A program made the translations under genes and the position numbers. Below are positions 1-64,000 of a stretch of DNA of 64,000 nt, in pieces. The notes beneath the pieces are model-generated. The model searched no databases, was not told the origin of the DNA, and saw only the letters and a list, made by a program, of their open reading frames with translations. Source of the DNA: Kitasatospora sp. NA04385. GTDB lineage: Bacteria > Actinomycetota > Actinomycetes > Streptomycetales > Streptomycetaceae. Numbering within the stretch: the stretch's first letter is position 1; every line of letters begins with the position of its first letter. The stretch is taken from NCBI RefSeq assembly GCF_013364235.1, contig NZ_CP054919.1, forward strand, positions 7,923,603-7,987,602. Reading direction: 5' to 3'.

Positions 1-99
1 GCCCAGAACGAGGGCTTCGACTTCGAACTGAGCGCGCTGTTCACCGCCGACGGCACCGTCCACCGCCTGGCCGCCGACCCCGACGGCCCGACCGGCTGA
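1..99 (+). CDS. C-terminal end of a truncated upstream gene
   Basis: Frame 1 is open from the window edge and ends at a TGA at 97-99, giving 32 residues (AQNEGFDFELSALFTADGTV and so on). Codon use is the same strongly C-ending pattern as the following genes, so this is the tail of a real gene. The family cannot be told from this much. It lies 112 bases before the NRPS on the same strand and may belong to the same cluster. Confidence 0.6.
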   Translation, partial: AQNEGFDFELSALFTADGTVHRLAADPDGPTG

Positions 100-211
100 C
101 CCCGCGCCGGGCCGGGCGGCCCGCGCCCACCGCGCACCCGCCGCCCGGCCCGGCCCCGGCCCCGCACCACGTCGACGACCGGCCCGCCCACCGGCCCAGA
201 GAGGCAGCACC

Positions 212-3200
212 ATGGAACACCCCCCGTCCGGCACCACCGCGCAGGACCCCCGGGACCTGCTCGGCGAACTCGCCGAGCACGGCGTCCTGGTGCGCTCCCG
301 CCGCGGCCGGCTGGTCGTCGACGCACCGCCCGCCACCCCGGGCCCCCTGCTGGAACGCCTCACCGCGGCCCGGCCCGAGGTGCTCGCCGCCGTCACCGCC
401 CCCCCCGGCCTGCCCGGCCCCGCCCTCCCGCCCGACACCCCCGCACCCGCCGACGCCCCCTTCCCGCTGACCGACCTGCAGAGCGCCTACCACGTCGGCG
501 AAGCGCACTACCCGCAGCTGCGCACCCCCGCCCACCTCGCCCACGGCTTCGAAGTCCCCGGCCTCGACCTGCCCCGCTGGACGGCCGCCCTGCGCACCGT
601 CCTCACCCGGCACGAGACGCTCCGCGCCGCCCTCGACCCCGACGGCCGCCAGCACGTCACCGAGCTCCCCGCCCACTGGGGCCCGCAGGTCACCGACCAC
701 CGCCACCTCGACGCCGACCTGGCCCGCGCCGCCTTCCTGCGCCTGCGCGAGCACGCCGCCGACCACCTGCCGCCCCTGGACTCCGGCACCCAGCTCGGCT
801 GCACCGTCCACCTGGCCCCCGACACCGCGTACGTGCTGCTCACCCTGCGCCTGTTCGCCCTGGACGCCCGCTCCATCGGCCTGCTCTGCCGCGACCTCGC
901 CGCCGCCTACGAGGGCCGCCCGCTGCCCGGGCCCACCCCGCCCGGGCTGTTCCGGCGCTACACCGAGGCGCTCGACCGGCACCGCGACAGCCAGGCCCAC
1001 CGCAACGCCGTCGCCCACTGGACCCGCCGCGCCGCCCAACTGCCGCCCCCGCCCGCGCTGCCCGACACCGCCGTGCCCGCCGAGGCCCGCTTCGCCCGGG
1101 TCCGCCACCGGCTGCCCGCCCCCGTCTGGAGCCGGCTGCGCGAACGCGCCCGGGAGAGCGGCCTGTCCGCCAACACCGTGCTGTGCGCCGCCTACGCCGA
1201 ACTGCTGCGCCGCTGGTCCGGACAGCCCTCCTTCGGACTCACCGTGCTGGTCGCCACCCGCGGCATGCTCGCCGCCGACACCCCCGGCCTGGACCAGTGC
1301 GTCGGCAACTTCGGCAGCACCCTGCTGCTGGAGTGCGACGGCACCGCCGACACCTTCACCGCCCGCGCCGCCGCCCTCCAGCAGCGCCTGATGGCCGACC
1401 TGCCGCACGTGTGGCTCTCCGGCGTCGAGATCGCCCGCCGCGCCCGGCGCACCCGCCCCGACGCGACGGTCGCCAGCCCGTTCGTCTTCGCCTCCGGCCT
1501 CGACGACACCGCCGGCGAAGCGCTGCCCCCGCACCTGACCGCCGACGGCTGGCACCTGCTGTACAAGGCCATGCACACCCCGCAGGTCCTGCTCGACCAC
1601 CAGGTCTCCGAGGAGGACGGCGAACTCGTCTGCACCTTCGACCACGTCGCCGACGCCTTCCCCGACGGCCTGGTCGCCGAACTCGCCGCCGCCCACGCCG
1701 ACCTGCTGCACCGCCTCGCCGACGACCCGCACACCTGGACCGCCACCCACCGCCCCGACCTGCCCGACGCCCTGCTCGCCGCCCGCCGCGCCGCCAACCG
1801 CACCCACCGCCCCACCGACCCCGGCGACGTCCTCGACGGACTGCGCACCGGCGCCGCGCACACCCCCGACCGGCCCGCCCTGATCGGCGCCGACGGCACC
1901 GTCGGATACCGGCAGGCCGCCACCGCCGCCACCCGCACCGCCCGCGACCTCGACCGGGCCGGCGCCCGCCCCGGCGGCCTGGTCGGCGTCCTGGCCCGCA
2001 AGAGCCCCGCCCAGTACCTCGCCGCGCTCGCCGCCCTCGCCCACGGCTCCGGCTACGTCCCGCTCGGCGTCGACTGGCCGCCCGCCCGGATCGCCGCCCT
2101 GCTGGAACGGCACGCCATCACCCACCTGCTCACCGACGACGAGGGCGCCCGGCTGGCCGCCGCCCTGCCCGGCCCCGCCGCCGTCACCGCCACCGCGCTG
2201 CGCCCGCCCGCCGCCGCCGACGCCTCGGGCGAGGGCGAGGGCGACGACGACGCGTACGGGCTGCCCGCCCAGGACCCGGACGCGCTCGCCTACGTGATCT
2301 TCACCTCCGGCTCCACCGGCACCCCCAAGGGCGTCGCCATCCCGCACAGCGGGCTGCTCAACACCGTCCAGGACATGGTCGAGCGCTTCGGCGTCGGCCC
2401 CGGGGACCGGTTGCTGTCGCTGTCCGAACTGCACTTCGACCTCTCCGCCTTCGACCTGTTCGGCGCCCTGCACGCCGGCGCGGCCGTCGTCGTCCCCCCG
2501 TGCGGCCCCCGCCCCGACCCCGAGCTGTGGGCCCGGTGGGTGGCCGACAGCGGCGCCACCGTGTGGAACACCGTCCCGGCGCTGCTGGAGATGCTCCTCG
2601 ACCACCTCGGCGAGCGCGCCGCCGACGTCCTCGGCGGGCTGCGGCTGATCCTGCTCAGCGGCGACTGGATCCCGCTCGGCCTGCCCGACCGGATCCGCGC
2701 GGCCTGCCCCGGGGCGCGGCTGGTCGCCCTCGGCGGCGCCACCGAGGCCTCGATCTGGTCCAACTACCACGTGGTGGAGGACCTCGACCCGTCCTGGAAG
2801 TCCGTCCCCTACGGCCGGCCGCTCGCCAACCAGCGCTACCACGTCCTGGACGCCGGCCTCGCCGACGTCCCGCACTGGGTGCCGGGGGAGCTGTACATCG
2901 CCGGCGACGGCCTCGCCGCCGCCTACTACGGCCAGCCCGAACTGACCGCCGAACGCTTCCCGCGCCACCCGCGCACCGGGGAACGCCTCTACCGCACCGG
3001 CGACCACGCCCGCTACCGGCCCGACGGCACCCTGGAGTTCCTCGGCCGGGTCGACAGCCAGGCCAAGGTCCGCGGCTACCGGGTCGACCTGCTGGAGGTC
3101 GAGCAGCAGCTCGCCGCCCAGCCCGGCGTGCGCGCCGCCGCCTGCACCGTCACCGGCACCGGCGCCGACAGCCGGCTGACCGCCTTCGTCGTCCCCGCCG

Positions 3201-4462
3201 AGGACGGCCCGGCCCCCGACCCGGCCGCCCTGCGGGCCGGCCTGGCCGCCGTCCTGCCCGGCTACGCGGTGCCCGGCGCCTTCCACCGCGTCCCCGCGCT
3301 GCCGCTGACCGCCAACGGCAAGCGCGACGCCCGCGCCCTGCTCGCCCTCGCCGCGGAAGCCTCCCGAGCGTCCGAAGCGTCCGAAACCGGGGGCGCGCCC
3401 ACCGGCCGCCCGCCGCGCACCGACCGCGAACGCGCCCTGGCCCGGCTGTGGGAGCAGGTCTGCGGCACCACCGTCCGCTCCGTCGACGACGACTTCTTCG
3501 CCAGCGGCGGCAGCTCCGTCACCGCGGTGCGGCTGCTGCGCCTGATCGGCGAGGAGTTCGGGGTGCGGCTGCCGCTGTCCAGCCTGTTCGAGGCCGGCAC
3601 CGTCGCCGGGCAGTGCGCGCTCCTGGACCGCCGCGGCCGCCGCACCCTGCTGACCGTCCGCGCGGGCGGCCCGGAGACCGTGGTGCTGGTGCACCCCGTC
3701 GGCGGCCACCTGCTGGGCTACCGCGACCTGATCGAGGCCCTGCCCGCCCGCTTCGCCGTGCACGGCCTGCAGAGCCCGGCCGCCGCCGAACTGCCCGGCA
3801 CGCTCGGCGAACTGGCCGACGAGTACGCCGCCGCGGTCGCCGCCCTCGGCACCCCCGTCCACCTGCTCGGCTGGTCGCTCGGCGGCGTGCTCGCCGCCGA
3901 GATCGCCCACCGGCTGCCCGACGCCCCGCGCTCGCTCACCCTGGTCGACAGCTTCGTGGCCGCCCCCGCCGGCCCGGACGGCGTCCCCGCGGCGGGGGAG
4001 GCCGCCACCGCGGCCGACTTCTTCGCCGACCACCTCGGCCGGGGCGACACCGACGCCCCGGACCTGCGCGTCCCCGCCGGGCACCCCGACCCGTTCGGCC
4101 ACCTCGCCGCCCGGCACCTGCCCGACGAGCCCCCGCAGGCCCTGCGCGCCCTGCACGACCAGTACCGCGCCTTGTACCGGCTGCTGCTGGCCCACCGGCC
4201 CCGGCCGCTGCCCGGCCGCTGCCCGCAGACCTTCGTCCGCGCGGGCGGCGAACGCCCCGGCGCCTTCCCCGGCCTGACGCCCGCGCAGGAGCACCCCGGC
4301 GCCCTCGTCCCGCCCGGCACCGAGGTCCGCACCGAGCCGGGCACCCACCACACGGTCGTCCGGGCGGACGCCGCGCAGCGCCTCGCCCTGATCCTCGACC
4401 GGCACGCCGACCGGCACGCCGAGCGCACCGACCACCCCGAGCCCGCCACCAGCAGGAAGTGA
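212..4462 (+). CDS. Single-module NRPS: docking-Cy-A(Cys)-PCP-TE
   Basis: 1416-residue nonribosomal peptide synthetase. Residues about 12-62 resemble a TubC-type docking domain. A condensation/heterocyclisation domain follows from about 88 (PLTDLQSAYHVGE, typical of Cy). Its catalytic DxxxxDxxS motif reads RLFALDARS (about 213-221), so the first Asp is Arg. The adenylation domain has A3 (FTSGSTGTPKG, about 696), A5 (GGATEAS), A7 (YRTGDHARY), A8 (RGYRVDLLEVE) and A10 (NGKRDA). Aligning by eye to PheA gives the code D-L-F-N-L-S-L-I-W, one change from the usual cysteine code DLYNLSLIW. The PCP is at about 1092 (FFASGGSSV) and the thioesterase has GWSLGG (about 1220) and GTHHT. Cysteine activation is inferred; whether the Cy domain still makes a thiazoline is open. 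Start ATG follows AGAGAGG. The gene heads a tightly spaced run of same-strand genes. Confidence 0.93.
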   Translation: MEHPPSGTTAQDPRDLLGELAEHGVLVRSRRGRLVVDAPPATPGPLLERLTAARPEVLAAVTAPPGLPGPALPPDTPAPADAPFPLTDLQSAYHVGEAHYPQLRTPAHLAHGFEVPGLDLPRWTAALRTVLTRHETLRAALDPDGRQHVTELPAHWGPQVTDHRHLDADLARAAFLRLREHAADHLPPLDSGTQLGCTVHLAPDTAYVLLTLRLFALDARSIGLLCRDLAAAYEGRPLPGPTPPGLFRRYTEALDRHRDSQAHRNAVAHWTRRAAQLPPPPALPDTAVPAEARFARVRHRLPAPVWSRLRERARESGLSANTVLCAAYAELLRRWSGQPSFGLTVLVATRGMLAADTPGLDQCVGNFGSTLLLECDGTADTFTARAAALQQRLMADLPHVWLSGVEIARRARRTRPDATVASPFVFASGLDDTAGEALPPHLTADGWHLLYKAMHTPQVLLDHQVSEEDGELVCTFDHVADAFPDGLVAELAAAHADLLHRLADDPHTWTATHRPDLPDALLAARRAANRTHRPTDPGDVLDGLRTGAAHTPDRPALIGADGTVGYRQAATAATRTARDLDRAGARPGGLVGVLARKSPAQYLAALAALAHGSGYVPLGVDWPPARIAALLERHAITHLLTDDEGARLAAALPGPAAVTATALRPPAAADASGEGEGDDDAYGLPAQDPDALAYVIFTSGSTGTPKGVAIPHSGLLNTVQDMVERFGVGPGDRLLSLSELHFDLSAFDLFGALHAGAAVVVPPCGPRPDPELWARWVADSGATVWNTVPALLEMLLDHLGERAADVLGGLRLILLSGDWIPLGLPDRIRAACPGARLVALGGATEASIWSNYHVVEDLDPSWKSVPYGRPLANQRYHVLDAGLADVPHWVPGELYIAGDGLAAAYYGQPELTAERFPRHPRTGERLYRTGDHARYRPDGTLEFLGRVDSQAKVRGYRVDLLEVEQQLAAQPGVRAAACTVTGTGADSRLTAFVVPAEDGPAPDPAALRAGLAAVLPGYAVPGAFHRVPALPLTANGKRDARALLALAAEASRASEASETGGAPTGRPPRTDRERALARLWEQVCGTTVRSVDDDFFASGGSSVTAVRLLRLIGEEFGVRLPLSSLFEAGTVAGQCALLDRRGRRTLLTVRAGGPETVVLVHPVGGHLLGYRDLIEALPARFAVHGLQSPAAAELPGTLGELADEYAAAVAALGTPVHLLGWSLGGVLAAEIAHRLPDAPRSLTLVDSFVAAPAGPDGVPAAGEAATAADFFADHLGRGDTDAPDLRVPAGHPDPFGHLAARHLPDEPPQALRALHDQYRALYRLLLAHRPRPLPGRCPQTFVRAGGERPGAFPGLTPAQEHPGALVPPGTEVRTEPGTHHTVVRADAAQRLALILDRHADRHAERTDHPEPATSRK

Positions 4463-4470
4463 GACACCCC

Positions 4471-4941
4471 GTGAGCAGCAGGAGCATCAAGGACATCGTC
4501 GTGTTCGGCGAGAGCGAGGGCGAGGTGCGGCACGTCCGCAAGGGCCCCGACCGGTGGATCGCCGGCGAGCTCGCCATCACCAACACGCTGCAGTTCGCCA
4601 GCCCCGACGGCGCGTTCACGGCCGGCATCTGGGAGAGCACCCCCGGCAAGTTCCGGGCCGTCTACGAGGAGGACGAGTTCTACCACATGCTGTACGGCCA
4701 GGTCGTGATCGCCGACGAGGACGGCAACGCCCGGACCTTCCACCCCGGCGACACCATCGTGGTACCGGCCGGCTTCACCGGGACCTGGGAGGTGGTCGAG
4801 CCGACCAAGAAGTTCTACGCCCACTACCGCCCCGGCAGCGGCCCGGCCCTCGCCACCGCGACGCCGGTGACGACCGAGCCCGCCGAGCGGACCGACGCCG
4901 ACCCGTCCGACCCGTCCGACCCGTCCGTGCAGGCCGGCTGA
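4471..4941 (+). CDS. Cupin_3 (DUF861-like) protein
   Basis: 156-residue single-domain cupin starting at GTG 4471, eight bases after the NRPS stop, with AGGAAG overlapping the end of the NRPS. The core (EEDEFYHMLYGQVVIADEDG, then FHPGDTIVVPAGFTGTW) matches the Cupin_3/ureidoglycine-aminohydrolase-like group, where a Trp follows the second motif. The C-terminal 30 residues are a Pro/Asp/Ser tail with repeated DPS triplets and are probably disordered. Cupins of this group bind a metal and are often isomerases, lyases or accessory enzymes. The substrate is unknown. Its place between the NRPS and the N-hydroxylase suggests a tailoring role in the same pathway. Confidence 0.85.
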   Translation: MSSRSIKDIVVFGESEGEVRHVRKGPDRWIAGELAITNTLQFASPDGAFTAGIWESTPGKFRAVYEEDEFYHMLYGQVVIADEDGNARTFHPGDTIVVPAGFTGTWEVVEPTKKFYAHYRPGSGPALATATPVTTEPAERTDADPSDPSDPSVQAG

Positions 4942-4964
4942 CCCGGGAAGAGGCCGACACCACC

Positions 4965-6329
4965 ATGACCACGTCCCCCGCCACCGCCGGCCTGCCGCAC
5001 CAGCGGCTGCTCGGCATCGGGTTCGGTCCCTCGCACCTGTCCATGGCCGCCCTGCACGCCTCCCGGGCGGCCGCCGGCGGCGCGGGGAGCGTGCACTTCC
5101 TGGAGGCCCGCGCGTCCTTCGCCTGGCACCCGGACATGCTGCTGCCCGGCGCCCGGATGCAGGTCGCCTTCCTCAAGGACCTGGTCACCCCCCGGGAGCC
5201 GACCAGCCCGTTCAGCTTCGTCAACTTCCTGGTCGCCCACGGCCGGCTGGAGCAGTTCCTCGACCTCGCCACCCTCAACCCGACCCGGCACGAGTTCGTC
5301 GAGTACTTCCGCTGGGCGGCCGCCCGGCTGCCCGGCTACGCCAGCTACGGGCACCGGGCCGAGGCGATCCGCCCCGCCGTCGCCCCCGACGGCACCGTCA
5401 CCCACCTCGAAGTGGACCACCGCGGCCCCGACGGCACCCGGCACACCACCACCGCCGACCACGTCTCGGTGGCCCCCGGCGGCTCCCCGGTCGTCCCCCG
5501 CGGCGTCGACCCCGCCGCCCGGGAGAGCGGCGCCGTCCTCCACAACAGCGCCTTCCTGACCGGCATCCAGCCCTTCCACCGGCGCGGCCGCGAGCTGCCG
5601 CACCGCTTCCTGGTGGTCGGCGCCGGACAGAGCGCCGCCGAGGCCTTCCAGTACCTGGCGGCCGAGTTCCCCGCCGCCGCCGTCACGCTCGCCCACCGCG
5701 GCTTCGCCCTGCAGCCCGCCAACAGCAGCGCCCTGGCCAACGCCATCTTCGCCCCCGCCGCGGTCGACCTGTTCCACGGCGCCGCCCCGGCCCGCCGCCG
5801 CGGCATCCTGGCCGAACTGCGCACCACCAACTACGCCGCCGTCGACGACACCGACATCGACGCCGTCGCCGGACTCCTCTACGACCAGCAGGTGCGCGGC
5901 GGGCAGCGGCTGGCGGTGCGCCGCTTCACCGAGCTCACCGCCTGCCGGGCCGCCGGACCGGGCGCCGCCGCCACCCTGCGCGACCTGCTCACCGGCGAGG
6001 AGCGCACCGAGGAGTACGACGCCGTCGTCCTCGCCACCGGCTACGACTTCACCGAGGCCCGCGGACTGCTCGCCGGCCTCGACCGGTACCTGCTGCGCGA
6101 CGAGGACGGCCGGCTGCTCGTCGACCGCGACTACTCGGTGCGCACCGCCCCCGGCTTCGCCCCCAAGGTCTTCCTGCACGGCGCCGCCGAGCACACCCAC
6201 GGCCTCACCAGCACCCTGCTCTCCCTGATCGCGCACCGCGCCGGCGACATCCTCGACGCCGTCGACGCCGCCGACGGGGCCGCCCGTCCCGCCCCCACCG
6301 ACCACCTCCTGCAAGGAGCGCACGCATGA
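4965..6329 (+). CDS. L-lysine/L-ornithine N-hydroxylase (flavin monooxygenase)
   Basis: 454-residue FAD/NADPH-dependent N-hydroxylating monooxygenase of the IucD/PvdA/SidA family. Visible motifs are the FAD loop GIGFGPSHLS (residues 17-26), the family signature around WHPDMLLPGARMQVAFLKDL and TPREPTSPFSFVNFL, the NADPH loop VVGAGQSAAE and the late ATGYDF. These enzymes hydroxylate the side-chain amine of lysine or ornithine. In s56-p1 biosynthesis the homologue Spb38 makes N6-hydroxylysine for hydrazine formation, and the two genes that follow here fit that reaction. The substrate cannot be fixed by eye. Start ATG 4965 follows GGGAAGAGG; the stop overlaps the next start (ATGA), so translation is probably coupled. 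Confidence 0.93.
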   Translation: MTTSPATAGLPHQRLLGIGFGPSHLSMAALHASRAAAGGAGSVHFLEARASFAWHPDMLLPGARMQVAFLKDLVTPREPTSPFSFVNFLVAHGRLEQFLDLATLNPTRHEFVEYFRWAAARLPGYASYGHRAEAIRPAVAPDGTVTHLEVDHRGPDGTRHTTTADHVSVAPGGSPVVPRGVDPAARESGAVLHNSAFLTGIQPFHRRGRELPHRFLVVGAGQSAAEAFQYLAAEFPAAAVTLAHRGFALQPANSSALANAIFAPAAVDLFHGAAPARRRGILAELRTTNYAAVDDTDIDAVAGLLYDQQVRGGQRLAVRRFTELTACRAAGPGAAATLRDLLTGEERTEEYDAVVLATGYDFTEARGLLAGLDRYLLRDEDGRLLVDRDYSVRTAPGFAPKVFLHGAAEHTHGLTSTLLSLIAHRAGDILDAVDAADGAARPAPTDHLLQGAHA

Positions 6330-6679
6330 GCGGCATCCAGATCCAGCGGCGGGCCGACGCCCCCACCCGCGAGGAGTACGGCTGCGAGTTCCGCCGGATC
6401 CTGCCCTGGCAGCGCTCCGGCCCCTCCGACACCGGCATGGGCGTGTGCACGGTCGCCCCCGGCACCGCCACCACCCCGCACTCGCACGTCGACCACGAGC
6501 AGTTCTACGTGGTGCGCGGCAGCGGCACCGTCGAGGTCGAGGGCGAGCGCGCCGAGGTCGGCCCCGGCGACGCGATCGTCGTCGGCTCGCACCAGGTCCA
6601 CCACTTCGAGAACGGCTCCGCCACCGAGGAGCTCGAACTGCTGTCCGTCTGGTCGCTCGGCCCGCTCGGGGGCGAGTGA
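6326..6679 (+). CDS. Small cupin, probable N-N bond-forming half of a split hydrazine synthetase
   Basis: 117-residue cupin_2 barrel with both classical motifs: HSHVDHEQFYVVRG (metal-binding His-x-His and Glu, residues about 52-65) and GDAIVVGSHQVHHFEN. In known hydrazine synthetases such as Spb40, a cupin domain and a MetRS-like domain form one polypeptide; the cupin converts an ester of N-hydroxylysine and an amino acid into a hydrazine. Here the cupin is a separate gene. It overlaps the N-hydroxylase by ATGA and the MetRS-like gene by TGATG, so all three should be made together. The function is inferred from family and order, not shown. Confidence 0.85.
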   Translation: MSGIQIQRRADAPTREEYGCEFRRILPWQRSGPSDTGMGVCTVAPGTATTPHSHVDHEQFYVVRGSGTVEVEGERAEVGPGDAIVVGSHQVHHFENGSATEELELLSVWSLGPLGGE

Positions 6680-8193
6680 TGGCCGCCCGCGCCTTCCTGG
6701 TCACCGCCACCCCGCCCACCACCAACGGCGACCTGCACGTCGGCCACCTCTCCGGCCCCTACCTGGGCGCCGACGTGTTCAGCCGCGCCCAGCGGATGCT
6801 CGGCCACACCGCCCTCTACGCCTCCGGCGGCGACGACCACCAGACCTACGTGGTCACCACCGCCCAGCGCCTGGGCCTGGACCCGGTCGAACTCGCCGCC
6901 CGCTGCAACGAGGAGATCCGCGAGACCCTCGCCCTCGCCCGGATCGACATCGACGCCTTCACCAGCCCCGACGACGACTACCGCGCCGACGTCCGGGCCT
7001 TCTTCACCGACCTGTACCGCACCGGGAAACTGGAGCGCCGCACCTGGACGTTCCCGTACTGCGCCACCACCGACCGCTTCCTGCTGGAGGCCTTCGCCAC
7101 CGGCCACTGCCCCGAGTGCCTGGTCGCCACCTGCGGCGCCATCTGCGAGAACTGCGGCCACCCCAACGACACCGGCTCGCTGCTCTACCCCGCCGGCACC
7201 GGCACCGCGGCCGGCACCGGCACCGAGCCGCGCGAGGTCGAGATCCTCGTCCTGCCGCTGGAGCACTACCGCGAGCGCTTCACCGACTTCTACCGCGAAC
7301 GCGCCGCCACCATGCGGCCGCACGTGCTGCGCTTCGTCCGGGAGATGCTCGACCGCCCGCTGCCCGACTTCCCGGTCAGCTACCCCGCCCAGTGGGGCAT
7401 CCCGGTCGGCCTGGACGGCTTCGAGGGCCAGGTGTTCAACGTCTGGGCCGAGATGCTGCCCGGCCTGCGCGTCATGAGCGAGACCGCCCGCGCCCGCCGC
7501 GCCCCCGCGCACCGCGGCGACGTCTGGGCCGCCGACTCCGGCTACGAACTCGTCCAGTTCCTCGGCTACGACAACACCTTCTACTTCTCGCTCGCCCACC
7601 TGGGACTCGCCTTCGCCCACGGCGGCCTGCTCACCCCCACCGCCATCGTGACCAACGAGTTCTACCACCTGGAGGGCGCCAAGTTCTCCACCAGCCGGCG
7701 CCACCTGATCTGGGCCCGCGACCTGGTCGGCAAGTACGGCGCCGACAACGTCCGCTTCCACCTCGCCCTCGACAACCCCGAGCACCAGGTCTCCGACTTC
7801 ACCGAGGCCGGCTTCACCGAGAGCGTCCGCACCCGCCTGCACGCGCCGCTCACCGCGCTCGCCGCCGCCCTCGCCCCGCGCACCGGGCAGCCCGCCCCCG
7901 CCGGGCCCGGGACCACCGCGCTGCTCGACCGCTACCGTGACCGCATGCGCCGCGCCTACACCCTGGAGACCTTCTCGCTCCGGCAGGCCGCCGAGAGCAC
8001 GGCCAACCTGCTCGCCCTGCTCGCCGCCAAGGCCGACCAGGACCCGGCCCTGGCCGTCGCGGGCGTCCGCGTCCTGGCCGAACAGGCCGCCCCGCTCCTC
8101 CCGGACCTCGCCGCCGCGCTCGCCGAGCGCTGCGCCGCCGTCCCCGAGGGCACCGTCCCGCGCCTGGACGGGCTGATCGCCCACCCGCTCTGA
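6679..8193 (+). CDS. Methionyl-tRNA synthetase-like protein, probable amino-acid-activating half of a hydrazine synthetase
   Basis: 504-residue class I synthetase-like protein. It has the HIGH-type site HVGH (residues 20-23, in TNGDLHVGHLSGPYLGAD), a KMSKS-type loop KFSTS (about 334) and a MetRS zinc knuckle with four cysteines (CPEC then CGAICENCG, about 143-160). The C-terminal helical part is short compared with housekeeping MetRS (over 550 residues). It sits in an NRPS cluster directly after a cupin and an N-hydroxylase, which fits activation of an amino acid for transfer to an N-hydroxyl group rather than tRNA charging. A housekeeping or resistance MetRS is the alternative, but the gene overlaps make that unlikely. 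Confidence 0.88.
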   Translation: MAARAFLVTATPPTTNGDLHVGHLSGPYLGADVFSRAQRMLGHTALYASGGDDHQTYVVTTAQRLGLDPVELAARCNEEIRETLALARIDIDAFTSPDDDYRADVRAFFTDLYRTGKLERRTWTFPYCATTDRFLLEAFATGHCPECLVATCGAICENCGHPNDTGSLLYPAGTGTAAGTGTEPREVEILVLPLEHYRERFTDFYRERAATMRPHVLRFVREMLDRPLPDFPVSYPAQWGIPVGLDGFEGQVFNVWAEMLPGLRVMSETARARRAPAHRGDVWAADSGYELVQFLGYDNTFYFSLAHLGLAFAHGGLLTPTAIVTNEFYHLEGAKFSTSRRHLIWARDLVGKYGADNVRFHLALDNPEHQVSDFTEAGFTESVRTRLHAPLTALAAALAPRTGQPAPAGPGTTALLDRYRDRMRRAYTLETFSLRQAAESTANLLALLAAKADQDPALAVAGVRVLAEQAAPLLPDLAAALAERCAAVPEGTVPRLDGLIAHPL

Positions 8194-8264
8194 CCGTTCC
8201 GCACCGGCCCGGCCCCCGACCCGCGGGGCCGGCCCCGGACCCGACCGCAGCAAGGCAGAACACC

Positions 8265-9539
8265 ATGCACATCGCGTTCGTCGACTCCAACCCCGCCGCC
8301 CTGGAAGCCGTCCGGCTCGCCACGGAGGCCGGCCACCGCGTGACCTTCCTGCAGTCCGCGGACCCGCTCTACCCGCCCACCGAGCAGAACCTGCGCATCC
8401 TCGGCGCCGTCGACCACCTCGTCGACGGCCTCGTCACCACCGACCCCGGGGCCGTCACCGCCGCGCTCGCCGCCCGGCACGCCGACCACCCCATCGACGT
8501 CGTCACCAGCCAGCACGAGATGTGCACCGAGGCGGTCGCCCACGCCTGCCGCACCCTCGGGCTGCGCGGCACCGACCCCGACGCCGTCCTGACCGCCCGC
8601 CGCAAGGACCGCTGCCGCGAGGCCCTCGACCGGGCCGGCCTCGCCTCCGCCCGCCACGCGCTGGCCGCCGACGAGGCGGAGGTCCTCGCCGCCGCCGAAC
8701 GCATCGGCTACCCCGTCATCCTCAAGCCCCCGTCCGGCGGCGACAGCCTGCTCTCCTACGTGGCCCGCACCCCCGAGGAGGCCGCCGAGGGCTGCCGCGG
8801 CATCCTCACCGGGCTCGACGCCGTCCCCGCCGACTGGCACGGCCAGTTCCGGCGCGGCATCCTGGTCGAGGAGTACCTGACCGGCCCGCTGGTCTCGGTC
8901 GAACTCGGGGTCAAGAACGGCGAGTTCACCCCCTACTGCGTCTCCGGCCGGTTCCGCTGGGCCCAGGACGAGGTGGTCGAGCTCGGCTCCTACATCCCCT
9001 CCAACCTGCCCCCGCGGCAGCGCGAGGACTGCATCGCCTACGCCGTCGAGGTCTGCCGCGCCCTCGGGCTCGACCTCGGCGTCTTCCACCTGGAGATCAT
9101 CCACACCGAGCGCGGCCCGGTCCTCGTCGAGGTCAACCCCCGCGTCATGGGCGGCGCCCTGCCCACCATCTACAAGCACGCCACCGGCACCGACGTCTTC
9201 ACCGGGCTGCTGGAGATCCTCGACCCGGACGCCGAGGTCAACGCCCCCGCCCCGACCGACGGTTGCGTCGGCGGACGCAAGGTGATGGCCCGCCACGGCG
9301 GCACCCTCGACCCCGCCGCCACCCTGGAGCGCGCCGCCCGCCACCCCGACGTCCTGCAGGTCGTCGGCTTCGACAGCTACCGCACCGGACCGGGCCGCGA
9401 CGTCGCCGCCGGGCAGATCGTCGCCCGCTTCATCCTGCGAGGTGAAGATCATCTGTCCGTGGTTCGGGCAGCCGAGCAGATCCTGCACGGTTTGGAGGAA
9501 GATCTGGGGATCGAGCTGATGATCGGTGAGAAGGACTGA
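8265..9539 (+). CDS. ATP-grasp carboxylate-amine ligase
   Basis: 424-residue ATP-grasp protein. The N-terminal Rossmann-like part begins MHIAFVDSNPAA. The ATP-grasp core shows the nucleotide-binding Lys in YPVILKPPSGGDS, an acidic strand ILVEEYLTGP, and the Mg-binding end VLVEVNPRVMGG. Such enzymes activate a carboxylate as an acyl phosphate and join it to an amine, as in L-amino-acid ligases. In this cluster it may attach an amino acid to the hydrazine intermediate; substrates are unknown. Start ATG follows GCAAGGCAG after a 71-base gap. The last 35 or so codons switch to A/T-ending codons (GAT, CAT, GAA, GGT, TTG), unlike the rest of the cluster. Confidence 0.88.
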   Translation: MHIAFVDSNPAALEAVRLATEAGHRVTFLQSADPLYPPTEQNLRILGAVDHLVDGLVTTDPGAVTAALAARHADHPIDVVTSQHEMCTEAVAHACRTLGLRGTDPDAVLTARRKDRCREALDRAGLASARHALAADEAEVLAAAERIGYPVILKPPSGGDSLLSYVARTPEEAAEGCRGILTGLDAVPADWHGQFRRGILVEEYLTGPLVSVELGVKNGEFTPYCVSGRFRWAQDEVVELGSYIPSNLPPRQREDCIAYAVEVCRALGLDLGVFHLEIIHTERGPVLVEVNPRVMGGALPTIYKHATGTDVFTGLLEILDPDAEVNAPAPTDGCVGGRKVMARHGGTLDPAATLERAARHPDVLQVVGFDSYRTGPGRDVAAGQIVARFILRGEDHLSVVRAAEQILHGLEEDLGIELMIGEKD

Positions 9540-9546
9540 AGACCCC

Positions 9547-10836
9547 ATGACCTCCCCTGCCGGCACGCCCACCGGGCTGCCCACCCTCCCCGGCGCCGTC
9601 GACGGCCCCCGCCTCGCGGCCCTCGCCGCCGAACACGGCACCCCGCTGTGGGCGTACGACGCGCAGACCATCCGCGGCCAGATCGCCAAGCTGCGCTCCT
9701 TCGACGTGATCCGCTTCGCGCAGAAGGCCTGCTCCAACATCCACATCCTGCGCCTGATGCGCGAGGAGGGCGTCCTGGTCGACGCCGTCTCCGAGGGGGA
9801 GGTCGAACGGGCCCTGCTCGCCGGCTACCGGGTCGGCGGCCAGGACGAGCCCATCGTCTTCACCGCCGACCTGCTCAGCCGCAGCGCGCTGCGCCGGGTC
9901 GTCGAACTCGGCGTCCCGGTCAACGCCGGCTCCCCGCAGATGCTGGACCAGGTCGGCCAGGCCTCGCCCGGCCACCCCGTCTGGATTCGGATCAACCCCG
10001 GCTTCGGCCACGGCCACAGCCGCAAGACCAACACCGGCGGCGAGCACAGCAAGCACGGCATCTGGCACGAGCACCTGGAGGAGAGCCTCGCGCTGGTCGA
10101 CCGCCACGGCCTCGACCTGATCGGCCTGCACATGCACATCGGCTCCGGGGTCGACTACGGCCACCTGGAGAACGTCTGCGAGACCATGGTCAAGCAGGTC
10201 CTGGTCTCCGGCCGCGACGTGCGCGCCATCTCGGCCGGCGGCGGCCTCTCGGTGCCCTACGGGCCCGGCGAACAGGAGGTCGACACCGAGCGCTACTTCC
10301 GGCTGTGGGACGCCGCCCGGCAGGAACTCGCCGCCCGGCTCGGCCACCCCGTCCGGCTGGAGATCGAGCCCGGCCGCTTCCTGGTCGCGAACTCCGGCGT
10401 GCTGGCCGCCGAGGTGCGCGCCCAGAAGCCGATGGGCAGCAACTGGTTCGTGCTGTCCGACGCCGGCTTCAACGACCTGATGCGGCCCGCCATGTACGGC
10501 AGCAGCCACCAGGTCTCCGTCCTCGACGGCGCCAGCGGCGAACCCCGCACCGGCGAGCCGCTGGACACCGTCCTGGCCGGCCCGCTGTGCGAGTCCGGCG
10601 ACGTCTTCACCCAGTCCGAGGGCGGCCTGGTCCACTCCGTCCCGCTGCCGCGCACCGAGATCGGCGACCTGCTGGTCTTCCACGACGCGGGCGCTTACGG
10701 CGCGAGCATGTCCTCCACCTACAACTCCCGCCCGCTGGTCCCCGAGGTCCTGGTCGACGGCCCCGAGGCCCGGCTCATCCGCCGCCGCCAGAGCGTCGCC
10801 GACATGCTCGCGGCCGAGACCGACCTGCCGGCCTGA
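9547..10836 (+). CDS. Fold-III PLP decarboxylase (diaminopimelate/ornithine decarboxylase family)
   Basis: 429-residue alanine-racemase-fold decarboxylase. The PLP lysine is in RFAQKACSN (residue about 60). Other family marks are HMHIGSGVDYG, the phosphate loop SAGGGLS, EIEPGRFLV, the catalytic cysteine motif AGPLCESGDVF and HDAGAYGASMSS. Start ATG 9547 is preceded by AAGGA at 9531; a GTG at 9526 would overlap the upstream gene and has no better ribosome site. The housekeeping role would be lysine synthesis, but the position as last gene of the biosynthetic run points to decarboxylation of a pathway amino acid, perhaps a hydrazino-amino acid or the final peptide. That is inference. Confidence 0.88.
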   Translation: MTSPAGTPTGLPTLPGAVDGPRLAALAAEHGTPLWAYDAQTIRGQIAKLRSFDVIRFAQKACSNIHILRLMREEGVLVDAVSEGEVERALLAGYRVGGQDEPIVFTADLLSRSALRRVVELGVPVNAGSPQMLDQVGQASPGHPVWIRINPGFGHGHSRKTNTGGEHSKHGIWHEHLEESLALVDRHGLDLIGLHMHIGSGVDYGHLENVCETMVKQVLVSGRDVRAISAGGGLSVPYGPGEQEVDTERYFRLWDAARQELAARLGHPVRLEIEPGRFLVANSGVLAAEVRAQKPMGSNWFVLSDAGFNDLMRPAMYGSSHQVSVLDGASGEPRTGEPLDTVLAGPLCESGDVFTQSEGGLVHSVPLPRTEIGDLLVFHDAGAYGASMSSTYNSRPLVPEVLVDGPEARLIRRRQSVADMLAAETDLPA

Positions 10837-10885
10837 CCCCGCGACGCCCGCCCTGCCCGGCCGTCTGCGGGCGGGCGGGCGGAGC

Positions 10886-10915
10886 GGTTTCGGACGGTCC
10901 GGTTTCGGACGGTCC
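10886..10915. repeat. Two perfect tandem copies of a 15-base unit
   Basis: GGTTTCGGACGGTCC occurs at 10886-10900 and again at 10901-10915. Each copy holds the small palindrome GGACGGTCC. It lies between the decarboxylase stop and the next ATG and could be a regulator site or a replication-slippage product. Confidence 0.6.
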
Positions 10916-10946
10916 GGGTGTCGGTGCCAGGTGGCACCCTGGCCGG

Positions 10947-11222
10947 ATGGACGACGCGTACGACGAACTGCTGCTGCGGGGCCGGGTCTACGGGGCCGAC
11001 CACGAGGACCCGGGGCCCCGTCCCGGCCGCGCCTACCGGGAACTGGTCGGCGGGCCCCTCGACGGGCTCCTGCTGGACGTCACGGGCTGGGACGCCGAGG
11101 CGCTCGCCACCGGCGCCGCCCTCTCCACCCACCTCGGCCGCCACGGCGGCGAGGGCCGCTCCCACTACGAACCGCGCCCCACCGACCCCCGGCGCTGGGA
11201 CTGGACGGCGGACACCCCCTGA
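10947..11222 (+). CDS. Small hypothetical protein
   Basis: 91-residue acidic protein beginning MDDAYDELLLRGRVYGADHE and ending RRWDWTADTP. It has no signal peptide or membrane segment. Codon use is normal for the organism, so it is probably real. I do not recognise the family. It lies 110 bases after the biosynthetic run and is separated from it by the tandem repeat, so it is probably outside the cluster. No strong ribosome site is visible before ATG 10947. Confidence 0.6.
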   Translation: MDDAYDELLLRGRVYGADHEDPGPRPGRAYRELVGGPLDGLLLDVTGWDAEALATGAALSTHLGRHGGEGRSHYEPRPTDPRRWDWTADTP

Positions 11223-11257
11223 GGGCCCCGCCCGCTGCCCGCCCCCGCGCCCCGGGC

Positions 11258-12022
11258 TCAGTGCCCCAGCGCGCCCCGGACCCAGCCGTCCACCGTGCCG
11301 GTCAGATCGTGCTGGCCGGCCCCGTGGTCCAGCACGAACGTCCGCACCGAGTCGCCGCCGTGGAACATGCCGCGCTTGTCGAACTCCAGCACCACCTCGA
11401 CCCGGTGCGGGTCCGTCACGAAGGACAGCTCGACCTCGTTGCAGCGCCCGGCGAACTGCGGCGCCGCCTTGTACTCGATCTCCTGGTAGAACGGCAGCGT
11501 CTGCCCCGTCCCGTGGATCCGCCCGGCCTCCAGGTCGGCCCGGTGGAAGTGGAACCCCAGCGCCGACAGCGCCTCCAGCACCCGCTGCTGCACCGGCAGC
11601 GGCTCCACCGCCAGCGGGTCGGTGTCCCCGCGGTCCAACTGCCCCGCGATGTCCACGTCGGTGCGCACCCCCAACGCCATCCCCGACAGGTGGTGCCCCC
11701 CGATCGCCGTCAACGGCGTCTCCCACGGCACCGGGAAGGCGAACGGGACCGCCCGCCGCTCCCCGGCCGCCAGGCGCAGCGCCCCGCTGACCTGCACCCG
11801 GGCGAACTCCCTGGTGGTCTGCCCCTCCCCGTCCTCGTACTCGACCTCCACCCGGGCCGCCAGGCAGAGCGTGATCCCGTTGATCTCGGCGTCCCGCTCA
11901 CCCCCGACCAGCTCGACCTGGCCGTGCACCGTCCCGCCCGGGCACACCACCGGAGTGGACAGCACCGTGTCGACGGTGGGCCCGCCCACCCCCAGCGCAC
12001 CGAGCAGCCGCTTGAACACCAT
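11258..12022 (-). CDS. SpoOM (Spo0M) family protein
   Basis: 254-residue arrestin-like protein beginning MVFKRLLGALGVGGPTVDTV, the usual start of SpoOM proteins, followed by a long all-beta region typical of the family (GGTVHGQVELVGG, EINGITLCLAAR). Family members affect sporulation control in Bacillus and are common in streptomycetes, where their molecular role is unclear. The start is preceded by GAGGAG (12031-12036 on the plus strand read in reverse). A possible -10 TACGAT lies about 50 bases upstream of the start. It is transcribed towards the biosynthetic cluster and ends close to the gene at 10947-11222. Confidence 0.9.
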   Translation of the reverse strand: MVFKRLLGALGVGGPTVDTVLSTPVVCPGGTVHGQVELVGGERDAEINGITLCLAARVEVEYEDGEGQTTREFARVQVSGALRLAAGERRAVPFAFPVPWETPLTAIGGHHLSGMALGVRTDVDIAGQLDRGDTDPLAVEPLPVQQRVLEALSALGFHFHRADLEAGRIHGTGQTLPFYQEIEYKAAPQFAGRCNEVELSFVTDPHRVEVVLEFDKRGMFHGGDSVRTFVLDHGAGQHDLTGTVDGWVRGALGH

Positions 12023-12322
12023 CCGGGGACACTCCTCACAGACTCAGGACCACGAGCCCACCGATCGTACTTTGCCCGCCCTTTGCCACCGACCGGCGGC
12101 CTCCCCCCACCGGCATGACGCCCCGTCAGGCCCGGACGCGCTGGGTGAGGAAGAGTGCCGCGCGGTCCAGCACCTCGTCCGCTTCCTCCGCCTCGTCCGC
12201 CTCGTCCAGGACGCCGGCGAACGCCTGGAACACCTGCGGAACGTCGGCGGTGCCGTCCACCGGCCGACGGCCCCGGGCCCGGCCCCGGCCCCGGCCGTCG
12301 GCCGAGCGGTGGTCGGCGGCCG

Positions 12323-12580
12323 TCAGTCCTCGGCGGCCGAGGACTCCGCCGACGCCCCCGTCTTCCACGACATCTCGACCTCCAACTCGATCTCGTCGCC
12401 GTCCAGTTCGACTTCGATCTCGGTGTGGAGCTCGTCGGGGATGCGCACCGTGAGCCGGCCGGGCCCGAGGTCCAGCTCCGCCTGGCCGCCCCGCCTGATC
12501 GCGGCGGCCAGCGCCTCCAGCTGGTCGGCGGCTTCGGCGCGGGACAGCGCGCGCTTCTGGGTGAACTCGAGGTCTTTCAC
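12323..12580 (-). CDS. amphi-Trp domain protein
   Basis: 85-residue protein starting at GTG 12580 with GGAGGG six bases upstream. The sequence KDLEFTQKRALSRAEAADQL, then LTVRIPDELHTEIEVE and ELEVEMSWK, matches the small amphi-Trp family, which ends in a conserved Trp. It is probably cytosolic and strongly acidic at its end (ASAESSAAED). Function is unknown. The stretch between its stop and SpoOM (12023-12322) has no convincing gene. Confidence 0.85.
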   Translation of the reverse strand: MKDLEFTQKRALSRAEAADQLEALAAAIRRGGQAELDLGPGRLTVRIPDELHTEIEVELDGDEIELEVEMSWKTGASAESSAAED

Positions 12581-12823
12581 CGCAACCCTCCAGGTCGCAC
12601 GGGGACACCGGACCCTCCCCACCATCTTCCGGCCTCACCCGTCCGGGTGCGCGGGGAGCGCCACCGCACCCGCCCGCCCGGCTCCCGCCCGCCCCGCTCC
12701 GGTGCCGCCGGGCGGCGACCGGACACCGGCGTTAGCGTGGGACCGAACCGAGACCGGGGCGCCGCCCCGGCACCGGCCCCGGCCGCCGTACCGGCGGCCG
12801 GACGGCGTCCTCCTGGAGTTGAC

Positions 12824-13285
12824 GTGAACGACCGATCCCCCGACCCGGAAGAGCTCGGCCCGATCGACTACCTGGTGATCTCCTTCCCGGGCAGCCGACT
12901 CACCGGCGAGGGCCTTCCGCTGCTCATCGACCTGGTCGACCGCGCGATCATCCGCATCCTGGACCTCACGTTCGTGCGCAAGGGCGCCGACGGGACGGTC
13001 GAGGCCGTCGAGATCGCCGACCTCACCGGCGACGGCCGCCTCGACCTCGCCGTCTTCGAGGGCGCGTCCTCCGGCCTGCTCGGCGACACCGACCTCGCCG
13101 AGGCCGGTGCGCTCCTGGAGCCGGGCGACAGCGCGGCCGTCCTGCTCTACGAGAACCGGTGGGCGGCGCCCCTGGCCGCCGCCCTGCGCCGGGCCGACGC
13201 CCGGATGGTCGCCGGTGGACGCGTCCCGCTGCAGGACCTCGTCGAGGTCCTCGACAGCATCGAGTCGCCCGGCCCGTCCAGCTGA
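12824..13285 (+). CDS. DUF6325/DUF1269-like protein
   Basis: 153-residue protein starting at GTG 12824 after CTGGAG. The N-terminal part (GPIDYLVISFPGSRLTGEGL) and the repeated short strands resemble the DUF6325/DUF1269 group of small proteins seen in actinomycetes next to SHOCT-domain genes. An Asp-rich segment TGDGRLDLAVFEGASSGLLG is followed by an AxxL helix pair. No signal peptide. The SHOCT gene starts 68 bases downstream on the same strand, a common pairing that suggests one transcript. Molecular role unknown. Confidence 0.8.
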   Translation: MNDRSPDPEELGPIDYLVISFPGSRLTGEGLPLLIDLVDRAIIRILDLTFVRKGADGTVEAVEIADLTGDGRLDLAVFEGASSGLLGDTDLAEAGALLEPGDSAAVLLYENRWAAPLAAALRRADARMVAGGRVPLQDLVEVLDSIESPGPSS

Positions 13286-13353
13286 CGACCGCGCCCCGAC
13301 GCCTCACCGCACCGCCCCCCTCACCGCACCGCACCGCCCCGAAGGAGGAAGCC

Positions 13354-13665
13354 ATGCCCGGACTGCTCCGCGGAGTGGCCCGCACCGCCGTCGTCGCCGG
13401 GACCGCCACCGCCGTCTCGAACCGGGTCTCCCGCCGCCAAGCCGGTCGCTGGGCCGAGCAGGAGACCCAGTACGTGCAGGCCCCCGCCCCCGCTCCGGTC
13501 GCCCCCGTGCCGGTAGCCCCGGCACCGCCGCCCGGGCCCGCCACGGCCTCGCCGACCATGGACCAGAAGCTGGAGCAGCTCCAGCAGCTGGCGGCGCTCA
13601 AGGAACAGGGCATCCTCACCGACGAGGAACTGGCCGCCCAGAAGGCCCGCATCCTCTCCGGCTGA
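13354..13665 (+). CDS. SHOCT-domain protein
   Basis: 103-residue protein with an excellent ribosome site (GAAGGAGGAA) before ATG 13354. The N-terminus (GLLRGVARTAVVAGTATAVS) is short and weakly hydrophobic, the middle is an Ala/Pro-rich linker, and the last 35 residues form a SHOCT domain (LEQLQQLAALKEQGILTDEE then KARILSG). SHOCT domains are small oligomerisation or binding modules at protein C-termini. It follows the DUF6325-like gene. Confidence 0.9.
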   Translation: MPGLLRGVARTAVVAGTATAVSNRVSRRQAGRWAEQETQYVQAPAPAPVAPVPVAPAPPPGPATASPTMDQKLEQLQQLAALKEQGILTDEELAAQKARILSG

Positions 13666-13741
13666 GGCCGCCCCGCGCCGCCCCGCCACCGGGACGGCGA
13701 GCCGTAGCCGGTCTCCGCCGCGTGCCGCAGATGACCGCTCG

Positions 13742-13809
13742 GGCCCGGGTCGGCCCGTCGCTCCGGTCTGCTCGTGGCCCGGGTCTGCCCGTGGCCCGGG
13801 TCGGCCCGT
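13742..13809. repeat. Three near-identical 17-base units
   Basis: GGCCCGGGTCGGCCCGT occurs at 13742-13758 and 13793-13809, with a one-base variant at 13776-13792. The units lie in the 230-base gap between the SHOCT and VOC genes, just before the large hairpin. Confidence 0.6.
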
Positions 13810-13816
13810 GGTCCGG

Positions 13817-13858
13817 CGGGCGCATCCCTCGGGATACTTCTCCCGAGGGATGCGCCCG
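13817..13858. terminator. Strong perfect hairpin, probable terminator
   Basis: Arms of 18 bases (13817-13834 and 13841-13858) are perfectly complementary, around a six-base loop TACTTC. No T-run follows on either strand, which is usual for streptomycete terminators. It sits 152 bases after the SHOCT stop and 37 bases before the VOC start, so it could also work as a 5' leader element of the VOC gene. Confidence 0.65.
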
Positions 13859-13895
13859 GTCCGGGCGCGTCCGCCGCCCGTCCTCGGAGGAGCAC

Positions 13896-14288
13896 GTGTC
13901 CGCACAGCCCGGCCCCGGCCCCGGCCCCGTCGCGTTCGAGAAGGTCGCTCCGGTGGTGCCGGTCCGCGACCTGGCCGCCGCCCTGGCCCGCTACGGCCGC
14001 CTCGGGTTCACCACCGAACCGTACGAGGACGGCTCCGAGTACGGCTTCGTCTCGCGCGGCGCGGTGGAGCTCCACCTGACCGAGTGGGCCGAGCACGACC
14101 CGCTGCGCACCGGCGCGGTGGTCTACCTGTACGTGTCGGACGCGGACGCGCTGCACGCCGAGTGGGCGGCGGCGGACGCGCCGGGGCGGCTGACCGATCC
14201 GGCCGACACCCCGTACGGCCTGCGCGAGTTCGGCTACGTCGACCCGGAGGGCACCCTGCACCGGGTCGGCTCCCCGCTCCGCCGCTGA
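13896..14288 (+). CDS. VOC-family (glyoxalase/bleomycin-resistance fold) protein
   Basis: 130-residue protein starting at GTG 13896 with CGGAGGAG upstream. The N-terminal strand KVAPVVPVRDLAAALARYGR and the segments GAVELHLTEWAEHD, YLYVSDADALHAEW and REFGYVDPEGTLHRVG are typical of short VOC proteins with two beta-alpha-beta-beta-beta modules. The family includes bleomycin-binding resistance proteins and metal-dependent lyases. The His/Glu positions here allow either, and no substrate can be named. Confidence 0.85.
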   Translation: MSAQPGPGPGPVAFEKVAPVVPVRDLAAALARYGRLGFTTEPYEDGSEYGFVSRGAVELHLTEWAEHDPLRTGAVVYLYVSDADALHAEWAAADAPGRLTDPADTPYGLREFGYVDPEGTLHRVGSPLRR

Positions 14289-14352
14289 GCACCCGCCCGG
14301 CGTCCGGCCCGGCGTCCCGTCCTGCGGTCGGCCCCGTGCCCGGCTCCCGCCG

Positions 14353-15357
14353 TCACGGGGCGAGCAGAGCCCGGGCGCGGTGCTCGCGGGGGGAGAGGCC
14401 GTGGGCCGTCCTGAACGCGCGGCTGAACTCGGGGGCGCGGGGGATGCCGCAGCGGGCCGCGACCGCCCGGACGGGCAGGGCGCGCAGGGCGGGGTCGGCG
14501 AGGTCGCGGTACGCCTTCTGCATGCGCTGGCGGCGGATGTACGCGGCGAGGGTCTCGCCCCCGGAGAGCTCGGTGAACCGCTGGTGCAGGTGGCTGAGCG
14601 AGACGTGGTGCGCGGCGGCGATCACCGGCGGGGCCAGCTCGGGATCGTGCAGCCGGCGCCGGACGAACGCCCGTACGCTCTCCACGAGTTCGCGGCGTCG
14701 CGCCTCGGGCGTCAGGGCGTCCTCGCACTCCAGCTCCCGGGTCAGCCAGGCCGCCACCAGATCCACCACCACGGTCCCGAGCGCGGACGCCTCCGCCGGG
14801 CGCAGCACCTCGGCCTGGCGGTCCAGGCCGAGCAGGAACTGCGACAGCAGCGCCCCCGAGCCCTCCAGCCCGGGCAGGCTCCGTCCGATCAGGGTGCTCA
14901 GCCGGTCCGGCGGGATCGGCAGCAGCGACATCGGCAGGTCGACGCCCAGCCCCGCCACCCGCGGCTGCTGCCCCGCGCCCCCGTGCGAGTCGAAGAACAG
15001 GCTGTTGTACGGGCGGGAACTGCTCACCAGGTGGAGGCCGCCCTCGGCCAACACCGCCTCCGGGCCCGGCCGTTCGCCCAGGGCGGCACCGCTGCCCCGG
15101 GTCAGCAGCGTCAGGTGGTAGCACTCCTCGTCCGAACTCCTGACCATCTTCCTGGTCCGCCGCACCCGGATCGACGGCACCGACATCCGCAGCACCGTGA
15201 CGGGCCCCAGCCGGGTCTGCCGCACCCGCCCCGTGAACGTCTCGACGTGATCACTGGTCATGTCGGCCGCCCGACTGCGGGCCGTCGTCTCCCGCCAGAA
15301 CTCGAAGCCCGCCTCCCCCGACAGGACGCCCTCACCCGACGGACTCTCCGCCACCAC
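14353..15357 (-). CDS. AraC-family transcriptional regulator
   Basis: 334-residue regulator. The N-terminal 200 residues look like the AraC-binding-like domain of the FeaR/NahR-adjacent type (AEGGLHLVSSSRPYNSLFFD). The C-terminal 110 residues hold the double helix-turn-helix: HHVSLSHLHQRFTELSG and RCGIPRAPEFSRAFRTAHGL, ending SPREHRARAL. It is monocistronic and convergent with the VOC gene, whose stop is 64 bases away. Targets are unknown. Confidence 0.9.
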   Translation of the reverse strand: MVAESPSGEGVLSGEAGFEFWRETTARSRAADMTSDHVETFTGRVRQTRLGPVTVLRMSVPSIRVRRTRKMVRSSDEECYHLTLLTRGSGAALGERPGPEAVLAEGGLHLVSSSRPYNSLFFDSHGGAGQQPRVAGLGVDLPMSLLPIPPDRLSTLIGRSLPGLEGSGALLSQFLLGLDRQAEVLRPAEASALGTVVVDLVAAWLTRELECEDALTPEARRRELVESVRAFVRRRLHDPELAPPVIAAAHHVSLSHLHQRFTELSGGETLAAYIRRQRMQKAYRDLADPALRALPVRAVAARCGIPRAPEFSRAFRTAHGLSPREHRARALLAP

Positions 15358-15433
15358 GCCACCCCCCAGGGCTCTCCACGGCCCCGGCCACCCGAAACCG
15401 CCCCCGGGACCTTACCGAACCGCCGGTCGGCCG

Positions 15434-16951
15434 TCAGGCCGCGGCCGCGGAACCGGGACGGTGCGGCCGGACCAGGGCGGTGGCGCAGAGCCCGAGGGCG
15501 AGGGCGAGGCACAGCCAGGCGAAGGCGTCGCCGATCCGGGCGTAGGGCGTCGGCGCCCCCCGCACGGGCAGGTACGCCACGGTGGCCTGGCGGTCGGTGC
15601 TGAAGTAGTCGGTGGTCGCCAGCACCCGGCCCTGCCGGTCGAAGGCCGCGGTCACGCCCTCGGAGTCCTGGCGGAAGAGCGCGTAGCCGTTCTCGATCGC
15701 GCGCAGGGCCGCCTTGCGGGTGTGCGCGAGGCCGTACTCCCGCCAGTCGTGCGAGGGGACGAGCATGATGTCGGCATCGACGTGCATCATCCCGGGGAAG
15801 TCCGCGTCGTAGCAGATCACGGTGGCGAGCCGGCCGTACGGGGTGTCCACGACGGGGACCTCGCCGTCGCCCGGGGCGTAGGACTCCGACCCGGGGACGG
15901 GGTGCGCCTTGTCGTACGTCCACCGCACGGCGCCCGCCGGGTCGATCAGCAGCGCCACGTCGCGGCCGTACGCCGGGGCGGTGGTGTCGAAGGTCTCGAT
16001 GCCGATCTCCAGGTAGACCCCGGAGCGCCGCGCCTCCTCCCGGGCGTGGGCGATCACCGAACCCGCGTACGCCTCCTGCGTCCTGACGGCCCCCTCGGGC
16101 CAGACCACGATCTTCGCGCCTGCCCCGGCCTCCCGCCGGGTGGCGTCGAGCAGGCTGCGTTCGACGGCGGTGACGGCCGGCCGGAGCTCGGCGGGCGGCG
16201 CCCCGGCCAGGTCGCGGCGCGAGCCGCCGGGCACCCGGGCGAAGGCGGCCCGCTGCTCGTCCAGGGCGGCCCGGTCGGCGGTGACCCCGGCGACCCGGAC
16301 GGTCGGCGCCCGGGACGGGAGGACGGCGAGACGGACGCTTCCCGCGCACAGCACCGCCGACAGGACGGCCAGGTGGACGACGACGGCCCGGCGCGCGGCG
16401 CGCCACGAGCGCTGCTCCAGCAGGTGGTCGACCACCTTGGCGAACCAGCCGATGAGGAAGGCGATGCCGTACGAGCCGGTCAGCGAGAGCAGTTGGAGCA
16501 GCGGCAGGTCGCCGTCCTGGGTGACCGCGAGGTTGCCGTACGCGGTGCCGAACGGCGACACCAGGGTGATCAGGAACTCCGCCCCGGCGAACGCCGCGGG
16601 GAACAGCAGCAGCGCGGCGGTCGGCCGCAGCCGGGCCGCCAGCAGCCGGTCGAGCAGGAACGGCAGCGTGAGCAGGGCGGAGAGGGCGGCCGCGCCGACG
16701 ACGGTGACCGGCCCCAGGCCCATCCGGGACTCCGCCACCCAGAACAGGGCGGCCGCGGTGTTGGCCGCCCAGACGCCCGGCCCGCCCCACCGGGCCCGGC
16801 CGGTCCGGATGAAGCGCAGCAGCAGGACGGGGAAGAACCAGGCGGCCGGCGGCAGGTCGAAGCGCCCCCCGACGGCGCAGCACTGCGCGACGGCCCCGAG
16901 CAGCAGCAGCGCAGCCCTGGCAGCGGCGCGCGGGGGAGGACGGTCGGTCAT
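15434..16951 (-). CDS. Apolipoprotein N-acyltransferase-like protein
   Basis: 505-residue membrane protein. Several N-terminal membrane segments (AALLLLGAVAQCCAVGG, WFFPVLLLRFI, SALLTLPFLLDRLL, YGIAFLIGWF) are followed by a nitrilase-fold domain with the Glu-Lys-Cys triad in VVWPEGAVR, WTYDKAHPVPGSE and VICYDADFPG, then a final membrane helix (WLCLALALGLCATAL). This is the Lnt architecture, which N-acylates lipoproteins at the membrane. Start ATG 16951 is chosen because the preceding in-frame codons show no coding character. Streptomycetes usually carry more than one Lnt-like gene; this one is isolated. Confidence 0.87.
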   Translation of the reverse strand: MTDRPPPRAAARAALLLLGAVAQCCAVGGRFDLPPAAWFFPVLLLRFIRTGRARWGGPGVWAANTAAALFWVAESRMGLGPVTVVGAAALSALLTLPFLLDRLLAARLRPTAALLLFPAAFAGAEFLITLVSPFGTAYGNLAVTQDGDLPLLQLLSLTGSYGIAFLIGWFAKVVDHLLEQRSWRAARRAVVVHLAVLSAVLCAGSVRLAVLPSRAPTVRVAGVTADRAALDEQRAAFARVPGGSRRDLAGAPPAELRPAVTAVERSLLDATRREAGAGAKIVVWPEGAVRTQEAYAGSVIAHAREEARRSGVYLEIGIETFDTTAPAYGRDVALLIDPAGAVRWTYDKAHPVPGSESYAPGDGEVPVVDTPYGRLATVICYDADFPGMMHVDADIMLVPSHDWREYGLAHTRKAALRAIENGYALFRQDSEGVTAAFDRQGRVLATTDYFSTDRQATVAYLPVRGAPTPYARIGDAFAWLCLALALGLCATALVRPHRPGSAAAA

Positions 16952-17118
16952 GGCGTGTCGATCCGATCGGTCGGTGGCCGGCCCGGAGGACTCCGGACCG
17001 GCCACCGACGCTAGGGACGGACCGGCACCGCGCGGATCGTCCCACCGGGCGAGAGCACCGGCGCGCACGCACCTTTCGATGCGGCCGGGCGGCGGATCGC
17101 CGCCCGCGCCCCCACGGC

Positions 17119-17124
17119 TAGCCT
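17119..17124 (+). promoter_or_regulatory. Probable -10 element of the two-component operon
   Basis: TAGCCT lies nine bases before the GTG at 17134 and no ribosome site separates them, so the kinase mRNA is probably leaderless or nearly so. Confidence 0.45.
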
Positions 17125-17133
17125 TGACGACCA

Positions 17134-18444
17134 GTGATGACAACCGACCCGACCGGCACCGCCCGCCCCGTGGCCGTGGTGCGCCGCCTCGCCCACCGGT
17201 GCGCCGACCTGTCGGCCCGGCGGCCCTGGCTGCCCGACGCGGCGCTCGGCGCCGGCCTGACCGCCTTCGACGTGCTCACCCTGCTGGCCCGCCACCCCGC
17301 GCCGGGCGCGGCCGGCACCGTGCTGTGGGGCGCGCAGACCGTGCCGCTGCTGTGGCGCCGCCACCGGCCGGTGGCCGTCCTGGCCGCGATGACCGCCGCC
17401 TTCGTGCTGTTCACCGCGACGGACCCGGTGCCGGGCAAGACACCCGGCCCCTACCTGCTCGTCCTCGGGGTGTACGCCGCCGCCCGGTACGCGCCCGCCA
17501 CGCGCAGCGCGCCCGCCACGGCGCTCGCGCTGGCCACCGCCGTCGCCACCGACCTGCTCTGCGGACGCGCCCTGCCCGCACACCTCGGCTCCGTCGAACC
17601 GATCAGCGCCACCACGTACGCGGTCTTCCTCACCACCGCCTGGTTCCTGGGCCGGGGACGACGACGGATCGGCGCCCAGGCCGGACGGCTGCGCCTGCTC
17701 AACGCCCGGCTGCGCGCCGAGCGGGAGACCAACGCCCGGCAGGCCGTCCTCACCGAACGGGCCCGGATCGCCCGCGACCTGCACGACGTCGTCGCCCACC
17801 ACATCAGCGCGATCGCCCTGCAGGCCCGGGCCACCGGCGAGGCGCTCGCCGAGGAGAGGGCCGCCCCGGGCGACGGACGGCCCGGCGTCGAGCGGATCGC
17901 CCGGACCGCGGACACCGCCCTGGTCGAGATGCGGCGCATCCTCGGGCTGCTGGCCCCCGTGGACGGCACCGACGACCTCGCACCGGAGCCGTCCCTGGCC
18001 GACCTGCACCGGCTGGCGTCCGTGCTGGAGGCCGCGGGCTGCCGGGTGACCGCTGCGGTGGACGACGACCTGGGCGCGCCCGGCGCACTCCCGGCGGCGG
18101 CCCGGCTGTCCGCCTACCGCATCGCCCGCGAAGCGCTGACCAACGCGCTCAAGCACGCCGGTCCCACCTGGGTGCGGATCGAGGTCCGCCGGAGCGGCGA
18201 CACGCTGACCCTCCTGGTCGAGAACGGCCCCGCCCCCTCCGGCCACCGGCCCGTGCCGGGCTCCGGACGGGGCCTGCTCGGCATCCGCGAACGGGTCGCC
18301 GCGTTCGACGGGACGCTGCACGCGGGCCCGCGCGACGGCGGCGGGTGGCGCCTGTCCGCCGCCCTGCCCCTGCGGTCCGAGCCCGAACCGCCCCCCGACC
18401 TGCCGTCGGGGGACTTGGACCCGGCCGCGGGAGCGATGACATGA
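17134..18444 (+). CDS. NarL-type sensor histidine kinase
   Basis: 436-residue membrane kinase. The N-terminal part has four or so hydrophobic segments (for example PVAVLAAMTAAFVLFTA and TALALATAVATDLL). The HisKA_3 phosphoacceptor His is in ERARIARDLHDVVAHHISAI, and the ATP-binding domain shows REALTNALKHAG and GRGLLGIRERVAAF. It autophosphorylates and passes phosphate to the regulator encoded next, with which it overlaps by ATGA. The start is GTG 17134 (ATG at 17137 is possible). The signal is unknown. Confidence 0.9.
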   Translation: MMTTDPTGTARPVAVVRRLAHRCADLSARRPWLPDAALGAGLTAFDVLTLLARHPAPGAAGTVLWGAQTVPLLWRRHRPVAVLAAMTAAFVLFTATDPVPGKTPGPYLLVLGVYAAARYAPATRSAPATALALATAVATDLLCGRALPAHLGSVEPISATTYAVFLTTAWFLGRGRRRIGAQAGRLRLLNARLRAERETNARQAVLTERARIARDLHDVVAHHISAIALQARATGEALAEERAAPGDGRPGVERIARTADTALVEMRRILGLLAPVDGTDDLAPEPSLADLHRLASVLEAAGCRVTAAVDDDLGAPGALPAAARLSAYRIAREALTNALKHAGPTWVRIEVRRSGDTLTLLVENGPAPSGHRPVPGSGRGLLGIRERVAAFDGTLHAGPRDGGGWRLSAALPLRSEPEPPPDLPSGDLDPAAGAMT

Positions 18445-19178
18445 CCCCCCTCACCGTGCTGGTGGTGGACGACCAGGAGATGGTGCGCGAGGCGCTGCGC
18501 GCAGTCGTCGGACGCCGCGAGGACCTGCGGACGATCGGCACCGCCGGTGACGGGGAGCAGGCCGTGGAGCTGGCGTTCGCCCTGCGCCCGGACGTGGTGC
18601 TGATGGACGTGCGGATGCCCGGCACGACCGGCGTCGAAGCCACCCGGCGGATCCTCACCCACTGGCCGCACCCCGACCACCCCGCCCCGCGCGTCCTCGT
18701 CCTCACCACTTTCGACCACGACGAGTACGTGCACGCCGCCCTGCGCGCCGGAGCCACCGGATTCCTGCTCAAGAACAGCCACCCCGACGAACTGGCCCGG
18801 GCGATCCGGGCGGTGGCCGGCGGCGAACCGGCCCTCGCCCCGAGCGTGACCCGCCGCCTCATCGGCACGGTGACCGCACTGCCCGCGGCCCTGCTGACCG
18901 GCGCACCGCGCATCCGCGACGCCCGGGAACGCGCCCTGGAGGCGCTCACCGAACGGGAACTGGAGGTCCTGCTCCTGGTCGCCCGCGGCCGCTCCAACGC
19001 CCAGATCGCGGACGACCTCGCCCTCACCGAAGGCACCGTCAAGAGCCGGGTCAACCGCATCCTCACCCGCCTCGGCCTGGACAACCGCGTCCAGGCCGCG
19101 ATCCTCGCCCACGAAGCAGGCCTCCTCGGCCTCCGCTCCGACCGGGTCGGGCCGGACGCCGAGAGGCACGGACAGTGA
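18441..19178 (+). CDS. NarL/LuxR-type response regulator
   Basis: 245-residue regulator. The receiver domain (LTVLVVDDQEMVREALRAVV) has the phosphoacceptor Asp in VVLMDVRMPG, Thr in VLVLTTFD and Lys in GFLLKN. A linker leads to a LuxR helix-turn-helix (LTERELEVLLLVARGRSNAQ, then TEGTVKSRVNRILTRLGL). It is the partner of the overlapping kinase gene. The adjacent Lnt-like gene points away and the next same-strand gene begins 163 bases on, so targets cannot be assigned. Confidence 0.93.
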   Translation: MTPLTVLVVDDQEMVREALRAVVGRREDLRTIGTAGDGEQAVELAFALRPDVVLMDVRMPGTTGVEATRRILTHWPHPDHPAPRVLVLTTFDHDEYVHAALRAGATGFLLKNSHPDELARAIRAVAGGEPALAPSVTRRLIGTVTALPAALLTGAPRIRDARERALEALTERELEVLLLVARGRSNAQIADDLALTEGTVKSRVNRILTRLGLDNRVQAAILAHEAGLLGLRSDRVGPDAERHGQ

Positions 19179-19341
19179 ACTCCCCCGTCCGGCAGGACGG
19201 TCCGGCGCCGGTGGGAGGCCGCGGCGTACGCGCGGGGCACCGGCCGAACTCCCGTTCCGTGCACGCCTTCTGGGCGGGCGCGCGCGGGGCGGGTACGCTG
19301 CCGTGGACGGCCCGTGCCGTCGTCGACGCGGGGGGTCGCAC

Positions 19342-19638
19342 ATGTCGGGCACCGTCTTCCTGATCCTCTCCCTCGCCCCGCTCGTCCTGGTCCTGGCGCT
19401 GCTCGCCGGGCAGCGGGCGACGGCGGTCGACGAGGCCTACGCCGGAGAGGTCACCGGCCGGTGGCTGACCAGCTCGACCGGCACCTACGGCACGACGACC
19501 CGCTGCGTGCTGCGCATCCGCGACGACGAGGGACGGGAGTTCGCCGTGGTGGTGAACGACCGGACCTACACGGCGCTCGACGTCGGCGACCGGGTGGTCA
19601 AGACGCCCGGTGCGCGCTGGCCGGTGCGGTCGCAGTGA
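19342..19638 (+). CDS. Small membrane-anchored protein
   Basis: 98 residues: one N-terminal membrane helix (FLILSLAPLVLVLALLAG) followed by a small beta-rich outer or cytosolic domain (RCVLRIRDDEGREFAVVVND, then YTALDVGDRVVKTPG). ATG 19342 is preceded by GGGGG. The domain resembles short streptomycete proteins of unknown function with a DUF7489-like fold, but that resemblance is only by eye. Confidence 0.7.
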   Translation: MSGTVFLILSLAPLVLVLALLAGQRATAVDEAYAGEVTGRWLTSSTGTYGTTTRCVLRIRDDEGREFAVVVNDRTYTALDVGDRVVKTPGARWPVRSQ

Positions 19639-19732
19639 CGGAGGTGCGGGCGCAGTGACGGAGGTGCGGGCGCGAGGGCGGTGGCGGTGGCGGCCGTGGC
19701 GCGGCCCCGCTCGCCGGTGGCGTTTTATTGCG

Positions 19733-19761
19733 TTGACGGCGCCGGGGGCGGTGGTTAGGTT
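19733..19761 (+). promoter_or_regulatory. Sigma-70-type promoter of the leader/ABC-F unit
   Basis: TTGACG (19733-19738), a 17-base spacer and TAGGTT (19756-19761) form a good housekeeping promoter. Transcription should begin near 19768, just before the leader peptide's ribosome site. Confidence 0.7.
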
Positions 19762-19804
19762 GGCGTCCGTCGTGAGTTCGCCGCGAAGCCCGAGGAGGAT
19801 ATCC

Positions 19805-19888
19805 GTGCACATCACCGCCTCCCACCGGTTCCTCGCCGCCCGCCTCCGCCCCGCCGCGCAGGCCGCCGCCGAGGCCCCGGCGCGCTGA
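19805..19888 (+). CDS. Probable regulatory leader peptide of the ABC-F gene
   Basis: 27-residue ORF starting at GTG 19805, with a near-perfect GAGGAGG six bases before it and a promoter immediately upstream. It reads MHITASHRFLAARLRPAAQA and ends EAPAR. About 316 bases of GC-rich, hairpin-prone leader follow before the ABC-F start. Antibiotic-resistance ABC-F genes are often controlled by ribosome stalling on such short ORFs, so that role is inferred here. It is too short to have a recognisable fold. Confidence 0.65.
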   Translation: MHITASHRFLAARLRPAAQAAAEAPAR

Positions 19889-20204
19889 CCCGCCGGCACA
19901 CCACCGCCGCCGACACCGCCTCCGCCGGTACCGGCCGCTCCGGAGCACCGGCCCCGACGGCGTGATCGTCCGGTCCGCCGAGCGGGCCGCACCCGGCCGC
20001 ACCCGGCCGCCCCCTGATCTCACCGGTCGCACCGGTGCCGATCGCGGGCCGCCGCGCCCCCGTCCTGTCCCCGTACAGAGGAGACGTCCCATACGACGCC
20101 CGCCGACCCCTGCCCGGCCCCGGCGCACCCCGCCCCGCGCGGTGCGCACGCGAACGCCATCGAACCACGTCGACCGGCCCGGCCGAGAACAGGGGGACAG
20201 CACC

Positions 20205-21854
20205 TTGCGCACGTCACAACTCACCCTCCACGACATCACCAAGCAGTACGGCGAGCACGTCGTCCTCGACCGGGTGCACCTCACCGTCCGGCCCGGCGAG
20301 AAGGTCGGCGTCGTCGGCGACAACGGCTCCGGGAAGTCGACGCTGCTCCGGCTGATTGCCCGTCAGGAATACGCCGAAAGCGGCGAGTTGACCGTCGTGG
20401 CGCCCGGCGGCACCGGCTACCTGGCGCAGACGCCCAGCCTGCCGCCCGGAGCCACCGTCCAGGACGCCGTCGACCTGGCCCTGGCCGACCTGCGCGCGCT
20501 CGAAGCGGCGATCCGCCGGGCCGAAACCGGCCTGGCGGCGGCGGAGACGGCGGAATCCGGCCCCGCGCAGGCGGCCTACGCCGCGCTGATCGAGCAGTAC
20601 GAGGCCCGGGGCGGCTACGCGGCCGACACCCGGGTGGGCATCGCGCTGCACGGGCTCGGGCTGCCGCACCTGGACCGCACCCGGCCGCTGGACACCCTGT
20701 CCGGCGGCGAGCGGGCCCGCCTCGCGCTGGCCGCCACACTGGCCTCGGCGCCCGAACTGCTGCTCCTGGACGAGCCGACCAACGACCTGGACGACCAGGC
20801 GGTCGGCTGGCTGGAGGCGCACCTGCGCGCGCACCGGGGGACGGTGGTCGCGGTCAGCCACGACCGGGTGTTCCTGGAACGCCTCACCACCACGATCCTG
20901 GAGGTCGGCGCCGGCACGGTCTCCCGCTACGGCAACGGCTACGACGGCTACCTCACCGCGAAGGCGGCCGAACGCCGCCGACGGCTGCAGGCGTACGAGG
21001 AGTGGTCCGCCGAGGTCGCCCGCAACCGGCGGCTCGCCGAGTCCAACGTGGCTCGGCTGGACGCCATCCCGCGCAAGGTGCCGCTGAGCGTCTTCGGCCA
21101 CGGCGGGTTCCGCGCCCGCGGCCGCGGGCACGGCGCGATGGTCCGCATCCGCAACGCCAAGGAACGGGTCGAGCGGCTGACCGACCACCCGGTGGCGCCG
21201 CCGCCCGAGCCGCTCGTGCTCAGCGCGCGCATCGCGACCGGCCCGGGCGGCCGGAGCACGGCCCCGGCCGCCCGGCTCACCGGGGTGCGGGTCGGCGGAC
21301 GGCTCCACCTCCCGCAGCTGGCCCTCGGCCCCGGCGAACGGCTGCTGGTGACCGGCCCCAACGGCGCCGGCAAGAGCACCCTGATGCGCGTCCTGGCGGG
21401 CGAGCTCCGACCCGACACCGGCACCGTCGACGTCCCCGGACGGGTGGGGCACCTGCGCCAACAGGAGACGCCCTGGCCGCCCGGCCTCACCGTCACCGAG
21501 GCGTTCGCCGCCGGACGGGGCGGCGACCCGGACGCACACGCCGAGGCACTGCTGGCACTCGGCCTGTTCGCCCCGGGCGACCTGCGGCTGCGGGTGGGGG
21601 AGCTCTCGTACGGCCAGCGACGGCGGATCGAGCTGGCCCGGCTGGTGAGCGACCCGGTCGACCTGCTGCTCCTCGACGAGCCGACCAACCACCTGGCCCC
21701 GGCACTCGTCGAGGAACTGGAGGCGGCACTGGCCGACTACCGGGGCACCCTGGTGGTCGTCACCCACGACCGCCGGATGCGCGCCCGCTTCACCGGCTCG
21801 CACCTGGAGCTCCGGGAGGGCCGCGTCGCCGCCGTGCAGCAGTCGGCGGCCTGA
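20205..21854 (+). CDS. ABC-F ribosome-protection-type ATPase
   Basis: 549-residue protein with two ABC domains and no membrane part. First domain: Walker A GDNGSGKSTLLRL, signature LSGGERARLALA, Walker B LLLLDEPTNDLDD. Second: Walker A GPNGAGKSTLMRV, signature LSYGQRRRIELARL, Walker B LLLLDEPTNHL. The linker carries basic segments (FRARGRGHGAMVRIRNAKER). The protein is close in size to the TlrC/LmrC/VarM group, which removes antibiotics from ribosomes. The TTG start at 20205 has AGGGGG eight bases upstream and leads directly into the first beta strand. Which antibiotic, if any, is unknown. Confidence 0.9.
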   Translation: MRTSQLTLHDITKQYGEHVVLDRVHLTVRPGEKVGVVGDNGSGKSTLLRLIARQEYAESGELTVVAPGGTGYLAQTPSLPPGATVQDAVDLALADLRALEAAIRRAETGLAAAETAESGPAQAAYAALIEQYEARGGYAADTRVGIALHGLGLPHLDRTRPLDTLSGGERARLALAATLASAPELLLLDEPTNDLDDQAVGWLEAHLRAHRGTVVAVSHDRVFLERLTTTILEVGAGTVSRYGNGYDGYLTAKAAERRRRLQAYEEWSAEVARNRRLAESNVARLDAIPRKVPLSVFGHGGFRARGRGHGAMVRIRNAKERVERLTDHPVAPPPEPLVLSARIATGPGGRSTAPAARLTGVRVGGRLHLPQLALGPGERLLVTGPNGAGKSTLMRVLAGELRPDTGTVDVPGRVGHLRQQETPWPPGLTVTEAFAAGRGGDPDAHAEALLALGLFAPGDLRLRVGELSYGQRRRIELARLVSDPVDLLLLDEPTNHLAPALVEELEAALADYRGTLVVVTHDRRMRARFTGSHLELREGRVAAVQQSAA

Positions 21855-21954
21855 GCGGTGGGGCGCGGCCGAGACGGCCCGGCCGGGCCGCAGCCGTCCG
21901 GGGCGGCCGCAGCCGTCCGGTCAGGTCGGGGCGCACCGGTCAGGTCGGGGCGGC

Positions 21955-22059
21955 TCAGCGCAGCAGCAGGTCGCGGATCGCCTCCGCGATCTCGTCGGGT
22001 GCCTCCTCGGCCATGAAGTGCCCCGCGCCGGTCAGCCGGTGGTCCAGGTCGGGGGCCCA
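21955..22059 (-). pseudogene. C-terminal remnant of an alpha/beta hydrolase
   Basis: Read on the minus strand, the last 35 codons before a TGA at 21955-21957 give DLDHRLTGAGHFMAEEAPDE and then IAEAIRDLLLR, the typical histidine-containing end of an epoxide-hydrolase-like alpha/beta hydrolase. Upstream the frame loses all similarity at about 22059, so only the C-terminus survives. Confidence 0.6.
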
Positions 22060-22184
22060 AGCTGCCCGCCGACGAACTGCTCCGGCGGCTCACCCTGCCG
22101 GCGCATGCCGCGGCTGCCGCAGGCAATCCGGCACTGCCGGTGGCGGTCATGCACCACCTGCTGGACCTCGCCCGAGCACGCTGA
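22053..22184 (+). pseudogene. C-terminal remnant of an unidentified protein
   Basis: The plus-strand frame 22053-22184 reads GPKLPADELLRRLTLPAHAA and ends NPALPVAVMHHLLDLARAR before TGA. The NPALPxxVMxxLLD pattern resembles leucine-rich-repeat-variant proteins of streptomycetes. There is no start or upstream coding part. It abuts the hydrolase remnant on the other strand, so this is a join between two broken genes. Confidence 0.45.
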
Positions 22185-22326
22185 AGCCGAAGCCTGCGCG
22201 GTCGTCCCCGGGGAGCCGGGCCCGGGGGAGCGGCGCACGGAGACGCCGCGACTCCTGTCCTGCCCTGTCGTGCTCTGCCCCGCCGCGTCCGGGGCCGGCC
22301 GATCCGGTGAAAGCCGTCCGAGACGT

Positions 22327-22360
22327 CCGGGGCCCCGCGTCGGGAGACGCGGGGCCCCGG
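22327..22360 (-). terminator. Terminator hairpin of the first PRC-barrel gene
   Basis: 15-base perfect arms (22327-22341 and 22346-22360) with loop GGGA, 18 bases beyond the stop of the minus-strand gene at 22379. Confidence 0.75.
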
Positions 22361-22378
22361 GGGGTGTGGTGGGGCGGG

Positions 22379-22729
22379 TCAGACGGCGGTGTCGCCGTAG
22401 TAGCCGCCGACCTGGTGGCGGTAGGCCGGGTCGTCGCCGTGCTTGTCCTTGTCGTACTCCGGCGAGTTCTTCACCTCGTCCTGGGTCCGGTTGACCCACA
22501 CGGTCTTCTCCGCGTCGTCGACCCGGGTGACGGTGCCCGCCGGGAGCAGCACCTCGCGGCCGAAGATCCACGGGCCGGTGTCGACCACGATGTAGCCCGC
22601 GCCGACGTCCACGGTGTGCTTGTCGACCTTCCCGATGTGCCCGTCCGTCGCCTCGACCCGGTACCCCGTCAGGTCCGAACCCGCAGCGTAGCCCTCGGCA
22701 CCCTCGTAGTCCCACAGTCCCTCGACCAT
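22379..22729 (-). CDS. PRC-barrel domain protein (copy 1)
   Basis: 116-residue PRC-barrel protein (EGLWDYEGAEGYAAGSDL, then GYRVEATDGHIGKVDKHT, IVVDTGPWIFGREVLLPAGT and VWVNRTQDEVKNSPEYD). ATG 22729 has GAGGAGGC upstream. The tail DPAYRHQVGGYYGD is typical of streptomycete members. PRC barrels are small beta-barrels used in photosynthetic reaction centres, RimM and stress proteins; the cellular role here is unknown. A paralogue lies 3.8 kb away with about the same length and order of motifs. Confidence 0.9.
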   Translation of the reverse strand: MVEGLWDYEGAEGYAAGSDLTGYRVEATDGHIGKVDKHTVDVGAGYIVVDTGPWIFGREVLLPAGTVTRVDDAEKTVWVNRTQDEVKNSPEYDKDKHGDDPAYRHQVGGYYGDTAV

Positions 22730-22818
22730 CGCTGCCTCCTCGTTGACGTGCCTCGTTCTGCTGACGACAGGCCGCCTGCCCCGGTCCCCGGCGAACATGC
22801 GCGGCGATGCCGTCCACG

Positions 22819-22858
22819 TCGATTCACATCGATTCACATCGATTCACATCGATTCACG
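22819..22858. repeat. Four tandem 10-base units
   Basis: The unit TCGATTCACA is repeated head to tail four times (the last copy is followed by CG instead of CA). It lies 90-130 bases upstream of the PRC-barrel start and about 300 bases before the MFS start, in otherwise featureless DNA, so it may be a binding array in a divergent control region. Confidence 0.8.
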
Positions 22859-23157
22859 CCGAAAGGTCCCCTCCCGCCGGTGTCTCTTCACGCCTGCGCA
22901 CCGCCTTCGCCGGCCGTGGCGCCGAACGCCGCCAGCAGGTGCCGCAGGGCTGCGGGCGGGGAGCCGGCCGGATGGGCGAGGGCGGGTGGGGACGCCTCGG
23001 GCCTGCGGGGGCGGGCACCGGGCCGTGTAGGGTTGGGGGCATCGGAGTAGAAACGCGGGCCCACCGCTGGACGTCGACGCCGATCGACGGGACGGGGCCA
23101 CGCGCGTACACGCGGTGCCGAACGGGCCGCCACTTCTTCACCTCGAAGGAGTGCGCA

Positions 23158-24633
23158 GTGAACGTCCGTCATACGGCTGTCGAGAAGGTCGGCGCCCGCG
23201 CCGAAGCCCCCCGCCCACCGCATCACCCCCCGCGGTCCCTGCGTGAGGCGTGGGTGGCCCTCGCCGGGTTGTCGGCGGTGTTCCTGTTCGAGATGCTCGA
23301 CAACTCGATCCTCAACGTGGCCCTGCCGACCATCGGCCGCGAGCTGTCGGCGTCGACGACGCTGCTGCAGTGGGTCACGGGCGGGTACGCCGTCGTGTTC
23401 GGCGCGCTGATGCTCGCCTTCGGGGCGCTGGCGGACCGGGTCGGCCGCCGCAGGGTCATGCTGGTCGGATTGGTGCTGCTGGGCGCGGCCGGTCTGGCGA
23501 CCGCGTTCGTCACCACGGCGGAGCAGTTGATCGCGGTGCGGGCGGCGATGGGTGTCGCGGCCGCGATGACGACGCCGGGCTCCCTCGCCCTGGCCTTCCG
23601 GCTGTTCGACGAGGAGGGGCTCCGCGTCCGGGCGATGACGCTCGTGTCGACGGTGGGCCTGGTCGGGCTCGCGATCGGCCCCACGGCCGGTGGCTTCGTG
23701 CTGGGATTCGCTCCGTGGCAGGTGCTGCTGCTGGCGAACGTGCCGGTCGCCGCGCTCGCGTTCCTCTGCATCCGCCGCGGCATCCCCGCCGACCGGGCGG
23801 ACGAGCTGCACCGCGATCCCCTCGACGTCGGGGGCGCGCTGCTCGGCACGGCCGCGCTGGTGCTCGCGCTGACCGCGCCGACGCTGTTCGTCGACGCGGG
23901 CGTCGCGTCGCCCCTGCCGTGGCTGACGGCGGCGGCGGCCGTCGCGGTGGCCGTGCTGTTCGTCGTCCGGGCCCGCGCCGCCCGCCGTCCGCTGCTCGAC
24001 CTCGCGCTGCTCGCGCGCCCCCTGGTGGCGAGCGGGCTGGCGTTCAAGGGCGCTTCGGGACTCGCGGTCGCGGGTCTCGGCTACCTGGTGACCTTGCAGC
24101 TCCAGCTCGACTGGGGCTGGACGCCCGCCCAGGCGGCCGTGGGCCTGCTGCCCCAGGTCGTGGTGCTGATCGCGGGCGGTGTGTTCATCGGCCCGCTGGT
24201 GGCGCGGGTGGGCCTCGACGCGGCCGCCCGGCTCAGCGCCGCGGCGGTCGTGTGCGGGCTCGCCGTCTACGGGCTGCTGGGCCGGTTCGGGTACGGGTGG
24301 GTGGCCCTGGCGCTCGTGCTGGTCGCCGCCGGGATGCGCGTGGTGGGCGTCGTGGCCGGGACCAACGTCATGCGCGGCCTCCCGGCGGAGCGGACCACCA
24401 TCGGAGCGGCGCTGGTGGACACCGCCGGCGAAGTCGCCACGGGAGTCGGCATCGCCGTCGGCGGGACCATCGTCGCGGCCCTCTTCACCGGCGACGTCGC
24501 CACCTCGCCCTGGAGCGCCGACCAGCACGCACAGTTCCGCGAAGCGCTCACCGCGGCCGGCCTCGCGCTCACGCTCCTGGCCGCGGCACTGGTGGGCTGG
24601 GGCCTGGTCCGCGCCCGCCGGGCGAGCCGCTGA
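23158..24633 (+). CDS. MFS drug exporter, DHA2 type
   Basis: 491-residue permease with about 14 membrane helices. The DHA2 marks are the first helix end MLDNSILNVALPTIGREL, the motif QWVTGGYAVVFGALMLAFG, the loop ADRVGRRRVMLVG (motif A) and the helix-5 stretch IGPTAGGFVLGF (motif C, antiporter). It should export drugs or other small molecules against protons. GTG 23158 is preceded by GAAGGAG. A TAGGGT at 23028-23033 is a possible -10. Codon use is a little less biased than in the flanking genes. No regulator is adjacent on this side. Confidence 0.9.
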   Translation: MNVRHTAVEKVGARAEAPRPPHHPPRSLREAWVALAGLSAVFLFEMLDNSILNVALPTIGRELSASTTLLQWVTGGYAVVFGALMLAFGALADRVGRRRVMLVGLVLLGAAGLATAFVTTAEQLIAVRAAMGVAAAMTTPGSLALAFRLFDEEGLRVRAMTLVSTVGLVGLAIGPTAGGFVLGFAPWQVLLLANVPVAALAFLCIRRGIPADRADELHRDPLDVGGALLGTAALVLALTAPTLFVDAGVASPLPWLTAAAAVAVAVLFVVRARAARRPLLDLALLARPLVASGLAFKGASGLAVAGLGYLVTLQLQLDWGWTPAQAAVGLLPQVVVLIAGGVFIGPLVARVGLDAAARLSAAAVVCGLAVYGLLGRFGYGWVALALVLVAAGMRVVGVVAGTNVMRGLPAERTTIGAALVDTAGEVATGVGIAVGGTIVAALFTGDVATSPWSADQHAQFREALTAAGLALTLLAAALVGWGLVRARRASR

Positions 24634-24861
24634 CGTCCGACGACGGCCCGGTACCGACACCGGCGCCGACCACCAACCGGGCCGGACCGGGCGCCGAGTA
24701 GCACCGCGGCTGCGCGAACCGCCCCCGGGCGGTGGACCGGGCCGCCCCCCGGCCCACCGCCCGCTGCCTCCGACCGCCTCGCCGAATGCCAGGCCGACCG
24801 CGCCCTCCCGGCCGGGTGTCGGCGGCCGGTTCGGACGGGGCGGCCGGCCGTCGGCGGGTGT

Positions 24862-25659
24862 TCACCGCGGGTGGGGCGGGTTGCCCGTCCGGTGCAGGTG
24901 GGCGTCGATCAGGGCGAGGACGGGTTCCGGCCGTTCGATCTGCGGGAGGTGGCCGGCTTCGGGGACGACTTCGAGCCGGCCGTTGCCGAAGGCGGCGGCG
25001 TACGCCGCGCCGTAGGCGGGGGTGACGATGCGGTCGCTCTCGCCCCAGAGCAGGAGGGCGGGCACCTGGACGCTCCCGAGCCGGTGCAGCAGCTCGGGGT
25101 CGTGCATGTAGGGGTCGCCGGCGAGGGCGCGCATGGTGGCCATGTTGCCCTGCCGGCGGGCGAGTTCTTCGGCGGGGACGTCGGCGGGGTCGAGGTGGTG
25201 GCGGTCCGGGTCGTGCCAGGAGTGCTCCGCGACGCCGCGGGCGTCGAGGGCGAAGAAGTCGGTGATCGGTTCCGTCTCGACCCGCACGCCGACGGCGTCG
25301 ATCAGGACGAGGCCGGTGATGCGCCCCCCGTCGTCGCGGACAGCCATCTCGGCGGCTATCCAGCCCCCGAGCGAGGAGCCGACGACGAGGACGTCGCGCA
25401 GCCCGCGGTCGCGCAGGACGTGCAGGTAGGCGCGGGCGAGGTCGCCGATGCCGGTGAGCCCCGCGGGGCGGTGCGTGCCGTCCCAGCCGGGGTGCACGGG
25501 CGTGAGGGTGCGGGCGGTGCGGGAGAGGTGCCGGGCGAGGCCGGCGACGGTGGCGGGGCCGCCGCCGCCGTGCAGGATGAGGACCGGTCGGCCGGTTCCG
25601 GCCTCGGACAGGGTGAGGGGCAGGTCGGCGGGCACGGGTGACGCGTCGTCAGGGGGCAT
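24862..25659 (-). CDS. Alpha/beta hydrolase
   Basis: 265-residue alpha/beta hydrolase. The oxyanion region is VLILHGGGGPA, the nucleophile elbow VVGSSLGGWIAAEM, the acid WGESDRIVTP and the catalytic His PEAGHLPQIERPE. It resembles small esterase or C-C-bond hydrolases; the substrate is unknown. Start ATG 25659 is used (an ATG at 25671 is also in frame). It is divergent from the MarR gene across a short AT-rich operator and is likely controlled by it. Confidence 0.87.
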   Translation of the reverse strand: MPPDDASPVPADLPLTLSEAGTGRPVLILHGGGGPATVAGLARHLSRTARTLTPVHPGWDGTHRPAGLTGIGDLARAYLHVLRDRGLRDVLVVGSSLGGWIAAEMAVRDDGGRITGLVLIDAVGVRVETEPITDFFALDARGVAEHSWHDPDRHHLDPADVPAEELARRQGNMATMRALAGDPYMHDPELLHRLGSVQVPALLLWGESDRIVTPAYGAAYAAAFGNGRLEVVPEAGHLPQIERPEPVLALIDAHLHRTGNPPHPR

Positions 25660-25671
25660 GCCCGCCACCAT

Positions 25672-25702
25672 AACTAAGCATCTTTATATAAGCAAGCTTA
25701 GT
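25672..25702. promoter_or_regulatory. Palindromic operator between hydrolase and MarR genes
   Basis: ACTAAGC (25673-25679) and GCTTAGT (25696-25702) are inverted copies around a 16-base AT-rich centre containing TATATAA. This is unusually AT-rich for the window and lies exactly between the divergent starts, as expected for a MarR dimer site covering both promoters. Confidence 0.65.
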
Positions 25703-25709
25703 CGTGGTG

Positions 25710-25715
25710 TAGACT
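25710..25715 (+). promoter_or_regulatory. -10 element of the leaderless MarR gene
   Basis: TAGACT ends six bases before ATG 25722, with no room for a ribosome site, so the mRNA should begin at the start codon. Confidence 0.6.
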
Positions 25716-25721
25716 CGCCGC

Positions 25722-26141
25722 ATGCATGGTGAGCTGCAAGAACTCGGCAGAGCGGTCAAACAGGCCCAGTACCGACAGCACCGGGCGCTCGACAGCGCCC
25801 TCGCGGCCGTCGGCACGACGCTGGCCCAGTGGGACGCCCTGCGGGCGATCGGCCGCTCACCCGGTTCGTCGGCCCGCGAGTTGGCCGCAGCGACGTTCCA
25901 GACCGAGCAGGCCTTCGGAACGCTCGTCGGCCGCCTCGCGGCCCAGGACCTCGTGGAGCGCCGACCGGGACACGGCCGACGCATCGAGCACCACCTCACG
26001 CCCCTCGGCGGGCAGGTCCTGGCGGCCGGTCACAAGGTCGCCGACGAGGTGCTCGCCGACTGTTTCGCCGCCCTGTCCGGTGCGGACCGCGCGACCCTGC
26101 TCGACCTGCTGCGGCGGCTCACCGCGGAACGGGACGCGTAG
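25722..26141 (+). CDS. MarR-family regulator
   Basis: 139-residue winged-helix repressor. The core is LAQWDALRAIGRSPGSSARE, then QTEQAFGTLVGRLAAQDLVE (recognition helix), the wing RRPGHGRRIEHHLTPLG, and a C-terminal dimerisation helix with LSGADRATLLDLLRRL. It probably binds the operator at 25672-25702 and controls itself and the divergent hydrolase. The inducer is unknown. The gene appears leaderless. Confidence 0.9.
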   Translation: MHGELQELGRAVKQAQYRQHRALDSALAAVGTTLAQWDALRAIGRSPGSSARELAAATFQTEQAFGTLVGRLAAQDLVERRPGHGRRIEHHLTPLGGQVLAAGHKVADEVLADCFAALSGADRATLLDLLRRLTAERDA

Positions 26142-26226
26142 GCCCGGCCGCCGGGACGCGCGCCGGGGGCGGACGAGCCCCCGCCGGGCGGTGCTCAGGC
26201 GCTCAGGCGTTCACGTGCTCGGGCGT

Positions 26227-26574
26227 TCACGCGGTGCCGAAGTAGTAGGCGCCGAGGGCCTGGTGGTAGTCGGAGCTGTCGCCGTGGGCGTCGGGGTCGA
26301 ACTCGGGCGAGTTCCGGACGTCCTCCATGCTGCGGTCCAGCCAGACGGACCTGTCGTCGTGGTCGATCCGGTTGATGGTGCCCGCGGGGACGAGCACCGT
26401 GCGGCCGAAGATCCACGGGCCGGTGTCGACCACGAGGTGGGCCTGGCCGACCTCCTCGCTGTGCTTGTCGACCTTGCCGATGCGGCCGTCCGAGGCCTCC
26501 ACCCGGTATCCCGTCAGATCGTCGCCCGCGTTGTACCCCTCGGCGCTCTCGTAATCCCAAATGCCTCTGGCCAC
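26227..26574 (-). CDS. PRC-barrel domain protein (copy 2)
   Basis: 115-residue paralogue of the protein at 22379-22729, sharing the order GIWDYESAEGYNAGDDL, GYRVEASDGRIGKVDKHS, VVDTGPWIFGRTVLVPAGT and RNSPEFDPDAHGD. The GTG start at 26574 (GGGGAG upstream) lines up exactly with the ATG of copy 1; an in-frame ATG at 26601 would add nine residues. It lies beside CsbD and a small hydrophobic protein, so a stress role is likely but not shown. Confidence 0.88.
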   Translation of the reverse strand: MARGIWDYESAEGYNAGDDLTGYRVEASDGRIGKVDKHSEEVGQAHLVVDTGPWIFGRTVLVPAGTINRIDHDDRSVWLDRSMEDVRNSPEFDPDAHGDSSDYHQALGAYYFGTA

Positions 26575-26672
26575 GGCAGTCTCCCCTGTCGTCTCTGTCA
26601 TTGATGCGCGATTCCCGCTGCGCTGTCGCCCCGACGGCGGAGGGCGAACACCCTCCCGGTGCGGACGGGTGT

Positions 26673-26699
26673 GGGCCCGCCCGACGGCCGGGCGGACCC
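26673..26699 (-). terminator. Terminator hairpin after CsbD
   Basis: GGGCCCGCCCG (26673-26683) pairs with CGGGCGGACCC (26689-26699) with one mismatch and a five-base loop, 22 bases past the CsbD stop. Confidence 0.6.
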
Positions 26700-26721
26700 A
26701 CGTGGACTCTGCTCGGGGCAC

Positions 26722-26895
26722 TCAGCCCTTGAAGGCGTCCTTGACGTGCTCGCCGGCCTGCTTGAGGTCGCCCTTGGTCTTGTCGGCCCTGCCCTCGGCC
26801 TCGAGGCGCTCGTTGCCGACGGCCTTGCCGACGGTCTCCTTGACGGTGCCCTTGAGCTTGTCGCCGGTGTTGTGGATCTTGTCACCCGTGCTCAT
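26722..26895 (-). CDS. CsbD-family stress protein
   Basis: 57-residue hydrophilic protein: MSTGDKIHNTGDKLKGTVKE, then the repeat-like KTKGDLKQAGEHVKDAFKG. This is the CsbD pattern of Lys/Gly-rich amphipathic helices. CsbD genes belong to general stress regulons. ATG 26895 has GAGGAGG upstream, so the call is firm despite the small size. The gene precedes the PRC-barrel gene on the same strand, with a hairpin between them. Confidence 0.92.
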   Translation of the reverse strand: MSTGDKIHNTGDKLKGTVKETVGKAVGNERLEAEGRADKTKGDLKQAGEHVKDAFKG

Positions 26896-27051
26896 CGCGT
26901 CCTCCTCGAACCGTCCGCCCCCGTGGGGCCCTCATCCTGACGCTGCGTCGTCTACCCGCTTGAACTGGGGTGATTCATAGGAATATTCGCCGGGTGCAGG
27001 GGCATGCGGCGTGCCGACAACAGACCGACAACAGACTGCGTGGAGGTCACC

Positions 27052-27222
27052 ATGGTTCCCCTTCTTCTCGTCCTGCTGCTGGCGCTCATCCTGTTCGGCG
27101 CCGGTTTCGCGCTCAAGGCCCTGTGGTGGGTCGCGGTCATCGTGCTGGTGATCTGGGCGGTGGGCTTCGTCGCCCGCGGCACCAACGCCGGTGGCAGCCG
27201 CGGCCGTTGGTACCGCTGGTAA
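27052..27222 (+). CDS. Small hydrophobic membrane protein
   Basis: 56 residues with two closely spaced membrane helices (LLLVLLLALILFGAGFALKA and WWVAVIVLVIWAVGFVA) and a basic tail GGSRGRWYRW. ATG 27052 follows TGGAGGT. Proteins of this shape (lmo0937/DUF5670-like) are common stress-linked genes in streptomycetes. It is divergent from CsbD. Confidence 0.85.
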   Translation: MVPLLLVLLLALILFGAGFALKALWWVAVIVLVIWAVGFVARGTNAGGSRGRWYRW

Positions 27223-27242
27223 CCGACGTCCGCACCACCCCC

Positions 27243-27278
27243 GAGCGGGCCCGCACCACCCCTGGTGCGGGCCCGCTC
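27243..27278. terminator. Strong bidirectional terminator
   Basis: 16-base perfect arms (27243-27258 and 27263-27278) with loop CCCC, between the convergent stops of the small membrane protein and the acetyltransferase. Confidence 0.85.
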
Positions 27279-27318
27279 CCGTGCCGTCCCCGCGGCGGAG
27301 GGCCGCAGGCCGGTGCGG

Positions 27319-27912
27319 CTACGCGGGCGTGGCCCGCGCCAGGCGGTCCGTGAGCGTCCGCTTCACCGCGGGCCAGTCCGGGCGGACGACGCTGAACAGC
27401 ACCGAGTCGCGCACCCGGCCGTCGCGCATCACCATGTGCTGGCGCAGGACGCCCTCCTGGACCGCGCCGAGCCGGGCTATGGCGGCGCGGGAGGTGTCGT
27501 TGAGCACGTCGGTCAGGAACTCCACCCGGTTCATGCCCAGGTCCTCGAACGCGTGGGTCAGCATCAGCAGCTTCGCCTCGGTGTTGAGCGCGGTGCGCTG
27601 CCAGGACCGGCCGAGGAAGGTGAACCCGATCTCCAGCCGCCGGTAGGGCTCGTTGATGGCGAGGAACCGGGTGGACCCGGCGATCCCGCCGGTGGCGAGG
27701 TCGACGGTGGCGTACGCGAGGTGGGCACCCGCCGCGCGGGCGGCGTGGGCCTCGTCGATGAACGCCCGGACGTCGTCGGGATGCGGGACGAGCGTCACCC
27801 CGAGGTTCCACAACTCGCCGTCCCGGACGGCTTCGCACAGGCCGTCGTGGTGCCGGTGGTCGAGCGGCTCCAGCCTCGCATGCGCGCCGGTGAGCGGTGT
27901 GTGGTCGAGCAT
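27319..27912 (-). CDS. GNAT acetyltransferase, RimJ/RimL type
   Basis: 197-residue GNAT protein: LTGAHARLEPLDHRHHDGLC, then AGSTRFLAINEPYRRLEIGF, the acetyl-CoA region LNTEAKLLMLTHAFEDLGMN and RVEFLTDVLNDTSRAAIARL. The Asn-x-x-S/A-x-x-x-x-x-x-x-x-G pattern places it with RimL-like ribosomal-protein or amino-acid N-acetyltransferases. GGGAG precedes ATG 27912. Substrate unknown; monocistronic. Confidence 0.9.
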   Translation of the reverse strand: MLDHTPLTGAHARLEPLDHRHHDGLCEAVRDGELWNLGVTLVPHPDDVRAFIDEAHAARAAGAHLAYATVDLATGGIAGSTRFLAINEPYRRLEIGFTFLGRSWQRTALNTEAKLLMLTHAFEDLGMNRVEFLTDVLNDTSRAAIARLGAVQEGVLRQHMVMRDGRVRDSVLFSVVRPDWPAVKRTLTDRLARATPA

Positions 27913-27995
27913 CGTCTACTCCCAGTGCATCGTGGCCCTGCCGGTCGCACGGTACCGGCGGGCACGACGGCCGCGCCGGGGATTTCGACGGGTGG

Positions 27996-28421
27996 TCAGG
28001 CGGTGCGGCCGGGACCGGTGCGGGCGAGCATGGCGGTCAGGGACCGGATCGCCTCCTCGGCGTCGGCGAACTCCTCCTCGTCGGGGAGCACGGCGCCGAA
28101 GCTCCCGCCCTCGGGCGCCTCCAGGGCCCGCCAGTGCAGAACGGGAGCGAGTTCGCTGCTGCACTGGGCCAGGAACCAGGCGAGGCGGCCGTGGGTGCGG
28201 GCCACCGTCACCGCCAGGACGGCCAGGGCCTCGCGCAGCCCCGCCAGCCGGTCGATCCGCGCCGACTTCGCCTGCACGTCCGCCGGCCCGACGGCCGCGG
28301 CGAGCGCCAGCGCCGTCTCCCGCACGAGCACCAGATCCGCCCGTGCCGGATCCCACTCGCCCTGCACCAACTGGCGCTGCGCCTCAAGGACGACCTGCTC
28401 GACGGCCGCGGACATGCTCAT
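27996..28421 (-). CDS. Hypothetical alpha-helical protein
   Basis: 141 residues, almost all helical (SAAVEQVVLEAQRQLVQGEW; ARIDRLAGLREALAVLAVTV; DEEEFADAEEAIRSLTAMLA). I do not recognise the family. The start is ATG 28421 (MSMSAAV), ten bases after the stop of the STAS gene on the same strand, so the two probably form an operon and may act in one signalling route. Confidence 0.65.
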   Translation of the reverse strand: MSMSAAVEQVVLEAQRQLVQGEWDPARADLVLVRETALALAAAVGPADVQAKSARIDRLAGLREALAVLAVTVARTHGRLAWFLAQCSSELAPVLHWRALEAPEGGSFGAVLPDEEEFADAEEAIRSLTAMLARTGPGRTA

Positions 28422-28431
28422 GAGCGGCAGC

Positions 28432-28908
28432 CTACCGGTCGTCCCGGGCGCCCGTCGGATCATGATCCCCGGGGTCGGCGGACCGGCCCGCGCAGGCCCG
28501 GGGCAGGGTGGTGAGGGCGGCGTGGACGCTGGGGCGGACGTCGAAGACCGCGGCGGTGCCGGTGATCTCCAGCAGCCTGGCCACCGCAGCGGTCGGCGCG
28601 GTCAGCACCAGGTCGGCGCCCGCCTCCGCGAGGACGCGACGAGTGCGGACGAAGGCGTTCAGGCCGCTGGAGTCGCAGAACGTCAGCAACTCCAGGTCCA
28701 GCACCAACAGCCCGGGCCGGCCGGCGACGGCCGCGTCCAGCGCCCGGTTCAGGCGCGGGAGCTGGTCGCGGTCCAGCTCTCCGTCCAGCCGGACGACCCG
28801 GGCACGGCAGTGGCTGCCGCTGGCGAGGCCGCTGTAGCAGGTGATCCGCAGACCTTCGCCACCGGCGCCGTCGGCAGGCCCTGAAGCGCGGCCGTGGTGG
28901 TGGGACAT
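28432..28908 (-). CDS. STAS-domain anti-anti-sigma factor-like protein
   Basis: 158-residue protein with a single STAS domain: VVRLDGELDRDQLPRLNRAL, then LVLDLELLTFCDSSGLNAFV and GADLVLTAPTAAVARLLEIT. The DSS-GL motif holds the serine that SpoIIAB-type kinases phosphorylate, so it is likely an antagonist of an anti-sigma factor. A His-rich N-terminus (MSHHHGRASG) and an Asp/Arg tail flank the domain. No anti-sigma kinase is adjacent. Confidence 0.88.
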   Translation of the reverse strand: MSHHHGRASGPADGAGGEGLRITCYSGLASGSHCRARVVRLDGELDRDQLPRLNRALDAAVAGRPGLLVLDLELLTFCDSSGLNAFVRTRRVLAEAGADLVLTAPTAAVARLLEITGTAAVFDVRPSVHAALTTLPRACAGRSADPGDHDPTGARDDR

Positions 28909-29070
28909 GCGGTGATCATCCCGCCGGACACCGGCCGCCGCAAGAACCTGAACCGGCCGCACCGCAACCACGATCCGGCCGGAGGACCCGGCACCGCGCC
29001 GACGGCCACGGCCGGGCCGACGAGCCCGCCGGCCGCCGGTGCGGGACTGCCCGCGGGTGGTCCGGAGAAC

Positions 29071-29076
29071 TACACT
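29071..29076 (+). promoter_or_regulatory. -10 element of a leaderless gene
   Basis: TACACT ends six bases before ATG 29083; no ribosome site lies between them. Confidence 0.55.
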
Positions 29077-29082
29077 CCCGCC

Positions 29083-29712
29083 ATGGGACTCCAGGACGAC
29101 GTGAACCGGGCGAGGGCGGCTGCTGACGCGGAGGGGGCGGCCGAGCTCCGGCGCAGGGAGGCCGCCCACCGGGCCGCCTCGAACCTGTGGGCCGATTTCC
29201 TCTCCTGCTGCCGGGAGTTCGCTGAACTGGCCCCGCGCAACGGGCGGCCGCCCGCCACCGGGCAGCGGGTCCTGAGCAAGCACCGGATGCAGGAGCGGGG
29301 CAACTGGGACCACGTCGTCGACAACCCCGGGGGCTGGACCTTCAACGTCGAGGGCCACATGTTCTGCGTCACCACGGACGGCACCCTGCTGACGGAGGGG
29401 AAGAAGTCCTCGGGGCGGCCCGGCATCTTTCCGATGCGCACCCGCTACGTCCACCGCTTCGAGCCCTGCCCGGCCTTCCCGGCGTCCCCGTCGGAGCTGG
29501 TCGAGGGGCCGGGTTTCGGGGAAGTGCAACTGCCCGGCGTCTTCCGGATCGTTCGGAGCGGCCGCCACGTGCCCCCGTCGGAAGTCGTCCAGCGGGACAT
29601 CGCCAAGTTCGGCGGAGCCGTGGCGGTGAGCACCTACTTGTGCGACGACGAGGGGATGCGACTCGTCTTCGCGAAGGACCTCCTGGTCGATTCCCTGCAG
29701 TCCGCCCGCTGA
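29083..29712 (+). CDS. Hypothetical protein
   Basis: 209-residue soluble protein. A helical, charged N-terminus (MGLQDDVNRARAAADAEGAA) is followed by a mixed domain with many aromatic residues (NWDHVVDNPGGWTFNVEGHM, RYVHRFEPCPAFPASPSELV) and a C-terminal TYLCDDEGMRLVFAKDLLVD. No family recognised. Codon use is less extreme than its neighbours, which may mean later acquisition. It appears leaderless. Confidence 0.7.
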   Translation: MGLQDDVNRARAAADAEGAAELRRREAAHRAASNLWADFLSCCREFAELAPRNGRPPATGQRVLSKHRMQERGNWDHVVDNPGGWTFNVEGHMFCVTTDGTLLTEGKKSSGRPGIFPMRTRYVHRFEPCPAFPASPSELVEGPGFGEVQLPGVFRIVRSGRHVPPSEVVQRDIAKFGGAVAVSTYLCDDEGMRLVFAKDLLVDSLQSAR

Positions 29713-29823
29713 CCCGGCCCGGGCCTCCCGGCGTCCGCGACGTCCCGATGTCCCGGCGTCTCGGCGTCCGCGATGTCAGGGAGTCGTAAGGCCATCGCCC
29801 GTGAGTCGTGCGCCCGTTCTTCC

Positions 29824-29829
29824 TAGGGT
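29824..29829 (+). promoter_or_regulatory. -10 element of the leaderless MTA phosphorylase gene
   Basis: TAGGGT ends six bases before ATG 29836, the same layout as at 25710 and 29071. Confidence 0.55.
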
Positions 29830-29835
29830 CGGGCC

Positions 29836-30723
29836 ATGACTCTTCCTCTTCTTCCTCCTTCCCCTGACCGCGGACACCCGGTCGCTCCTCACCCCCTTCC
29901 GACCGCCGAGCTCGGTGTGATCGGGGGGTCGGGTCTGTACGCCCTGCTCGACGAGGTGGTGGAGGTGCGGGTGGAGACTCCGTACGGGCCGCCGTCGGAT
30001 GCGGTGTTCGTGGGGGAGGTGGCGGGGCGGCGGGTGGCTTTCCTGCCGCGTCACGGGCGGGGGCACCGGTTGCCGCCGCACCGGATCAACTACCGGGCCA
30101 ATCTGTGGGCTCTGCACGCGCTGGGTGTGCGGCAGGTGCTGGGGCCGTGTGCGGTGGGCGGGCTGCGTCCCGAGTACGGGCCGGGGACGCTGCTGGTGCC
30201 CGACCAGTTCGTGGACCGGACTTCGGGGCGGGTGCAGACGTACTACGACGGGCGGATCCTGCCGGACGGGTCGGTGCCCGAGGTGGTGCACGTCTCTATG
30301 GCCGACCCGTACTGCCCCCGGGGGCGCGCTGCGGTGCTGGCCGCCGCCCGGGGCCTGGCGTGGGAGGCGGTGGACGGCGGGACGCTGGTGGTGATCGAGG
30401 GTCCGCGCTTCTCCACCCGGGCGGAGTCGCGCTGGTTCACCGCCAGCGGCTGGTCCGCGGTCGGGATGACCGGCCACCCCGAGGCCGTCCTGGCCCGTGA
30501 ACTGGGCCTGTGCTACACCTCCCTGGCCCTGGTCACCGACCTCGACGCGGGCGTGGAGAGCGGCGAGGGCGTCACCCACGCCGAGGTGCTGGACGTCTTC
30601 GCCCGCAACGTCGACCGCCTGCGCACCGTCCTGTTCAAGGCCCTGGAATCACTGCCCGCCACCCGCGACTGCACCTGCTCCCACGCCCTGGACGACCTGG
30701 AGACCGGCCTGCCCGGCGTCTGA
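29836..30723 (+). CDS. mtnP: S-methyl-5'-thioadenosine phosphorylase
   Basis: 295-residue member of the PNP/MTAP family. The phosphate and base sites are visible: LGVIGGSGLYALLDE (N-terminal), FLPRHGRGHRLPPHRINYRA, VLGPCAVGGLRPEYGPGTLL, VVIEGPRFSTRAESRWF and SAVGMTGHPEAVLARELGL, then SLALVTDLDAGVESGEGVTH. It splits methylthioadenosine with phosphate into adenine and methylthioribose-1-phosphate. A purine nucleoside phosphorylase is the alternative. About 20 residues precede the core strand. It stands alone and appears leaderless. Confidence 0.9.
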   Translation: MTLPLLPPSPDRGHPVAPHPLPTAELGVIGGSGLYALLDEVVEVRVETPYGPPSDAVFVGEVAGRRVAFLPRHGRGHRLPPHRINYRANLWALHALGVRQVLGPCAVGGLRPEYGPGTLLVPDQFVDRTSGRVQTYYDGRILPDGSVPEVVHVSMADPYCPRGRAAVLAAARGLAWEAVDGGTLVVIEGPRFSTRAESRWFTASGWSAVGMTGHPEAVLARELGLCYTSLALVTDLDAGVESGEGVTHAEVLDVFARNVDRLRTVLFKALESLPATRDCTCSHALDDLETGLPGV

Positions 30724-30882
30724 CCCCGGTTCTGTTCCCACTCGCCTGCACGTCCGCTCGCACTCGCCGTTCCTCGCCGACCGTCCCACCGCGCCCCTCC
30801 CGCCGATCCGCTCTCCGGGCCCTTCACCAGGGCTCGGGACCGGGTACGCGGGCCGCCCGCCGGCGGCCCGCCCGGCGGGTGG

Positions 30883-31209
30883 TTACCGGATCCGCCCTCG
30901 TCGGTGCAGGTGTGTCGCGACCACCACCAAGACCACCAGCACGACGGCCCAACTGATCACCACGGCCAGCAGCAGGGCCGGTTCGTCCAGTGCCACCGCC
31001 ATCGCCAACAGTCCGAACGAGACGGCCAGACAGCAGGAGATCACCGCGACCACGATCCACGGCCGGGCCACCAGCGTCCGTCGTAGCCGTGCCATCCTCG
31101 CTGTCCGCATCGTGCGCAGCTCGCGCTCCAGCTCCTGATCGCTCCCCAGCTCGGCCTCGATCTGCTGGAGGATCAGTAGCTCACGCGGGGAGAGTGCGGG
31201 TCCGTCCAT
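30883..31209 (-). CDS. DUF3040 small membrane protein
   Basis: 108 residues. The cytosolic N-terminus (LSPRELLILQQIEAELGSDQ, the DUF3040 signature) is followed by two membrane helices (WIVVAVISCCLAVSFGLLAM and LLLAVVISWAVVLVVLVVVA) and a basic tail HLHRRGRIR. ATG 31209 has GGAGGTGG upstream. Function unknown; widespread in actinomycetes. Confidence 0.92.
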   Translation of the reverse strand: MDGPALSPRELLILQQIEAELGSDQELERELRTMRTARMARLRRTLVARPWIVVAVISCCLAVSFGLLAMAVALDEPALLLAVVISWAVVLVVLVVVATHLHRRGRIR

Positions 31210-31561
31210 CAACCACCTCCGCGCCGCAGGCAGGCACGCCCCGGCCTTCCCCGCCGACACGACCCTGCTCCCAGGTAGCAACACATGTGCCCGCTGGACG
31301 CCGGTTCTAACACGCGAACACGCGCTCGACCTCCTCGATGTCCGTTGACATTCCTTCCGATTGACGTCCCGTTGCCTCCGACGCGTCACCGGAGGCGGGG
31401 ACGCGCGAGGCCGACGGACGGAACCGCTCTGCGGCCGGGCCCCTTTCCGCTCGTGGCCTGCCGGCCCGCCAGCTCACCACCGCGCCGGCCCGCCGCCCTG
31501 CCGCCCTGCCGCCCCGCCGACCGGTGGGGCGGTCGGCGGTGAGCGGCTGGCGGTGAGCCGG
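31210..31561. other. Intergenic stretch without a recognisable gene
   Basis: 352 bases between two minus-strand genes. I see no ORF with organism-like codon use, no hairpin of note and no RNA gene. The part near 31350-31380 is relatively AT-rich for this window and may hold the DUF3040 promoter. Confidence 0.5.
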
Positions 31562-32422
31562 TCAGTCCGTGGCGGGCGGTTCGGCGATCAGGGCGGTGGC
31601 TATGCGCCGGAAGCCGACGCTCTCGTATATCCGGGCCACCGCGGCGTCGCTGGCGGAGAGGAAGACCGTCCGTACCCCGGCGGCGCGGGCGTCCTCGACC
31701 AGGTGCGAGGTGACCCGGCGGGCCAGGCCCTGTCGGCGCAGGGCCGGCAGGGTGGCCACCGCGACGACCTCGCTGACCTCGCCGACCGGCTGGTGACAGC
31801 CGGAGGCGGTGGGCTCCCCGTCCGGACCGATGGTCGCGGCGAGGACCGTGCGCCCGGCGGCTATCCGGTCGGCCATCCGGGTCGCGGCGGCTTCCGTCTC
31901 CGGGTTCTTCACCGCCTCGGCGAGTTGTTCGGGTCCGGCCGCGCCGATCAGGGTGCCGGACTCGGCGAAGGCCAGGTGCGGCAGCGCGACGGCGGCCGGC
32001 AGCAGCGGGTCGTCTGGGGCGAGCACCCGTACCTCGGGGCCGTCCTCCGGCGCGGCGGTGTCGGCCACCGGACCGTCCAGGTCGAGCACCAGCAGCGGGT
32101 GCTCGTGCACCTCCAGCCCGGCGGCCTCGACGGCGGCGCGCAGACCCGGCGTGGTCTCGTGCACCCACTCGAAGCTCTCGGGTGCGCCGAGCTCGCGCTG
32201 CCGGGCCCGGACCCGCTCGACGTCCTCGGCGGTGAAGACGCCGGGGCCGCCCAGTGCGGGCCTGCCGTAGTAGTGCCAGCCCTGCCCGGTGCGGACGAAC
32301 AGGGTGAAGGGGCCGTGCTCCTCGGTCGTCGCGGAGAACCGGGGGACCGCGTCGTAATAGGTTTCGAGCCGGGCCAGGACCGCCTCCGACCCGGAGCCGA
32401 GGGTGTGGTTCGTTTCGCGCAT
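31562..32422 (-). CDS. GNAT acetyltransferase with long N-terminal domain
   Basis: 286 residues. The N-terminal half (VLARLETYYDAVPRFSATTE; GPFTLFVRTGQGWHYYGRPA) is a GCN5-like pseudo-domain common in actinomycete double-GNAT proteins. The C-terminal half has the acetyl-CoA loop VVAVATLPALRRQGLARRVT and FLSASDAAVARIYESVGFRR. ATG 32422 is chosen over an upstream TTG at 32434. Substrate unknown. Confidence 0.85.
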   Translation of the reverse strand: MRETNHTLGSGSEAVLARLETYYDAVPRFSATTEEHGPFTLFVRTGQGWHYYGRPALGGPGVFTAEDVERVRARQRELGAPESFEWVHETTPGLRAAVEAAGLEVHEHPLLVLDLDGPVADTAAPEDGPEVRVLAPDDPLLPAAVALPHLAFAESGTLIGAAGPEQLAEAVKNPETEAAATRMADRIAAGRTVLAATIGPDGEPTASGCHQPVGEVSEVVAVATLPALRRQGLARRVTSHLVEDARAAGVRTVFLSASDAAVARIYESVGFRRIATALIAEPPATD

Positions 32423-32680
32423 GGTGTCGTCCAAGGGTGCGGTGTTTCCTCTTCTGGTTCCGTCGTGGGCGATCGAGGTCGATCAGGCGGCATCACATCA
32501 GAGCGGTCGATCGTGTGCACGGGCTTTTTCGAACTGCGCACGGTTTCCGTTCGAGTCGGGAGGCGTGGTGGGCCGCCGACAGAGAACCGTTTCTCCCGGC
32601 CGCCAGTGGCCTCGTGCGGGCAGCGAGAACGCCCGATCGGCCGGGCGTCCAGTGCCTGCGACGTCCCGGCCGATCGGGGG

Positions 32681-32702
32681 GATTCACCCCGGAGGGTGAA
32701 TC
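32681..32702. terminator. Small perfect hairpin after the hydrolase gene
   Basis: GATTCACCC and GGGTGAATC are perfect inverted copies with a four-base loop, 41 bases past the stop of the minus-strand hydrolase. The surrounding 320-base gap holds no gene that I can support. Confidence 0.65.
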
Positions 32703-32742
32703 AGGGAGAGTTGGGAGAGCCCGAGCGCGATGCGGGCGGAGG

Positions 32743-33504
32743 TCAGCGCCGACCGACCTCGGCGAGCCGGGCGAGCAGCAACTCGGCGATCTCCGCCGGG
32801 CGTTCCAGGGCGGGCAGGTGACCGGCCCAGGGGAGCTCGCGGTGCTCGGCGTCCGGCAGCAGGACCGCCAGGTCGGCGGCGATCTGCCGGAAGTCGTCCA
32901 GGTCGTGCGCGCCGGAGTACACCAGGGCGGGGGCGACGGCCTTCCGCAGGTCGACCTCGACCGGCGTCGGGGAGATCTCCTCCTCCGGGGCCAACTGCAC
33001 CTCGTACGCGTTGCGCTGCATCGTCCGGACCTGCGCCCGGGCGGCCTCGTCCGCGTCCGGCCCGAGCCAGGTGTCCACCATCAGCTCGACCGCCTCGTCG
33101 AGCCGGCCGGACTCGACCAGGCTCACCTCCAGCTCGTCCAGCGCCACCAGTTCGGGGCTCGGCCGGTGCTCGGAGCTGCCCGGGCAGAGCAGGGTCAGCG
33201 AGCCGACCCGGTCGGGATACTCGGCCGCGAACTGCACGGCGATCCGGCCGCCGAAGGAGGCGCCGACCAGGGCCGCCCGTTCGATGCCGAGTTCGTCCAG
33301 CAGGTCCGCCAGGTCGGTCAGGTTGTCGTACGGGCGGTCCGCGCAGGGGGTCTCCCCGAATCCGCGGAAGTCGCACCGCAGCACGCGGTAACCGGCCTCG
33401 CGCAGCGCGTCCCACTGCCCGTCCCACATCCGCCGGTCGCAGACGGAGGAGTGCAGCAGAACGACCGCGGGGCCGCTTCCCGTCACCTCATGAGTGATCG
33501 TCAT
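32743..33504 (-). CDS. Alpha/beta hydrolase
   Basis: 253-residue alpha/beta hydrolase of the 3-oxoadipate-enol-lactonase-like group. Marks are VVLLHSSVCDRRMWDGQW (oxyanion), DFRGFGETP, nucleophile ALVGASFGGRIAVQF, acid YSGAHDLDDFR and His PWAGHLPALERPAEIA. Monocistronic, start ATG 33504, divergent from the Nei-type gene. Substrate unknown. Confidence 0.9.
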   Translation of the reverse strand: MTITHEVTGSGPAVVLLHSSVCDRRMWDGQWDALREAGYRVLRCDFRGFGETPCADRPYDNLTDLADLLDELGIERAALVGASFGGRIAVQFAAEYPDRVGSLTLLCPGSSEHRPSPELVALDELEVSLVESGRLDEAVELMVDTWLGPDADEAARAQVRTMQRNAYEVQLAPEEEISPTPVEVDLRKAVAPALVYSGAHDLDDFRQIAADLAVLLPDAEHRELPWAGHLPALERPAEIAELLLARLAEVGRR

Positions 33505-33623
33505 CCTGCGACCGTAGGGCAGCCCCGCCCCGCTGACCAGGGATTTTCGCTGCGGGCAGAGCGGAACGGCCGGGGGAGGGGCGGTCGGTGGCGTTGTCGG
33601 CGGCGGACGGCATGATGGGGAGC

Positions 33624-34415
33624 GTGCCCGAAGGAGACAGCATCTACCTCGCCGCCACCCAGCTGAACCAGGCCCTCGCCGGTCACGTGCTGACGGTGTC
33701 GGACTTCCGCGTGCCCGCCCACGCCACCGCCGACCTGACGGGGCGCCGGGTGCTGCAAACGGTGCCGCGCGGCAAGCACCTGCTGACCAGGTTCGAGGGC
33801 GGCGTGACGCTCCACACCCACCTGCGGATGGACGGCCGCTGGCGGACCTTCCGGCCCGGCGAGCACTGGCACGGCGGTCCCGCGTTCCAGGTCCGGGTGG
33901 TCCTCGGCACCGAGCACGGCACCGCCGTCGGGTACCGGCTGCCCGTGGTCCAACTGCTGCGCAGCGAGGAGGAGCACCGGGTGGTCGGCCACCTCGGGCC
34001 CGACCTGCTCGACCCGGACTGGGACGGGGCCGAGGCCCGCCGCCGCCTGCTCGCCGACCCGCGGCGCCCGGTCGGCGAAGCCCTGCTCGACCAGCGCACC
34101 CTGGCCGGCATCGGCAACGTGTACGCCAACGAGCTGCCCTTCCTGGCCGGGGTCACCCCCTGGCTGCCGGTCGGCGAACTGCCCGACCCGGACGGACTGC
34201 TGCACGGCGCCCGGCACCTGCTGGACGCCAACAAGCTGCGACCCGGCCACGTCACCACCGGCGACGCCCGGCCCGGCCAGCAGCACTGGGTGTACGGCCG
34301 GGGCCGCCGCTCCTGCCGGCGCTGCGGCACACCGATCCGCACCGCCCGGCACGACCGGGACCGCATCGCCTACTGGTGCCCGCGCTGCCAGCGCGGCCCC
34401 GCGCCGAGCGCCTGA
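33624..34415 (+). CDS. nei: Endonuclease VIII-like DNA glycosylase (Fpg/Nei family)
   Basis: 263-residue Fpg/Nei glycosylase. The start is fixed at GTG 33624 because the mature protein must begin M-P-E-G-D: Pro2 is the Schiff-base nucleophile and Glu3 the acid. Other marks are the helix-two-turn-helix ALLDQRTLAGIGNVYANELP and the C-terminal zinc finger SCRRCGTPI with YWCPRCQ (four cysteines). It removes oxidised bases from DNA. Streptomycetes have several paralogues; this looks like the Nei2 type. Confidence 0.92.
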   Translation: MPEGDSIYLAATQLNQALAGHVLTVSDFRVPAHATADLTGRRVLQTVPRGKHLLTRFEGGVTLHTHLRMDGRWRTFRPGEHWHGGPAFQVRVVLGTEHGTAVGYRLPVVQLLRSEEEHRVVGHLGPDLLDPDWDGAEARRRLLADPRRPVGEALLDQRTLAGIGNVYANELPFLAGVTPWLPVGELPDPDGLLHGARHLLDANKLRPGHVTTGDARPGQQHWVYGRGRRSCRRCGTPIRTARHDRDRIAYWCPRCQRGPAPSA

Positions 34416-34433
34416 CCGCCCAGGGCCCCCGGG

Positions 34434-35066
34434 TCAGTCCCGTTCCACCAGGGCGGGGTGCCGGGGGTCCTCGACCCGCACCGTCAGGTCGGCCAGCTCG
34501 TCCGGACCGGTCTCGGTGCGGTAGCGCTCGAACGCGGGCAGCGTCCACTGCTCGGACTCCGGGGTGCGGCGGCCCAGCGCGGCGGCGGACTGGGTGAGGT
34601 GCACGGTCAGTTCGAACGGCAGCCAGCGGCCGAGCAGGAACGGTCCGTCCAGCAGCAGCACGCCGCGCGGCGGCAGTTCGACGTACCGGGCCCGGGTGGA
34701 GCGGTCGGTCTCCTGGTCCCAGAACGTGGGCAGGACGCGGCCGTCACCGTTCGGTTCGAGCGGGTCGAGGACTTCGCGCAGCAGCGCGCCCTGGTCCAGC
34801 CACAGGTCGTGGAAGGCGTCCGCGTCGTGCTTGCCGTACTCGAACCGCACCGACGCGGGGCGCAGGAAGTCGTCCGCGGACACCCGCTGCACCGGTCGGC
34901 CGAGCAGGCGCAGCGGTTCCACCAGGGCGTCCGCCAGCTCGCCGGGCCGGGTGGCGGCCGCGCCGTCGATCGCGACCCGCAGCCGCCGGCCGTCGTCGGC
35001 CAGTTCGTGGATCCGCCCCGTGAGCAACTCCACCAGCCGCTCCGGGGAGATCGGAGTCACCCGCAC
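34434..35066 (-). CDS. Uridine-kinase-like protein with a degenerate P-loop
   Basis: 210 residues. The fold order is that of uridine kinases (strand LRVAIDGAAATRPGELADAL, QRVSADDFLRPASVRFEYGK, GVLLLDGPFLLGRWLPFELT), but the Walker A GxxGxGK is not intact: the loop reads DGAAATRPGEL, without the Lys. Related streptomycete proteins carry the same deviation, so it may not be an active kinase. GTG 35066 is preceded by GAAGGGAG. Its stop is 18 bases from the Nei stop (convergent). Confidence 0.75.
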   Translation of the reverse strand: MRVTPISPERLVELLTGRIHELADDGRRLRVAIDGAAATRPGELADALVEPLRLLGRPVQRVSADDFLRPASVRFEYGKHDADAFHDLWLDQGALLREVLDPLEPNGDGRVLPTFWDQETDRSTRARYVELPPRGVLLLDGPFLLGRWLPFELTVHLTQSAAALGRRTPESEQWTLPAFERYRTETGPDELADLTVRVEDPRHPALVERD

Positions 35067-35171
35067 CGGACGATCACTCCCTTCGGTCAACCGGACTATA
35101 CGTCGCGGCGGCTGAGGGTCCGTCCCCCGATTCCGGGGCCGGGCGGCGCGTGGAACACTCCTGGTGCAGTA

Positions 35172-35225
35172 CTCCGGCGGAGCGCTCCGGACGGAGCGGA
35201 GCAGCAGAGCACTCCGGACGGAGTG
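35172..35225. promoter_or_regulatory. Three palindromic boxes upstream of the HD gene
   Basis: CTCCG-G-CGGAG (35172-35182), CGCTCCG-GA-CGGAGCG (35183-35198) and CACTCCG-GA-CGGAGTG (35210-35225) share the half-site CTCCG. The last two are centred 27 bases apart. They end 17 bases before ATG 35242 and cover its ribosome-site region, which fits an operator. Confidence 0.6.
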
Positions 35226-35241
35226 GAGAAGGGGAGACACC

Positions 35242-35754
35242 ATGACCAGCGCGCCGCCGCCGACCCCGGACGAGGTGGACGCCCTCGCCGCCCGCGCCCA
35301 CGCCGGCCAGTACGACCGGATCGGGGTGCCGTACGTGGAGCACGTGCGTGCGGTGGCCGCGGGCGTCGCCCCGTTCGGCGCGGGCCTGCGGATGGCGGCG
35401 CTGCTGCACGACGTGCTGGAGGACACCCCCGTCACCGCGGCCGACCTGCTCGCCGCGGGCGTCCCCGCCGCCGTGGTGGCGACCGTCCGGCGGGTGACCC
35501 GCACGCCTGGGACCGACTACCGGACGATGCTGCTGGACGTCGTCACCGACCACGCCGCCACCCTGGTCAAGATCGCCGACAACGCGCACAACTCCCGCGC
35601 CGACCGCGCCGCGCTGCTCCCCGCCGCGGACCGGGACCGGCTGGCCGAGCGCTACCGGGCCGCCCGGGCCGTGCTGTGGCCCGCCGTCGCGGAGGCGGAC
35701 GTCCGGACGATCCTCGCGCTGGTCAACCCCGACCTGCTGGCCGAACTCGACTGA
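35242..35754 (+). CDS. HD-domain phosphohydrolase (MESH1/RelA-HD type)
   Basis: 170 residues. The HD signature is MAALLHDVLEDTPVTAADLL, with the preceding HAGQYDRIGVPYVEHVRAVA and following TLVKIADNAHNSR giving the metal-binding His/Asp set. This is the short single-domain HD form related to the ppGpp hydrolase part of RelA/SpoT, so it may hydrolyse (p)ppGpp or another nucleotide. ATG 35242 has AAGGGGAG upstream. Confidence 0.88.
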   Translation: MTSAPPPTPDEVDALAARAHAGQYDRIGVPYVEHVRAVAAGVAPFGAGLRMAALLHDVLEDTPVTAADLLAAGVPAAVVATVRRVTRTPGTDYRTMLLDVVTDHAATLVKIADNAHNSRADRAALLPAADRDRLAERYRAARAVLWPAVAEADVRTILALVNPDLLAELD

Positions 35755-35813
35755 GACCGCCCGCGGGGGCACGCTGGAAGGAGAAGCGGGGGTTCTAGAG
35801 CGAGGAGCCCGGG

Positions 35814-35987
35814 ATGTCCGAGATGAGCGACAGGCTCGACGAGAAGGCCCGGCGGGACGCGGACGACGTCCGGTCGGCCGACCCGGAGGAGGGCATCACC
35901 TCCTACCAGACCATGCACGCCTGGGAGGAGTCCCAGGCGGAGGGCGATCCGATCGCGGATCCGCAGCCGCAGGAGGAGCGGCGGTGA
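35814..35987 (+). CDS. Small acidic hypothetical protein
   Basis: 57 residues, highly charged: MSEMSDRLDEKARRDADDVR, then SYQTMHAWEESQAEGDPIAD and a Gln/Glu/Arg end. No membrane part. CGAGGAG precedes ATG 35814. The stop overlaps the next start (GTGA), so it is coupled to the DUF1876 gene. Confidence 0.75.
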   Translation: MSEMSDRLDEKARRDADDVRSADPEEGITSYQTMHAWEESQAEGDPIADPQPQEERR

Positions 35988-36292
35988 GCGGCCGCGCCGC
36001 GGCGCCCGAACCGCACAGCACCGAGTGGTCGGTCCGGCTGCGGGTGGTCGAGGCCGGCGACCTCACCCAGGCGCACGCCGTCCTCGACACCGGCGTCAAC
36101 CTGATCGAGGTCGAGGCGGAGGCCCACCGCAGCCGGACCGACCCCGCGGACCCCGAGATCGGCGACGAACTCGCCGTCGGCCGGGCCCTCACCGCCCTCG
36201 GCCAGCAGCTGGTCCACCGTGGCTCCATCGCCGCCGAGGCCGCCGAATCCGCCCGCCGACGCGACGCGCCGCCCACGGACGGTGCCTGGTGA
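35984..36292 (+). CDS. DUF1876 protein
   Basis: 102 residues with the DUF1876 pattern: TEWSVRLRVVEAGDLTQAHA, RTDPADPEIGDELAVGRALT and ALGQQLVHRGSIAAEAAES. The domain resembles a double-stranded-RNA-binding fold and is common in actinomycetes, without known function. It starts at GTG 35984, overlapping the small acidic gene by four bases. Confidence 0.87.
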   Translation: MSGRAAAPEPHSTEWSVRLRVVEAGDLTQAHAVLDTGVNLIEVEAEAHRSRTDPADPEIGDELAVGRALTALGQQLVHRGSIAAEAAESARRRDAPPTDGAW

Positions 36293-36481
36293 CCGCCCGC
36301 CGCTGACCGCCGACGGGTGACCTTCCGACGGTCGGTGTGCGAAACAGCCGAATCGTGACCTTTCCCCGCCCCCGAACCGGAACCCCTCCGGCCGGGGGCG
36401 CGTCACTCCCGGTGGCCGCGCACCCGCGCCGGTCCGCAGGCGACGAACGGGACGCCCCCGCACCGCGCGGGGACACCGGGG

Positions 36482-38188
36482 GTGGACAAGGTGACGAACG
36501 ACCAGCATCCGGACGGCGGCAGACCGGCGGACCCGCCGTCCCCGCCCGGCCACCAGGGCGGACCGCCCGCGCCGGGCAGGCCCGCCCGCTGGGAACTCCC
36601 CGACTACGCGCACCAACGCGAACTCGGCGCCGGCGCGTCCGGCCGCGTCGTCCTCGCCCACCACCGGGCCACCGGCACCCCGGTCGCGATCAAGTACCTG
36701 CTCGGCGACCACCCCGACCAGGGCGCCTTCCGGGTCGAGGCCGAACTGCTCGCCACCCTCGACAGCCCGCACGTCACCCGCCTCTACGAGTACGTCGAGA
36801 GCCCCCGCGGCGCGGCCATCGTGATGGAACTCGTCGAGGGCATCTCGCTGCGCGACCTGCTGCGCGCCGAGGGCGGCACCGGACCGGAAGCCGCCCTGGT
36901 CGTCCTCAAGGGCTCCCTGCTCGGCCTGGCCGCCGCGCACCGGGCGGGCGTCGTGCACCGCGACTACAAGCCGGGGAACGTGCTGGTCACCGTGGACGGC
37001 GAGTCGAAGCTCGTCGACTTCGGCATCGCCGTGCGGACCGGCGCCGGTACCGGCGGCACCGTCGCGGGCACGCCCGCCTACATGGCCCCCGAGCAGTGGG
37101 CCGGCCACCCCGCCTCCCCGGCCACCGACGTCTACGCGGCCACCGCCACCTTCTTCGAGTGCCTCACCGGCGCCAAGCCGTACGCCGGAACCACCCTGAT
37201 GGAACTCGCGGTCCAGCACACCGAGGCCGAGATCCCCGACACCCAGGCGCCCGAAGCCCTCCGCCCGCTCATCCGGGCCGGGCTCGCCAAGACCCCCGGG
37301 CAGCGGCCCCCGGGCGCGGAAGCCCTGGTCGGCGAACTGGAGGCCGCCGCCGGTGCCGCGTACGGCGCCGACTGGGAGGAGCGCGGACGCAAGCGGCTGG
37401 CCGCGCTCGTCGCCCTGCTGCCCCTGCTGCTGCCCACCCCCACCGCGGACGGCGCCCTGCCGGGCGCCACCTCGTACGCGACGACCGTGCTCGCCCCGCG
37501 ACGCCGCGTCCCGGGGCGGCTGATCGCCACCGTCGGCGCGATCGTCCTGGTCGTGGGCGCGCTCGCGACGGTCGCCTCGGCCGGTGAGGAGCGGACCGTC
37601 GCGGACCCGCGACCGGTCGCCGCCCCACTCGCCACCACCAGTGTCGGACCCGCCACGACACCCACGGCCGAGGCCCCGCCGACCCCCGCCGACAGCCCCA
37701 GCACGAGCCCCAGCGCGTCCCCCTCGCCCACCGCGGAGAGCAGCCCGAGCGCGACACCTAGCCCGACACCGACACCGAGCCCGAGCCCGACGGCGAAGCC
37801 CAGCACCAGTACGAAGCCGAGCCCCAGCGCGTCGCCCTCGCCCAGCCCGACGCCCAGCGCAACGGCGAGCAGCGCCCCGCCGGTCACCGTAACGCTGGGC
37901 ACGCCGTTCTTGAGGGGCGGCAACAGCACGGTGTCGGCCACCGTCACGGTCACGGTGGCCACCAGCGGGAGCGGGACGGCCACGCTGACCTTCAGTTGGT
38001 ACGACAACGACTCCGGCAAGCTGGTCGGCACGACGACGTCCGACCCGGTCCCGGCCGGTACGACCCGGGTGACCAGCGCCTTCACGTCGGCCTGCCGGAC
38101 CTGGAACGTGAGGCTGGTGGTGATTAGCACCCCCGCCGCGGTGAAGCCCGTCTCCGGTGGCCCGTACAGCATGTTCTGCCTCAGGTGA
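36482..38188 (+). CDS. Membrane Ser/Thr protein kinase with extracellular beta domain
   Basis: 568 residues. Kinase domain about 40-300: glycine loop LGAGASGRVVLA, ATP Lys in VAIKYLLGD, catalytic loop VVHRDYKPGNVLV, DFG in VDFGIAV, and APEQW in GTPAYMAPEQW. A membrane helix (LIATVGAIVLVVGALATVAS) leads to a Pro/Ser/Thr-rich linker of about 90 residues and a C-terminal beta domain (TVTLGTPFLRGGNSTVS to PYSMFCLR) with two cysteines. The outer domain is the likely sensor. It is followed within 13 bases by a membrane protein with a related outer domain. Confidence 0.92.
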   Translation: MDKVTNDQHPDGGRPADPPSPPGHQGGPPAPGRPARWELPDYAHQRELGAGASGRVVLAHHRATGTPVAIKYLLGDHPDQGAFRVEAELLATLDSPHVTRLYEYVESPRGAAIVMELVEGISLRDLLRAEGGTGPEAALVVLKGSLLGLAAAHRAGVVHRDYKPGNVLVTVDGESKLVDFGIAVRTGAGTGGTVAGTPAYMAPEQWAGHPASPATDVYAATATFFECLTGAKPYAGTTLMELAVQHTEAEIPDTQAPEALRPLIRAGLAKTPGQRPPGAEALVGELEAAAGAAYGADWEERGRKRLAALVALLPLLLPTPTADGALPGATSYATTVLAPRRRVPGRLIATVGAIVLVVGALATVASAGEERTVADPRPVAAPLATTSVGPATTPTAEAPPTPADSPSTSPSASPSPTAESSPSATPSPTPTPSPSPTAKPSTSTKPSPSASPSPSPTPSATASSAPPVTVTLGTPFLRGGNSTVSATVTVTVATSGSGTATLTFSWYDNDSGKLVGTTTSDPVPAGTTRVTSAFTSACRTWNVRLVVISTPAAVKPVSGGPYSMFCLR

Positions 38189-38201
38189 GCGGAGACCGAC
38201 G

Positions 38202-38948
38202 ATGACCGAACTCCCTCCCGACCCCGGCTTCCGGCTCGGGCCGGTCCGCAAGCCCGCCGCCTCCGACCCGACCGTCCGACTCCGTCCGGCCGCCCCGCCC
38301 GAGGAGCAGCACACCGTCCAGCTCCGCCCGGCCGCCGCGCCGCCGCCGTCCGACGCCGAGCAGACCGTGCGGCTCGATCCGGCGCGGACGCTGCCCGCGG
38401 ACCTCGACGCCACCGTGCTCCAGCCCGCGACGCCCGTGCCCCTGCCCGTGCCCCCGCCCGGGCCGGACGGCGGGTTGCGGCGGTTCGGCCCCGGGGTGCC
38501 GCCCCGGGCCGCCGCGGTGTGGCGCGGGGAGAGCGCCGTCGAGGCGCCGTCGCGGCGGTGGGACAGGTGGCTGCTGCTGCCGCTGGTGCTGCTGCTCGCG
38601 CTGCTCGGGTACCTGCTGTGGGACAGGTACCTCCGCCCCGTCGAGGTGGTGGGCGTGACGGCGGCCGCCCCGGCCGCGGGGCCGGGGTGCGACGGCACCG
38701 CCGTGGTCACGGGAACGCTGGAGACCGACGGCGGCGGGGGCGACGTGCGCTACCGGTGGGTGCGCAGCGACGGCACCGACTCCGGGCCGGTCGTCCAGCA
38801 CGTGGCGGCCGGGCGCCGGAGCACCGGGGTCACGCTGGAGTGGACCTTCCAGGGCCACGGCGAGTTCGACGCCACCGCGCGCCTGGAGGTACTGGAACCC
38901 GCGGGCGGCCGCCCCGCCGAGGTGGCGTTCCGCTACTCCTGCCCGTGA
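38202..38948 (+). CDS. Membrane protein with repeated Thr motifs and an outer beta domain
   Basis: 248 residues. The cytosolic N-terminal third carries four repeats with the same core: PTVRLRPA, HTVQLRPA, QTVRLDPA and ATVLQPA. One membrane helix (LLLPLVLLLALLGYLLW) follows, then an outer domain (GPGCDGTAVVTGTLETDGGG to VAFRYSCP) similar in layout to the end of the preceding kinase. The T-V-x-L repeats are plausible kinase targets and FHA docking sites (Thr with a hydrophobic residue at +3). It is probably co-transcribed with the kinase. No database family recognised. Confidence 0.8.
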   Translation: MTELPPDPGFRLGPVRKPAASDPTVRLRPAAPPEEQHTVQLRPAAAPPPSDAEQTVRLDPARTLPADLDATVLQPATPVPLPVPPPGPDGGLRRFGPGVPPRAAAVWRGESAVEAPSRRWDRWLLLPLVLLLALLGYLLWDRYLRPVEVVGVTAAAPAAGPGCDGTAVVTGTLETDGGGGDVRYRWVRSDGTDSGPVVQHVAAGRRSTGVTLEWTFQGHGEFDATARLEVLEPAGGRPAEVAFRYSCP

Positions 38949-39027
38949 CGCGGAGGCCCGGCAGGACGCACGAAACCCGGGTCGCGGCCGGCATCGCGTC
39001 GGCGGCGGCCCGGGCGGGCTGCTCGGG

Positions 39028-39306
39028 TCAGGCCCGTGGGGCGGTCGCGCCTCCGCCCGTCTTCACGGCCTCGACCATGTGCTGGTGCACCTCGCGCGCC
39101 GCCGCCTCGTCCGCGGCGGCCACGGGGCTGCCCTCCACGGTGAACCAGTCGAGCGCGCCGCTGTACTGCACGGTCAGCCGCGCCTCGCCCTCGATCCACA
39201 TGGTGTGCACCGTCAGGTCCCCGGTGATGACGCCGATCTCCGCGGTCTTCACACCGCCGTGACCGGACAGAATGCCCTGAGTGGTCCAGGTTGCCCAGGT
39301 GTTCAC
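39028..39306 (-). CDS. Hypothetical protein
   Basis: 92 residues starting at GTG 39306: MNTWATWTTQGILSGHGGVK, then VHTMWIEGEARLTVQYSGAL and EAAAREVHQHMVEAVKTGGG. It looks like a compact alpha/beta domain with no signal peptide. I do not recognise the family. Its divergent neighbour is the FHA-ABC gene 145 bases away. Confidence 0.65.
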   Translation of the reverse strand: MNTWATWTTQGILSGHGGVKTAEIGVITGDLTVHTMWIEGEARLTVQYSGALDWFTVEGSPVAAADEAAAREVHQHMVEAVKTGGGATAPRA

Positions 39307-39439
39307 AAGCCCGCTCCCATCCGCCGCCCAACGGGCCGCTCGGTCCCGACCCCACAGGTACCCGATCCGTGGCGACCGCTTCCCACTGTCACCCGAAGGG
39401 CCGAAAACCGCCCCCCGGGCGGGTGCTCGCCGCGCGGTC

Positions 39440-39445
39440 TAGCAT
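39440..39445 (+). promoter_or_regulatory. -10 element of the leaderless FHA-ABC operon
   Basis: TAGCAT ends six bases before ATG 39452, the fourth case in this window of a -10 hexamer six bases from the start codon. Confidence 0.55.
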
Positions 39446-39451
39446 CGACGT

Positions 39452-41836
39452 ATGGGAGAGCGAGAGGCTGCGCTCACCGCGCCGAAAATGGTCCTCGAAT
39501 CCGGTGGCGACTCGACGGTCATCACCCCGAGCCGCCGGTACGCCCTCGGACGTGACCCCACCAGCGACATCGTGCTGACCGACCCCCGGGTCTCCTGGCA
39601 CCACGCGGAACTGCACGCCGGCGGCGGCCACTGGATCGTCGACGACACGGGCTCCACCAACGGCACCTACGCCGCCGACGGCCACCGGGTCGTCCACCTG
39701 GAGATCGAGCCCGGCACCGTGCTCTGCCTGGGAAGTCCCGGCGACGGACCGCGCTGCACGTTCAGCGCGCTGCCCGAGCCGACCGCCGTGCACCCGCTGC
39801 CCGGCGGCCGCCCGTCCGGGCTGACCGCGATCACCGGCTCGCACCGGCCGCCGTCCAGTGTCATGCCGCTGCCGACCAGGGTGGTGCGGATCGGCAGGGC
39901 CGCCGACAACGACCTGGTGATCGGCGACCTGTCGGTCTCCCGGCACCACGCCGAACTGCGCGCCGAACCCGGCGGCGGCTACCGGATCGCCGACCTGGGC
40001 AGCCACAACGGCACCTACCTGAACGGCCAGTCCGTGCGGGAGGCCCCCGTCGGGCCCGGGGACCTGGTCGGAATCGGCCATTCGGTGTTCTGCCTGGTCG
40101 GCGACGAACTGCAGGAGTTCGTCGACACCGGCGACATCGACCTCGACGTGGAGGACCTCACCGTCCAGGTCGAGGGCGGCCGCACCCTGCTCGACCAGGT
40201 CACCTTCCCGGTCGGGCAGAAGTGCCTGCTCGCGGTCGCCGGACCGAGCGGCGCCGGGAAGTCCACCCTGCTCAACGCGCTCACCGGACTGCGCCCGGCC
40301 GACCGCGGCACCGTCCGCTACGACGGCCGTGACCTCTACCGCGACTACGCCGAACTGCGCCGCCGGATCGGCCTCGTCCCGCAGGACGACATCCTGCACA
40401 CCCAGCTGCCCGTCCGGAAGGCCCTCTCGTACGCCGCCGAACTGCGCTTCCCCGACGACACCGCGCCCGAGGAACGGGCCGCCCGGGTCGAGGAGGTGAT
40501 CGACGAGCTCGGCCTCGGCAAGCGCGCCGACCAGGTCATCTCCAGCCTCTCCGGCGGCCAGCGCAAGCGCGTCAGCGTCGCCCTGGAACTGCTCACCAAA
40601 CCGTCCCTGCTGTTCCTCGACGAGCCCACCAGCGGGCTCGACCCCGGCATGGACCGGTCCGTGATGCAGATGCTGCGCGGCCTCGCCGACGACGGACGGA
40701 CCGTCATCGTGGTCACCCACAGCGTGCTCAGCCTCGACCTGTGCGACCGGCTGCTGCTGCTCGCCCCCGGCGGGCGGATCGCCTGGTACGGGCCGCCCGG
40801 CGAGACGCTGGAGCACTTCGGGTTCGCGCACTGGCCGGACGCCTTCGAGGCGTTCGAGAACCAGACCGACCGCGACTGGGCCGGCCAGTTCCGGGCCTCC
40901 GCCCCCTACCGCAAGTACGTCAGCGGCCCGGCCGGCGGCCCCGGCGACTGGCCCGGCGCGCTCGCCCCCGCCGAGCGGGAGCAGCCGGCGGCCGAGATCG
41001 TCCCCGCCCCGACGCCGCGGCCGCGGAGCTGGCTCGGCCAGGTCGGCACGCTGTGCCGCCGGTACGCCAGCGCGCTCGCCGCCGACCGGACCTTCCTCGC
41101 CGTGATGATCGCGCTGCCGTTCGTCATGGGCGCGATGGCGCACGCCCTGGCCGGCAGCCGGCTGAACCAGGACACCGCGCTGAACGCGCTGCTGATCCTG
41201 TGCGTCGGCGGAGTGCTCACCGGCGCCGCCAACGCGGTGCGCGAACTGGTCAAGGAACGCACCATCTACCAGCGCGAACGCGCCGTCGGCCTGTCCAGAT
41301 CGGCGTACCTGTGCTCGAAGGTCGTCGTGCTGGGCACCGTCACGGCCGTCCAGGCGGTGGTGCTGACCATGGTCGCGCTGATCGGCGTCCAGCTCAGACC
41401 GCAGGGCGGCAGCGGGGTGTTCCTGCCACCGCTGCTGGAGATCACCCTCGCCGTGGTGCTGCTCTCGCTCAGCGCGATGATGCTCGGCCTGCTGATCTCC
41501 GCGCTGGTCAAGAAGGAGGAGGTGACCATGCCGCTGCTGGTGCTGGTCGCCATCGTCCAGGTGGTGTTCTGCGGGGCGCTGCTGCAACTCGACCACATCC
41601 CGGTGCTCAACCAGCTGTCCTGGCTGATCCCCTCGCGCTGGGCACTCGGTGCCATGGCCGCCACCATCGACCTGCACACCACCGTGCCCGGCACGCTCAC
41701 CGACGACCCGCTGTTCGCGCACCGGCAGGGCGTCTGGCTGCTCGACATGGGCATGCTGATCGTGCTGGCCGTCGCCTACGGACTGGTCGTCGCCCGGCTG
41801 CTGCGCCGGCACGAACCCGCCGTGATGCGGCGGTAG
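39452..41836 (+). CDS. FHA-FHA-ABC-2 transporter fusion
   Basis: 794 residues. Two FHA domains occupy about 1-220 (ALGRDPTSDIVLTDPRVSWH with GSTNGTY, and IGRAADNDLVIGDLSVSRHH with GSHNGTYLNG). The ABC domain spans about 230-480 (Walker A AGPSGAGKSTLLNAL, signature LSGGQRKRVSVAL, Walker B LLFLDEPTSGLD). The last 280 residues have six or so membrane helices of the ABCG/ABC-2 type. FHA domains bind phospho-Thr, so transport is probably gated by the Ser/Thr kinases nearby. The substrate is unknown. It heads a three-gene operon. Confidence 0.94.
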   Translation: MGEREAALTAPKMVLESGGDSTVITPSRRYALGRDPTSDIVLTDPRVSWHHAELHAGGGHWIVDDTGSTNGTYAADGHRVVHLEIEPGTVLCLGSPGDGPRCTFSALPEPTAVHPLPGGRPSGLTAITGSHRPPSSVMPLPTRVVRIGRAADNDLVIGDLSVSRHHAELRAEPGGGYRIADLGSHNGTYLNGQSVREAPVGPGDLVGIGHSVFCLVGDELQEFVDTGDIDLDVEDLTVQVEGGRTLLDQVTFPVGQKCLLAVAGPSGAGKSTLLNALTGLRPADRGTVRYDGRDLYRDYAELRRRIGLVPQDDILHTQLPVRKALSYAAELRFPDDTAPEERAARVEEVIDELGLGKRADQVISSLSGGQRKRVSVALELLTKPSLLFLDEPTSGLDPGMDRSVMQMLRGLADDGRTVIVVTHSVLSLDLCDRLLLLAPGGRIAWYGPPGETLEHFGFAHWPDAFEAFENQTDRDWAGQFRASAPYRKYVSGPAGGPGDWPGALAPAEREQPAAEIVPAPTPRPRSWLGQVGTLCRRYASALAADRTFLAVMIALPFVMGAMAHALAGSRLNQDTALNALLILCVGGVLTGAANAVRELVKERTIYQRERAVGLSRSAYLCSKVVVLGTVTAVQAVVLTMVALIGVQLRPQGGSGVFLPPLLEITLAVVLLSLSAMMLGLLISALVKKEEVTMPLLVLVAIVQVVFCGALLQLDHIPVLNQLSWLIPSRWALGAMAATIDLHTTVPGTLTDDPLFAHRQGVWLLDMGMLIVLAVAYGLVVARLLRRHEPAVMRR

Positions 41837-41839
41837 CGC

Positions 41840-42337
41840 ATGGGCCCGCCCGACGGGTTCCGGCCCACCCACGTCGTCCCCGCCGACGGGCTGCCGACCT
41901 GGACCGCCCCCGACCCGGCCGCCGCCGGAGTGCCGCTCGACGCGCTGCTGCCGGTCGCGCTCGCCGAGTCCAACGGCAACTGGGCCCGGATCGTCTGCTC
42001 CAACGGCTGGAGCGCCTGGGTCGACGGACGCCTGCTGGTCGCCCTCCCGCAACGCCCCCCGGCCACCGGCGCCCCGCTCGCCACCACCGACGACCCGCGC
42101 CCGCTGCTCGCCGCACTGGAACGCTCGCTGGCCACCTACCGGCGGCTGGTCGACGAGTGGGCGGCCGGCCGGATCGACCTGGAGACCTTCCGCGACGGCA
42201 CCCGCGACCTGCGGCTCGGCGCGGTGCTGGACGGCTCGGACGCCTGGCTGCTCGACCTCGACCGGGGCCGCTGGTACTACTGCGACGCCGCCCAGCTGCA
42301 GACCTACGCCCCCGCCGACCGCGACGGGCGGAGCTGA
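41840..42337 (+). CDS. Hypothetical protein in the FHA-ABC operon
   Basis: 165 residues, no membrane part. N-terminal segment WARIVCSNGWSAWVDGRLLV resembles an SH3-like bacterial fold, and the C-terminal half is helical plus a Trp/Tyr-rich end (DLDRGRWYYCDAAQLQTYAP). It starts three bases after the transporter stop and ends four bases before the kinase start, so it should be made with both. Family not recognised. Confidence 0.8.
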   Translation: MGPPDGFRPTHVVPADGLPTWTAPDPAAAGVPLDALLPVALAESNGNWARIVCSNGWSAWVDGRLLVALPQRPPATGAPLATTDDPRPLLAALERSLATYRRLVDEWAAGRIDLETFRDGTRDLRLGAVLDGSDAWLLDLDRGRWYYCDAAQLQTYAPADRDGRS

Positions 42338-42341
42338 CCCG

Positions 42342-43370
42342 GTGCCCGGGGAACGGCCCGAGCCGCCGTCGCTGGCCGCCGCCGAACCTGGTGAGCTGGA
42401 CGGGCGCACGCTGGCCGGCTACCGGCTGGAGCACGTGCTCGGCCGCGGCGGCATGGCGGTGGTCTACCGCGCCGAGGACCTGCGGCTCGGCCGCACCGTC
42501 GCGGTCAAGCTGCTCGCCCCCGAACTCGCGCGCAACGAGACCTTCCGGCAGCGCTTCGTCCGCGAGTCGCACATCGCCGCGTCGCTCGACCACCCGAACA
42601 TCGTCCCGGTGTACGACGCCGGCGAGGTCGAGGGCGTCCTCTACCTGGCCATGCGCTACGTGCGCGGCCGCGACCTGCGCGCCCTGCTCGACCGGGAGGG
42701 CCCGCTGACCGGCGCCCAGACGGTGCGGATCGCCGTCCAGGTGGCCAGCGCGCTGGACGCCGCGCACGCCCACGACCTGGTCCACCGGGACGTCAAGCCC
42801 GGCAACGTGCTGATCGCCGAGGGCACCGACCCCGACCGCCCCGAGCACGCCTACCTGACCGACTTCGGGCTCACCAAGAAGTCGCTCTCGCTGACCGGCC
42901 TGACCAGCGTCGGCCAGTTCGTCGGCACCCTCGACTACGTCGCCCCCGAGCAGATCTCCGGCAGACCGGTGGACGGGCGCTGCGACGTGTACAGCCTGGG
43001 CTGCGTGGTGTTCGAGATGCTCACCGGCGGCCCGCCCTACCGGCGCGACGACGACCTGGCGCTGCTCTGGGCCCACCTCAACGACCCGCCGCCGGACGTC
43101 CGGGAGCAGCGCGCGGACCTGCCCGCCGGGGTGGCGGCGGTGCTGGAACGGGCGATGGCCAAGCGCCGTGACGACAGGTACGGGAGCTGCCTGGAGTTCG
43201 TCGCGGAGCTGCGGGCGGCGGCGGAGGTGCGGAGCGCTCCGCGCCCCGCGTCCCGGGAGGCTCCCCCGGCTGCTCCGCGGATCGTCCCGGAGGCCGTTCC
43301 CTCGGTCGCCCCGGGGGCTGACCGGCCGCCGCAGCCGCCGGCCTGGGCGCGGCCGGTGTTCGAACCCTGA
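42342..43370 (+). CDS. Ser/Thr protein kinase (soluble)
   Basis: 342 residues. Complete Pkn-type kinase domain about 25-285: LGRGGMAVVYRAEDLRLGRT, VAVKLLAPELARN, catalytic loop LVHRDVKPGNVLI, DFG in TDFGLTKK, activation segment TSVGQFVGTLDYVAPEQISG. No membrane helix; the tail is a Pro/Ala-rich linker. It starts at GTG 42342, four bases after the preceding stop. Being in one operon with the FHA transporter, it is the obvious kinase to phosphorylate that transporter's partners. Confidence 0.93.
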   Translation: MPGERPEPPSLAAAEPGELDGRTLAGYRLEHVLGRGGMAVVYRAEDLRLGRTVAVKLLAPELARNETFRQRFVRESHIAASLDHPNIVPVYDAGEVEGVLYLAMRYVRGRDLRALLDREGPLTGAQTVRIAVQVASALDAAHAHDLVHRDVKPGNVLIAEGTDPDRPEHAYLTDFGLTKKSLSLTGLTSVGQFVGTLDYVAPEQISGRPVDGRCDVYSLGCVVFEMLTGGPPYRRDDDLALLWAHLNDPPPDVREQRADLPAGVAAVLERAMAKRRDDRYGSCLEFVAELRAAAEVRSAPRPASREAPPAAPRIVPEAVPSVAPGADRPPQPPAWARPVFEP

Positions 43371-43492
43371 AGGTTTCCGCTCGTTTCCAGGGCGTAACGA
43401 TCAGTGGCATGCACCTTTCAAAGTCGGGTGTTTGCTGGCAGTCTGCCCCTCGGCCAGGGCCCCCACAGACCCTGGCGACCGAGAGGAGCACC

Positions 43493-45346
43493 ATGAGCAA
43501 CAGACTCCGCGCCCTCGCAGCCCGCGCCGTCGCCGTCCTGGGCACCACCGTGCTCGTCGCCGCCGGCACCGTGACCGCCACCGCCACCGTCGCGCAGGCC
43601 GCCGCCTGCACGCCGGCCCAGGTGGTCGTGAACGGCGGGTTCGAGTCCGGAAGTTCGCCCTGGACCTCGTCCAGCGGCGTGATCACCAGCGAGAGCGGGC
43701 AGAGCGCCCACGGCGGGACGTCCTTCGCCTGGCTGAACGGCTACGGCTCGGCGCACACCGAGACGCTCGCGCAGACCGTCACCCTCCCGGCGGGCTGCAC
43801 CAGCGCCACCCTGAGCTTCTGGCTGCACGTCGACACCGCCGAGACCACCAAGACCACGGCGTACGACAAACTGACCGCGAAGCTCGGCAGCACCACCCTC
43901 GCCACCTACTCCAACCTGGACGCCGCCGCCGGCTACGTGAAGAAGACGCTCGACGTCTCCGCGTACGCCGGACAGACCGTCAGCCTCGCCTTCAGCGGCG
44001 TCGAGGACGCCAGCCTGCAGACCAGCTTCGTGCTCGACGACTTCGCGCTCGACGTCTCCGGCGGCACCACCACGCCGCCCACCACCGACGCCACCCGCGC
44101 CCCGGTCCCCACCGGGTACACCGTCAGCCTGAGCAGCGACACCAGCGGCGCCACCTGGACCGGGCACCAGGGCATCGGCTTCACCAACCCCTCGGCGACC
44201 CCGCTGACCGAGGTCTACCTACGGCTCTGGGACAACGCCCACGGCAGCTGCCCCAGCACGCCCGTCACCGTCAGCAACCTGACCGGCGGCACCGCCGGCG
44301 CGCTCAGCGTCGGTTGCACCGCGCTCAAGGTCACCCTGCCCGCGCCGCTCGCCCAGGGCCAGAGCGGCAGCCTCGGCTTCGACCTGTCCATCGCCGTCCC
44401 CTCCGGCGCCGACCGGTTCGGCCGCGACGGGGCCTTCGCCTTCATCGGCAACGCGCTGCCCGTCCTGGCGGTGCGCGACGCGGGCGGCTGGCACCTGGAC
44501 CCCTACACCAACAACGGTGAGTCCTTCTACACCCTGGCCTCCGACTACACCGTCACCCTCGACCACCCCAGCAGCCTGCTCGTCCCCGCCACCGGCAGCT
44601 CCGTCGACACCCCCGGCAGCAGCGGACGGACCGTCACCACGGCCACCGCGAAGAACGTCCGCGAGTTCGCCTGGGCCGCCGGACCGTTCAGCAAAATATC
44701 CGGCAGCTCGGCGGCCGGCACCGCGGTCAACGTCTACTCGGTCAGCGGCATCAGCTCCAGCGACGCGCAGTCCATGCTGAGCACCGCCAAGTCCGCCGTC
44801 GACGCGCACGCCGGACGGTTCGGCGCCTACCCCTACGGCGAACTCGACGCGGTCATCGACAACAACTTCTGGTTCGGCGGCATGGAGTACCCCGGCTTCG
44901 TCCTCGACCTGGTCTCCACCACCGCGCTCACCCACGAGATCGGCCACCAGTGGTGGTACGGCATCGTCGGCGACGACGAGTACAACAACCCCTGGCTGGA
45001 CGAGGCGTTCACCGACTACGCCACCGACCTCGCCCAGGGCAAGACCGGCACCAACTGCTGGAACAGCACCTCCTGGGCCTCCTCCGCCGAGAAGATCAGC
45101 AACTCGATGGCCTACTGGGACGCCCACTCCTCCCGCTACTCCACGGTCGTCTACGGCTACGGCAAGTGCGCCCTGCACGACCTGCGCCGCACCATCGGCG
45201 ACACCGCGATGACCAAACTGCTGCACGACTACGCGGCGGCGCACTGGTACGGGATCTCCACCACCGCCGAGTTCAAGGCCGCCGCGCAGGCCGCGACCAC
45301 GGTCGACCTGACGTCCTTCTGGACGCAGCACCGCATCGACGGCTGA
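43493..45346 (+). CDS. Secreted M1-family zinc metallopeptidase
   Basis: 617 residues. Signal peptide to about residue 37 (AVAVLGTTVLVAAGTVTATA, cut after AQA-A). A carbohydrate-binding-like beta domain follows (VVNGGFESGSSPWTSSSGVI to DDFALDVSGG), then the M1 N-terminal domain and the catalytic part with HEIGHQWWYG and the third ligand Glu in NPWLDEAFTDYAT. The usual M1 GAMEN exopeptidase motif appears as FGGMEYPG. It is a secreted aminopeptidase-like enzyme; the substrate is unknown. ATG 43493 has GAGAGGAGC upstream. Confidence 0.92.
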   Translation: MSNRLRALAARAVAVLGTTVLVAAGTVTATATVAQAAACTPAQVVVNGGFESGSSPWTSSSGVITSESGQSAHGGTSFAWLNGYGSAHTETLAQTVTLPAGCTSATLSFWLHVDTAETTKTTAYDKLTAKLGSTTLATYSNLDAAAGYVKKTLDVSAYAGQTVSLAFSGVEDASLQTSFVLDDFALDVSGGTTTPPTTDATRAPVPTGYTVSLSSDTSGATWTGHQGIGFTNPSATPLTEVYLRLWDNAHGSCPSTPVTVSNLTGGTAGALSVGCTALKVTLPAPLAQGQSGSLGFDLSIAVPSGADRFGRDGAFAFIGNALPVLAVRDAGGWHLDPYTNNGESFYTLASDYTVTLDHPSSLLVPATGSSVDTPGSSGRTVTTATAKNVREFAWAAGPFSKISGSSAAGTAVNVYSVSGISSSDAQSMLSTAKSAVDAHAGRFGAYPYGELDAVIDNNFWFGGMEYPGFVLDLVSTTALTHEIGHQWWYGIVGDDEYNNPWLDEAFTDYATDLAQGKTGTNCWNSTSWASSAEKISNSMAYWDAHSSRYSTVVYGYGKCALHDLRRTIGDTAMTKLLHDYAAAHWYGISTTAEFKAAAQAATTVDLTSFWTQHRIDG

Positions 45347-45408
45347 CGCGGCTGACGCGACCGACCGAGCCCCGGGTTCCGCGCGCGAGCACAGGGGCGT
45401 TCAGGGCG

Positions 45409-46752
45409 TCAGGGTTCCGTCCGGCCCGCCGGGGCTTTCGCGGCGGTGCCGGGCGGGGCCCCGCCGCGAGAGCCCCGGCGGGCGGCCAGCGCACCCAGCA
45501 GGCCGGCCAGCGCGCCCCAGCCGGCGGCGATCGGGACGGCGGTGAGCAGGTTCGGCTCCAGCACCGTCCGCCCGCCGCCGCCCAGGCCCAGCAACGACAG
45601 CCCGAACACCGCCGACACCCGGGTCACCAGACCGACCGCCAGCACCGCCAGCGCCAGCACCACGGCCCACTGCACGGCCGACCGCCACACCGGCAGCGGC
45701 GGACGCGTCCGGACCGCCGACACCACGCCCGCCGCCAGGACCAGCAGCGCCGCCAGCGGCAGCAGCAGCCACGCCCAGCCGTTCTGCTCCGCCAGCGCGC
45801 CCAGGTTCAGCGTCACGTCCTGACCGGAGTGCAGCACCGCCGCCAGCGAGTGCGGGAACGGCAGGCCCAGACTGTTCGTGACGTGGCCGTGCCAGGACGC
45901 GCCCAGGCCCACCCCGAAGCCCATCCAGGCCAGGTTCGGCAGGCCCAGGAAGACCACCGCCAGCGCCTGGCGCGGCTCGCTGCTCGTCACCGCCCCCACC
46001 AACCCGCCCACCAGCCCCAGCAGCACGTACACCAGCAGCAGCGCCAGCACCGCGTGCACCGTCGGCCGCAGCGTGCCGTGCCAGCGCACCAGGCGGGTCG
46101 GCAGCGGCGCCCGGCGCGAGGCCGCCAGTGCCAGCAGCACCACCACGGCCAACCACAGCAGGCCGAAGCCCACCGCCGGGCCCGGATCCACCCGGAACCC
46201 CACCGTCGGCGCCGCACCGAACGCCCCGCCCAGTTCGTCGAGCAGCGGATCACCGGTCGACACGGTGAAGGAGTGCCGGGCCGCCGCCGACAGCAGCAGC
46301 ACCGCCACCGTCCAGCCCGCCGCCAGCGCGAGCACCCGGGCCAGCAGCAGTCGCCCGCCCACCACCGCGTGCCGGCGCATCGGCCGCAGGAACAGGTACG
46401 CCGCCACCAGCGCGCCCACCAGCGTCACCGACAGCGGCATCGCCGAGATCCCGCCCTGCGCGGTCGCCACGAAGGCCGCGCTGCCGTCGAGTTGCGCCGG
46501 TGCGCCCAGCGCCAGCAGCAGCGTCGCCGCCAGCACCGGGCCGAAACCGCCGCCCGGCAACCGGTCCGCGCCCGCCAGCCACAGGCCGAGCGCGGCCACC
46601 ACCGCCATCGCCGCGAGCGCGCCCACCACCGTCACCAGCGCGGAGACGAGCACGGACACGGGCGCGGCCACCCGGTCCGTCGGGCCAGGGGACGGCGGTG
46701 GCGAGGGCGTGCGGGGGTTCGCAGGAGTGGCGGCACCAGCCACGCGTCTCAC
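45409..46752 (-). CDS. Streptophobe-family membrane protein
   Basis: 447 residues with about ten hydrophobic segments (AAPVSVLVSALVTVVGALAA; LSVTLVGALVAAYLFLRPMR; WTVAVLLLSAAARHSF; LGLPNLAWMGFGVGLGASWH). The LPLSVTLxGAL-LRPMRRH stretch is the family signature. These proteins are found almost only in streptomycetes and have no known function. GTG 46752 is chosen because codons before it lose coding character. It is divergent from the DUF6777 gene. Confidence 0.87.
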   Translation of the reverse strand: MRRVAGAATPANPRTPSPPPSPGPTDRVAAPVSVLVSALVTVVGALAAMAVVAALGLWLAGADRLPGGGFGPVLAATLLLALGAPAQLDGSAAFVATAQGGISAMPLSVTLVGALVAAYLFLRPMRRHAVVGGRLLLARVLALAAGWTVAVLLLSAAARHSFTVSTGDPLLDELGGAFGAAPTVGFRVDPGPAVGFGLLWLAVVVLLALAASRRAPLPTRLVRWHGTLRPTVHAVLALLLVYVLLGLVGGLVGAVTSSEPRQALAVVFLGLPNLAWMGFGVGLGASWHGHVTNSLGLPFPHSLAAVLHSGQDVTLNLGALAEQNGWAWLLLPLAALLVLAAGVVSAVRTRPPLPVWRSAVQWAVVLALAVLAVGLVTRVSAVFGLSLLGLGGGGRTVLEPNLLTAVPIAAGWGALAGLLGALAARRGSRGGAPPGTAAKAPAGRTEP

Positions 46753-46878
46753 CGGCCCTTCGAGCCCGATCCCCCCGGCGCCGGCCGGGACCGACCGACC
46801 TTTCCAGCTTCCGACAGGCCGCAACGGACGGCGAGTTGCCGCGGGGGTTGCCGGGGCGGGGCGTGGGGTGCCGTGCGA

Positions 46879-46950
46879 TTCGGGGCGGCGGGTTCGTAGG
46901 GGCGGGTTCGGAGGGGTGGGTTCGGGGCGGCGGGTTCGGAGGGGCGGGCG
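46879..46950. repeat. Imperfect tandem repeats in a divergent control region
   Basis: About five copies of a 14-16-base unit close to GGCGGGTTCGGAGGG lie between the streptophobe and DUF6777 starts. Units differ at one to three positions. The whole 252-base region is G-rich and holds no gene. Confidence 0.6.
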
Positions 46951-47004
46951 GACAATGGTGGGTGCGCACGTGGACTCGGGGGAGTCCGACCGGGAGGCAG
47001 TCCC

Positions 47005-48704
47005 GTGACTGATCAGCCGAAACCCCGGCAGCCCGAAGAGCCGGACAACGAGAACGACGGTGCCCAGGCCCCGCCGCCGCACCGCCCCACCGAGGTGGTG
47101 GGCGGAACGGGCGGACCTCCGACGGAGGTGGTCGGGCCGGGCGTGGTCAACGCGGACGGTACCGAGGTCGTGGAGACCCCGGCGGCCCCGGAGGCTGCCG
47201 AGGGGGCGCCGACCGAGCTGGTGGACCGGGCGGGCGGGGTGGGCGGCGGACGCGGTGCGAGCGGGCCCGGTTCCGGAGGCGGCGGAGCGTCGGCGGCGGA
47301 GCCGCAGCCCACCGAGGTGGTGCGGCCGCCGACCGGGAGCGGTGCGGGTGCGGCGGCTGCCGGGGCGGGTGGTGCGTTCGGGGCAGGCGCCGGTGCGGCG
47401 GGTGCGTCGCAGTCCCCGTCCTCGCCCCCGTCCTCCGGGGCGGGCGGGGTCGGGCCGGTGGGTCCGCCGTCCGGGCCGCTGTCGGCGGGCGGGCTGCGTC
47501 CGTCGGGCGCCTCGGAGGGACGCCGCCGCCCGGTGGGGGCGGTTCGTCGGTCGGTGGCGGGTCGGGGGCGGGTGGCAGCGGGCCGCCCGGCGGGGCTTCG
47601 TCCGGCGGGGGCGGCGGGGGCGGCGGGAAGCCGTGGTGGCGGAAGGGGCCGGTGCTCGCCGGGGCGGTCCTGGTCGCCGGGCTGGGCATCGCGCTGGGCC
47701 TGGTCGCCACCGGGGGGTCGGGCGGCGGCAGCGCGCAGGCCGTGGAGATGCAGCCGGTGTCCGCGTCCGGGCAGGAACCCTTCACCGACTCGGTCGCCAA
47801 CGGCGGTGCGCCCTCCTCGGCCTCGCCCAGCGGTTCGACCCCGGCCGACGGGGGCTCCGCCGCGTCCGGCAGCACGACGGCCCCGTCCACCGCCGGGAGC
47901 CCGAGCGCGTCCGGCGGCACCGTGAACGGGGGCCAGCCCGGCCTGTACGGCGGCACCCGCGAGACGGCCAGCTGCGACGTGCCCAAACTCTCCGGGTACC
48001 TCGACGCCAACGGTGACAAGGCCCGGGCCTGGGCCGGGGTCGAGGGCATCGACAGCTCGCAGATCGACGGCTACCTGAACGGCCTGACGCCCGTGGTGCT
48101 GCGCCAGGACACCAGGGTCACCAACCACGGCTACCAGAACGGACAGGCCACCCCCTACCAGGCGGTCCTGCAGTCCGGGACGGCCGTGCTGGTCGACAGC
48201 CAGGGCGTGCCGCGGGTGCGCTGCGCCTGCGGCAACCCGCTGACGCCGCCCAGCGGCACGGGCGGTACGTACACCGGGACGGCATGGTCCTCCTTCAACC
48301 CGAACGGGGTGGTGACGGTGCAGCCCGCACCGGCGCCGGTGAACCAGATCGTGCTGGTGGACCAGACGACGGGCCGCCAGTTCGAGCGCCCCGTGGGCGG
48401 CACGGGCGGGAACGACGGATCGGCCTCGCCCAGTGCGTCCGGTTCGGGCTCCTCCGGCAGCCATTCCAGCCCGGGCACGCAGTCCGGCGGTTCCTCCTCG
48501 GCGCCCTCGTCCGGAGCGTCGTCGGCACCGGCGTCCGGTGGTTCCGGCTCTCCCGGGCACTCCGGCTCGTCCGGACCGGCCTCGCCGGGCGGTTCGGGTT
48601 CCGGCGGGGCCTCCGGCGGGGCTTCCGGCGGCGGGTCGGGGCCCGCGAGTCCGGGCGGGGAGTCCGGGGGCGCGTCGAAGCCGGCGGGCTCGGGCTCGCC
48701 GTGA
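47005..48704 (+). pseudogene. DUF6777 membrane protein, split by a frameshift
   Basis: GTG 47005 opens a Pro/Gly/Ala-rich cytosolic region with five Thr motifs (PTEVVGG, PTEVVGP, GTEVVET, PTELVDR, PTEVVRP). That frame loses coding character after about 47520. A second frame, open from about 47530 but without a start codon, reads TPPPGGGSSVGGG, then KPWWRKGPVLAGAVLVAGLG (membrane helix), the DUF6777 domain (CDVPKLSGYLDANGDKARAW; PYQAVLQSGTAVLVD; RVRCACGNPLTPP) and a Ser/Gly-rich tail to 48704. A one-base loss, or a -1 translational shift near 47500-47530, would make one protein of about 565 residues. Sequencing error in this GC-rich stretch is possible. Confidence 0.75.
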
Positions 48705-48771
48705 CGGGACGGGTGTCAGGTGTGCTGCGGGTGCCTCCTTCGGCTCCGGTCGGGTCCGGTCGAACCGGCAA

Positions 48772-48862
48772 GGGTCGGCTCGGCCGGGGTCGGCTCGGTC
48801 GGGGTCGGGGTCGAGCTCGGGGGCGGGGTCGAATCGGTCGGGGTCGGCTCGGCCTCGGTCCG
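48772..48862. repeat. Low-complexity GGGTCGGCTCGG stretch
   Basis: Repeated GGGTCGGCTCGG and GGTCGGGGTCG units between the DUF6777 stop and the convergent reductase stop. It is non-coding. Confidence 0.55.
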
Positions 48863-48893
48863 GGCGAGCGGAGCGGGGCGCCGCCGGGGCGGG

Positions 48894-49454
48894 TCAGCGG
48901 CGCAGGTAGCGGAGCAGCGTGACGCCGCTGTCGAAGGTGCGCGTCTCGGCGAGCACCAGGTTGGTGCGGGTGTCGGCGGGCGGGAACAGCGGGCGGCCGC
49001 GGCCCAGCACCACCGGGTGGACGTAGAGGCTGTACTCGTCGATCAGGTCCAGCCGGCGGAACTCGGCGGCGAGGGCGGCGCCGCCGACGGCCAGGTCGGA
49101 CGCGGAGGAGGACTTGAGGGCGGTGATCGCCTCCGGGTCGACGGTGCGGGCGATCGTGGTGTTCCAGTCGGCGTGGTCGAGGGTGCGGGAGAAGACCGTC
49201 TTCGGCATCTCCCGCCAGATCCGGGCGAACTCGACCACCGGCGGGGTGCTGGTCGGGTCCCGGTCGGCGGTGGGCCAGTAGCCGGCCATCAGCTGGTACG
49301 TGACGCGGCCGTCGAGGAAGCCGCTCATCGCGGCCAGTCTGCGGTTGAAGTGCTCGTGCAGCTCGTCGTCGATGAGCTGCCAGTCCAGTTCGCCGTCGGG
49401 GCCGGAGAAGCAGCCGTCGATCGACACGGACATCATCAGCACGAGGTCGGACAT
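48894..49454 (-). CDS. RibD/DHFR-fold reductase-like protein
   Basis: 186 residues of the dihydrofolate-reductase-like (RibD C-terminal) family: VLMMSVSIDGCFSGPDGELD at the N-terminus, FLDGRVTYQLMAGYWPTADR, TVFSRTLDHADWNTTIART, the NADPH strand DLAVGGAALAAEFRRLDLID and YVHPVVLGRGRPLFP. Such stand-alone proteins are common and the substrate is unknown. ATG 49454 has GGAGG five bases upstream. Confidence 0.9.
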   Translation of the reverse strand: MSDLVLMMSVSIDGCFSGPDGELDWQLIDDELHEHFNRRLAAMSGFLDGRVTYQLMAGYWPTADRDPTSTPPVVEFARIWREMPKTVFSRTLDHADWNTTIARTVDPEAITALKSSSASDLAVGGAALAAEFRRLDLIDEYSLYVHPVVLGRGRPLFPPADTRTNLVLAETRTFDSGVTLLRYLRR

Positions 49455-49558
49455 CGCCACCTCCGGGACCTGCGGCGGTCAAGGGTGCGGGCCACGCTAC
49501 CCGCGCACGGCACCCGAACGGCGGAGGCGGACGGCGGCGGGCGCGCGTGCCGCGGAAA

Positions 49559-49651
49559 AGCATCCACCGGTTGATGCCGGGGTCAACCGATCAGCTGATG
49601 GTTCGTCAACCGATCGTCGTGCCAACGGCATTCGATCGTCCGGTGGATGCT
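49559..49651. promoter_or_regulatory. Inverted and direct repeats upstream of the serine hydrolase
   Basis: AGCATCCACCGG (49559-49570) and CCGGTGGATGCT (49640-49651) are perfect 12-base inverted copies. Between them GTCAACCGATC is repeated directly (49582-49592 and 49605-49615, 23 bases apart). The set lies in the 282-base gap between divergent genes and looks like a regulator site. Confidence 0.6.
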
Positions 49652-49736
49652 CCGGGGGAGCCGGGCACACTTCCTACAGCAGGGACAGAAGGTGCGGACG
49701 GTGCGGATCAGGCACCGGTGACGAAAGGGGACCATC

Positions 49737-50909
49737 ATGCGTGAGACGGACGGGGCGCGCGGGGCGTTCGCGGGGAGCGGGCCGGTCGGTGTGGGCGGCC
49801 TGCAGGCCCTGCTGGACCGACGGGTCGCGGACGGGACGGTGCCCGGGGCGGTCGCCCTGGTCGCCCGTCCGGGGGAGGTGGAGACGGCCGCCGCGGGCGA
49901 GCTGGGCCGGGGGTCACCGGTGCGGATCGCCTCGGTGGGGAAGCCCGTCACGGCCGCGGCGGTGCTCCAGTTGGTGGACGACGGGGTGCTCGCGCTGGAC
50001 GACCCGGTCGAGCGCTGGCTGCCGGAGCTGGCCGACCGGCGCGTGGTGCGGACACCGCACGCCCCGGTGACGGACACCGTCCCGGCCGACCGGCCCGTCA
50101 CGGTGCGGGACGTGCTGGAGTCGCGGGCCGGCTACGGCTTCCCGGCGGACTTCACCCTGCCCGCACTGGCCCCGCTCTTCGCGGAGCTCGGGCAGGGGCC
50201 GCCGCAGCCGCAACGGGTCGCCCCGCCGGACGAGTGGGCGGCCGTCCTGGCGGGGATTCCGATGCTCCACCAGCCCGGCGCCGCCTGGCTGTACAACACC
50301 TGTTCGGACATCCAGGGCGTCCTGGTCTCCCGGGCGACCGGTAGACCGCTCGACCAGGTGCTGGAGGAGCGGCTGTTCGATCCGCTGGGCATGCCCGACA
50401 CCGCCTTCCACGCGTCACCCGACCGACTGTGCCCGCTCTACCGCCCGGGCCCGGACGGCACGCTGGCGGTGGTCGACCCACCGGACGGCCAGTGGAGCAC
50501 CCCGCCCCCGTTCCCGTCCGGGGCCGGCGGCCTGGTGTCCACGCTCGACGACGTGTTCACGTTCCTGCGGATGCTGCGCTCCGGCGGCCGCGCCGAGGAC
50601 GGGCGGCGGGTGCTCTCCCTCGGCGCGGTGCGGCTGATGACCACCGATCACCTGACGGAGCACCAGCGGGCGGACAGCGAGCTGTTCCTGGAAGGCCAGG
50701 GCTGGGGCTACGGCGGCTCGGTGGACGTGACCGGGCGTGACCCGTGGAACGTGCCGGGCCGCTACGGCTGGGTCGGCGGCACCGGCACCGCCGCCCACGT
50801 GGTGCGGTCGACCGGGTTGGTGACGGTGCTGCTCACCCAGCGGGAGATGACGGGCCCCACCCCGCCCCCGCTGATGCGGGAGTTCTGGCGCTACGCGGCG
50901 GACGGTTGA
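49737..50909 (+). CDS. Serine hydrolase, beta-lactamase class C / DD-peptidase fold
   Basis: 390 residues. The SxxK active site is ASVGKPVTAAAVL (Ser about 64); the YxN-like motif is WLYNTCSDIQGVLVSRATG, and the late GGTGTAAHVVRS stands where class C enzymes have HxG/KTG. No signal peptide is visible, so it may be a cytosolic esterase (EstB-like) rather than a beta-lactamase. ATG 49737 has GAAAGGGGA upstream. Its stop overlaps the stop of the next, convergent gene by 19 bases. Confidence 0.88.
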   Translation: MRETDGARGAFAGSGPVGVGGLQALLDRRVADGTVPGAVALVARPGEVETAAAGELGRGSPVRIASVGKPVTAAAVLQLVDDGVLALDDPVERWLPELADRRVVRTPHAPVTDTVPADRPVTVRDVLESRAGYGFPADFTLPALAPLFAELGQGPPQPQRVAPPDEWAAVLAGIPMLHQPGAAWLYNTCSDIQGVLVSRATGRPLDQVLEERLFDPLGMPDTAFHASPDRLCPLYRPGPDGTLAVVDPPDGQWSTPPPFPSGAGGLVSTLDDVFTFLRMLRSGGRAEDGRRVLSLGAVRLMTTDHLTEHQRADSELFLEGQGWGYGGSVDVTGRDPWNVPGRYGWVGGTGTAAHVVRSTGLVTVLLTQREMTGPTPPPLMREFWRYAADG

Positions 50910-51250
50910 CCGCCGTCCGAGCCGCCGTCCGAAGCGCTGTCCGGAACGTCTGACGGGGCGTCTTCGGGAGCGTCGGGGACGGTGGCGGCCAGGCGGTAGC
51001 TCGACCCGTCCCGGGTGCGGGTCAGCAGGTGGGCCTCGACCAGGTAGCGGCGGAGCATGGAGGTGTCGGCGTGGACGGCGAGCAGCGCCTCGTTGACCTC
51101 CCGCTCGCTGTACGCGCGCTCGGGTTCGAAGAGGGAGCGGGCGAGGTGCTGGAGCAGGGCGGCGCGGCGGGCCGGCTTGCGCGGCACGGACGTCAGACGG
51201 CCATCGGTGAAGAAGGCGGCAAGGGTCGCCGGTGGTTCGTGAGCGGACAT
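50891..51250 (-). CDS. DUF2087 protein
   Basis: 119 residues with the DUF2087 pattern: DGRLTSVPRKPARRAALLQH, FEPERAYSEREVNEALLAVH and STSMLRRYLVEAHLLTRTRD-like helices, followed by an acidic Asp/Ser-rich tail. The domain resembles a small winged helix and is often fused to regulators. ATG 51250. It overlaps the serine hydrolase gene tail-to-tail. Confidence 0.87.
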   Translation of the reverse strand: MSAHEPPATLAAFFTDGRLTSVPRKPARRAALLQHLARSLFEPERAYSEREVNEALLAVHADTSMLRRYLVEAHLLTRTRDGSSYRLAATVPDAPEDAPSDVPDSASDGGSDGGQPSAA

Positions 51251-51463
51251 GACAGGCAGCCTGTCAGGGCGGCCACCGGGAGACAACCGGATTACCGGAC
51301 GGGGTGCCGGCCCGATGAGCTGGGACGACACCCCGAGGGAGGGAAGGAACACATGGGTACCGGGAACGCGGGGCCGGGCCGCTTCCGACGGGCGAGGGCG
51401 TGGGTGGCAGAGCGGGCGGCAGCCCGAGCACTGCCGGGCACGTACCCCCGACGGGGCGTGCGG

Positions 51464-52894
51464 TCAGGCCGAGCCGAACCAGCCGAGGACGGTCTGCACC
51501 AGCAGGACGGTGGACATCAGGGCCACCCCGACGACCACCGCGGTCGCGGCGATCCGGTAGCGCGGGCCGTTCGCGGCGGCGCCGAGCAGGGAGCGCCGGT
51601 TGGTCAGCACCAGCAGGTACACCAGCACGATCGGGCTGATCAGCCCCTGGAGGACCTGGGTGCCGATCAACAGCTGGATCACGTCGACCGGGGTGAGCGC
51701 CACGATCGCGCCCAGGGCGATCTGCGCGGTGAACACGCCGAGGAACAGCGGTGCGTCCCGGAAGCGCCGGGAGACCGAGCGCTCCACCCCGGCGGCCTCG
51801 CCGATCGCGTAGCTGGCCGACAGCGGCACCACGGCCCCGGCGAGGGCCGAGGCACCGAGCAGGCCGAAGGCGAACAGCAGTTCCGCGCCCGGCCCGGCCA
51901 CCGGCTCCAGGGCCCGGGCGGCCTCGGCGGCGGACTGCAGCGGCCCCGTTCCGCCGATCGCCGAGGCGGTGGCGATGATGATGGTCAGGCTGATCACGCA
52001 CGCGAACACCGCGCCGAGCACGGCGTCCGCCCGGATCAGCTTGTAGTCCTCCGGCTTCGCGCCCCGGTCGACGACGCCGGCCGCCGCGTAGAACTGCATG
52101 TACGGGCTGACGGTCGTGCCGATCAGGGCGACCGCCAGCAGGACGAAGTCACTGGACGGCTGCAGGTGCGGCACCGCGAGGTTCCGGCCGACCTCGCCCC
52201 AGTGCGGGTGCCCGAGCACCATGGCGATCGGATAGGAGAAGAACGCCAGCGACATCACCAGGAAGATCCGCTCCGCCCACCGGTAGGAGCCGAACAGCAC
52301 CAGCGCCCACAGCAGCACGGCGGCGGGCGGCACCACCGCCCACTTCGGGACGCCCAGCAGTTCGAACGCCGCGCCGATCCCGGCGAACTCGCTGACCACC
52401 AGGCCGGTGTTCGCCAGCAGCAGGCAGCCGACGGCCAGCGCGGTCAGCCGCAGGCTGAACTGCTCGCGGATCAGCGCCCCGAGCCCCTTGCCGGTGTGCG
52501 CGCCGAGCCGGACGGCCATCTCCTGGACCATCACCAGGGCGATGGTCACCAGCACCATGAAGAACAGCGTGCCGTAGGCGTACTGGGAGCCGGCCGAGGC
52601 GTAGGTGGCGATACCGGCCGCGTCGTTCCCGGCGTTGGCGGCGACCAGCCCGGGGCCGGCGATCATCGCCACCGCGGCGATCCGGCGCAGCCCGCGCCGC
52701 CGTGGCGGGGTGGAGGGCCCGGCGGCGGCCGGGGGTTCGACGGAATCCGCCTGGGTCGGGACGGAACTGACGGCCCGGCCGGAGGGGAGCGAGGGGGTGG
52801 CGGAGCCGCCAGCGGGCGCGGGGTCGGTGGTGGAGGAGGCTGCCGTGGCGGCAGCGTTGGGGTCGGTCGGGCCGAGGCCGGTGCGGGCGTTCAC
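51464..52894 (-). CDS. NRAMP-family divalent metal transporter, probable Mg type
   Basis: 476 residues, about 11 membrane helices after a long Ala/Pro/Ser N-terminus. TM1 reads GPGLVAANAGNDAAGIATY: the canonical DPGN is DAAG, with the metal Asp kept. In TM6 the usual A-x-x-M-P-H is TTVSPYMQF, so the Met that favours transition metals is Ser. Loss of this Met is the change seen in NRAMP-related Mg2+ transporters. The GTG start overlaps the stop of the MgtE_N/CBS gene (GTGA), and the operon has an M-box, so Mg2+ (or similar hard-metal) uptake is inferred. Confidence 0.9.
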   Translation of the reverse strand: MNARTGLGPTDPNAAATAASSTTDPAPAGGSATPSLPSGRAVSSVPTQADSVEPPAAAGPSTPPRRRGLRRIAAVAMIAGPGLVAANAGNDAAGIATYASAGSQYAYGTLFFMVLVTIALVMVQEMAVRLGAHTGKGLGALIREQFSLRLTALAVGCLLLANTGLVVSEFAGIGAAFELLGVPKWAVVPPAAVLLWALVLFGSYRWAERIFLVMSLAFFSYPIAMVLGHPHWGEVGRNLAVPHLQPSSDFVLLAVALIGTTVSPYMQFYAAAGVVDRGAKPEDYKLIRADAVLGAVFACVISLTIIIATASAIGGTGPLQSAAEAARALEPVAGPGAELLFAFGLLGASALAGAVVPLSASYAIGEAAGVERSVSRRFRDAPLFLGVFTAQIALGAIVALTPVDVIQLLIGTQVLQGLISPIVLVYLLVLTNRRSLLGAAANGPRYRIAATAVVVGVALMSTVLLVQTVLGWFGSA

Positions 52895-54258
52895 TGGAGG
52901 AACCTCCGGAAGTGCAGGCGCCCGCGCTCGGGCAGCAGGGCGTCGATGATGTCGTCGGCGAGGATCCGGCCGAGCGGTCGGCCGTCCTCGTCGACCACCA
53001 GGAGGGAGGACTTGCGGGCGGCCACCAGACGGTCGGCGGCCTCGGCCAGGCGGGTGTCGGGGGAGAGCGTGACGGGCGGCCCGAACTGGGACAGCCAGGC
53101 CACCAGATCGGTGACGAGGGCGCTGTCCTCGGCCACCGCCAGGTCGAACAGCGGTACGTCGGCGACCAGCCGGCCGGTGGTGTCGAGCACCACGACGGCA
53201 TCGATCTCGGTGCGGTGCTCGGCCTGCGCGGCCAGTTCCGCGCGGACTTCGGCGACGGTCTGCTCCAGTCGGGCCGTGACCAGCCGGGTCGTCATGGCAC
53301 CGCCCGCGGTGCCCTCCCGGTGCGCCAGCAGACCGCGCAGCTCGGCGGCCTCCTGGTGGGGCATCCGGGCCAGCAGGGTCTCCCGCTCGCGCGGGTGGAG
53401 GTCGCGCAGCGCGTCGGCGGCCTCGTCGGGTTCCATCTCGTCGACCAGCCGGGCGGCGTGCTCCGGCCTGGCTTCGCGCAGCAGGTTCTCCAGTTCGGCG
53501 GGCTCCATCTCCTCCAGCGCGTCGGCCGCCTGCTCGGGCTCCAGCCAGCCCAGCAGCTGCTGCCGCTCGCTGCGGCCGAGGTCCTCCAGGATGTCGGCCA
53601 GGTCCGCCGGGCGGAGCCGGTGCAGGGCCGACCGGGAGGCCCGCAGCCGGACTTCGGCCGGCCCCTCGGTGGCCTGCTCGCCGAACGGGGCGACCGACTG
53701 CCAGTCCAGGACGCGCTCCGGGGTGGGCCGGGCCTGCCAGCGGCGCGGTCCGAGCCGGCGCAGCAGGGTCGGCAGCGACACGTCCACCCCGACCAGCACC
53801 ACCCGGTCCACCAGCGGCGCGAAGTACAGGTCGGCGGCGCGGGTGACCTGCACGCCGTCCACGTCGACGAGTTGGTGGTCCAGCACGTCGCGGGCCAGCA
53901 GCACCTCACCGGGGCGGCGCTGGAAGTCCCGCAGGTCGACGCGGGACGCCCGGAGCCGGACGTGCCCGGCACCGAGTCGCCCGACCGCCTCGGAGGGCAG
54001 GAAGGCCCGGCGCCGCCCGATCCGCAGGATCAGACCGGTCACCGGCGGGTACGGGTCCGGGCCGTACAGCCGGGCGACCACGTCGGCCAGCCGGCCGACC
54101 TCGGCACCGGCCTGGTTGGTCACCGGTGCCCCGATCAGCCCGGCCAACGAGACGAGGGAGGAACGCACGGCGCGACCGGCCGTGGCCCGGTGGTCGAGGT
54201 TCACCCGGCGGTCGCGCAGCCGGGCCGTGGTCGAACTGAACAGTGTGTTGGTGGCCAT
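52891..54258 (-). CDS. PRC / MgtE_N / CBS regulatory protein without a channel
   Basis: 455 soluble residues. Two PRC-barrel parts come first (TNQAGAEVGRLADVVARLYG; LARDVLDHQLVDVDGVQVTR). An MgtE_N superhelix follows (PADLADILEDLGRSERQQLL; EPEQAADALEEMEPAELENL; EMEPDEAADALRDLHPRERE), then two CBS domains (DAVVVLDTTGRLVADVPLF; SLLVVDEDGRPLGRILADD). In MgtE the N and CBS domains sense Mg2+ and close the channel; here the channel is missing, and the NRAMP-like protein encoded next, with overlapping codons, is the likely target. ATG 54258 has AGGAGG upstream. Confidence 0.92.
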   Translation of the reverse strand: MATNTLFSSTTARLRDRRVNLDHRATAGRAVRSSLVSLAGLIGAPVTNQAGAEVGRLADVVARLYGPDPYPPVTGLILRIGRRRAFLPSEAVGRLGAGHVRLRASRVDLRDFQRRPGEVLLARDVLDHQLVDVDGVQVTRAADLYFAPLVDRVVLVGVDVSLPTLLRRLGPRRWQARPTPERVLDWQSVAPFGEQATEGPAEVRLRASRSALHRLRPADLADILEDLGRSERQQLLGWLEPEQAADALEEMEPAELENLLREARPEHAARLVDEMEPDEAADALRDLHPRERETLLARMPHQEAAELRGLLAHREGTAGGAMTTRLVTARLEQTVAEVRAELAAQAEHRTEIDAVVVLDTTGRLVADVPLFDLAVAEDSALVTDLVAWLSQFGPPVTLSPDTRLAEAADRLVAARKSSLLVVDEDGRPLGRILADDIIDALLPERGRLHFRRFLQ

Positions 54259-54900
54259 CAGGGAACACCTCCTCTGCCCCGGCGGAGCGGGGCCGACAGG
54301 CGGTTCACGACAGTTCCCCTGCACCCTGCACCCTGCGCTCCGGCCGACGGGCGCCCCCGGTGGGCGGGCACACCCCGGTCGAGGAGCGGCCCCGGACCGG
54401 CCGGGCGGGCCTGCGAGCGGCAGCCGCACGGCCGCCCGACGGCGGCACCACCGCGCTGCCGACCACCGCCAACGGCCGTCGGCCATCCTGCCCGGGCACC
54501 CGGTCCGGGCACCTCGTTCGGTCAGGCTGGAGGGAAGAGCGGCGAAGCGGTACGGCGGGCAGCACGGCGGCAGCAGCCGGTCCGGCGGAGCCTGGCACCT
54601 GGTGACGACTACGGCCCGGGGTGGCTGCGGCGCCGTGCCGGCGAGGCGAGGCAGGACGGGGCGACGGAGGTCCGACGAACCGGTCGCACGGCAGGCGGCC
54701 GGCACGACGGACGACCGGCGGCACCCGGCCGGTCGGCGTCAGCGGAGCACGGGATCAGTGGAGGAGGAACTGCCTCGAACCGTGGAACAACGGCGAGGAC
54801 TGAACGGGAAGGGGCTGACTGTGCCCCGGACTACTGCTGTCCATCCCGCCTCCTCCCGGTCCTGGCCGACGAGTTCAGCTCGCGGCCGCGCGGCAGGCGA
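54259..54900 (-). other. Long untranslated leader between M-box and first gene
   Basis: About 640 bases on the minus strand between the riboswitch terminator and ATG 54258. No ORF with convincing codon use is present. The transcript must cross this region to reach the Mg transport genes, so it may hold further control, or an unrecognised promoter. Confidence 0.5.
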
Positions 54901-54919
54901 CCGGGCCGTGGCGGCCCGG
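54901..54919 (-). terminator. Expression-platform hairpin of the M-box
   Basis: CCGGGCCG-TGG-CGGCCCGG is a perfect 8-base hairpin directly downstream of the aptamer, placed to stop transcription when the aptamer binds Mg2+. Confidence 0.7.
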
Positions 54920-54929
54920 CACACCCCAA

Positions 54930-55083
54930 CTCGTCAGAGCTTTGGCACTCCACGGCGTGTCCCCGGCAGCGGGGAAGCCACTTGGGGTCACCCCTTGGGC
55001 CGGGGAGACCTGTCCTGATCCGGAGCGTCTCTCGACGGGTGGGATCAGTGGCCTGTGTCCGTGAAGACGCCTCACCGAACGAG
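54930..55083 (-). ncRNA. M-box (ykoK-type) magnesium riboswitch
   Basis: Read on the minus strand, the RNA has CTCGTTCGGTGAGGC, the purine-rich ACGGACACAGGCCACTG, GAGAGACGCTCCGGATCAGG and the 3' end GTGCCAAAGCTCTGACGAG. These match the Bacillus subtilis ykoK leader in order (GTTAGGTGAGGC; AGACGCC; AGTGCTAAAGCTCTACGA). Helix P1 pairs CTCGT with ACGAG. M-boxes fold on Mg2+ and turn genes off. A TATCCT at 55105-55110 (plus coordinates) may be its -10. The position fixes the Mg role of the two genes downstream. Confidence 0.93.
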
Positions 55084-55336
55084 GTGTCTTGTCGTTGCGC
55101 CACCAGGATAGGGCCCCGACCACCCCCACCACCTCATCCTTGACCAGGGTTTGACCGCTCGATCACGTTCCGGACCGGCCGTTCCGGCGCCGCTCCGTAC
55201 CTCCGTACGGCCACGGCGCGGTGCGGCCCGGGGCGCGTATCGGCGGGAGGGTTGTGGCCGAACCGCAACGCGCCGGGTGGCGTGATCAGGTACGGCGATT
55301 GGCGATGATGACCGGCACAGGAGACGGGGGAGGATC

Positions 55337-56767
55337 ATGGACGGTGGAACGGAACGCAGCAGGTACGTGGACCTGCTGCGGGCGGGGGCGATCGTGCTGG
55401 TGGTGCTCGGCCACTGGCTGATCACCGCACTGGTGCGGGAACCTGACGGCGCCTTGGCGGCACCCGAGTTGATGGTGACCGTGCCGTGGACGCAGTGGCT
55501 GACCCTGGGCTTCCAGATCATGCCGGTGTTCTTCCTGGCCGGCGGCTACGCGGCGGCCGGTTCCTGGAACCGCTGCCGGGCCGGGGGCGGCACGGCAGCG
55601 GGCTGGATCCGCGGCCGGGCTCTGCGGCTGCTGCTGCCCACCGCCGCGTACCTGGTGCCGACACTGGGCGGCCTGGCGGTCGCGGCGGCGTTCGGGGCGG
55701 ATCCGGCACTGCTCGGCATGATCGGGTGGGCGCTGGCCATGCAGTTCTGGTTCCTGCCCGTGTACCTGGCGATCAGCGCGCTGACGCCCTGGCTGGCCGC
55801 ACTGCACCGGCGCTGGGGCCTGGGCTCGGTCGCGGCCCTCGCCGCCGCGGGAGCGGCGCTCGACCTGCTGGTGCTCGGGGCGGACACCGGCTGGGCGGAC
55901 CGGGTCGGCCTGCTGAACTACCTGCTGGTCTGGGCCGTCGCCTACCAGCTCGGCTTCGCCTGGCGGGCGGGCGGCCTGACGGCCCGTCCGGTGTTCGGTG
56001 CGGCCCTGGCCGCGGGCGGGGCGGCCGGGTACGCGGCACTGGTCGGGTTCGGGCCGTTCCCGGTCAGCCTGGTCCTGGTCAGCGGTGAGGAGACGTCGAA
56101 CACCGACCCGCCGTCGCTGGCGATGCTGGCCTGGCTGTTCGCCCAGTGCGGCCTGTGCCTGCTGCTCGCCCCCCACGCCGAGCGCGCCCTGAGCGCCCGG
56201 CGGCGCCTCGGCCGGCTGGTCGACCCGCTAGGCCGGGCCAGCATGTCGCTGTACCTGTGGCACATGGTGCCCGTGCTGGTCGCAGGCGCCGCCTTCTACC
56301 TCACCGACCTGGCCCCCGAACCCGAGGTCGGCTCGGGGGCGTGGTGGGCCTGGCGGCCGGTGTGGGTGCTGGTGCTGGCGGTGCTGCTCGGCGCGCTGCT
56401 GGCCGGGCTGCGCCCGGTCGACGGCCTGCTGCGGCGGCTGGCCGCGCGCATGCGCCCGCAGGACGGGACAGCCGGCACGGGCCGGGCCGCGCTCCTGACC
56501 GTCGGCCTGGCCGTCACGGGCTGGGCGCTGGCCCGCTGGGCCGTCCAGGGCCTCGCCCGGGGCGGATCACCGGACTGGCGCACCCTGCTCGCCTTCGTCG
56601 TCGGCTCGGCGCTGGTCGGCGGCGCGGCGATCAGGCGCACCATCGCCCCGGCCACCGCCGGGGCCACCGCCGGAGCCGCCGACACCGGCACAGACACGGG
56701 CGCGGGCACGGGCGCGGGTGTGCCCGCCGGAGCGGAACCGGACGGGGTGGTGGGCCGGGTGAGCTGA
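55337..56767 (+). CDS. Acyltransferase-3 family membrane protein
   Basis: 476 residues with about ten membrane helices. The N-terminal signature is RYVDLLRAGAIVLVVLGHWL (the His-containing first helix of acyltransferase-3/OafA proteins), and later PVFFLAGGYAAAGSW, WFLPVYLAISALTPW and SMSLYLWHMVPVLVAG are typical. These enzymes move acyl groups onto sugars or other surface molecules; the substrate is unknown. The tail is an Ala/Gly/Thr-rich linker. It is divergent from the M-box transcript. Confidence 0.9.
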   Translation: MDGGTERSRYVDLLRAGAIVLVVLGHWLITALVREPDGALAAPELMVTVPWTQWLTLGFQIMPVFFLAGGYAAAGSWNRCRAGGGTAAGWIRGRALRLLLPTAAYLVPTLGGLAVAAAFGADPALLGMIGWALAMQFWFLPVYLAISALTPWLAALHRRWGLGSVAALAAAGAALDLLVLGADTGWADRVGLLNYLLVWAVAYQLGFAWRAGGLTARPVFGAALAAGGAAGYAALVGFGPFPVSLVLVSGEETSNTDPPSLAMLAWLFAQCGLCLLLAPHAERALSARRRLGRLVDPLGRASMSLYLWHMVPVLVAGAAFYLTDLAPEPEVGSGAWWAWRPVWVLVLAVLLGALLAGLRPVDGLLRRLAARMRPQDGTAGTGRAALLTVGLAVTGWALARWAVQGLARGGSPDWRTLLAFVVGSALVGGAAIRRTIAPATAGATAGAADTGTDTGAGTGAGVPAGAEPDGVVGRVS

Positions 56768-56848
56768 ACGGACCTGATGGGCCTGATGGGCCGGGCGGGT
56801 CGGCCCGGCGGGCGCGGTGCGGCGCGGCTGGCGGGCCGTGGGGACGGG

Positions 56849-57733
56849 CTACGACAGCGGGAGGCGGAACTCGACGGAGCGGTGGGTGCTGCGATAGCCC
56901 AGGGCGCGGTTGACCGCCAGCATGCCGGTGTTGTGCTCGGCGGTGTCGGTGAGCAGACCGGTGATCCCGGGGTGCTCGGCCCGCGTCCAGCGGATCGATT
57001 CGGCCTTCATCGCCCGGGCCAGGCCGCGCCTGCGGTGGGCGGGTTGGACGGCCGTACCGTAGTGCTGGGCGTCGCCGGACCGGCCGGCGGGCAGTACCAG
57101 TTCGCTGAACCCGACCAGGTCACCGGTGGCGGTCTCCGACACGGTGACGGTGTGCAGCAGTTCGCCCCGGTCGGCGACGGCCTGCGCGACCGACAGCGTC
57201 CGGGCCTCGTCCCAGACGACCCGGCCGTACCCGGTGTCGCCCATCGGCATGTCGTCCATGGCGGTGCGCGAGCGGGTGAAGGCGGGCAGCCACTCCTCGG
57301 GGCAGCGGCCGACCCAGGAGACCAGCCGGTAGCCGGGCGGCAGTTCGGCGGCGGAGCCGAGGACGGCGGGGAAGGGAGCGGTGGCCAGGTCCAGCCGGGC
57401 GTAGTCGAGGACGAGGGCCCGCTCGAAACCGTGCGCGGAGAGGAACGCGTCGCCGGGGGCGTCCTCGACCGCCTGGGCGAGCAGCGCGTCGCGCCCCTCC
57501 GCCCGGGCCGCGGCCGTGGCGGCGGCGAGCAGGGCCGACCCCACACCGCGCCGCCGCTCGGCGGGGTGGACGTCCAGGGTGAGTTCACCGAGGTGGGCCT
57601 GCCCGGGCGAGGCGGGCAGCCGCAGGAAGGCGCTGCCGAGCGGGGCGCCGTCGAAGGCCGAGGCCAGCCAGGCCAGGCGGCGCGCGATGGGGCTTGCGAC
57701 GGGATCGGCGAGGGCGGTCAGACGGAAGGTCAC
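56849..57733 (-). CDS. GNAT acetyltransferase
   Basis: 294 residues with two GNAT-like halves: the first has LGELTLDVHPAERRRGVGSA and AFLSAHGFERALVLDYARLD, the second GTAVQPAHRRRGLARAMKAE and NTGMLAVNRALGYRSTHRSV. Both acetyl-CoA loops (RRRGVGSA and RRRGLARA) look intact, so this is a tandem GNAT of the MshD (mycothiol synthase) shape, although MshD itself cannot be claimed. GTG 57733 is used; GTG 57778 or ATG 57805 are possible. Confidence 0.82.
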   Translation of the reverse strand: MTFRLTALADPVASPIARRLAWLASAFDGAPLGSAFLRLPASPGQAHLGELTLDVHPAERRRGVGSALLAAATAAARAEGRDALLAQAVEDAPGDAFLSAHGFERALVLDYARLDLATAPFPAVLGSAAELPPGYRLVSWVGRCPEEWLPAFTRSRTAMDDMPMGDTGYGRVVWDEARTLSVAQAVADRGELLHTVTVSETATGDLVGFSELVLPAGRSGDAQHYGTAVQPAHRRRGLARAMKAESIRWTRAEHPGITGLLTDTAEHNTGMLAVNRALGYRSTHRSVEFRLPLS

Positions 57734-58023
57734 GGGCGGCTGGCTCCGGGCGCGGCGGGAAGGACGGGCACGCGTCACCGAAGCAGGTCCGCCCGGCCGG
57801 GGCAATCGGATTTCTCCCCGGACGGGGGAGGCGGAGCACGACGGCGAGCACGGAGAGGGCCTGATGGACAGTCATCTTGCCGGTATGAACGATCTTCTGA
57901 CGGTTGATCGGGAAAGTGCGACACCCGCGCGGACACTGGTGCGTCCGCGCCCGGGGCGGGATCATCGTCGCTGTGGCGGACCGGTCCGCGCGCGGCTGGC
58001 CGGGTGGCGGAGGTGGTGGGCGG
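57734..58023. other. Intergenic control region of the GS-like operon
   Basis: 290 bases between divergent genes. The middle part around 57860-57920 is less GC-rich and probably holds the operon promoter. I see no gene and no strong hairpin. Confidence 0.45.
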
Positions 58024-59382
58024 ATGACCGAGGCGCGGCTCACGGTGGAGCGGCTGCGGGAGCTGGTGGCCGAGGGCGCGGTGGAGACGGTCGTGCTGGC
58101 CGTCACCGACATGCAGGGCCGGCTCCAGGGCAAACGCCTGGACGCCGGGTACTTCCTGGCCGAAGTGCTGAGCGGCGGCGCCGAGGGCTGCGGCTACCTG
58201 CTGGCGGTGGACGTGGAGATGAACACCGTCGACGGCTACACCGTCTCCTCCTGGGAGAGCGGCTACGGAGACCTGGTCTTCGCCCCCGACCTGGCCACCC
58301 TGCGGATGGTGCCCTGGCACCCGGCCACCGCCATGGTCCAGTGCGACCTGGCCCACCACGACGGCACCCCCGTCGCGGTCTCGCCCCGCCAGGTGCTGCG
58401 CCGCCAGCTGGAACGGCTGGCCGGCTACGGCTGGAGCGCGTACGTGGGCACCGAGCTGGAGTTCATGGTCTTCCGGGACAGCTACGAGCGGGCCTGGGAG
58501 AAGCACTACCAGGACCTCACGCCCGTCAACCAGTACAACGTCGACTACTCGATCCTCGGCACCGCCCGGATCGAACCGCTGCTGCGCCGCCTGCGCACCG
58601 GCATGGCCGGGGCCGGGCTGACGGTGGAGTCCGCGAAGGGCGAGTGCAACCTCGGGCAGCACGAGATCGCCTTCCGCTACGCCGACGCGCTGACCACCTG
58701 CGACGACCACGCCGTCTACAAGACCGGCGCCAAGGAGATCGCCGCCCAGGAGGGCGTCAGCCTCACCTTCATGGCCAAGTACGACCAGCGCGAGGGAAAC
58801 TCCTGCCACGTGCACCTGAGCCTGCGCGACGAGCGGGGCCGCCCGGTCTTCCCCGGCGAGGGCGCGCACGGCTTCTCCCGGACGATGGAGCACTTCCTCG
58901 CCGGGCAGCTCGCCTGCCTCGACCGCTTCGCGCTGCTGCTCGCCCCGACCGTCAACTCGTACAAGCGCTACGTGCCGGGCAGCTTCGCCCCCACCGCGAT
59001 CGCCTGGGGCCGCGACAACCGGACGTGCGCGCTGCGGGTGGTTGGGCACGGGGCCTCGCTGCGGTTCGAGAACCGGGTGCCGGGCGGGGACGTCAACCCG
59101 TACCTGGCGGTGGCCGCGCTGATCGCCGCCGGGCTGCACGGGGTGGAGCACCAACTGCCGCTGGAGGACGAGTTCACCGGCAACGCGTACGCCTCCGACG
59201 CGCCCAGGGTGCCCGCCACGCTGCGCGAGGCGGTCGACCGGTTCGAACGCAGCGAGGCCGCCATCGAGGCCTTCGGCAAGGACGTCGTGCGGCACTACGC
59301 CCACGCCGGGAGGGTCGAACTCGCCGCGTACGACGCCGCGGTCACCGACTGGGAGCGCCGCCGCGGCTTCGAGCGGCTGTGA
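58024..59382 (+). CDS. Glutamine-synthetase-like gamma-glutamyl-amine ligase
   Basis: 452 residues of the GS fold (GlnA3/GlnA4-like). The beta-grasp start is VVLAVTDMQGRLQGKRLDAG. Catalytic parts are GTELEFMVFRDSY (metal Glu), ESAKGECNLGQHEIAFRYAD, the ATP-site HVHLSLRDERGR and the late RFENRVPGGDVNPYLAVAAL. In streptomycetes such proteins glutamylate polyamines or ethanolamine rather than ammonia. With the dehydrogenases next, a Puu-like amine-catabolism role is inferred. The start ATG 58024 has only weak GGTGGG upstream. Confidence 0.88.
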   Translation: MTEARLTVERLRELVAEGAVETVVLAVTDMQGRLQGKRLDAGYFLAEVLSGGAEGCGYLLAVDVEMNTVDGYTVSSWESGYGDLVFAPDLATLRMVPWHPATAMVQCDLAHHDGTPVAVSPRQVLRRQLERLAGYGWSAYVGTELEFMVFRDSYERAWEKHYQDLTPVNQYNVDYSILGTARIEPLLRRLRTGMAGAGLTVESAKGECNLGQHEIAFRYADALTTCDDHAVYKTGAKEIAAQEGVSLTFMAKYDQREGNSCHVHLSLRDERGRPVFPGEGAHGFSRTMEHFLAGQLACLDRFALLLAPTVNSYKRYVPGSFAPTAIAWGRDNRTCALRVVGHGASLRFENRVPGGDVNPYLAVAALIAAGLHGVEHQLPLEDEFTGNAYASDAPRVPATLREAVDRFERSEAAIEAFGKDVVRHYAHAGRVELAAYDAAVTDWERRRGFERL

Positions 59383-59449
59383 GCCGGCCCTGCCGCGGAA
59401 GCGGGACGGAAACGGAAACGGAAACGGGAACGAGAGCGAGGAGGAGCAG

Positions 59450-60826
59450 GTGACCGAGGGGCCCGAGCCGTACCAGGTGGTCAACCCCGCCACCGAGGAG
59501 GTGATCGCCACCGTCGAACTGGCCGACCGGGCCGCCGCCGACGCCGCGATCGCCCGCGCCAAGGCGGCGTTCGAGAGCTGGCGGAACGTGGCGCCCGGCG
59601 ACCGGGCCCGGCTGCTGCGCCGCTTCGCCGCCGAAGTGGACGCCGAGCGCGAGCAGCTGGCCCTCCTGGAGGTCGCCAACGCCGGGCACACCATCGGCAA
59701 CGCCCGCTGGGAGGCCGGCAACGCGCGCGACGTCATCGAGTACTACGCGGGCGCCCCCGAGCGGCTGTTCGGCCGACAGATCCCGGTCGCCGGCGGCCTC
59801 GACGTCACCTTCCACGAGCCGCTGGGCGTGGTCGGCGTGATCGTCCCGTGGAACTTCCCGCTGCCGATCGCCGCCTGGGCGCTGGCCCCCGCCCTGGCCG
59901 CCGGGAACACCGTCATCGTCAAACCGGCCGAACTCACCCCGCTCACCGCGCTGCGGCTGGCCGAGCTCGCCCTGCGCGCGGGCCTGCCCGAGGGCGTGCT
60001 GCAGGTGCTACCCGGCCGGGGCCCGGTGGTCGGGCAGCGCTTCGTCACCCACCCCGACGTCCGCAAGGTGGTGTTCACCGGCTCCACCGCCGTCGGCAGG
60101 TCCGTGATGGCCGGCTGCGCCGCCCAGGTCAAGCCCGTCACGCTGGAGCTCGGCGGCAAGAGCGCCAACATCGTCTTCGCCGACGCCGACCTGGACAAGG
60201 CCGCCGCCACCGCCCCCTACGCCGTCTTCGACAATGCCGGGCAGGACTGCTGCGCGCGCTCCCGGATCCTGGTCGAGGCGAGCGTGTACGAGGAGTTCAC
60301 CCAGCGGCTGGAGCAAGCCGTCCGGGGCGTCCGGGTCGGCGACCCGGCGGACGAGAAGACCGAGATGGGTCCGCTGATCTCGGCCGCGCACCGGGCCCGG
60401 GTGGCCTCCTACGTGGACGGCGACACCGAGGTGGCGTTCCGCGGCAGCGCACCCGGGGGGCCGGGCTTCTGGTACCCGCCGACGGTGCTGGCGCCGATCG
60501 CCCCCGACCACCGGGCGTTCACCGAGGAGGTGTTCGGCCCGGTCGTCGCCGTGGTCCCGTTCCGCGGCGAGAGCGACGCGGTGCGGATCGCCAACGCCAC
60601 CGAGTACGGCCTGTCCGGGTCGATCTGGACGCGCGACGTGGGCCGCGCGCTGCGCGTCGCCCGGGCCGTGGAGGCGGGCAACCTGTCCGTCAACTCGCAC
60701 TCCTCGGTGCGCTACTGGACGCCGTTCGGCGGCTTCAAACAGTCCGGCCTGGGTCGCGAGCTCGGACCGGACGCCCTGCACGCCTTCACCGAGACCAAGA
60801 ACGTCTTCATCGCCACGGAGGAATGA
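59450..60826 (+). CDS. Aldehyde dehydrogenase
   Basis: 458-residue NAD(P)-dependent aldehyde dehydrogenase. Marks are VVNPATEEVIATVELADRAA, GVVGVIVPWNFPLPIAAWAL, the cofactor loop KVVFTGSTAVGRSVMAG, ELGGKSANIVFADADLDKA, the catalytic Cys in NAGQDCCARSRILVE and the end SVRYWTPFGGFKQSGLGREL. It would oxidise the gamma-glutamyl-aminoaldehyde made after glutamylation of an amine. ATG-type start is GTG 59450 after GGAGGAGC; the stop overlaps the SDR start region. Confidence 0.92.
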   Translation: MTEGPEPYQVVNPATEEVIATVELADRAAADAAIARAKAAFESWRNVAPGDRARLLRRFAAEVDAEREQLALLEVANAGHTIGNARWEAGNARDVIEYYAGAPERLFGRQIPVAGGLDVTFHEPLGVVGVIVPWNFPLPIAAWALAPALAAGNTVIVKPAELTPLTALRLAELALRAGLPEGVLQVLPGRGPVVGQRFVTHPDVRKVVFTGSTAVGRSVMAGCAAQVKPVTLELGGKSANIVFADADLDKAAATAPYAVFDNAGQDCCARSRILVEASVYEEFTQRLEQAVRGVRVGDPADEKTEMGPLISAAHRARVASYVDGDTEVAFRGSAPGGPGFWYPPTVLAPIAPDHRAFTEEVFGPVVAVVPFRGESDAVRIANATEYGLSGSIWTRDVGRALRVARAVEAGNLSVNSHSSVRYWTPFGGFKQSGLGRELGPDALHAFTETKNVFIATEE

Positions 60827-60831
60827 GCCAC

Positions 60832-61602
60832 ATGAGCAAGCGACTTGACGGCCGGGTGGCGGTCGTCACCGGCGCGGGCAGCGGCATCGGCCTGGCCACG
60901 GTGCGCCGCTTCGCCGCCGAGGGGGCGAAGGTGGTGTGCGCCGACATCGACGAGGAGACCGGCGCCAAGGCCGCCAACGAGGTCGGCGGCCTGTTCGTGC
61001 GCACCGACGTGACCGACGAGGAGCAGGTCCGCGCCCTGTTCGACACGGCGGTCGAGCACTACGGCAGCCTGGACGTGGCGTTCAACAACGCGGGCATCTC
61101 CCCGCCGGACGACGACTCCATCCTGGTCACCGGCCTCGACGCGTGGAGGCGCGTCCAGGACGTCAACCTGACCTCGGTGTACCTGTGCTGCAAGTACGCG
61201 ATCGGCCACATGCGGCGGCAGGGCAAGGGTTCGATCATCAACACCGCGTCCTTCGTGGCGGTGATGGGCGCCGCGACCTCGCAGATCTCCTACAGCGCCT
61301 CCAAGGGCGGCGTGCTGGCGATGAGCCGGGAGCTGGGCGTGGAGTTCGCCCGCGAGGGCATCCGGGTCAACGCGCTGTGCCCCGGCCCGGTCAACACCCC
61401 GCTGCTGCAGGAGCTGTTCGCCAAGGACCCGGAGCGCGCCGCCCGCCGACTGGTGCACATCCCGCTCGGCCGGTTCGCCGAACCCGAGGAGATCGCCGCC
61501 GCGGTGGCCTTCCTGGCCAGTGACGACTCCTCCTTCATGACCGCCAACACCTTCCTGGTGGACGGCGGCATCTCCGGCGCGTACGTCACCCCGCTCTCCT
61601 GA
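60832..61602 (+). CDS. Short-chain dehydrogenase/reductase
   Basis: 256-residue classical SDR. The NAD loop is VVTGAGSGIGLATVRRFA, the acid giving NAD preference is CADIDEE, NAG motif FNNAGISPPDDD, catalytic Ser in NTASFVAVMGA and YSASKGGVLAMSRELG (Tyr-x-x-x-Lys). The end CPGPVNTPLLQELFAKDPER and FLVDGGISGAYVTPL is normal. It starts six bases after the ALDH stop (an ATG at 60823 is alternative) with GGAGG ten bases upstream. The reaction in this operon is unclear. Confidence 0.92.
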   Translation: MSKRLDGRVAVVTGAGSGIGLATVRRFAAEGAKVVCADIDEETGAKAANEVGGLFVRTDVTDEEQVRALFDTAVEHYGSLDVAFNNAGISPPDDDSILVTGLDAWRRVQDVNLTSVYLCCKYAIGHMRRQGKGSIINTASFVAVMGAATSQISYSASKGGVLAMSRELGVEFAREGIRVNALCPGPVNTPLLQELFAKDPERAARRLVHIPLGRFAEPEEIAAAVAFLASDDSSFMTANTFLVDGGISGAYVTPLS

Positions 61603-61633
61603 CGACTGACGACTGACGGCACGGCGCGGGGCG

Positions 61634-62062
61634 TCAGTGCGAGGAGAACGCGTCCCCGCCGACCGCGAGGGCGTCGCCGCCGTTGCCCAGCGCGTCGCCG
61701 CCGACGGCCAGGGCCGACCCGCACAGCGCCTCGGCGTCCCCGCCGACCGCGCCCGCGTTGCCGCCCTCGGCCCAGGCGTCGCCGCCCACCGCACCGGCGT
61801 CGCCGCCCAGCGCGCCCGCGTCACCGCCGACACCCAGCGCGTCCCCGCCCTCGGCCCAGGCGTCCCCGCCGACCGCGCCCGCGTCGCCGCCCTGGGCCGC
61901 CGCGTCGCCGCCGACGGCCAGCGCCCCGTGCGGGTGCGTGTGGTGGTGCCCGTGGTGGTGCGTGTGCGCGGAGGCGGTGCCCGCCGTGCCCAGCAGGGCG
62001 AGGCCGGTGAGGAAGGTGGCGGTGGTGACCTTGGCAAGGCTGGAACGCATCGGGTTCTCCAT
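61634..62062 (-). CDS. Secreted His-rich protein with thirteen GGDAxAx heptads
   Basis: 142 residues. A signal peptide (MRSSLAKVTTATFLTGLALL, cleaved near TASA) leads to a His cluster HTHHHGHHHTHPHG (nine His) and then thirteen seven-residue repeats based on GGDAxAV, for example GGDAAAQ, GGDAGAV and GGDAWAE. One unit is CGSALAV, with the only Cys. The regular Gly-Gly-Asp spacing suggests a repeated turn or beta-solenoid, and the His cluster a metal site. No family recognised. DNA repeats are 21 bases long. Start ATG 62062, or 62050. Confidence 0.8.
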   Translation of the reverse strand: MENPMRSSLAKVTTATFLTGLALLGTAGTASAHTHHHGHHHTHPHGALAVGGDAAAQGGDAGAVGGDAWAEGGDALGVGGDAGALGGDAGAVGGDAWAEGGNAGAVGGDAEALCGSALAVGGDALGNGGDALAVGGDAFSSH

Positions 62063-62291
62063 GCTCAGCGCCGGACGCGGTGGCGTCGGACGCGGGTTGG
62101 TGCCGGACGCGACGATCATCGGCATCCGTGGGCCCGCGCCGCACACCGCGGCCCGACCGGTCACCCGGCCGGGGCAAGGGCACCGCCGCGACGGGTGAGC
62201 GCGGTACCGCCGGATGCCGTAGGGAGCGGCGCGCGGAGTTGACGGGCGCGCGGGGCTGCCGGTCCCGCTGCACACGGGAGTTGGCGACCGA

Positions 62292-64000
62292 TCAGTGTGA
62301 CGATCGGACCGGCAGCTCCATCTCGAACCAGACCACCTTGCCGTCCTTGGTCGCCCGGCTGCCCCAGCGGTGCGCCAGCTCGTTGATCAGCAGCATGCCC
62401 CGCCCGCCCTCGTCGTGCTCGTCCACCGGCCGCAGCCGCGGCTCCCGGCTGTCCGCGTCCGACACCTCCACCGTCAGCAGCGCCCCCCGGAAGATCCGCA
62501 GCTGCAGCGGCGAACCGGCGTGCAGCACCGCGTTCGTCAGCAGTTCCCCGGTCAGCAGCACCACCGGCTCCACCAGCGAGGACAGCCCCCAGCCGGTCAG
62601 CGTCCGCCGGGTGAACTCCCGGGCGTGCCGCAGCAGCGCCGGATCGCCGGACAGCGGCAGCGTCGCCAGCCGGTCCGCGCCGACCGGCTCCGCGTGCGCC
62701 ATGATCACCGCCACGTCGTCCTGTCCCAGCGTGGACCCGAACGCCCCCAGCACCGCGTCGCAGCCCCGCTCCAGGGTCGGCTGCCGGTGCGTCACCGTCT
62801 CGCGCAGCAGCTCCAGGCCCTCGTCCAGGTCCTGCCCGCGCCGCTCCACCAGCCCGTCCGTGTACAGCACCAGCAGCCCGTCCTCGCGCAGCGGGAAGCG
62901 CACCGACTCGAACGGCACCCCGCCCACGCCCAGCGGCGCCCCCGGCGGCGGCTCCACCAGCCGGGCCCGGCCGTCCCGCTCCGACAGCACCGGCGGCAGG
63001 TGGCCGGCCGAGGCCAGGATGCACTCCTCGTCCACCGGGTCGAACACCGCGCACACGCAGGTCGCGAACTGGCCCTCGCCGAGCTGCGCGGTCGCCTCGT
63101 CCAGGCGCCGCAGCACCCGGGCCGGATCGAGGTCCAGCGTCACCAGCGTCCGCGCCACCGTCCGCAGCTGGCCCATCGTCGCGGCCGCCCGGATGCCGTG
63201 CCCCATCACGTCGCCGACGATCAGCGCCACCCGGCCGCCGGTCAGCGGCACCACGTCGAACCAGTCGCCGCCGATCTCGTCGCCCACTGTGGACGGCAGG
63301 TACCGGTGCGCGATCTCCAGCCCCGGCGTGCCGTGCACGTCCTGCGGCAGCAGGCTGCGCTGCAGGGTCAGCGCGGTGTCCCGCTCCCGCCGGTACAGCC
63401 GGGCGTTGTCGATGCACACCGCCGCCCGCGCCGCCAGCTCCTCGCCCAGCGCCCGGTCCGCCGGGGTGAACGACTCCGGGTTGGCCAGCCGCACGAACTC
63501 CACCCCGCCCAGCACCTGGCCGCGCGCCAGCAGCGGCACCATCAGGTACGAGTGGATCCCGGCGTCCAGGCCCGGCTGGACCCGGTCCGGGTGCGCGACG
63601 ATCCGCCGCAGCTCGAACTCGTCCACGTGCGGCACCAGGATCGACCGGCCGGTGCGCATCGCCTGCGCGTACAGCTTGGCCGAGTGCGTGGTCTCCCCGA
63701 TCTCGTCCGCCGCTCCGGTCAGCAGCGTGCCGCCCTCCCGCTCGCCCACCGCGACCGCGCGCAGCGCCACCGAACCGGACTCCGGCACCGGCTCCGGGTC
63801 CTCGCCGGTCAGCACCGCCTCGCGGATGTCCACCGTCACGAAGTCCGCGAACCGCGGGATCACCACGTCCACCAGCTCCTGCGCGGTGATCGTCAGGTCC
63901 AGCGTGGTGCCGATCCGGGTGGAGGCCTCGTTCAGCAGCGCCAGCCGCTGCTGGGCGGTCTCCGCCGCCTCCAGGGCCCGCTGCCGTTGCTCGGCGGCGT
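62292..64000 (-). CDS. GAF / SpoIIE phosphatase / HATPase signalling protein (5' end outside window)
   Basis: At least 569 residues, open to the right edge. Window-edge residues are a coiled coil (AEQRQRALEAAETAQQRLAL), then a GAF domain (GIHSYLMVPLLARGQVLGG), the SpoIIE/PP2C-type phosphatase (GDWFDVVPLTGGRVALIVGD with MGHGIRAAATMG, and EDGLLVLYTDGLVERRG), and a C-terminal anti-sigma-type ATPase (LTGELLTNAVLHAG; GRGMLLINELAHRWG). Such proteins dephosphorylate anti-anti-sigma factors of the STAS type, and one STAS gene lies at 28432-28908. The N-terminal sensor is missing from the window. Confidence 0.92.
   Translation of the reverse strand, partial: AAEQRQRALEAAETAQQRLALLNEASTRIGTTLDLTITAQELVDVVIPRFADFVTVDIREAVLTGEDPEPVPESGSVALRAVAVGEREGGTLLTGAADEIGETTHSAKLYAQAMRTGRSILVPHVDEFELRRIVAHPDRVQPGLDAGIHSYLMVPLLARGQVLGGVEFVRLANPESFTPADRALGEELAARAAVCIDNARLYRRERDTALTLQRSLLPQDVHGTPGLEIAHRYLPSTVGDEIGGDWFDVVPLTGGRVALIVGDVMGHGIRAAATMGQLRTVARTLVTLDLDPARVLRRLDEATAQLGEGQFATCVCAVFDPVDEECILASAGHLPPVLSERDGRARLVEPPPGAPLGVGGVPFESVRFPLREDGLLVLYTDGLVERRGQDLDEGLELLRETVTHRQPTLERGCDAVLGAFGSTLGQDDVAVIMAHAEPVGADRLATLPLSGDPALLRHAREFTRRTLTGWGLSSLVEPVVLLTGELLTNAVLHAGSPLQLRIFRGALLTVEVSDADSREPRLRPVDEHDEGGRGMLLINELAHRWGSRATKDGKVVWFEMELPVRSSH

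Follow-up and report, generated by a model that had tools for sequence, protein, structure and literature searches.

A run of ten genes in Kitasatospora sp. NA04385 probably directs the biosynthesis of a small peptide with an N-N bond; in our model, to which as a whole we assign a probability of roughly 0.55, a hydrazine-linked conjugate would pass intact into the non-ribosomal peptide synthetase NRPS1. The ten genes all lie on the forward strand and span about 17 kb; within the window, i.e. the whole 64,000-nucleotide stretch of DNA analysed, they are intact, the gaps between them are at most 112 bases and some neighbours overlap. The first-pass annotation had described a compact one-strand run with its left end outside the window, and both points are borne out, the former by the Pfam domains, the short gaps and the same gene order in seven other genomes. 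Flanking sequence extends the cluster leftwards by about 6.5 kb and adds three genes, a circularly permuted ATP-grasp enzyme (L010 about 13140-14543), an MFS exporter (within L010:14543-15973) and NRPS1 (L010:16217-19702), a 1161-residue protein with Pfam-assigned A-T-C-T organisation that starts 3386 bases left of the window and has only its 3' end (1-99) inside it. An overlapping open reading frame (L010:14899-16233), considered as a membrane gene, was rejected as it has no Pfam match and is in the wrong frame, the exporter being encoded in the frame of L010:14543-15973.

The full ten-gene cluster is present in identical order in eight genomes of the soil bacteria Kitasatospora and Streptomyces, namely the window genome and seven others, and because the same genes recur in the same order in those seven the run is beyond chance. 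A short form, comprising NRPS1, N-hydroxylase, cupin, MetRS, a thioesterase and a MATE exporter, is found in three further genomes, so that the core common to all 11 clusters is NRPS1, N-hydroxylase, cupin and MetRS. Strains carrying the cluster include K. phosalacinea NRRL B-16230, S. fumanus JCM 4477 and Streptomyces sp. NRRL S-37. The second synthetase, NRPS2, is present in every full cluster (8/8), which makes it part of the same system and not, as had been allowed for, of a separate upstream one, and is missing from the three short clusters. NRPS1 was not in the gene set originally described, yet it is the sole NRPS common to all family members (11/11). Its adenylation domain and the close cupin, each sought in 392 Streptomyces genomes, turn up in exactly the same five, the next cupin after this close group being only 37% identical, and a broad sample of the class gave no further NRPS1 relatives, the one hit in 394 being the window genome itself. 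A scan of genome contigs returned seven loci including L034, a Caenispirillum MAG, which was rejected as a member (31% identity over 70 residues, none of the other cluster genes present). Likewise rejected was G052, where a 61% ATP-grasp match belongs to a different cluster without close cupin or MetRS. Plasmid records with a MetRS relative numbered 29, of which six were inspected (two short clusters, Pantoea, Deinococcus, Klebsiella and BHT-5-2).

Side by side in 11/11 clusters are the genes for a lysine/ornithine N-hydroxylase (4965-6329, Pfam Lys_Orn_oxgnase), a cupin (6326-6679, Cupin_2) predicted to form the N-N bond, and a MetRS-like protein (6676-8193, tRNA-synt_1g; alternative ATG start at 6679) predicted to activate an amino acid. 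The cupin quartet H52/H54/E58/H92 is kept in all 11 and has the spacing of the PyrN metal/catalytic quartet His50/His52/Glu56/His90 (PMC8664883). The MetRS-like protein retains the class I synthetase ATP motifs in every cluster, HVGH (here) or HLGH together with KFSTS. Among the closest PDB structures to the N-hydroxylase, lysine and ornithine enzymes are nearly equally represented, and its substrate position is probably lysine N6. In N-hydroxylase, quartet spacing (as in PyrN) and MetRS-like enzyme the trio resembles Spb40, Tri28, PyrN and RHS1 with its partner. Cupin and MetRS are encoded on separate genes, as in RHS1 and albofungin but unlike others among these hydrazine synthetases. These residues support assignment of the trio to a known kind of hydrazine-forming system, with N-N bond formation the predicted outcome, and in this respect the earlier proposal of hydrazine chemistry is upheld in all 11 clusters. 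That there is instead no N-N bond, the N-hydroxylase serving a hydroxamate siderophore and the cupin and MetRS having other roles, is very improbable: this N-hydroxylase family does also serve siderophore pathways, but both partner proteins keep the residues needed for N-N formation throughout the family and Pfam analysis of the ten genes finds neither an acyltransferase nor a siderophore uptake gene.

The clusters depart from other cupin/MetRS hydrazine synthetase systems in having no FAD oxidase for cleavage of the conjugate. Eighteen oxidase queries, in searches one of which carried positive controls, detected no such gene in any of the 11 clusters or in the flanking sequence examined, whereas a DAO-type FAD oxidase is present in 17/17 other hydrazine-synthetase loci counted (5 + 12). 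The 12 were taken from 13 other Streptomyces comparison loci, G306 being left out, and a Klebsiella locus, whose record stops just after the MetRS gene, was left uncounted; of the 12, L101 and L102 showed no N-hydroxylase in the stretch, and L104 and L111 gave a weak oxidase match (28-31%). Pyrazomycin biosynthesis uses a saccharopine-dehydrogenase-like enzyme in place of the FAD oxidase (PMC8664883), and no gene of this kind was found by Pfam among the ten. It could be argued that the conjugate is nevertheless cleaved to a hydrazino acid, as in s56-p1, triacsin and azaserine, by an enzyme that is encoded elsewhere or has escaped recognition, and that NRPS1 activates the hydrazino acid. The consistent pairing of hydrazine genes with an oxidase in the other counted loci favours such cleavage, as does the window genome, which like that of K. 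phosalacinea encodes elsewhere a relative (45% and 44% identical, respectively) of one oxidase type; in the window genome this relative sits in a second hydrazine-type locus, leaving room for cleavage in trans. Against this, in addition to the 0/11 count for clusters and examined flanks, a genome-wide search of ten cluster genomes, all but S. angustmyceticus, with two of the three oxidase types (G014 being the third) gave no relative at E 1e-20 in eight of them, 31-32% matches in two of these eight excepted. We regard cleavage as unlikely, though by no means negligible, and favour the view that the conjugate stays whole.

This view is compatible with the adenylation pocket of NRPS1, which in all 11 clusters has Thr at position 235 in place of the expected Asp and reads T/N/R from that position onwards. 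A pocket without the Asp that binds the alpha-amine would speak against ordinary substrates without pointing to a particular one, and a hydrazino acid would account for it too. We infer that loading of an intact lysine N-N conjugate is the best reading. More tentatively, but still as a serious candidate, we propose that the intact hydrazine-bridged bis-amino acid (lysine-NH-NH-amino-acid) is the NRPS building block and serves both carrier domains of NRPS1, with cysteine then joined by the Cy domain of NRPS2, whose DxxxxD motif is altered. In the cupin/MetRS pathways of the literature examined the conjugate is first broken down or the hydrazine is passed on, and an adenylation domain accepting the intact conjugate would be, to our knowledge, the first of its kind.

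NRPS2 (212-4462, 1416 residues; Pfam Condensation, AMP-binding, PP-binding and Thioesterase) consists of a docking segment and heterocyclisation (Cy) domain (248-1732, by alignment to solved Cy domains), an adenylation domain (1847-3322), a thiolation domain (3434-3625) and a thioesterase domain (3677-4384) with GWSLGG motif and conserved His, the last assigned by Pfam and alignment and the two before it by Pfam. The adenylation pocket DLFNLSLIW is identical in all eight copies and, with its positions mapped by eye, is of what we take to be the Cys type. An ordinary Cy module making a thiazoline from cysteine is possible at this one step, if rather doubtful. The best solved match of the Cy domain is that of EpoB (5t7z, E 1e-64); the Asp of LLDHQ, presumably the residue needed for cyclisation, is retained, and the change of TxS to AxS has a parallel in PchE, which has the same Ala in the solved-domain alignment. 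Yet the first Asp of DxxxxD is replaced by Arg in 8/8 full clusters, whereas all five solved Cy domains aligned with it, out of eight matches listed, have Asp there. In azaserine biosynthesis (PMC10445470), mutation of either Asp of this motif in AzsO abolished ester formation, and AzsO itself, though predicted to select Cys, uses Ser. Cysteine selection and a thiazoline, as put forward in the first-pass annotation, are accordingly tentative: the pocket code reads as Cys, but so did the prediction for AzsO, and the Cy motif is altered.

The same report (PMC10445470) allows a wider comparison with the azs system. Both have a hydrazine trio, an N-terminally docked Cy-containing NRPS with a Cys-type prediction, an ATP-grasp enzyme and an MFS protein, but azs has the FAD oxidoreductase AzsM, the carrier AzsQ and the acyl-CoA dehydrogenase AzsF, and the A-T-C-T NRPS1 sets the present cluster apart. 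DxxxxD is intact in AzsO, whose Thr and Asp positions are both Asn, and altered in NRPS2.

Two further genes of the window run encode a EutQ-like cupin (4471-4941, Pfam Cupin_3), in which no HxH metal motif was seen in the alignment, and an ATP-grasp protein (8265-9539, Pfam ATP-grasp), predicted to be an amino-acid ligase. The closest solved structure to the latter is BacD, and among named peptide ligases DdaF scores highest, at 55 bits versus a cut-off of 840; it shares the ATP-grasp fold with bacilysin BacD and dapdiamide DdaF, but the low scores indicate that it is only distantly similar and not the same enzyme.

The run ends with a PLP decarboxylase (9547-10836; alternative GTG start at 9526), described earlier as fold III. 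Pfam (Orn/DAP/Arg decarboxylase) agrees, and the assignment can be sharpened to the diaminopimelate decarboxylase type, by a match over nearly the whole length to the solved enzyme 1knw (E 2e-177, 593 bits), which we take to be that of E. coli, and by 384 bits to TIGR01048 (cut-off 298). The active-site motifs are those of LysA and are kept in all eight full clusters, one Phe/Tyr exchange excepted; here, however, the enzyme is a second copy inside a biosynthetic cluster, each of the eight genomes having a separate, higher-scoring LysA about 30% identical to it. Because it is by sequence a diaminopimelate decarboxylase, lysine supply would be its simplest role. A role as cluster-specific tailoring enzyme was considered but finds no support in the tree, which does not set the cluster copies apart: the two from Kitasatospora clusters group as sister to the remaining Kitasatospora enzymes (88/94), and those from Streptomyces clusters fall outside. 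Sequences from G513 and G073 proved to be of another decarboxylase type (29-30% identity). As hydrazines inhibit PLP enzymes, the gene might alternatively be a self-resistance copy, an enzyme of a second lineage protecting the producer against a hydrazine product directed at PLP enzymes in the lysine/DAP pathway. Its other lineage beside a housekeeping-type LysA and its retention in every full cluster would fit, as would the DAP epimerase of the distinct G052 cluster. That cluster has relatives of the ATP-grasp, MFS and permuted ATP-grasp genes and also encodes a semialdehyde dehydrogenase and a subunit of glutamate mutase. We consider this improbable, however, given that 77-83% identical enzymes occur in 18/70 genomes of the genus, all without the close cupin, and that the three short clusters have no decarboxylase; the neighbours of five of those 18 copies include no N-hydroxylase or cupin of the cluster kind. 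Lysine supply is the simpler explanation.

In the assembly pathway we propose, the N-hydroxylase would hydroxylate a diamino acid on nitrogen, most likely to N6-hydroxylysine, with some of the lysine coming from the decarboxylase of the cluster. The MetRS-like enzyme would use ATP to activate another amino acid and join it to the hydroxylamine oxygen, and the zinc cupin would rearrange the resulting ester to a hydrazine-bridged bis-amino acid. With no oxidase there to cleave it, the conjugate would remain whole and be taken up by NRPS1, which would link two units, the second of them on the second of its carrier domains. NRPS2 would then add cysteine (or serine), and its thioesterase would release the chain. 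One or both of the ATP-grasp proteins may cap it with another amino acid, and export would fall to the MFS protein.

No counterpart product of this gene set was found in the literature searched, in keeping with the first-pass view that no described product needs it, and a search pairing the cluster strains with hydrazine gave mainly electrochemistry and nothing on the cluster. As a whole, that earlier observation is confirmed and its interpretation supported in part, for N-N chemistry and a single system. N-N-bonded natural products are a small group, and a chemically reactive one. In the present family a well-defined N-N-forming trio stands beside an assembly line with two non-standard sites, the usual cleaving oxidase is absent, and the compact cluster makes the idea of an intact N-N conjugate as an NRPS monomer directly testable.

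In a genome of 8.40 Mb on a single contig, the window covers bases 7,923,603-7,987,602. Examined together with the 37.6 kb to its left, it contains part of a run of ten plus-strand genes. This begins left of the window with a circularly permuted ATP-grasp protein (Pfam CP_ATPgrasp_1, at about 13140-14543 of L010, the stretch reaching leftward), followed by a predicted MFS exporter (P0002) and NRPS1, an A-T-C-T protein of 1161 residues (L010:16217-19702, window positions -3386 to 99). Next come NRPS2, with Cy-A-T-TE domains (212-4462), and, at 4471-4941, an EutQ-like cupin. The lysine/ornithine N-hydroxylase at 4965-6329 is followed by a Cupin_2 protein at 6326-6679 and a MetRS-like protein at 6676-8193, and the run closes with an ATP-grasp ligase at 8265-9539 and a fold-III PLP decarboxylase at 9547-10836. 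NRPS1 and all the genes after it were assigned by Pfam. The first-pass annotation had listed the genes from NRPS2 to the decarboxylase, and all are indeed present on the plus strand. The next Pfam-matching gene, Spo0M, lies on the opposite strand, and the upstream neighbours are a DUF5937 gene and an aldo/keto reductase.

The ten genes are one system, and eight genomes carry them all in unchanged order. These are the window genome, Kitasatospora phosalacinea NRRL B-16230 of the same genus (82-96% protein identity to the window), and Streptomyces sp. MMG1121, S. fumanus, Streptomyces sp. NRRL S-37, G231, G449 and G464 (65-88% in Streptomyces clusters). A short form is carried by S. nigrescens HEK616 and S. 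angustmyceticus, in both on a plasmid, and by Streptomyces sp. NRRL S-337. It consists of NRPS1, the N-hydroxylase, the cupin and MetRS together with a thioesterase and a MATE exporter. The stretches examined around each short cluster hold no NRPS2, EutQ-like cupin, ATP-grasp, decarboxylase or related MFS gene; for the circularly permuted ATP-grasp, S. nigrescens gave no match and NRRL S-337 just a 36% relative. Such clusters are rare: a search with the NRPS1 A domain hit 4 of 345 genomes in the host's family, 5 of 392 Streptomyces genomes and 1 of 394 genomes in the host's class, namely the window genome itself. The close cupin (E < 1e-50) is limited to the same five of the 392 Streptomyces genomes, the next-best being 37% identical; a random draw would give this coincidence with a probability of about 1e-11, though genomes are not independent draws.

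The N-N chemistry proposed at first pass is borne out at the level of conserved residues. Cupin residues H52, H54, E58 and H92 are kept in all 11 full and short clusters, with the spacing of PyrN His50, His52, Glu56 and His90, Glu56 being described as essential there (PMC8664883), and the MetRS-like protein has H(V/L)GH and KFSTS in 11/11. Separate cupin and MetRS genes are already reported in this enzyme family (PMC8664883, PMC11705231). Solved relatives of the window cupin include the RHS1 cupin 5UQP (E 2e-7), described as forming an N-N bond (PMC8664883), but plu4264 (E 6e-11) and KdgF (E 3e-9) score above it, so the cupin's function cannot be named from similarity alone. The best solved match, plu4264 (PDB 4mv2/4q29), is an entry without functional name and may itself be an unrecognised N-N-forming cupin. 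For the N-hydroxylase, the scores of the best solved matches are too close to distinguish lysine (MbtG, E 8e-81) from ornithine (monooxygenase 3s5w, E 6e-79).

In described hydrazino-acid pathways the N-N conjugate is cleaved by an FAD oxidase (Spb39 and Apy10, with relatives Tri27 and AzsM); pyrazomycin instead uses a saccharopine-dehydrogenase-like enzyme (PMC8664883). FAD oxidases from Pantoea ananatis, Deinococcus ficus, G057 and G014 loci, used as queries, gave no match at E 1e-3 in the 11 clusters and flanks examined, and the identical search found an oxidase in Streptomyces sp. BHT-5-2. All 12 other Streptomyces loci counted (of 13 found, G306 being left out) have an oxidase of this kind within the stretch that contains cupin and MetRS, the N-hydroxylase being detected in ten, and it is present in 17/17 comparison hydrazine loci counted; 18 queries from all comparison loci again found no match in the 11 clusters. 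Against this absence, relatives of one oxidase type occur in the second hydrazine-type locus of the window genome and, at 44%, in the K. phosalacinea genome; genome-wide searches with two oxidase types found none at E 1e-20 in eight other cluster genomes, save 31-32% matches in two.

That second locus (L116, G000:C1:1767000-1781000, at 2949-10866) differs from the ten-gene cluster and has a relative on a plasmid of Deinococcus ficus. It encodes an N-hydroxylase (36%), a MetRS-like protein (38%), a DAO-type oxidase and two ATP-grasps, and no cupin gene was detected within the stretch. The trio of N-hydroxylase, cupin and MetRS-like protein also occurs on the Enterobacterales plasmids pBM374-1 (Klebsiella variicola) and pOC5aB (Pantoea ananatis, typed conjugative), followed in the latter by FAD oxidase, MFS, ATP-grasp and GNAT genes. 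Another Kitasatospora cluster (G052:C4:7474000-7503999) encodes proteins related to the circularly permuted ATP-grasp (49%), the MFS protein (48%) and the ATP-grasp ligase (60%). Beside these it has a glutamate mutase subunit, a semialdehyde dehydrogenase, a DAP epimerase, a PIG-L deacetylase and an N-hydroxylase at 33%, but neither the cupin nor the MetRS of the trio. Elsewhere in the window, a glutamine-synthetase-like gene is followed by an aldehyde dehydrogenase (57904-60826), perhaps an amine-degradation pair, and two Ser/Thr protein kinase genes (36482-43370) lie close to an ABC transporter (39452-41836) that has FHA domains.

NRPS1 has a single A domain for its two carrier domains, and as no second NRPS was found in the short-cluster stretches examined this A domain may serve both. 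A domains that act iteratively or are shared are reported for solanimycin and capreomycin (PMC10204066, PMC12400406). The NRPS1 stretch SITNLVREVFW is identical in 11/11 clusters. When it is aligned by phmmer to A domains of linear gramicidin synthetase, Thr-Asn falls on Asp235/236 and Arg on position 239 (GrsA numbering). Asp235 normally binds the substrate alpha-amine, and since it is replaced an ordinary amino acid is not expected; the Arg suggests a carboxylate in the pocket.

The NRPS2 pocket is DLFNLSLIW, a Cys-type code, in all eight full clusters, and the Cy domain is genuine by family (EpoB match). The first-pass annotation was nevertheless over-sure of cysteine and thiazoline. The first Asp of DxxxxD, present in the five solved Cy domains aligned among eight matches listed, is Arg in 8/8; the Thr of TxS is Ala, as in PchE, and the Asp of LLDHQ is retained. 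AzsO of azaserine, likewise Cys-predicted, is reported to use Ser and, unlike NRPS2, to have both Asp of DxxxxD, which its ester formation requires (PMC10445470). Because that prediction misled and the NRPS2 motif is altered, thiazoline formation is possible but not to be assumed. The S. fumanus JCM 4477 NRPS2 gene (L030, 4015-8218) is split across two reading frames, possibly an assembly error.

The decarboxylase scores 593 bits against the solved E. coli diaminopimelate decarboxylase 1knw, and with 384 bits it exceeds the LysA cut-off of 298. Its motifs are kept in all eight full clusters, except for Phe57 to Tyr in four, and each of these eight genomes also encodes a higher-scoring LysA, which makes the cluster gene a second copy. 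Among 70 genomes of the genus, 18 have copies at 77-83% identity, and all 18 lack the close cupin. The simplest role would be lysine supply, with self-resistance or tailoring possible. The ATP-grasp ligase is distantly BacD/DdaF-like, which suggests that it adds an amino acid to the product, as such ligases do in the bacilysin and dapdiamide pathways. Pantoea, Deinococcus and five Streptomyces loci likewise have ATP-grasp genes (26-36% identity) close to their hydrazine genes.

Searches of mainly non-subscription literature on hydrazine pathways and these strains yielded no cluster with this gene set, which does not prove absence. The cluster family is real, conserved and orphan; its type is known from cupin/MetRS hydrazine pathways and its layout is new. 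The absence of the oxidase and the unusual pocket of the upstream NRPS1 are its more telling features.

What the first reader, a model, noticed from the sequence alone, without database searches (positions are those of the whole stretch)
4965..8193. Split hydrazine synthetase: N-hydroxylase, cupin and MetRS-like protein as three overlapping genes
Seen: an IucD/PvdA-type N-hydroxylase, a 117-residue cupin and a 504-residue MetRS-like protein overlap by ATGA and TGATG. Known: in the s56-p1 pathway Spb38 N-hydroxylates lysine and Spb40, a cupin/MetRS-like fusion, makes the N-N bond; other cupin/MetRS hydrazine enzymes I recall are also fusions. Inferred: this trio forms an N-N bond with the two halves on separate chains, which would allow separate study of activation and rearrangement.
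Basis: partly seen in the sequence, partly recalled or inferred. Interest (0 to 1): 0.92.

Follow-up and report, generated by a model that had tools for sequence, protein, structure and literature searches.

The report
Split hydrazine-forming enzyme in peptide cluster
Three overlapping genes encode a lysine/ornithine N-hydroxylase, a metal-binding cupin and a MetRS-like activating enzyme that very probably join two nitrogen atoms, but this two-protein layout of the joining enzyme is common and already studied; the new part is the uncharacterised peptide-making gene cluster around it.

Summary
The inferred function, N-N bond formation by two separate chains, is well supported: the cupin keeps all four metal-ligand positions including the essential Glu, the MetRS-like protein keeps HIGH and KFSTS but has lost the methionine pocket, and it lies outside housekeeping MetRS in a tree. 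The claim of novelty is not supported. Stand-alone cupin/MetRS pairs were described in 2010 and tested biochemically in 2021 (RHS1, Rhodococcus jostii), when PyrN's halves were also shown to work in trans. In my sample of near relatives 87 MetRS-like hits had a separate cupin and 9 were fused. What is less ordinary is the setting: a rare ten-gene NRPS cluster with a second cupin, an ATP-grasp ligase and an E. coli-type LysA, and no cleavage enzyme. It has the same order in five Streptomycetaceae and is largely conserved in two Pseudomonas. It is found in 4 of 395 Streptomycetaceae and 2 of 299 Pseudomonas genomes searched. Its product is unknown to me. Verdict: a new member of a known kind, of modest interest.

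The parts
1..99 (+). 3' end of NRPS1 (A-T-C-T, 1161 aa; starts upstream of the window at genome 7920216, L007:10217-13702)
   Evidence: Pfam AMP-binding, two PP-binding, Condensation; orthologues in all clusters of this clade
212..4462 (+). NRPS2: Cy-like condensation domain (RxxxxD in place of DxxxxD), A domain with a Cys-like code, T, TE
   Evidence: Pfam; motifs compared across orthologues
4471..4941 (+). Second cupin (Cupin_3/EutQ-like, 156 aa), role unknown; 67% identical in Pseudomonas viridiflava
4965..6329 (+). Flavin-dependent lysine/ornithine N-hydroxylase (454 aa)
   Evidence: PF13434 295 bits; closest solved structures MbtG 276, PvdA-type ornithine monooxygenase 272, KtzI 242 bits
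6326..6679 (+). Stand-alone N-N forming cupin (117 aa); predicted metal ligands H52, H54, E58, H92
   Evidence: PF07883; H54 and E58 present in 99 of 99 and H92 in 98 of 98 cupins aligned, equivalent to RHS1 H65, E69, H103; AlphaFold2 cupin fold, pLDDT 89.7
6679..8193 (+). Stand-alone MetRS-like amino-acid activating protein (504 aa); HVGH and KFSTS (K335) motifs
   Evidence: PF09334; far below NCBIfam MetRS cut-offs; tree; pocket comparison
8265..9539 (+). ATP-grasp ligase, BacD / L-amino acid ligase-like (424 aa)
   Evidence: 75-78% identical in Streptomyces clusters
9526..10836 (+). E. coli-type diaminopimelate decarboxylase LysA (ORF from GTG 9526; ATG at 9547), second lysA of this genome
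   Evidence: TIGR01048 384 bits, above cut-off; 64% identical to E. coli LysA, 30% to own housekeeping LysA, catalytic residues kept

Best explanation
The trio is a two-component (trans-acting) hydrazine synthetase with its dedicated N-hydroxylase, inside an NRPS gene cluster. Proposed mechanism: the flavoenzyme hydroxylates the side-chain amine of a basic amino acid, probably lysine since the cluster carries its own LysA. The MetRS-like protein adenylates a second amino acid with ATP and passes it to the hydroxylamine oxygen, giving an unstable O-aminoacyl hydroxylamine. The cupin (H52/H54/E58/H92) captures that ester and rearranges it to the N-N bonded conjugate. The two NRPSs, and perhaps the ATP-grasp ligase, then build the conjugate into a small Cys-containing peptide exported by the MFS pump. 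Shown here: gene anatomy, conserved motifs, phylogenetic placement, conserved neighbourhood. Established for homologues in the literature: the three-step chemistry. Inferred: lysine as substrate, uncleaved use of the conjugate, Cys as partner, and everything about the product.
For: Architecture and motifs; same order and spacing of NMO-cupin-MetRS in dozens of loci; cupin Glu and two His positions invariant, aligned to the experimentally tested RHS1 residues; MetRS-like protein outside housekeeping MetRS at 100 support and in a 7-member clade (97, 99); methionine-pocket residues L13, Y15, Y260 and H301 of E. coli MetG replaced by P, T, L and F, with the pocket identical in all seven clade members; published in vitro mechanism for PyrN/RHS1 and published split pairs. 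Lysine: cluster LysA is a complete DAP decarboxylase of E. coli type while a housekeeping lysA exists elsewhere.
Against: No product or activity data exist for this cluster. Identity to the one characterised split partner at hand (R. jostii MetRS-like) is only about 30% and its place in the tree is on a long branch. The NMO is equally close to lysine and ornithine hydroxylases. LysA could act on a pathway intermediate rather than supply lysine. The fold search finds cupins generally and does not list RHS1 (5UQP) among its best 50.
Confidence: 0.88

Rival explanations
1. The MetRS-like protein joins the N-hydroxylated amino acid to another amino acid as a stable ester, hydroxamate or peptide (a ligase), and the cupin does something else, so no N-N bond forms (the 2010 peptide-ligase proposal for this family).
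For: Proposed from gene context in PMC2922099; ATP-grasp and NRPS neighbours show that a peptide is made; PyrN's MetRS-like part alone yields an N-acyl hydroxylamine shunt product.
Against: Later in vitro work on PyrN/RHS1 and several homologous pairs showed N-N formation with an essential cupin Glu; that Glu and the His ligands are kept here.
Confidence: 0.06
2. A siderophore cluster: the N-hydroxylase feeds a hydroxamate, and the MetRS-like and cupin genes are accessory.
For: NRPS plus Lys/Orn monooxygenase is a standard NRP-metallophore signature; the MFS weakly resembles EntS.
Against: No hydroxamate acyltransferase, ferric-siderophore receptor or ABC uptake gene in the conserved ten genes; MetRS-like next to the monooxygenase is used as an exclusion rule for metallophores in antiSMASH (PMC12971057).
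Confidence: 0.04
3. A duplicated or resistance-type methionyl-tRNA synthetase that protects or translates.
For: Pfam and NCBIfam name MetRS as the closest family.
Against: Scores far below curated MetRS cut-offs (265 against 553 bits); genuine MetRS elsewhere in the genome; methionine pocket lost; outside housekeeping MetRS in trees. Mupirocin-type MetRS2 was not itself included in the tree.
Confidence: 0.02

Closest known systems
Rhodococcus jostii RHA1 NMO / stand-alone MetRS-like / RHS1 cupin (PDB 5UQP, plasmid pRHL1)
   Same: Three separate proteins; cupin ligand positions D63/H65/E69/H103 align with the window cupin; same proposed chemistry
   Different: Uses glutamate; its MetRS-like protein has Arg where the window has F303; cupin gene lies before the NMO and MetRS genes; published locus is linked to a saccharopine dehydrogenase; about 30% identity
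Spb38/Spb40 (s56-p1), Tri26/Tri28 (triacsin), AzsL/AzsN (azaserine), PyrM/PyrN (pyrazomycin)
   Same: N-hydroxylase plus cupin and MetRS-like halves giving a hydrazine
   Different: Halves fused in one chain; conjugate then cleaved by an FAD oxidase or saccharopine dehydrogenase, neither of which is among the conserved genes here
Albofungin Afn8/Afn9/Afn18 (abf orfD-orfE/abf6)
   Same: Separate cupin and MetRS-like genes with lysine N6-hydroxylase
   Different: Type II polyketide cluster with FAD oxidoreductase and hydrazine transferase
Cluster family found here: Kitasatospora (window, G027), Streptomyces NRRL S-37, S. fumanus, G277, Pseudomonas viridiflava, G474
   Same: Orthologous NRPS1-NRPS2-cupin3-NMO-cupin-MetRS with LysA, MFS and ATP-grasp
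   Different: Pseudomonas versions lack the circularly permuted ATP-grasp gene, have the MFS between MetRS and LysA, and a divergent ATP-grasp on the opposite strand

Membership tests
MetRS-like/cupin hydrazine synthetases (Spb40/PyrN/RHS1 family) | Cupin with the metal ligand set (H/D)xHxxxE...H including the catalytic Glu (PyrN E56, RHS1 E69) | tested here: met
   Window H52, H54, E58, H92; E58 invariant in 99 of 99 cupins
MetRS-like/cupin hydrazine synthetases (Spb40/PyrN/RHS1 family) | MetRS-like catalytic core with HIGH motif and the ATP-site lysine (PyrN K458) | tested here: met
   H20-x-G22-H23 and K335-FS invariant in the 18-sequence alignment
MetRS-like/cupin hydrazine synthetases (Spb40/PyrN/RHS1 family) | Linked Lys/Orn/DABA N-hydroxylase gene | tested here: met
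   PF13434 protein overlapping the cupin gene; same in most relatives
MetRS-like/cupin hydrazine synthetases (Spb40/PyrN/RHS1 family) | Groups with characterised members in a tree | tested here: inconclusive
MetRS-like/cupin hydrazine synthetases (Spb40/PyrN/RHS1 family) | ATP-dependent, tRNA-independent ester formation and zinc-dependent N-N rearrangement | not testable with these tools
   Needs purified proteins
Housekeeping methionyl-tRNA synthetase | Passes curated MetRS model cut-offs and keeps the methionine pocket | tested here: not met
   265 bits against cut-off 553; E. coli L13, Y15, Y260, H301 become P, T, L, F
Mupirocin-type MetRS2 | Clusters with resistance-type MetRS | not tested
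   No MetRS2 sequence was included
NRP hydroxamate siderophore cluster | Hydroxylamine acyltransferase and siderophore uptake genes | tested here: not met
   None among the ten conserved genes

The most novel reading that the evidence does not exclude
The cluster makes an undescribed hydrazine-containing peptide in which the intact two-amino-acid hydrazine conjugate is itself the NRPS monomer. It would be activated by an A domain lacking the usual Asp235 and joined to cysteine through a Cy-type domain carrying RxxxxD, by a pathway shared between Streptomycetaceae and Pseudomonas.
Probability: 0.33. Interest if true: 0.55.

Novelty: new member of a known kind. Interest (0 to 1): 0.3.

Why it matters
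As an enzyme system it confirms that two-chain hydrazine synthetases are common and adds a well-delimited clade. As a pathway it points to an orphan, rare NRPS cluster family with no cleavage enzyme and its own lysine-making gene, so it may lead to a new hydrazine peptide scaffold and a natural pair for mix-and-match N-N biocatalysis.

Tried and rejected
Split layout as a new feature: rejected after literature and a survey of relatives. Own-genome second MetRS-like locus (1775005-1776456) first looked like a 941-aa fusion from the open frame; reading it showed a separate MetRS-like gene overlapping its NMO by TGATG with a cupin about 10 kb away. Literature searches for a hydrazine NRPS cluster with LysA, or for Pseudomonas hydrazine clusters, gave no description of this cluster. 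Fold search of the cupin model only returns generic cupins, best plu4264. Solved MetRS-like structures 9vq4 and 9l8v are the nearest in PDB but no paper on them was searched for or read. Substrate amino acid could not be assigned; glutamate is made less likely by F303 in place of the R. jostii Arg.

Full report
Observation. Reading the window confirms every stated coordinate: NMO 4965-6329, cupin 6326-6679 overlapping by ATGA, MetRS-like protein 6679-8193 overlapping by TGATG, lengths 454, 117 and 504 aa. Codon-position GC supports coding. Pfam gives PF13434, PF07883 and PF09334.

What the proteins are. The MetRS-like protein is well below the curated MetRS cut-offs (best 265 bits against 553), and the genome has a separate MetRS (27% identity to it). 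In an alignment of 18 relatives the HIGH-type residues and the KFS of KFSTS are invariant. Mapped on E. coli MetG, pocket residues L13, Y15, Y260 and H301 become P12, T14, L263 and F303; the twelve pocket positions compared are identical in the window and its six nearest relatives, P. viridiflava included, which suggests one shared amino-acid substrate. The R. jostii partner, which literature shows using glutamate, has Arg at the F303 position, so glutamate is less likely here (inference). The cupin carries H52, H54, E58 and H92; H54 and E58 are present in 99 of 99 and H92 in 98 of 98 aligned cupins, matching RHS1 H65, E69 and H103, whose alanine variants are inactive. An AlphaFold2 model is a confident cupin (pLDDT 89.7) with plu4264 as best PDB match, which is not discriminating. 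The NMO is about equally close to lysine (MbtG) and ornithine (PvdA-type, KtzI) hydroxylases.

Is the split new? No. PMC2922099 (2010) reports stand-alone cupins next to the MetRS paralogue and the constant association with a lysine N6-monooxygenase, with NRPS and ATP-grasp genes in some of these operons. PMC8664883 (2021) says the enzymes sometimes exist as two stand-alone proteins, shows that truncated PyrN halves cooperate in trans, identifies the O-ester intermediate, and tests the natural stand-alone cupin RHS1 of R. jostii. The 2024 review lists further two-gene entries and albofungin Afn8/Afn9/Afn18, also described in PMC9469721. I located the R. jostii set on pRHL1 and confirmed separate cupin, NMO and MetRS-like ORFs.

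Survey and tree. One scan of named genomes gave 80 relatives and 120 related genomes gave more, 35 with a match. Of 111 MetRS-like hits scored, 87 had a separate cupin in the fetched stretch, 9 were fused and 15 had none in the stretch; the sample is biased to near relatives of a split query. In a 108-row FastTree the window sits in a supported clade of seven, all split: Kitasatospora G027 (94%), S. fumanus, Streptomyces NRRL S-37, S. nigrescens plasmid SNP1, Streptomyces NRRL S-337 and P. viridiflava; housekeeping MetRS lies outside at 100. A 39-row IQ-TREE run agrees (99 for the clade; 100 for housekeeping apart); the fused/split state needs as few as two changes there.

Surroundings. The same ten genes occur in the same order in the window, G027, NRRL S-37, S. 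fumanus and G277: circularly permuted ATP-grasp, MFS, NRPS1 (A-T-C-T), NRPS2 (Cy-like, A, T, TE), Cupin_3, NMO, cupin, MetRS-like, ATP-grasp, LysA; in G277 the circularly permuted ATP-grasp match is partial. P. viridiflava and G474 keep NRPS1 through MetRS plus an MFS-like gene (by position and hydrophobic start; not family-searched), LysA, and a divergent ATP-grasp on the other strand. A minimal form in S. angustmyceticus is NRPS1-NMO-cupin-MetRS-hydrolase-MATE. Close relatives of this MetRS-like protein are rare: 4 of 395 Streptomycetaceae and 2 of 299 Pseudomonas genomes, window and query genomes included.

Inferences about the pathway. Cluster LysA is 64% identical to E. coli LysA but 30% to the genome's own housekeeping LysA, and keeps the catalytic residues checked, so it looks horizontally acquired and able to make lysine; this makes lysine the likeliest NMO substrate (inference). 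No Spb39-type oxidase or saccharopine dehydrogenase is among the conserved genes in either the full or the minimal form, so the uncleaved conjugate may be the NRPS monomer (inference). Read by hand, the A1 code is TNRMFSVYSK, with Thr in place of Asp235, and nearly unchanged in Pseudomonas; the A2 code is DLFNLSLIWK, near the cysteine code DLYNLSLIWK from my own knowledge; the NRPS2 Cy motif is RxxxxD in the window, G027, NRRL S-37, S. fumanus and P. viridiflava. Product unknown: literature searches did not find this cluster.

Verdict. Function as inferred is very likely; the stated novelty is not there. New member of a known kind, with an uncharacterised biosynthetic cluster family worth a metabolite search.

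Noticed in passing
genome G000:C1:1775005-1776456 (L008, L054): Second split hydrazine-type locus in the same genome: NMO overlapping a MetRS-like gene by TGATG, an FAD oxidoreductase ORF, two ATP-grasp genes, MFS, and a cupin about 10 kb away; this clade recurs in many Kitasatospora.
   Followed up: partly
window 9526-10836: An E. coli-type LysA (64% to E. coli, 30% to own housekeeping LysA) inside an actinomycete cluster, apparently moved between phyla.
   Followed up: partly
window 4471-4941: Second, Cupin_3-type gene, more conserved to Pseudomonas (67%) than the NMO or the N-N cupin; no assigned role.
   Followed up: partly
window 212-4462: Cy-type NRPS domain with RxxxxD instead of DxxxxD in all intact orthologues compared; Cys-like A-domain code.
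   Followed up: partly
window 54918-55090 (-): M-box magnesium riboswitch (133.5 bits) upstream of an MgtE_N/CBS protein and an Nramp transporter on the same strand.
   Followed up: no
window 39452-43370: FHA-domain ABC transporter and a protein kinase on the same strand, about 0.5 kb apart.
   Followed up: no
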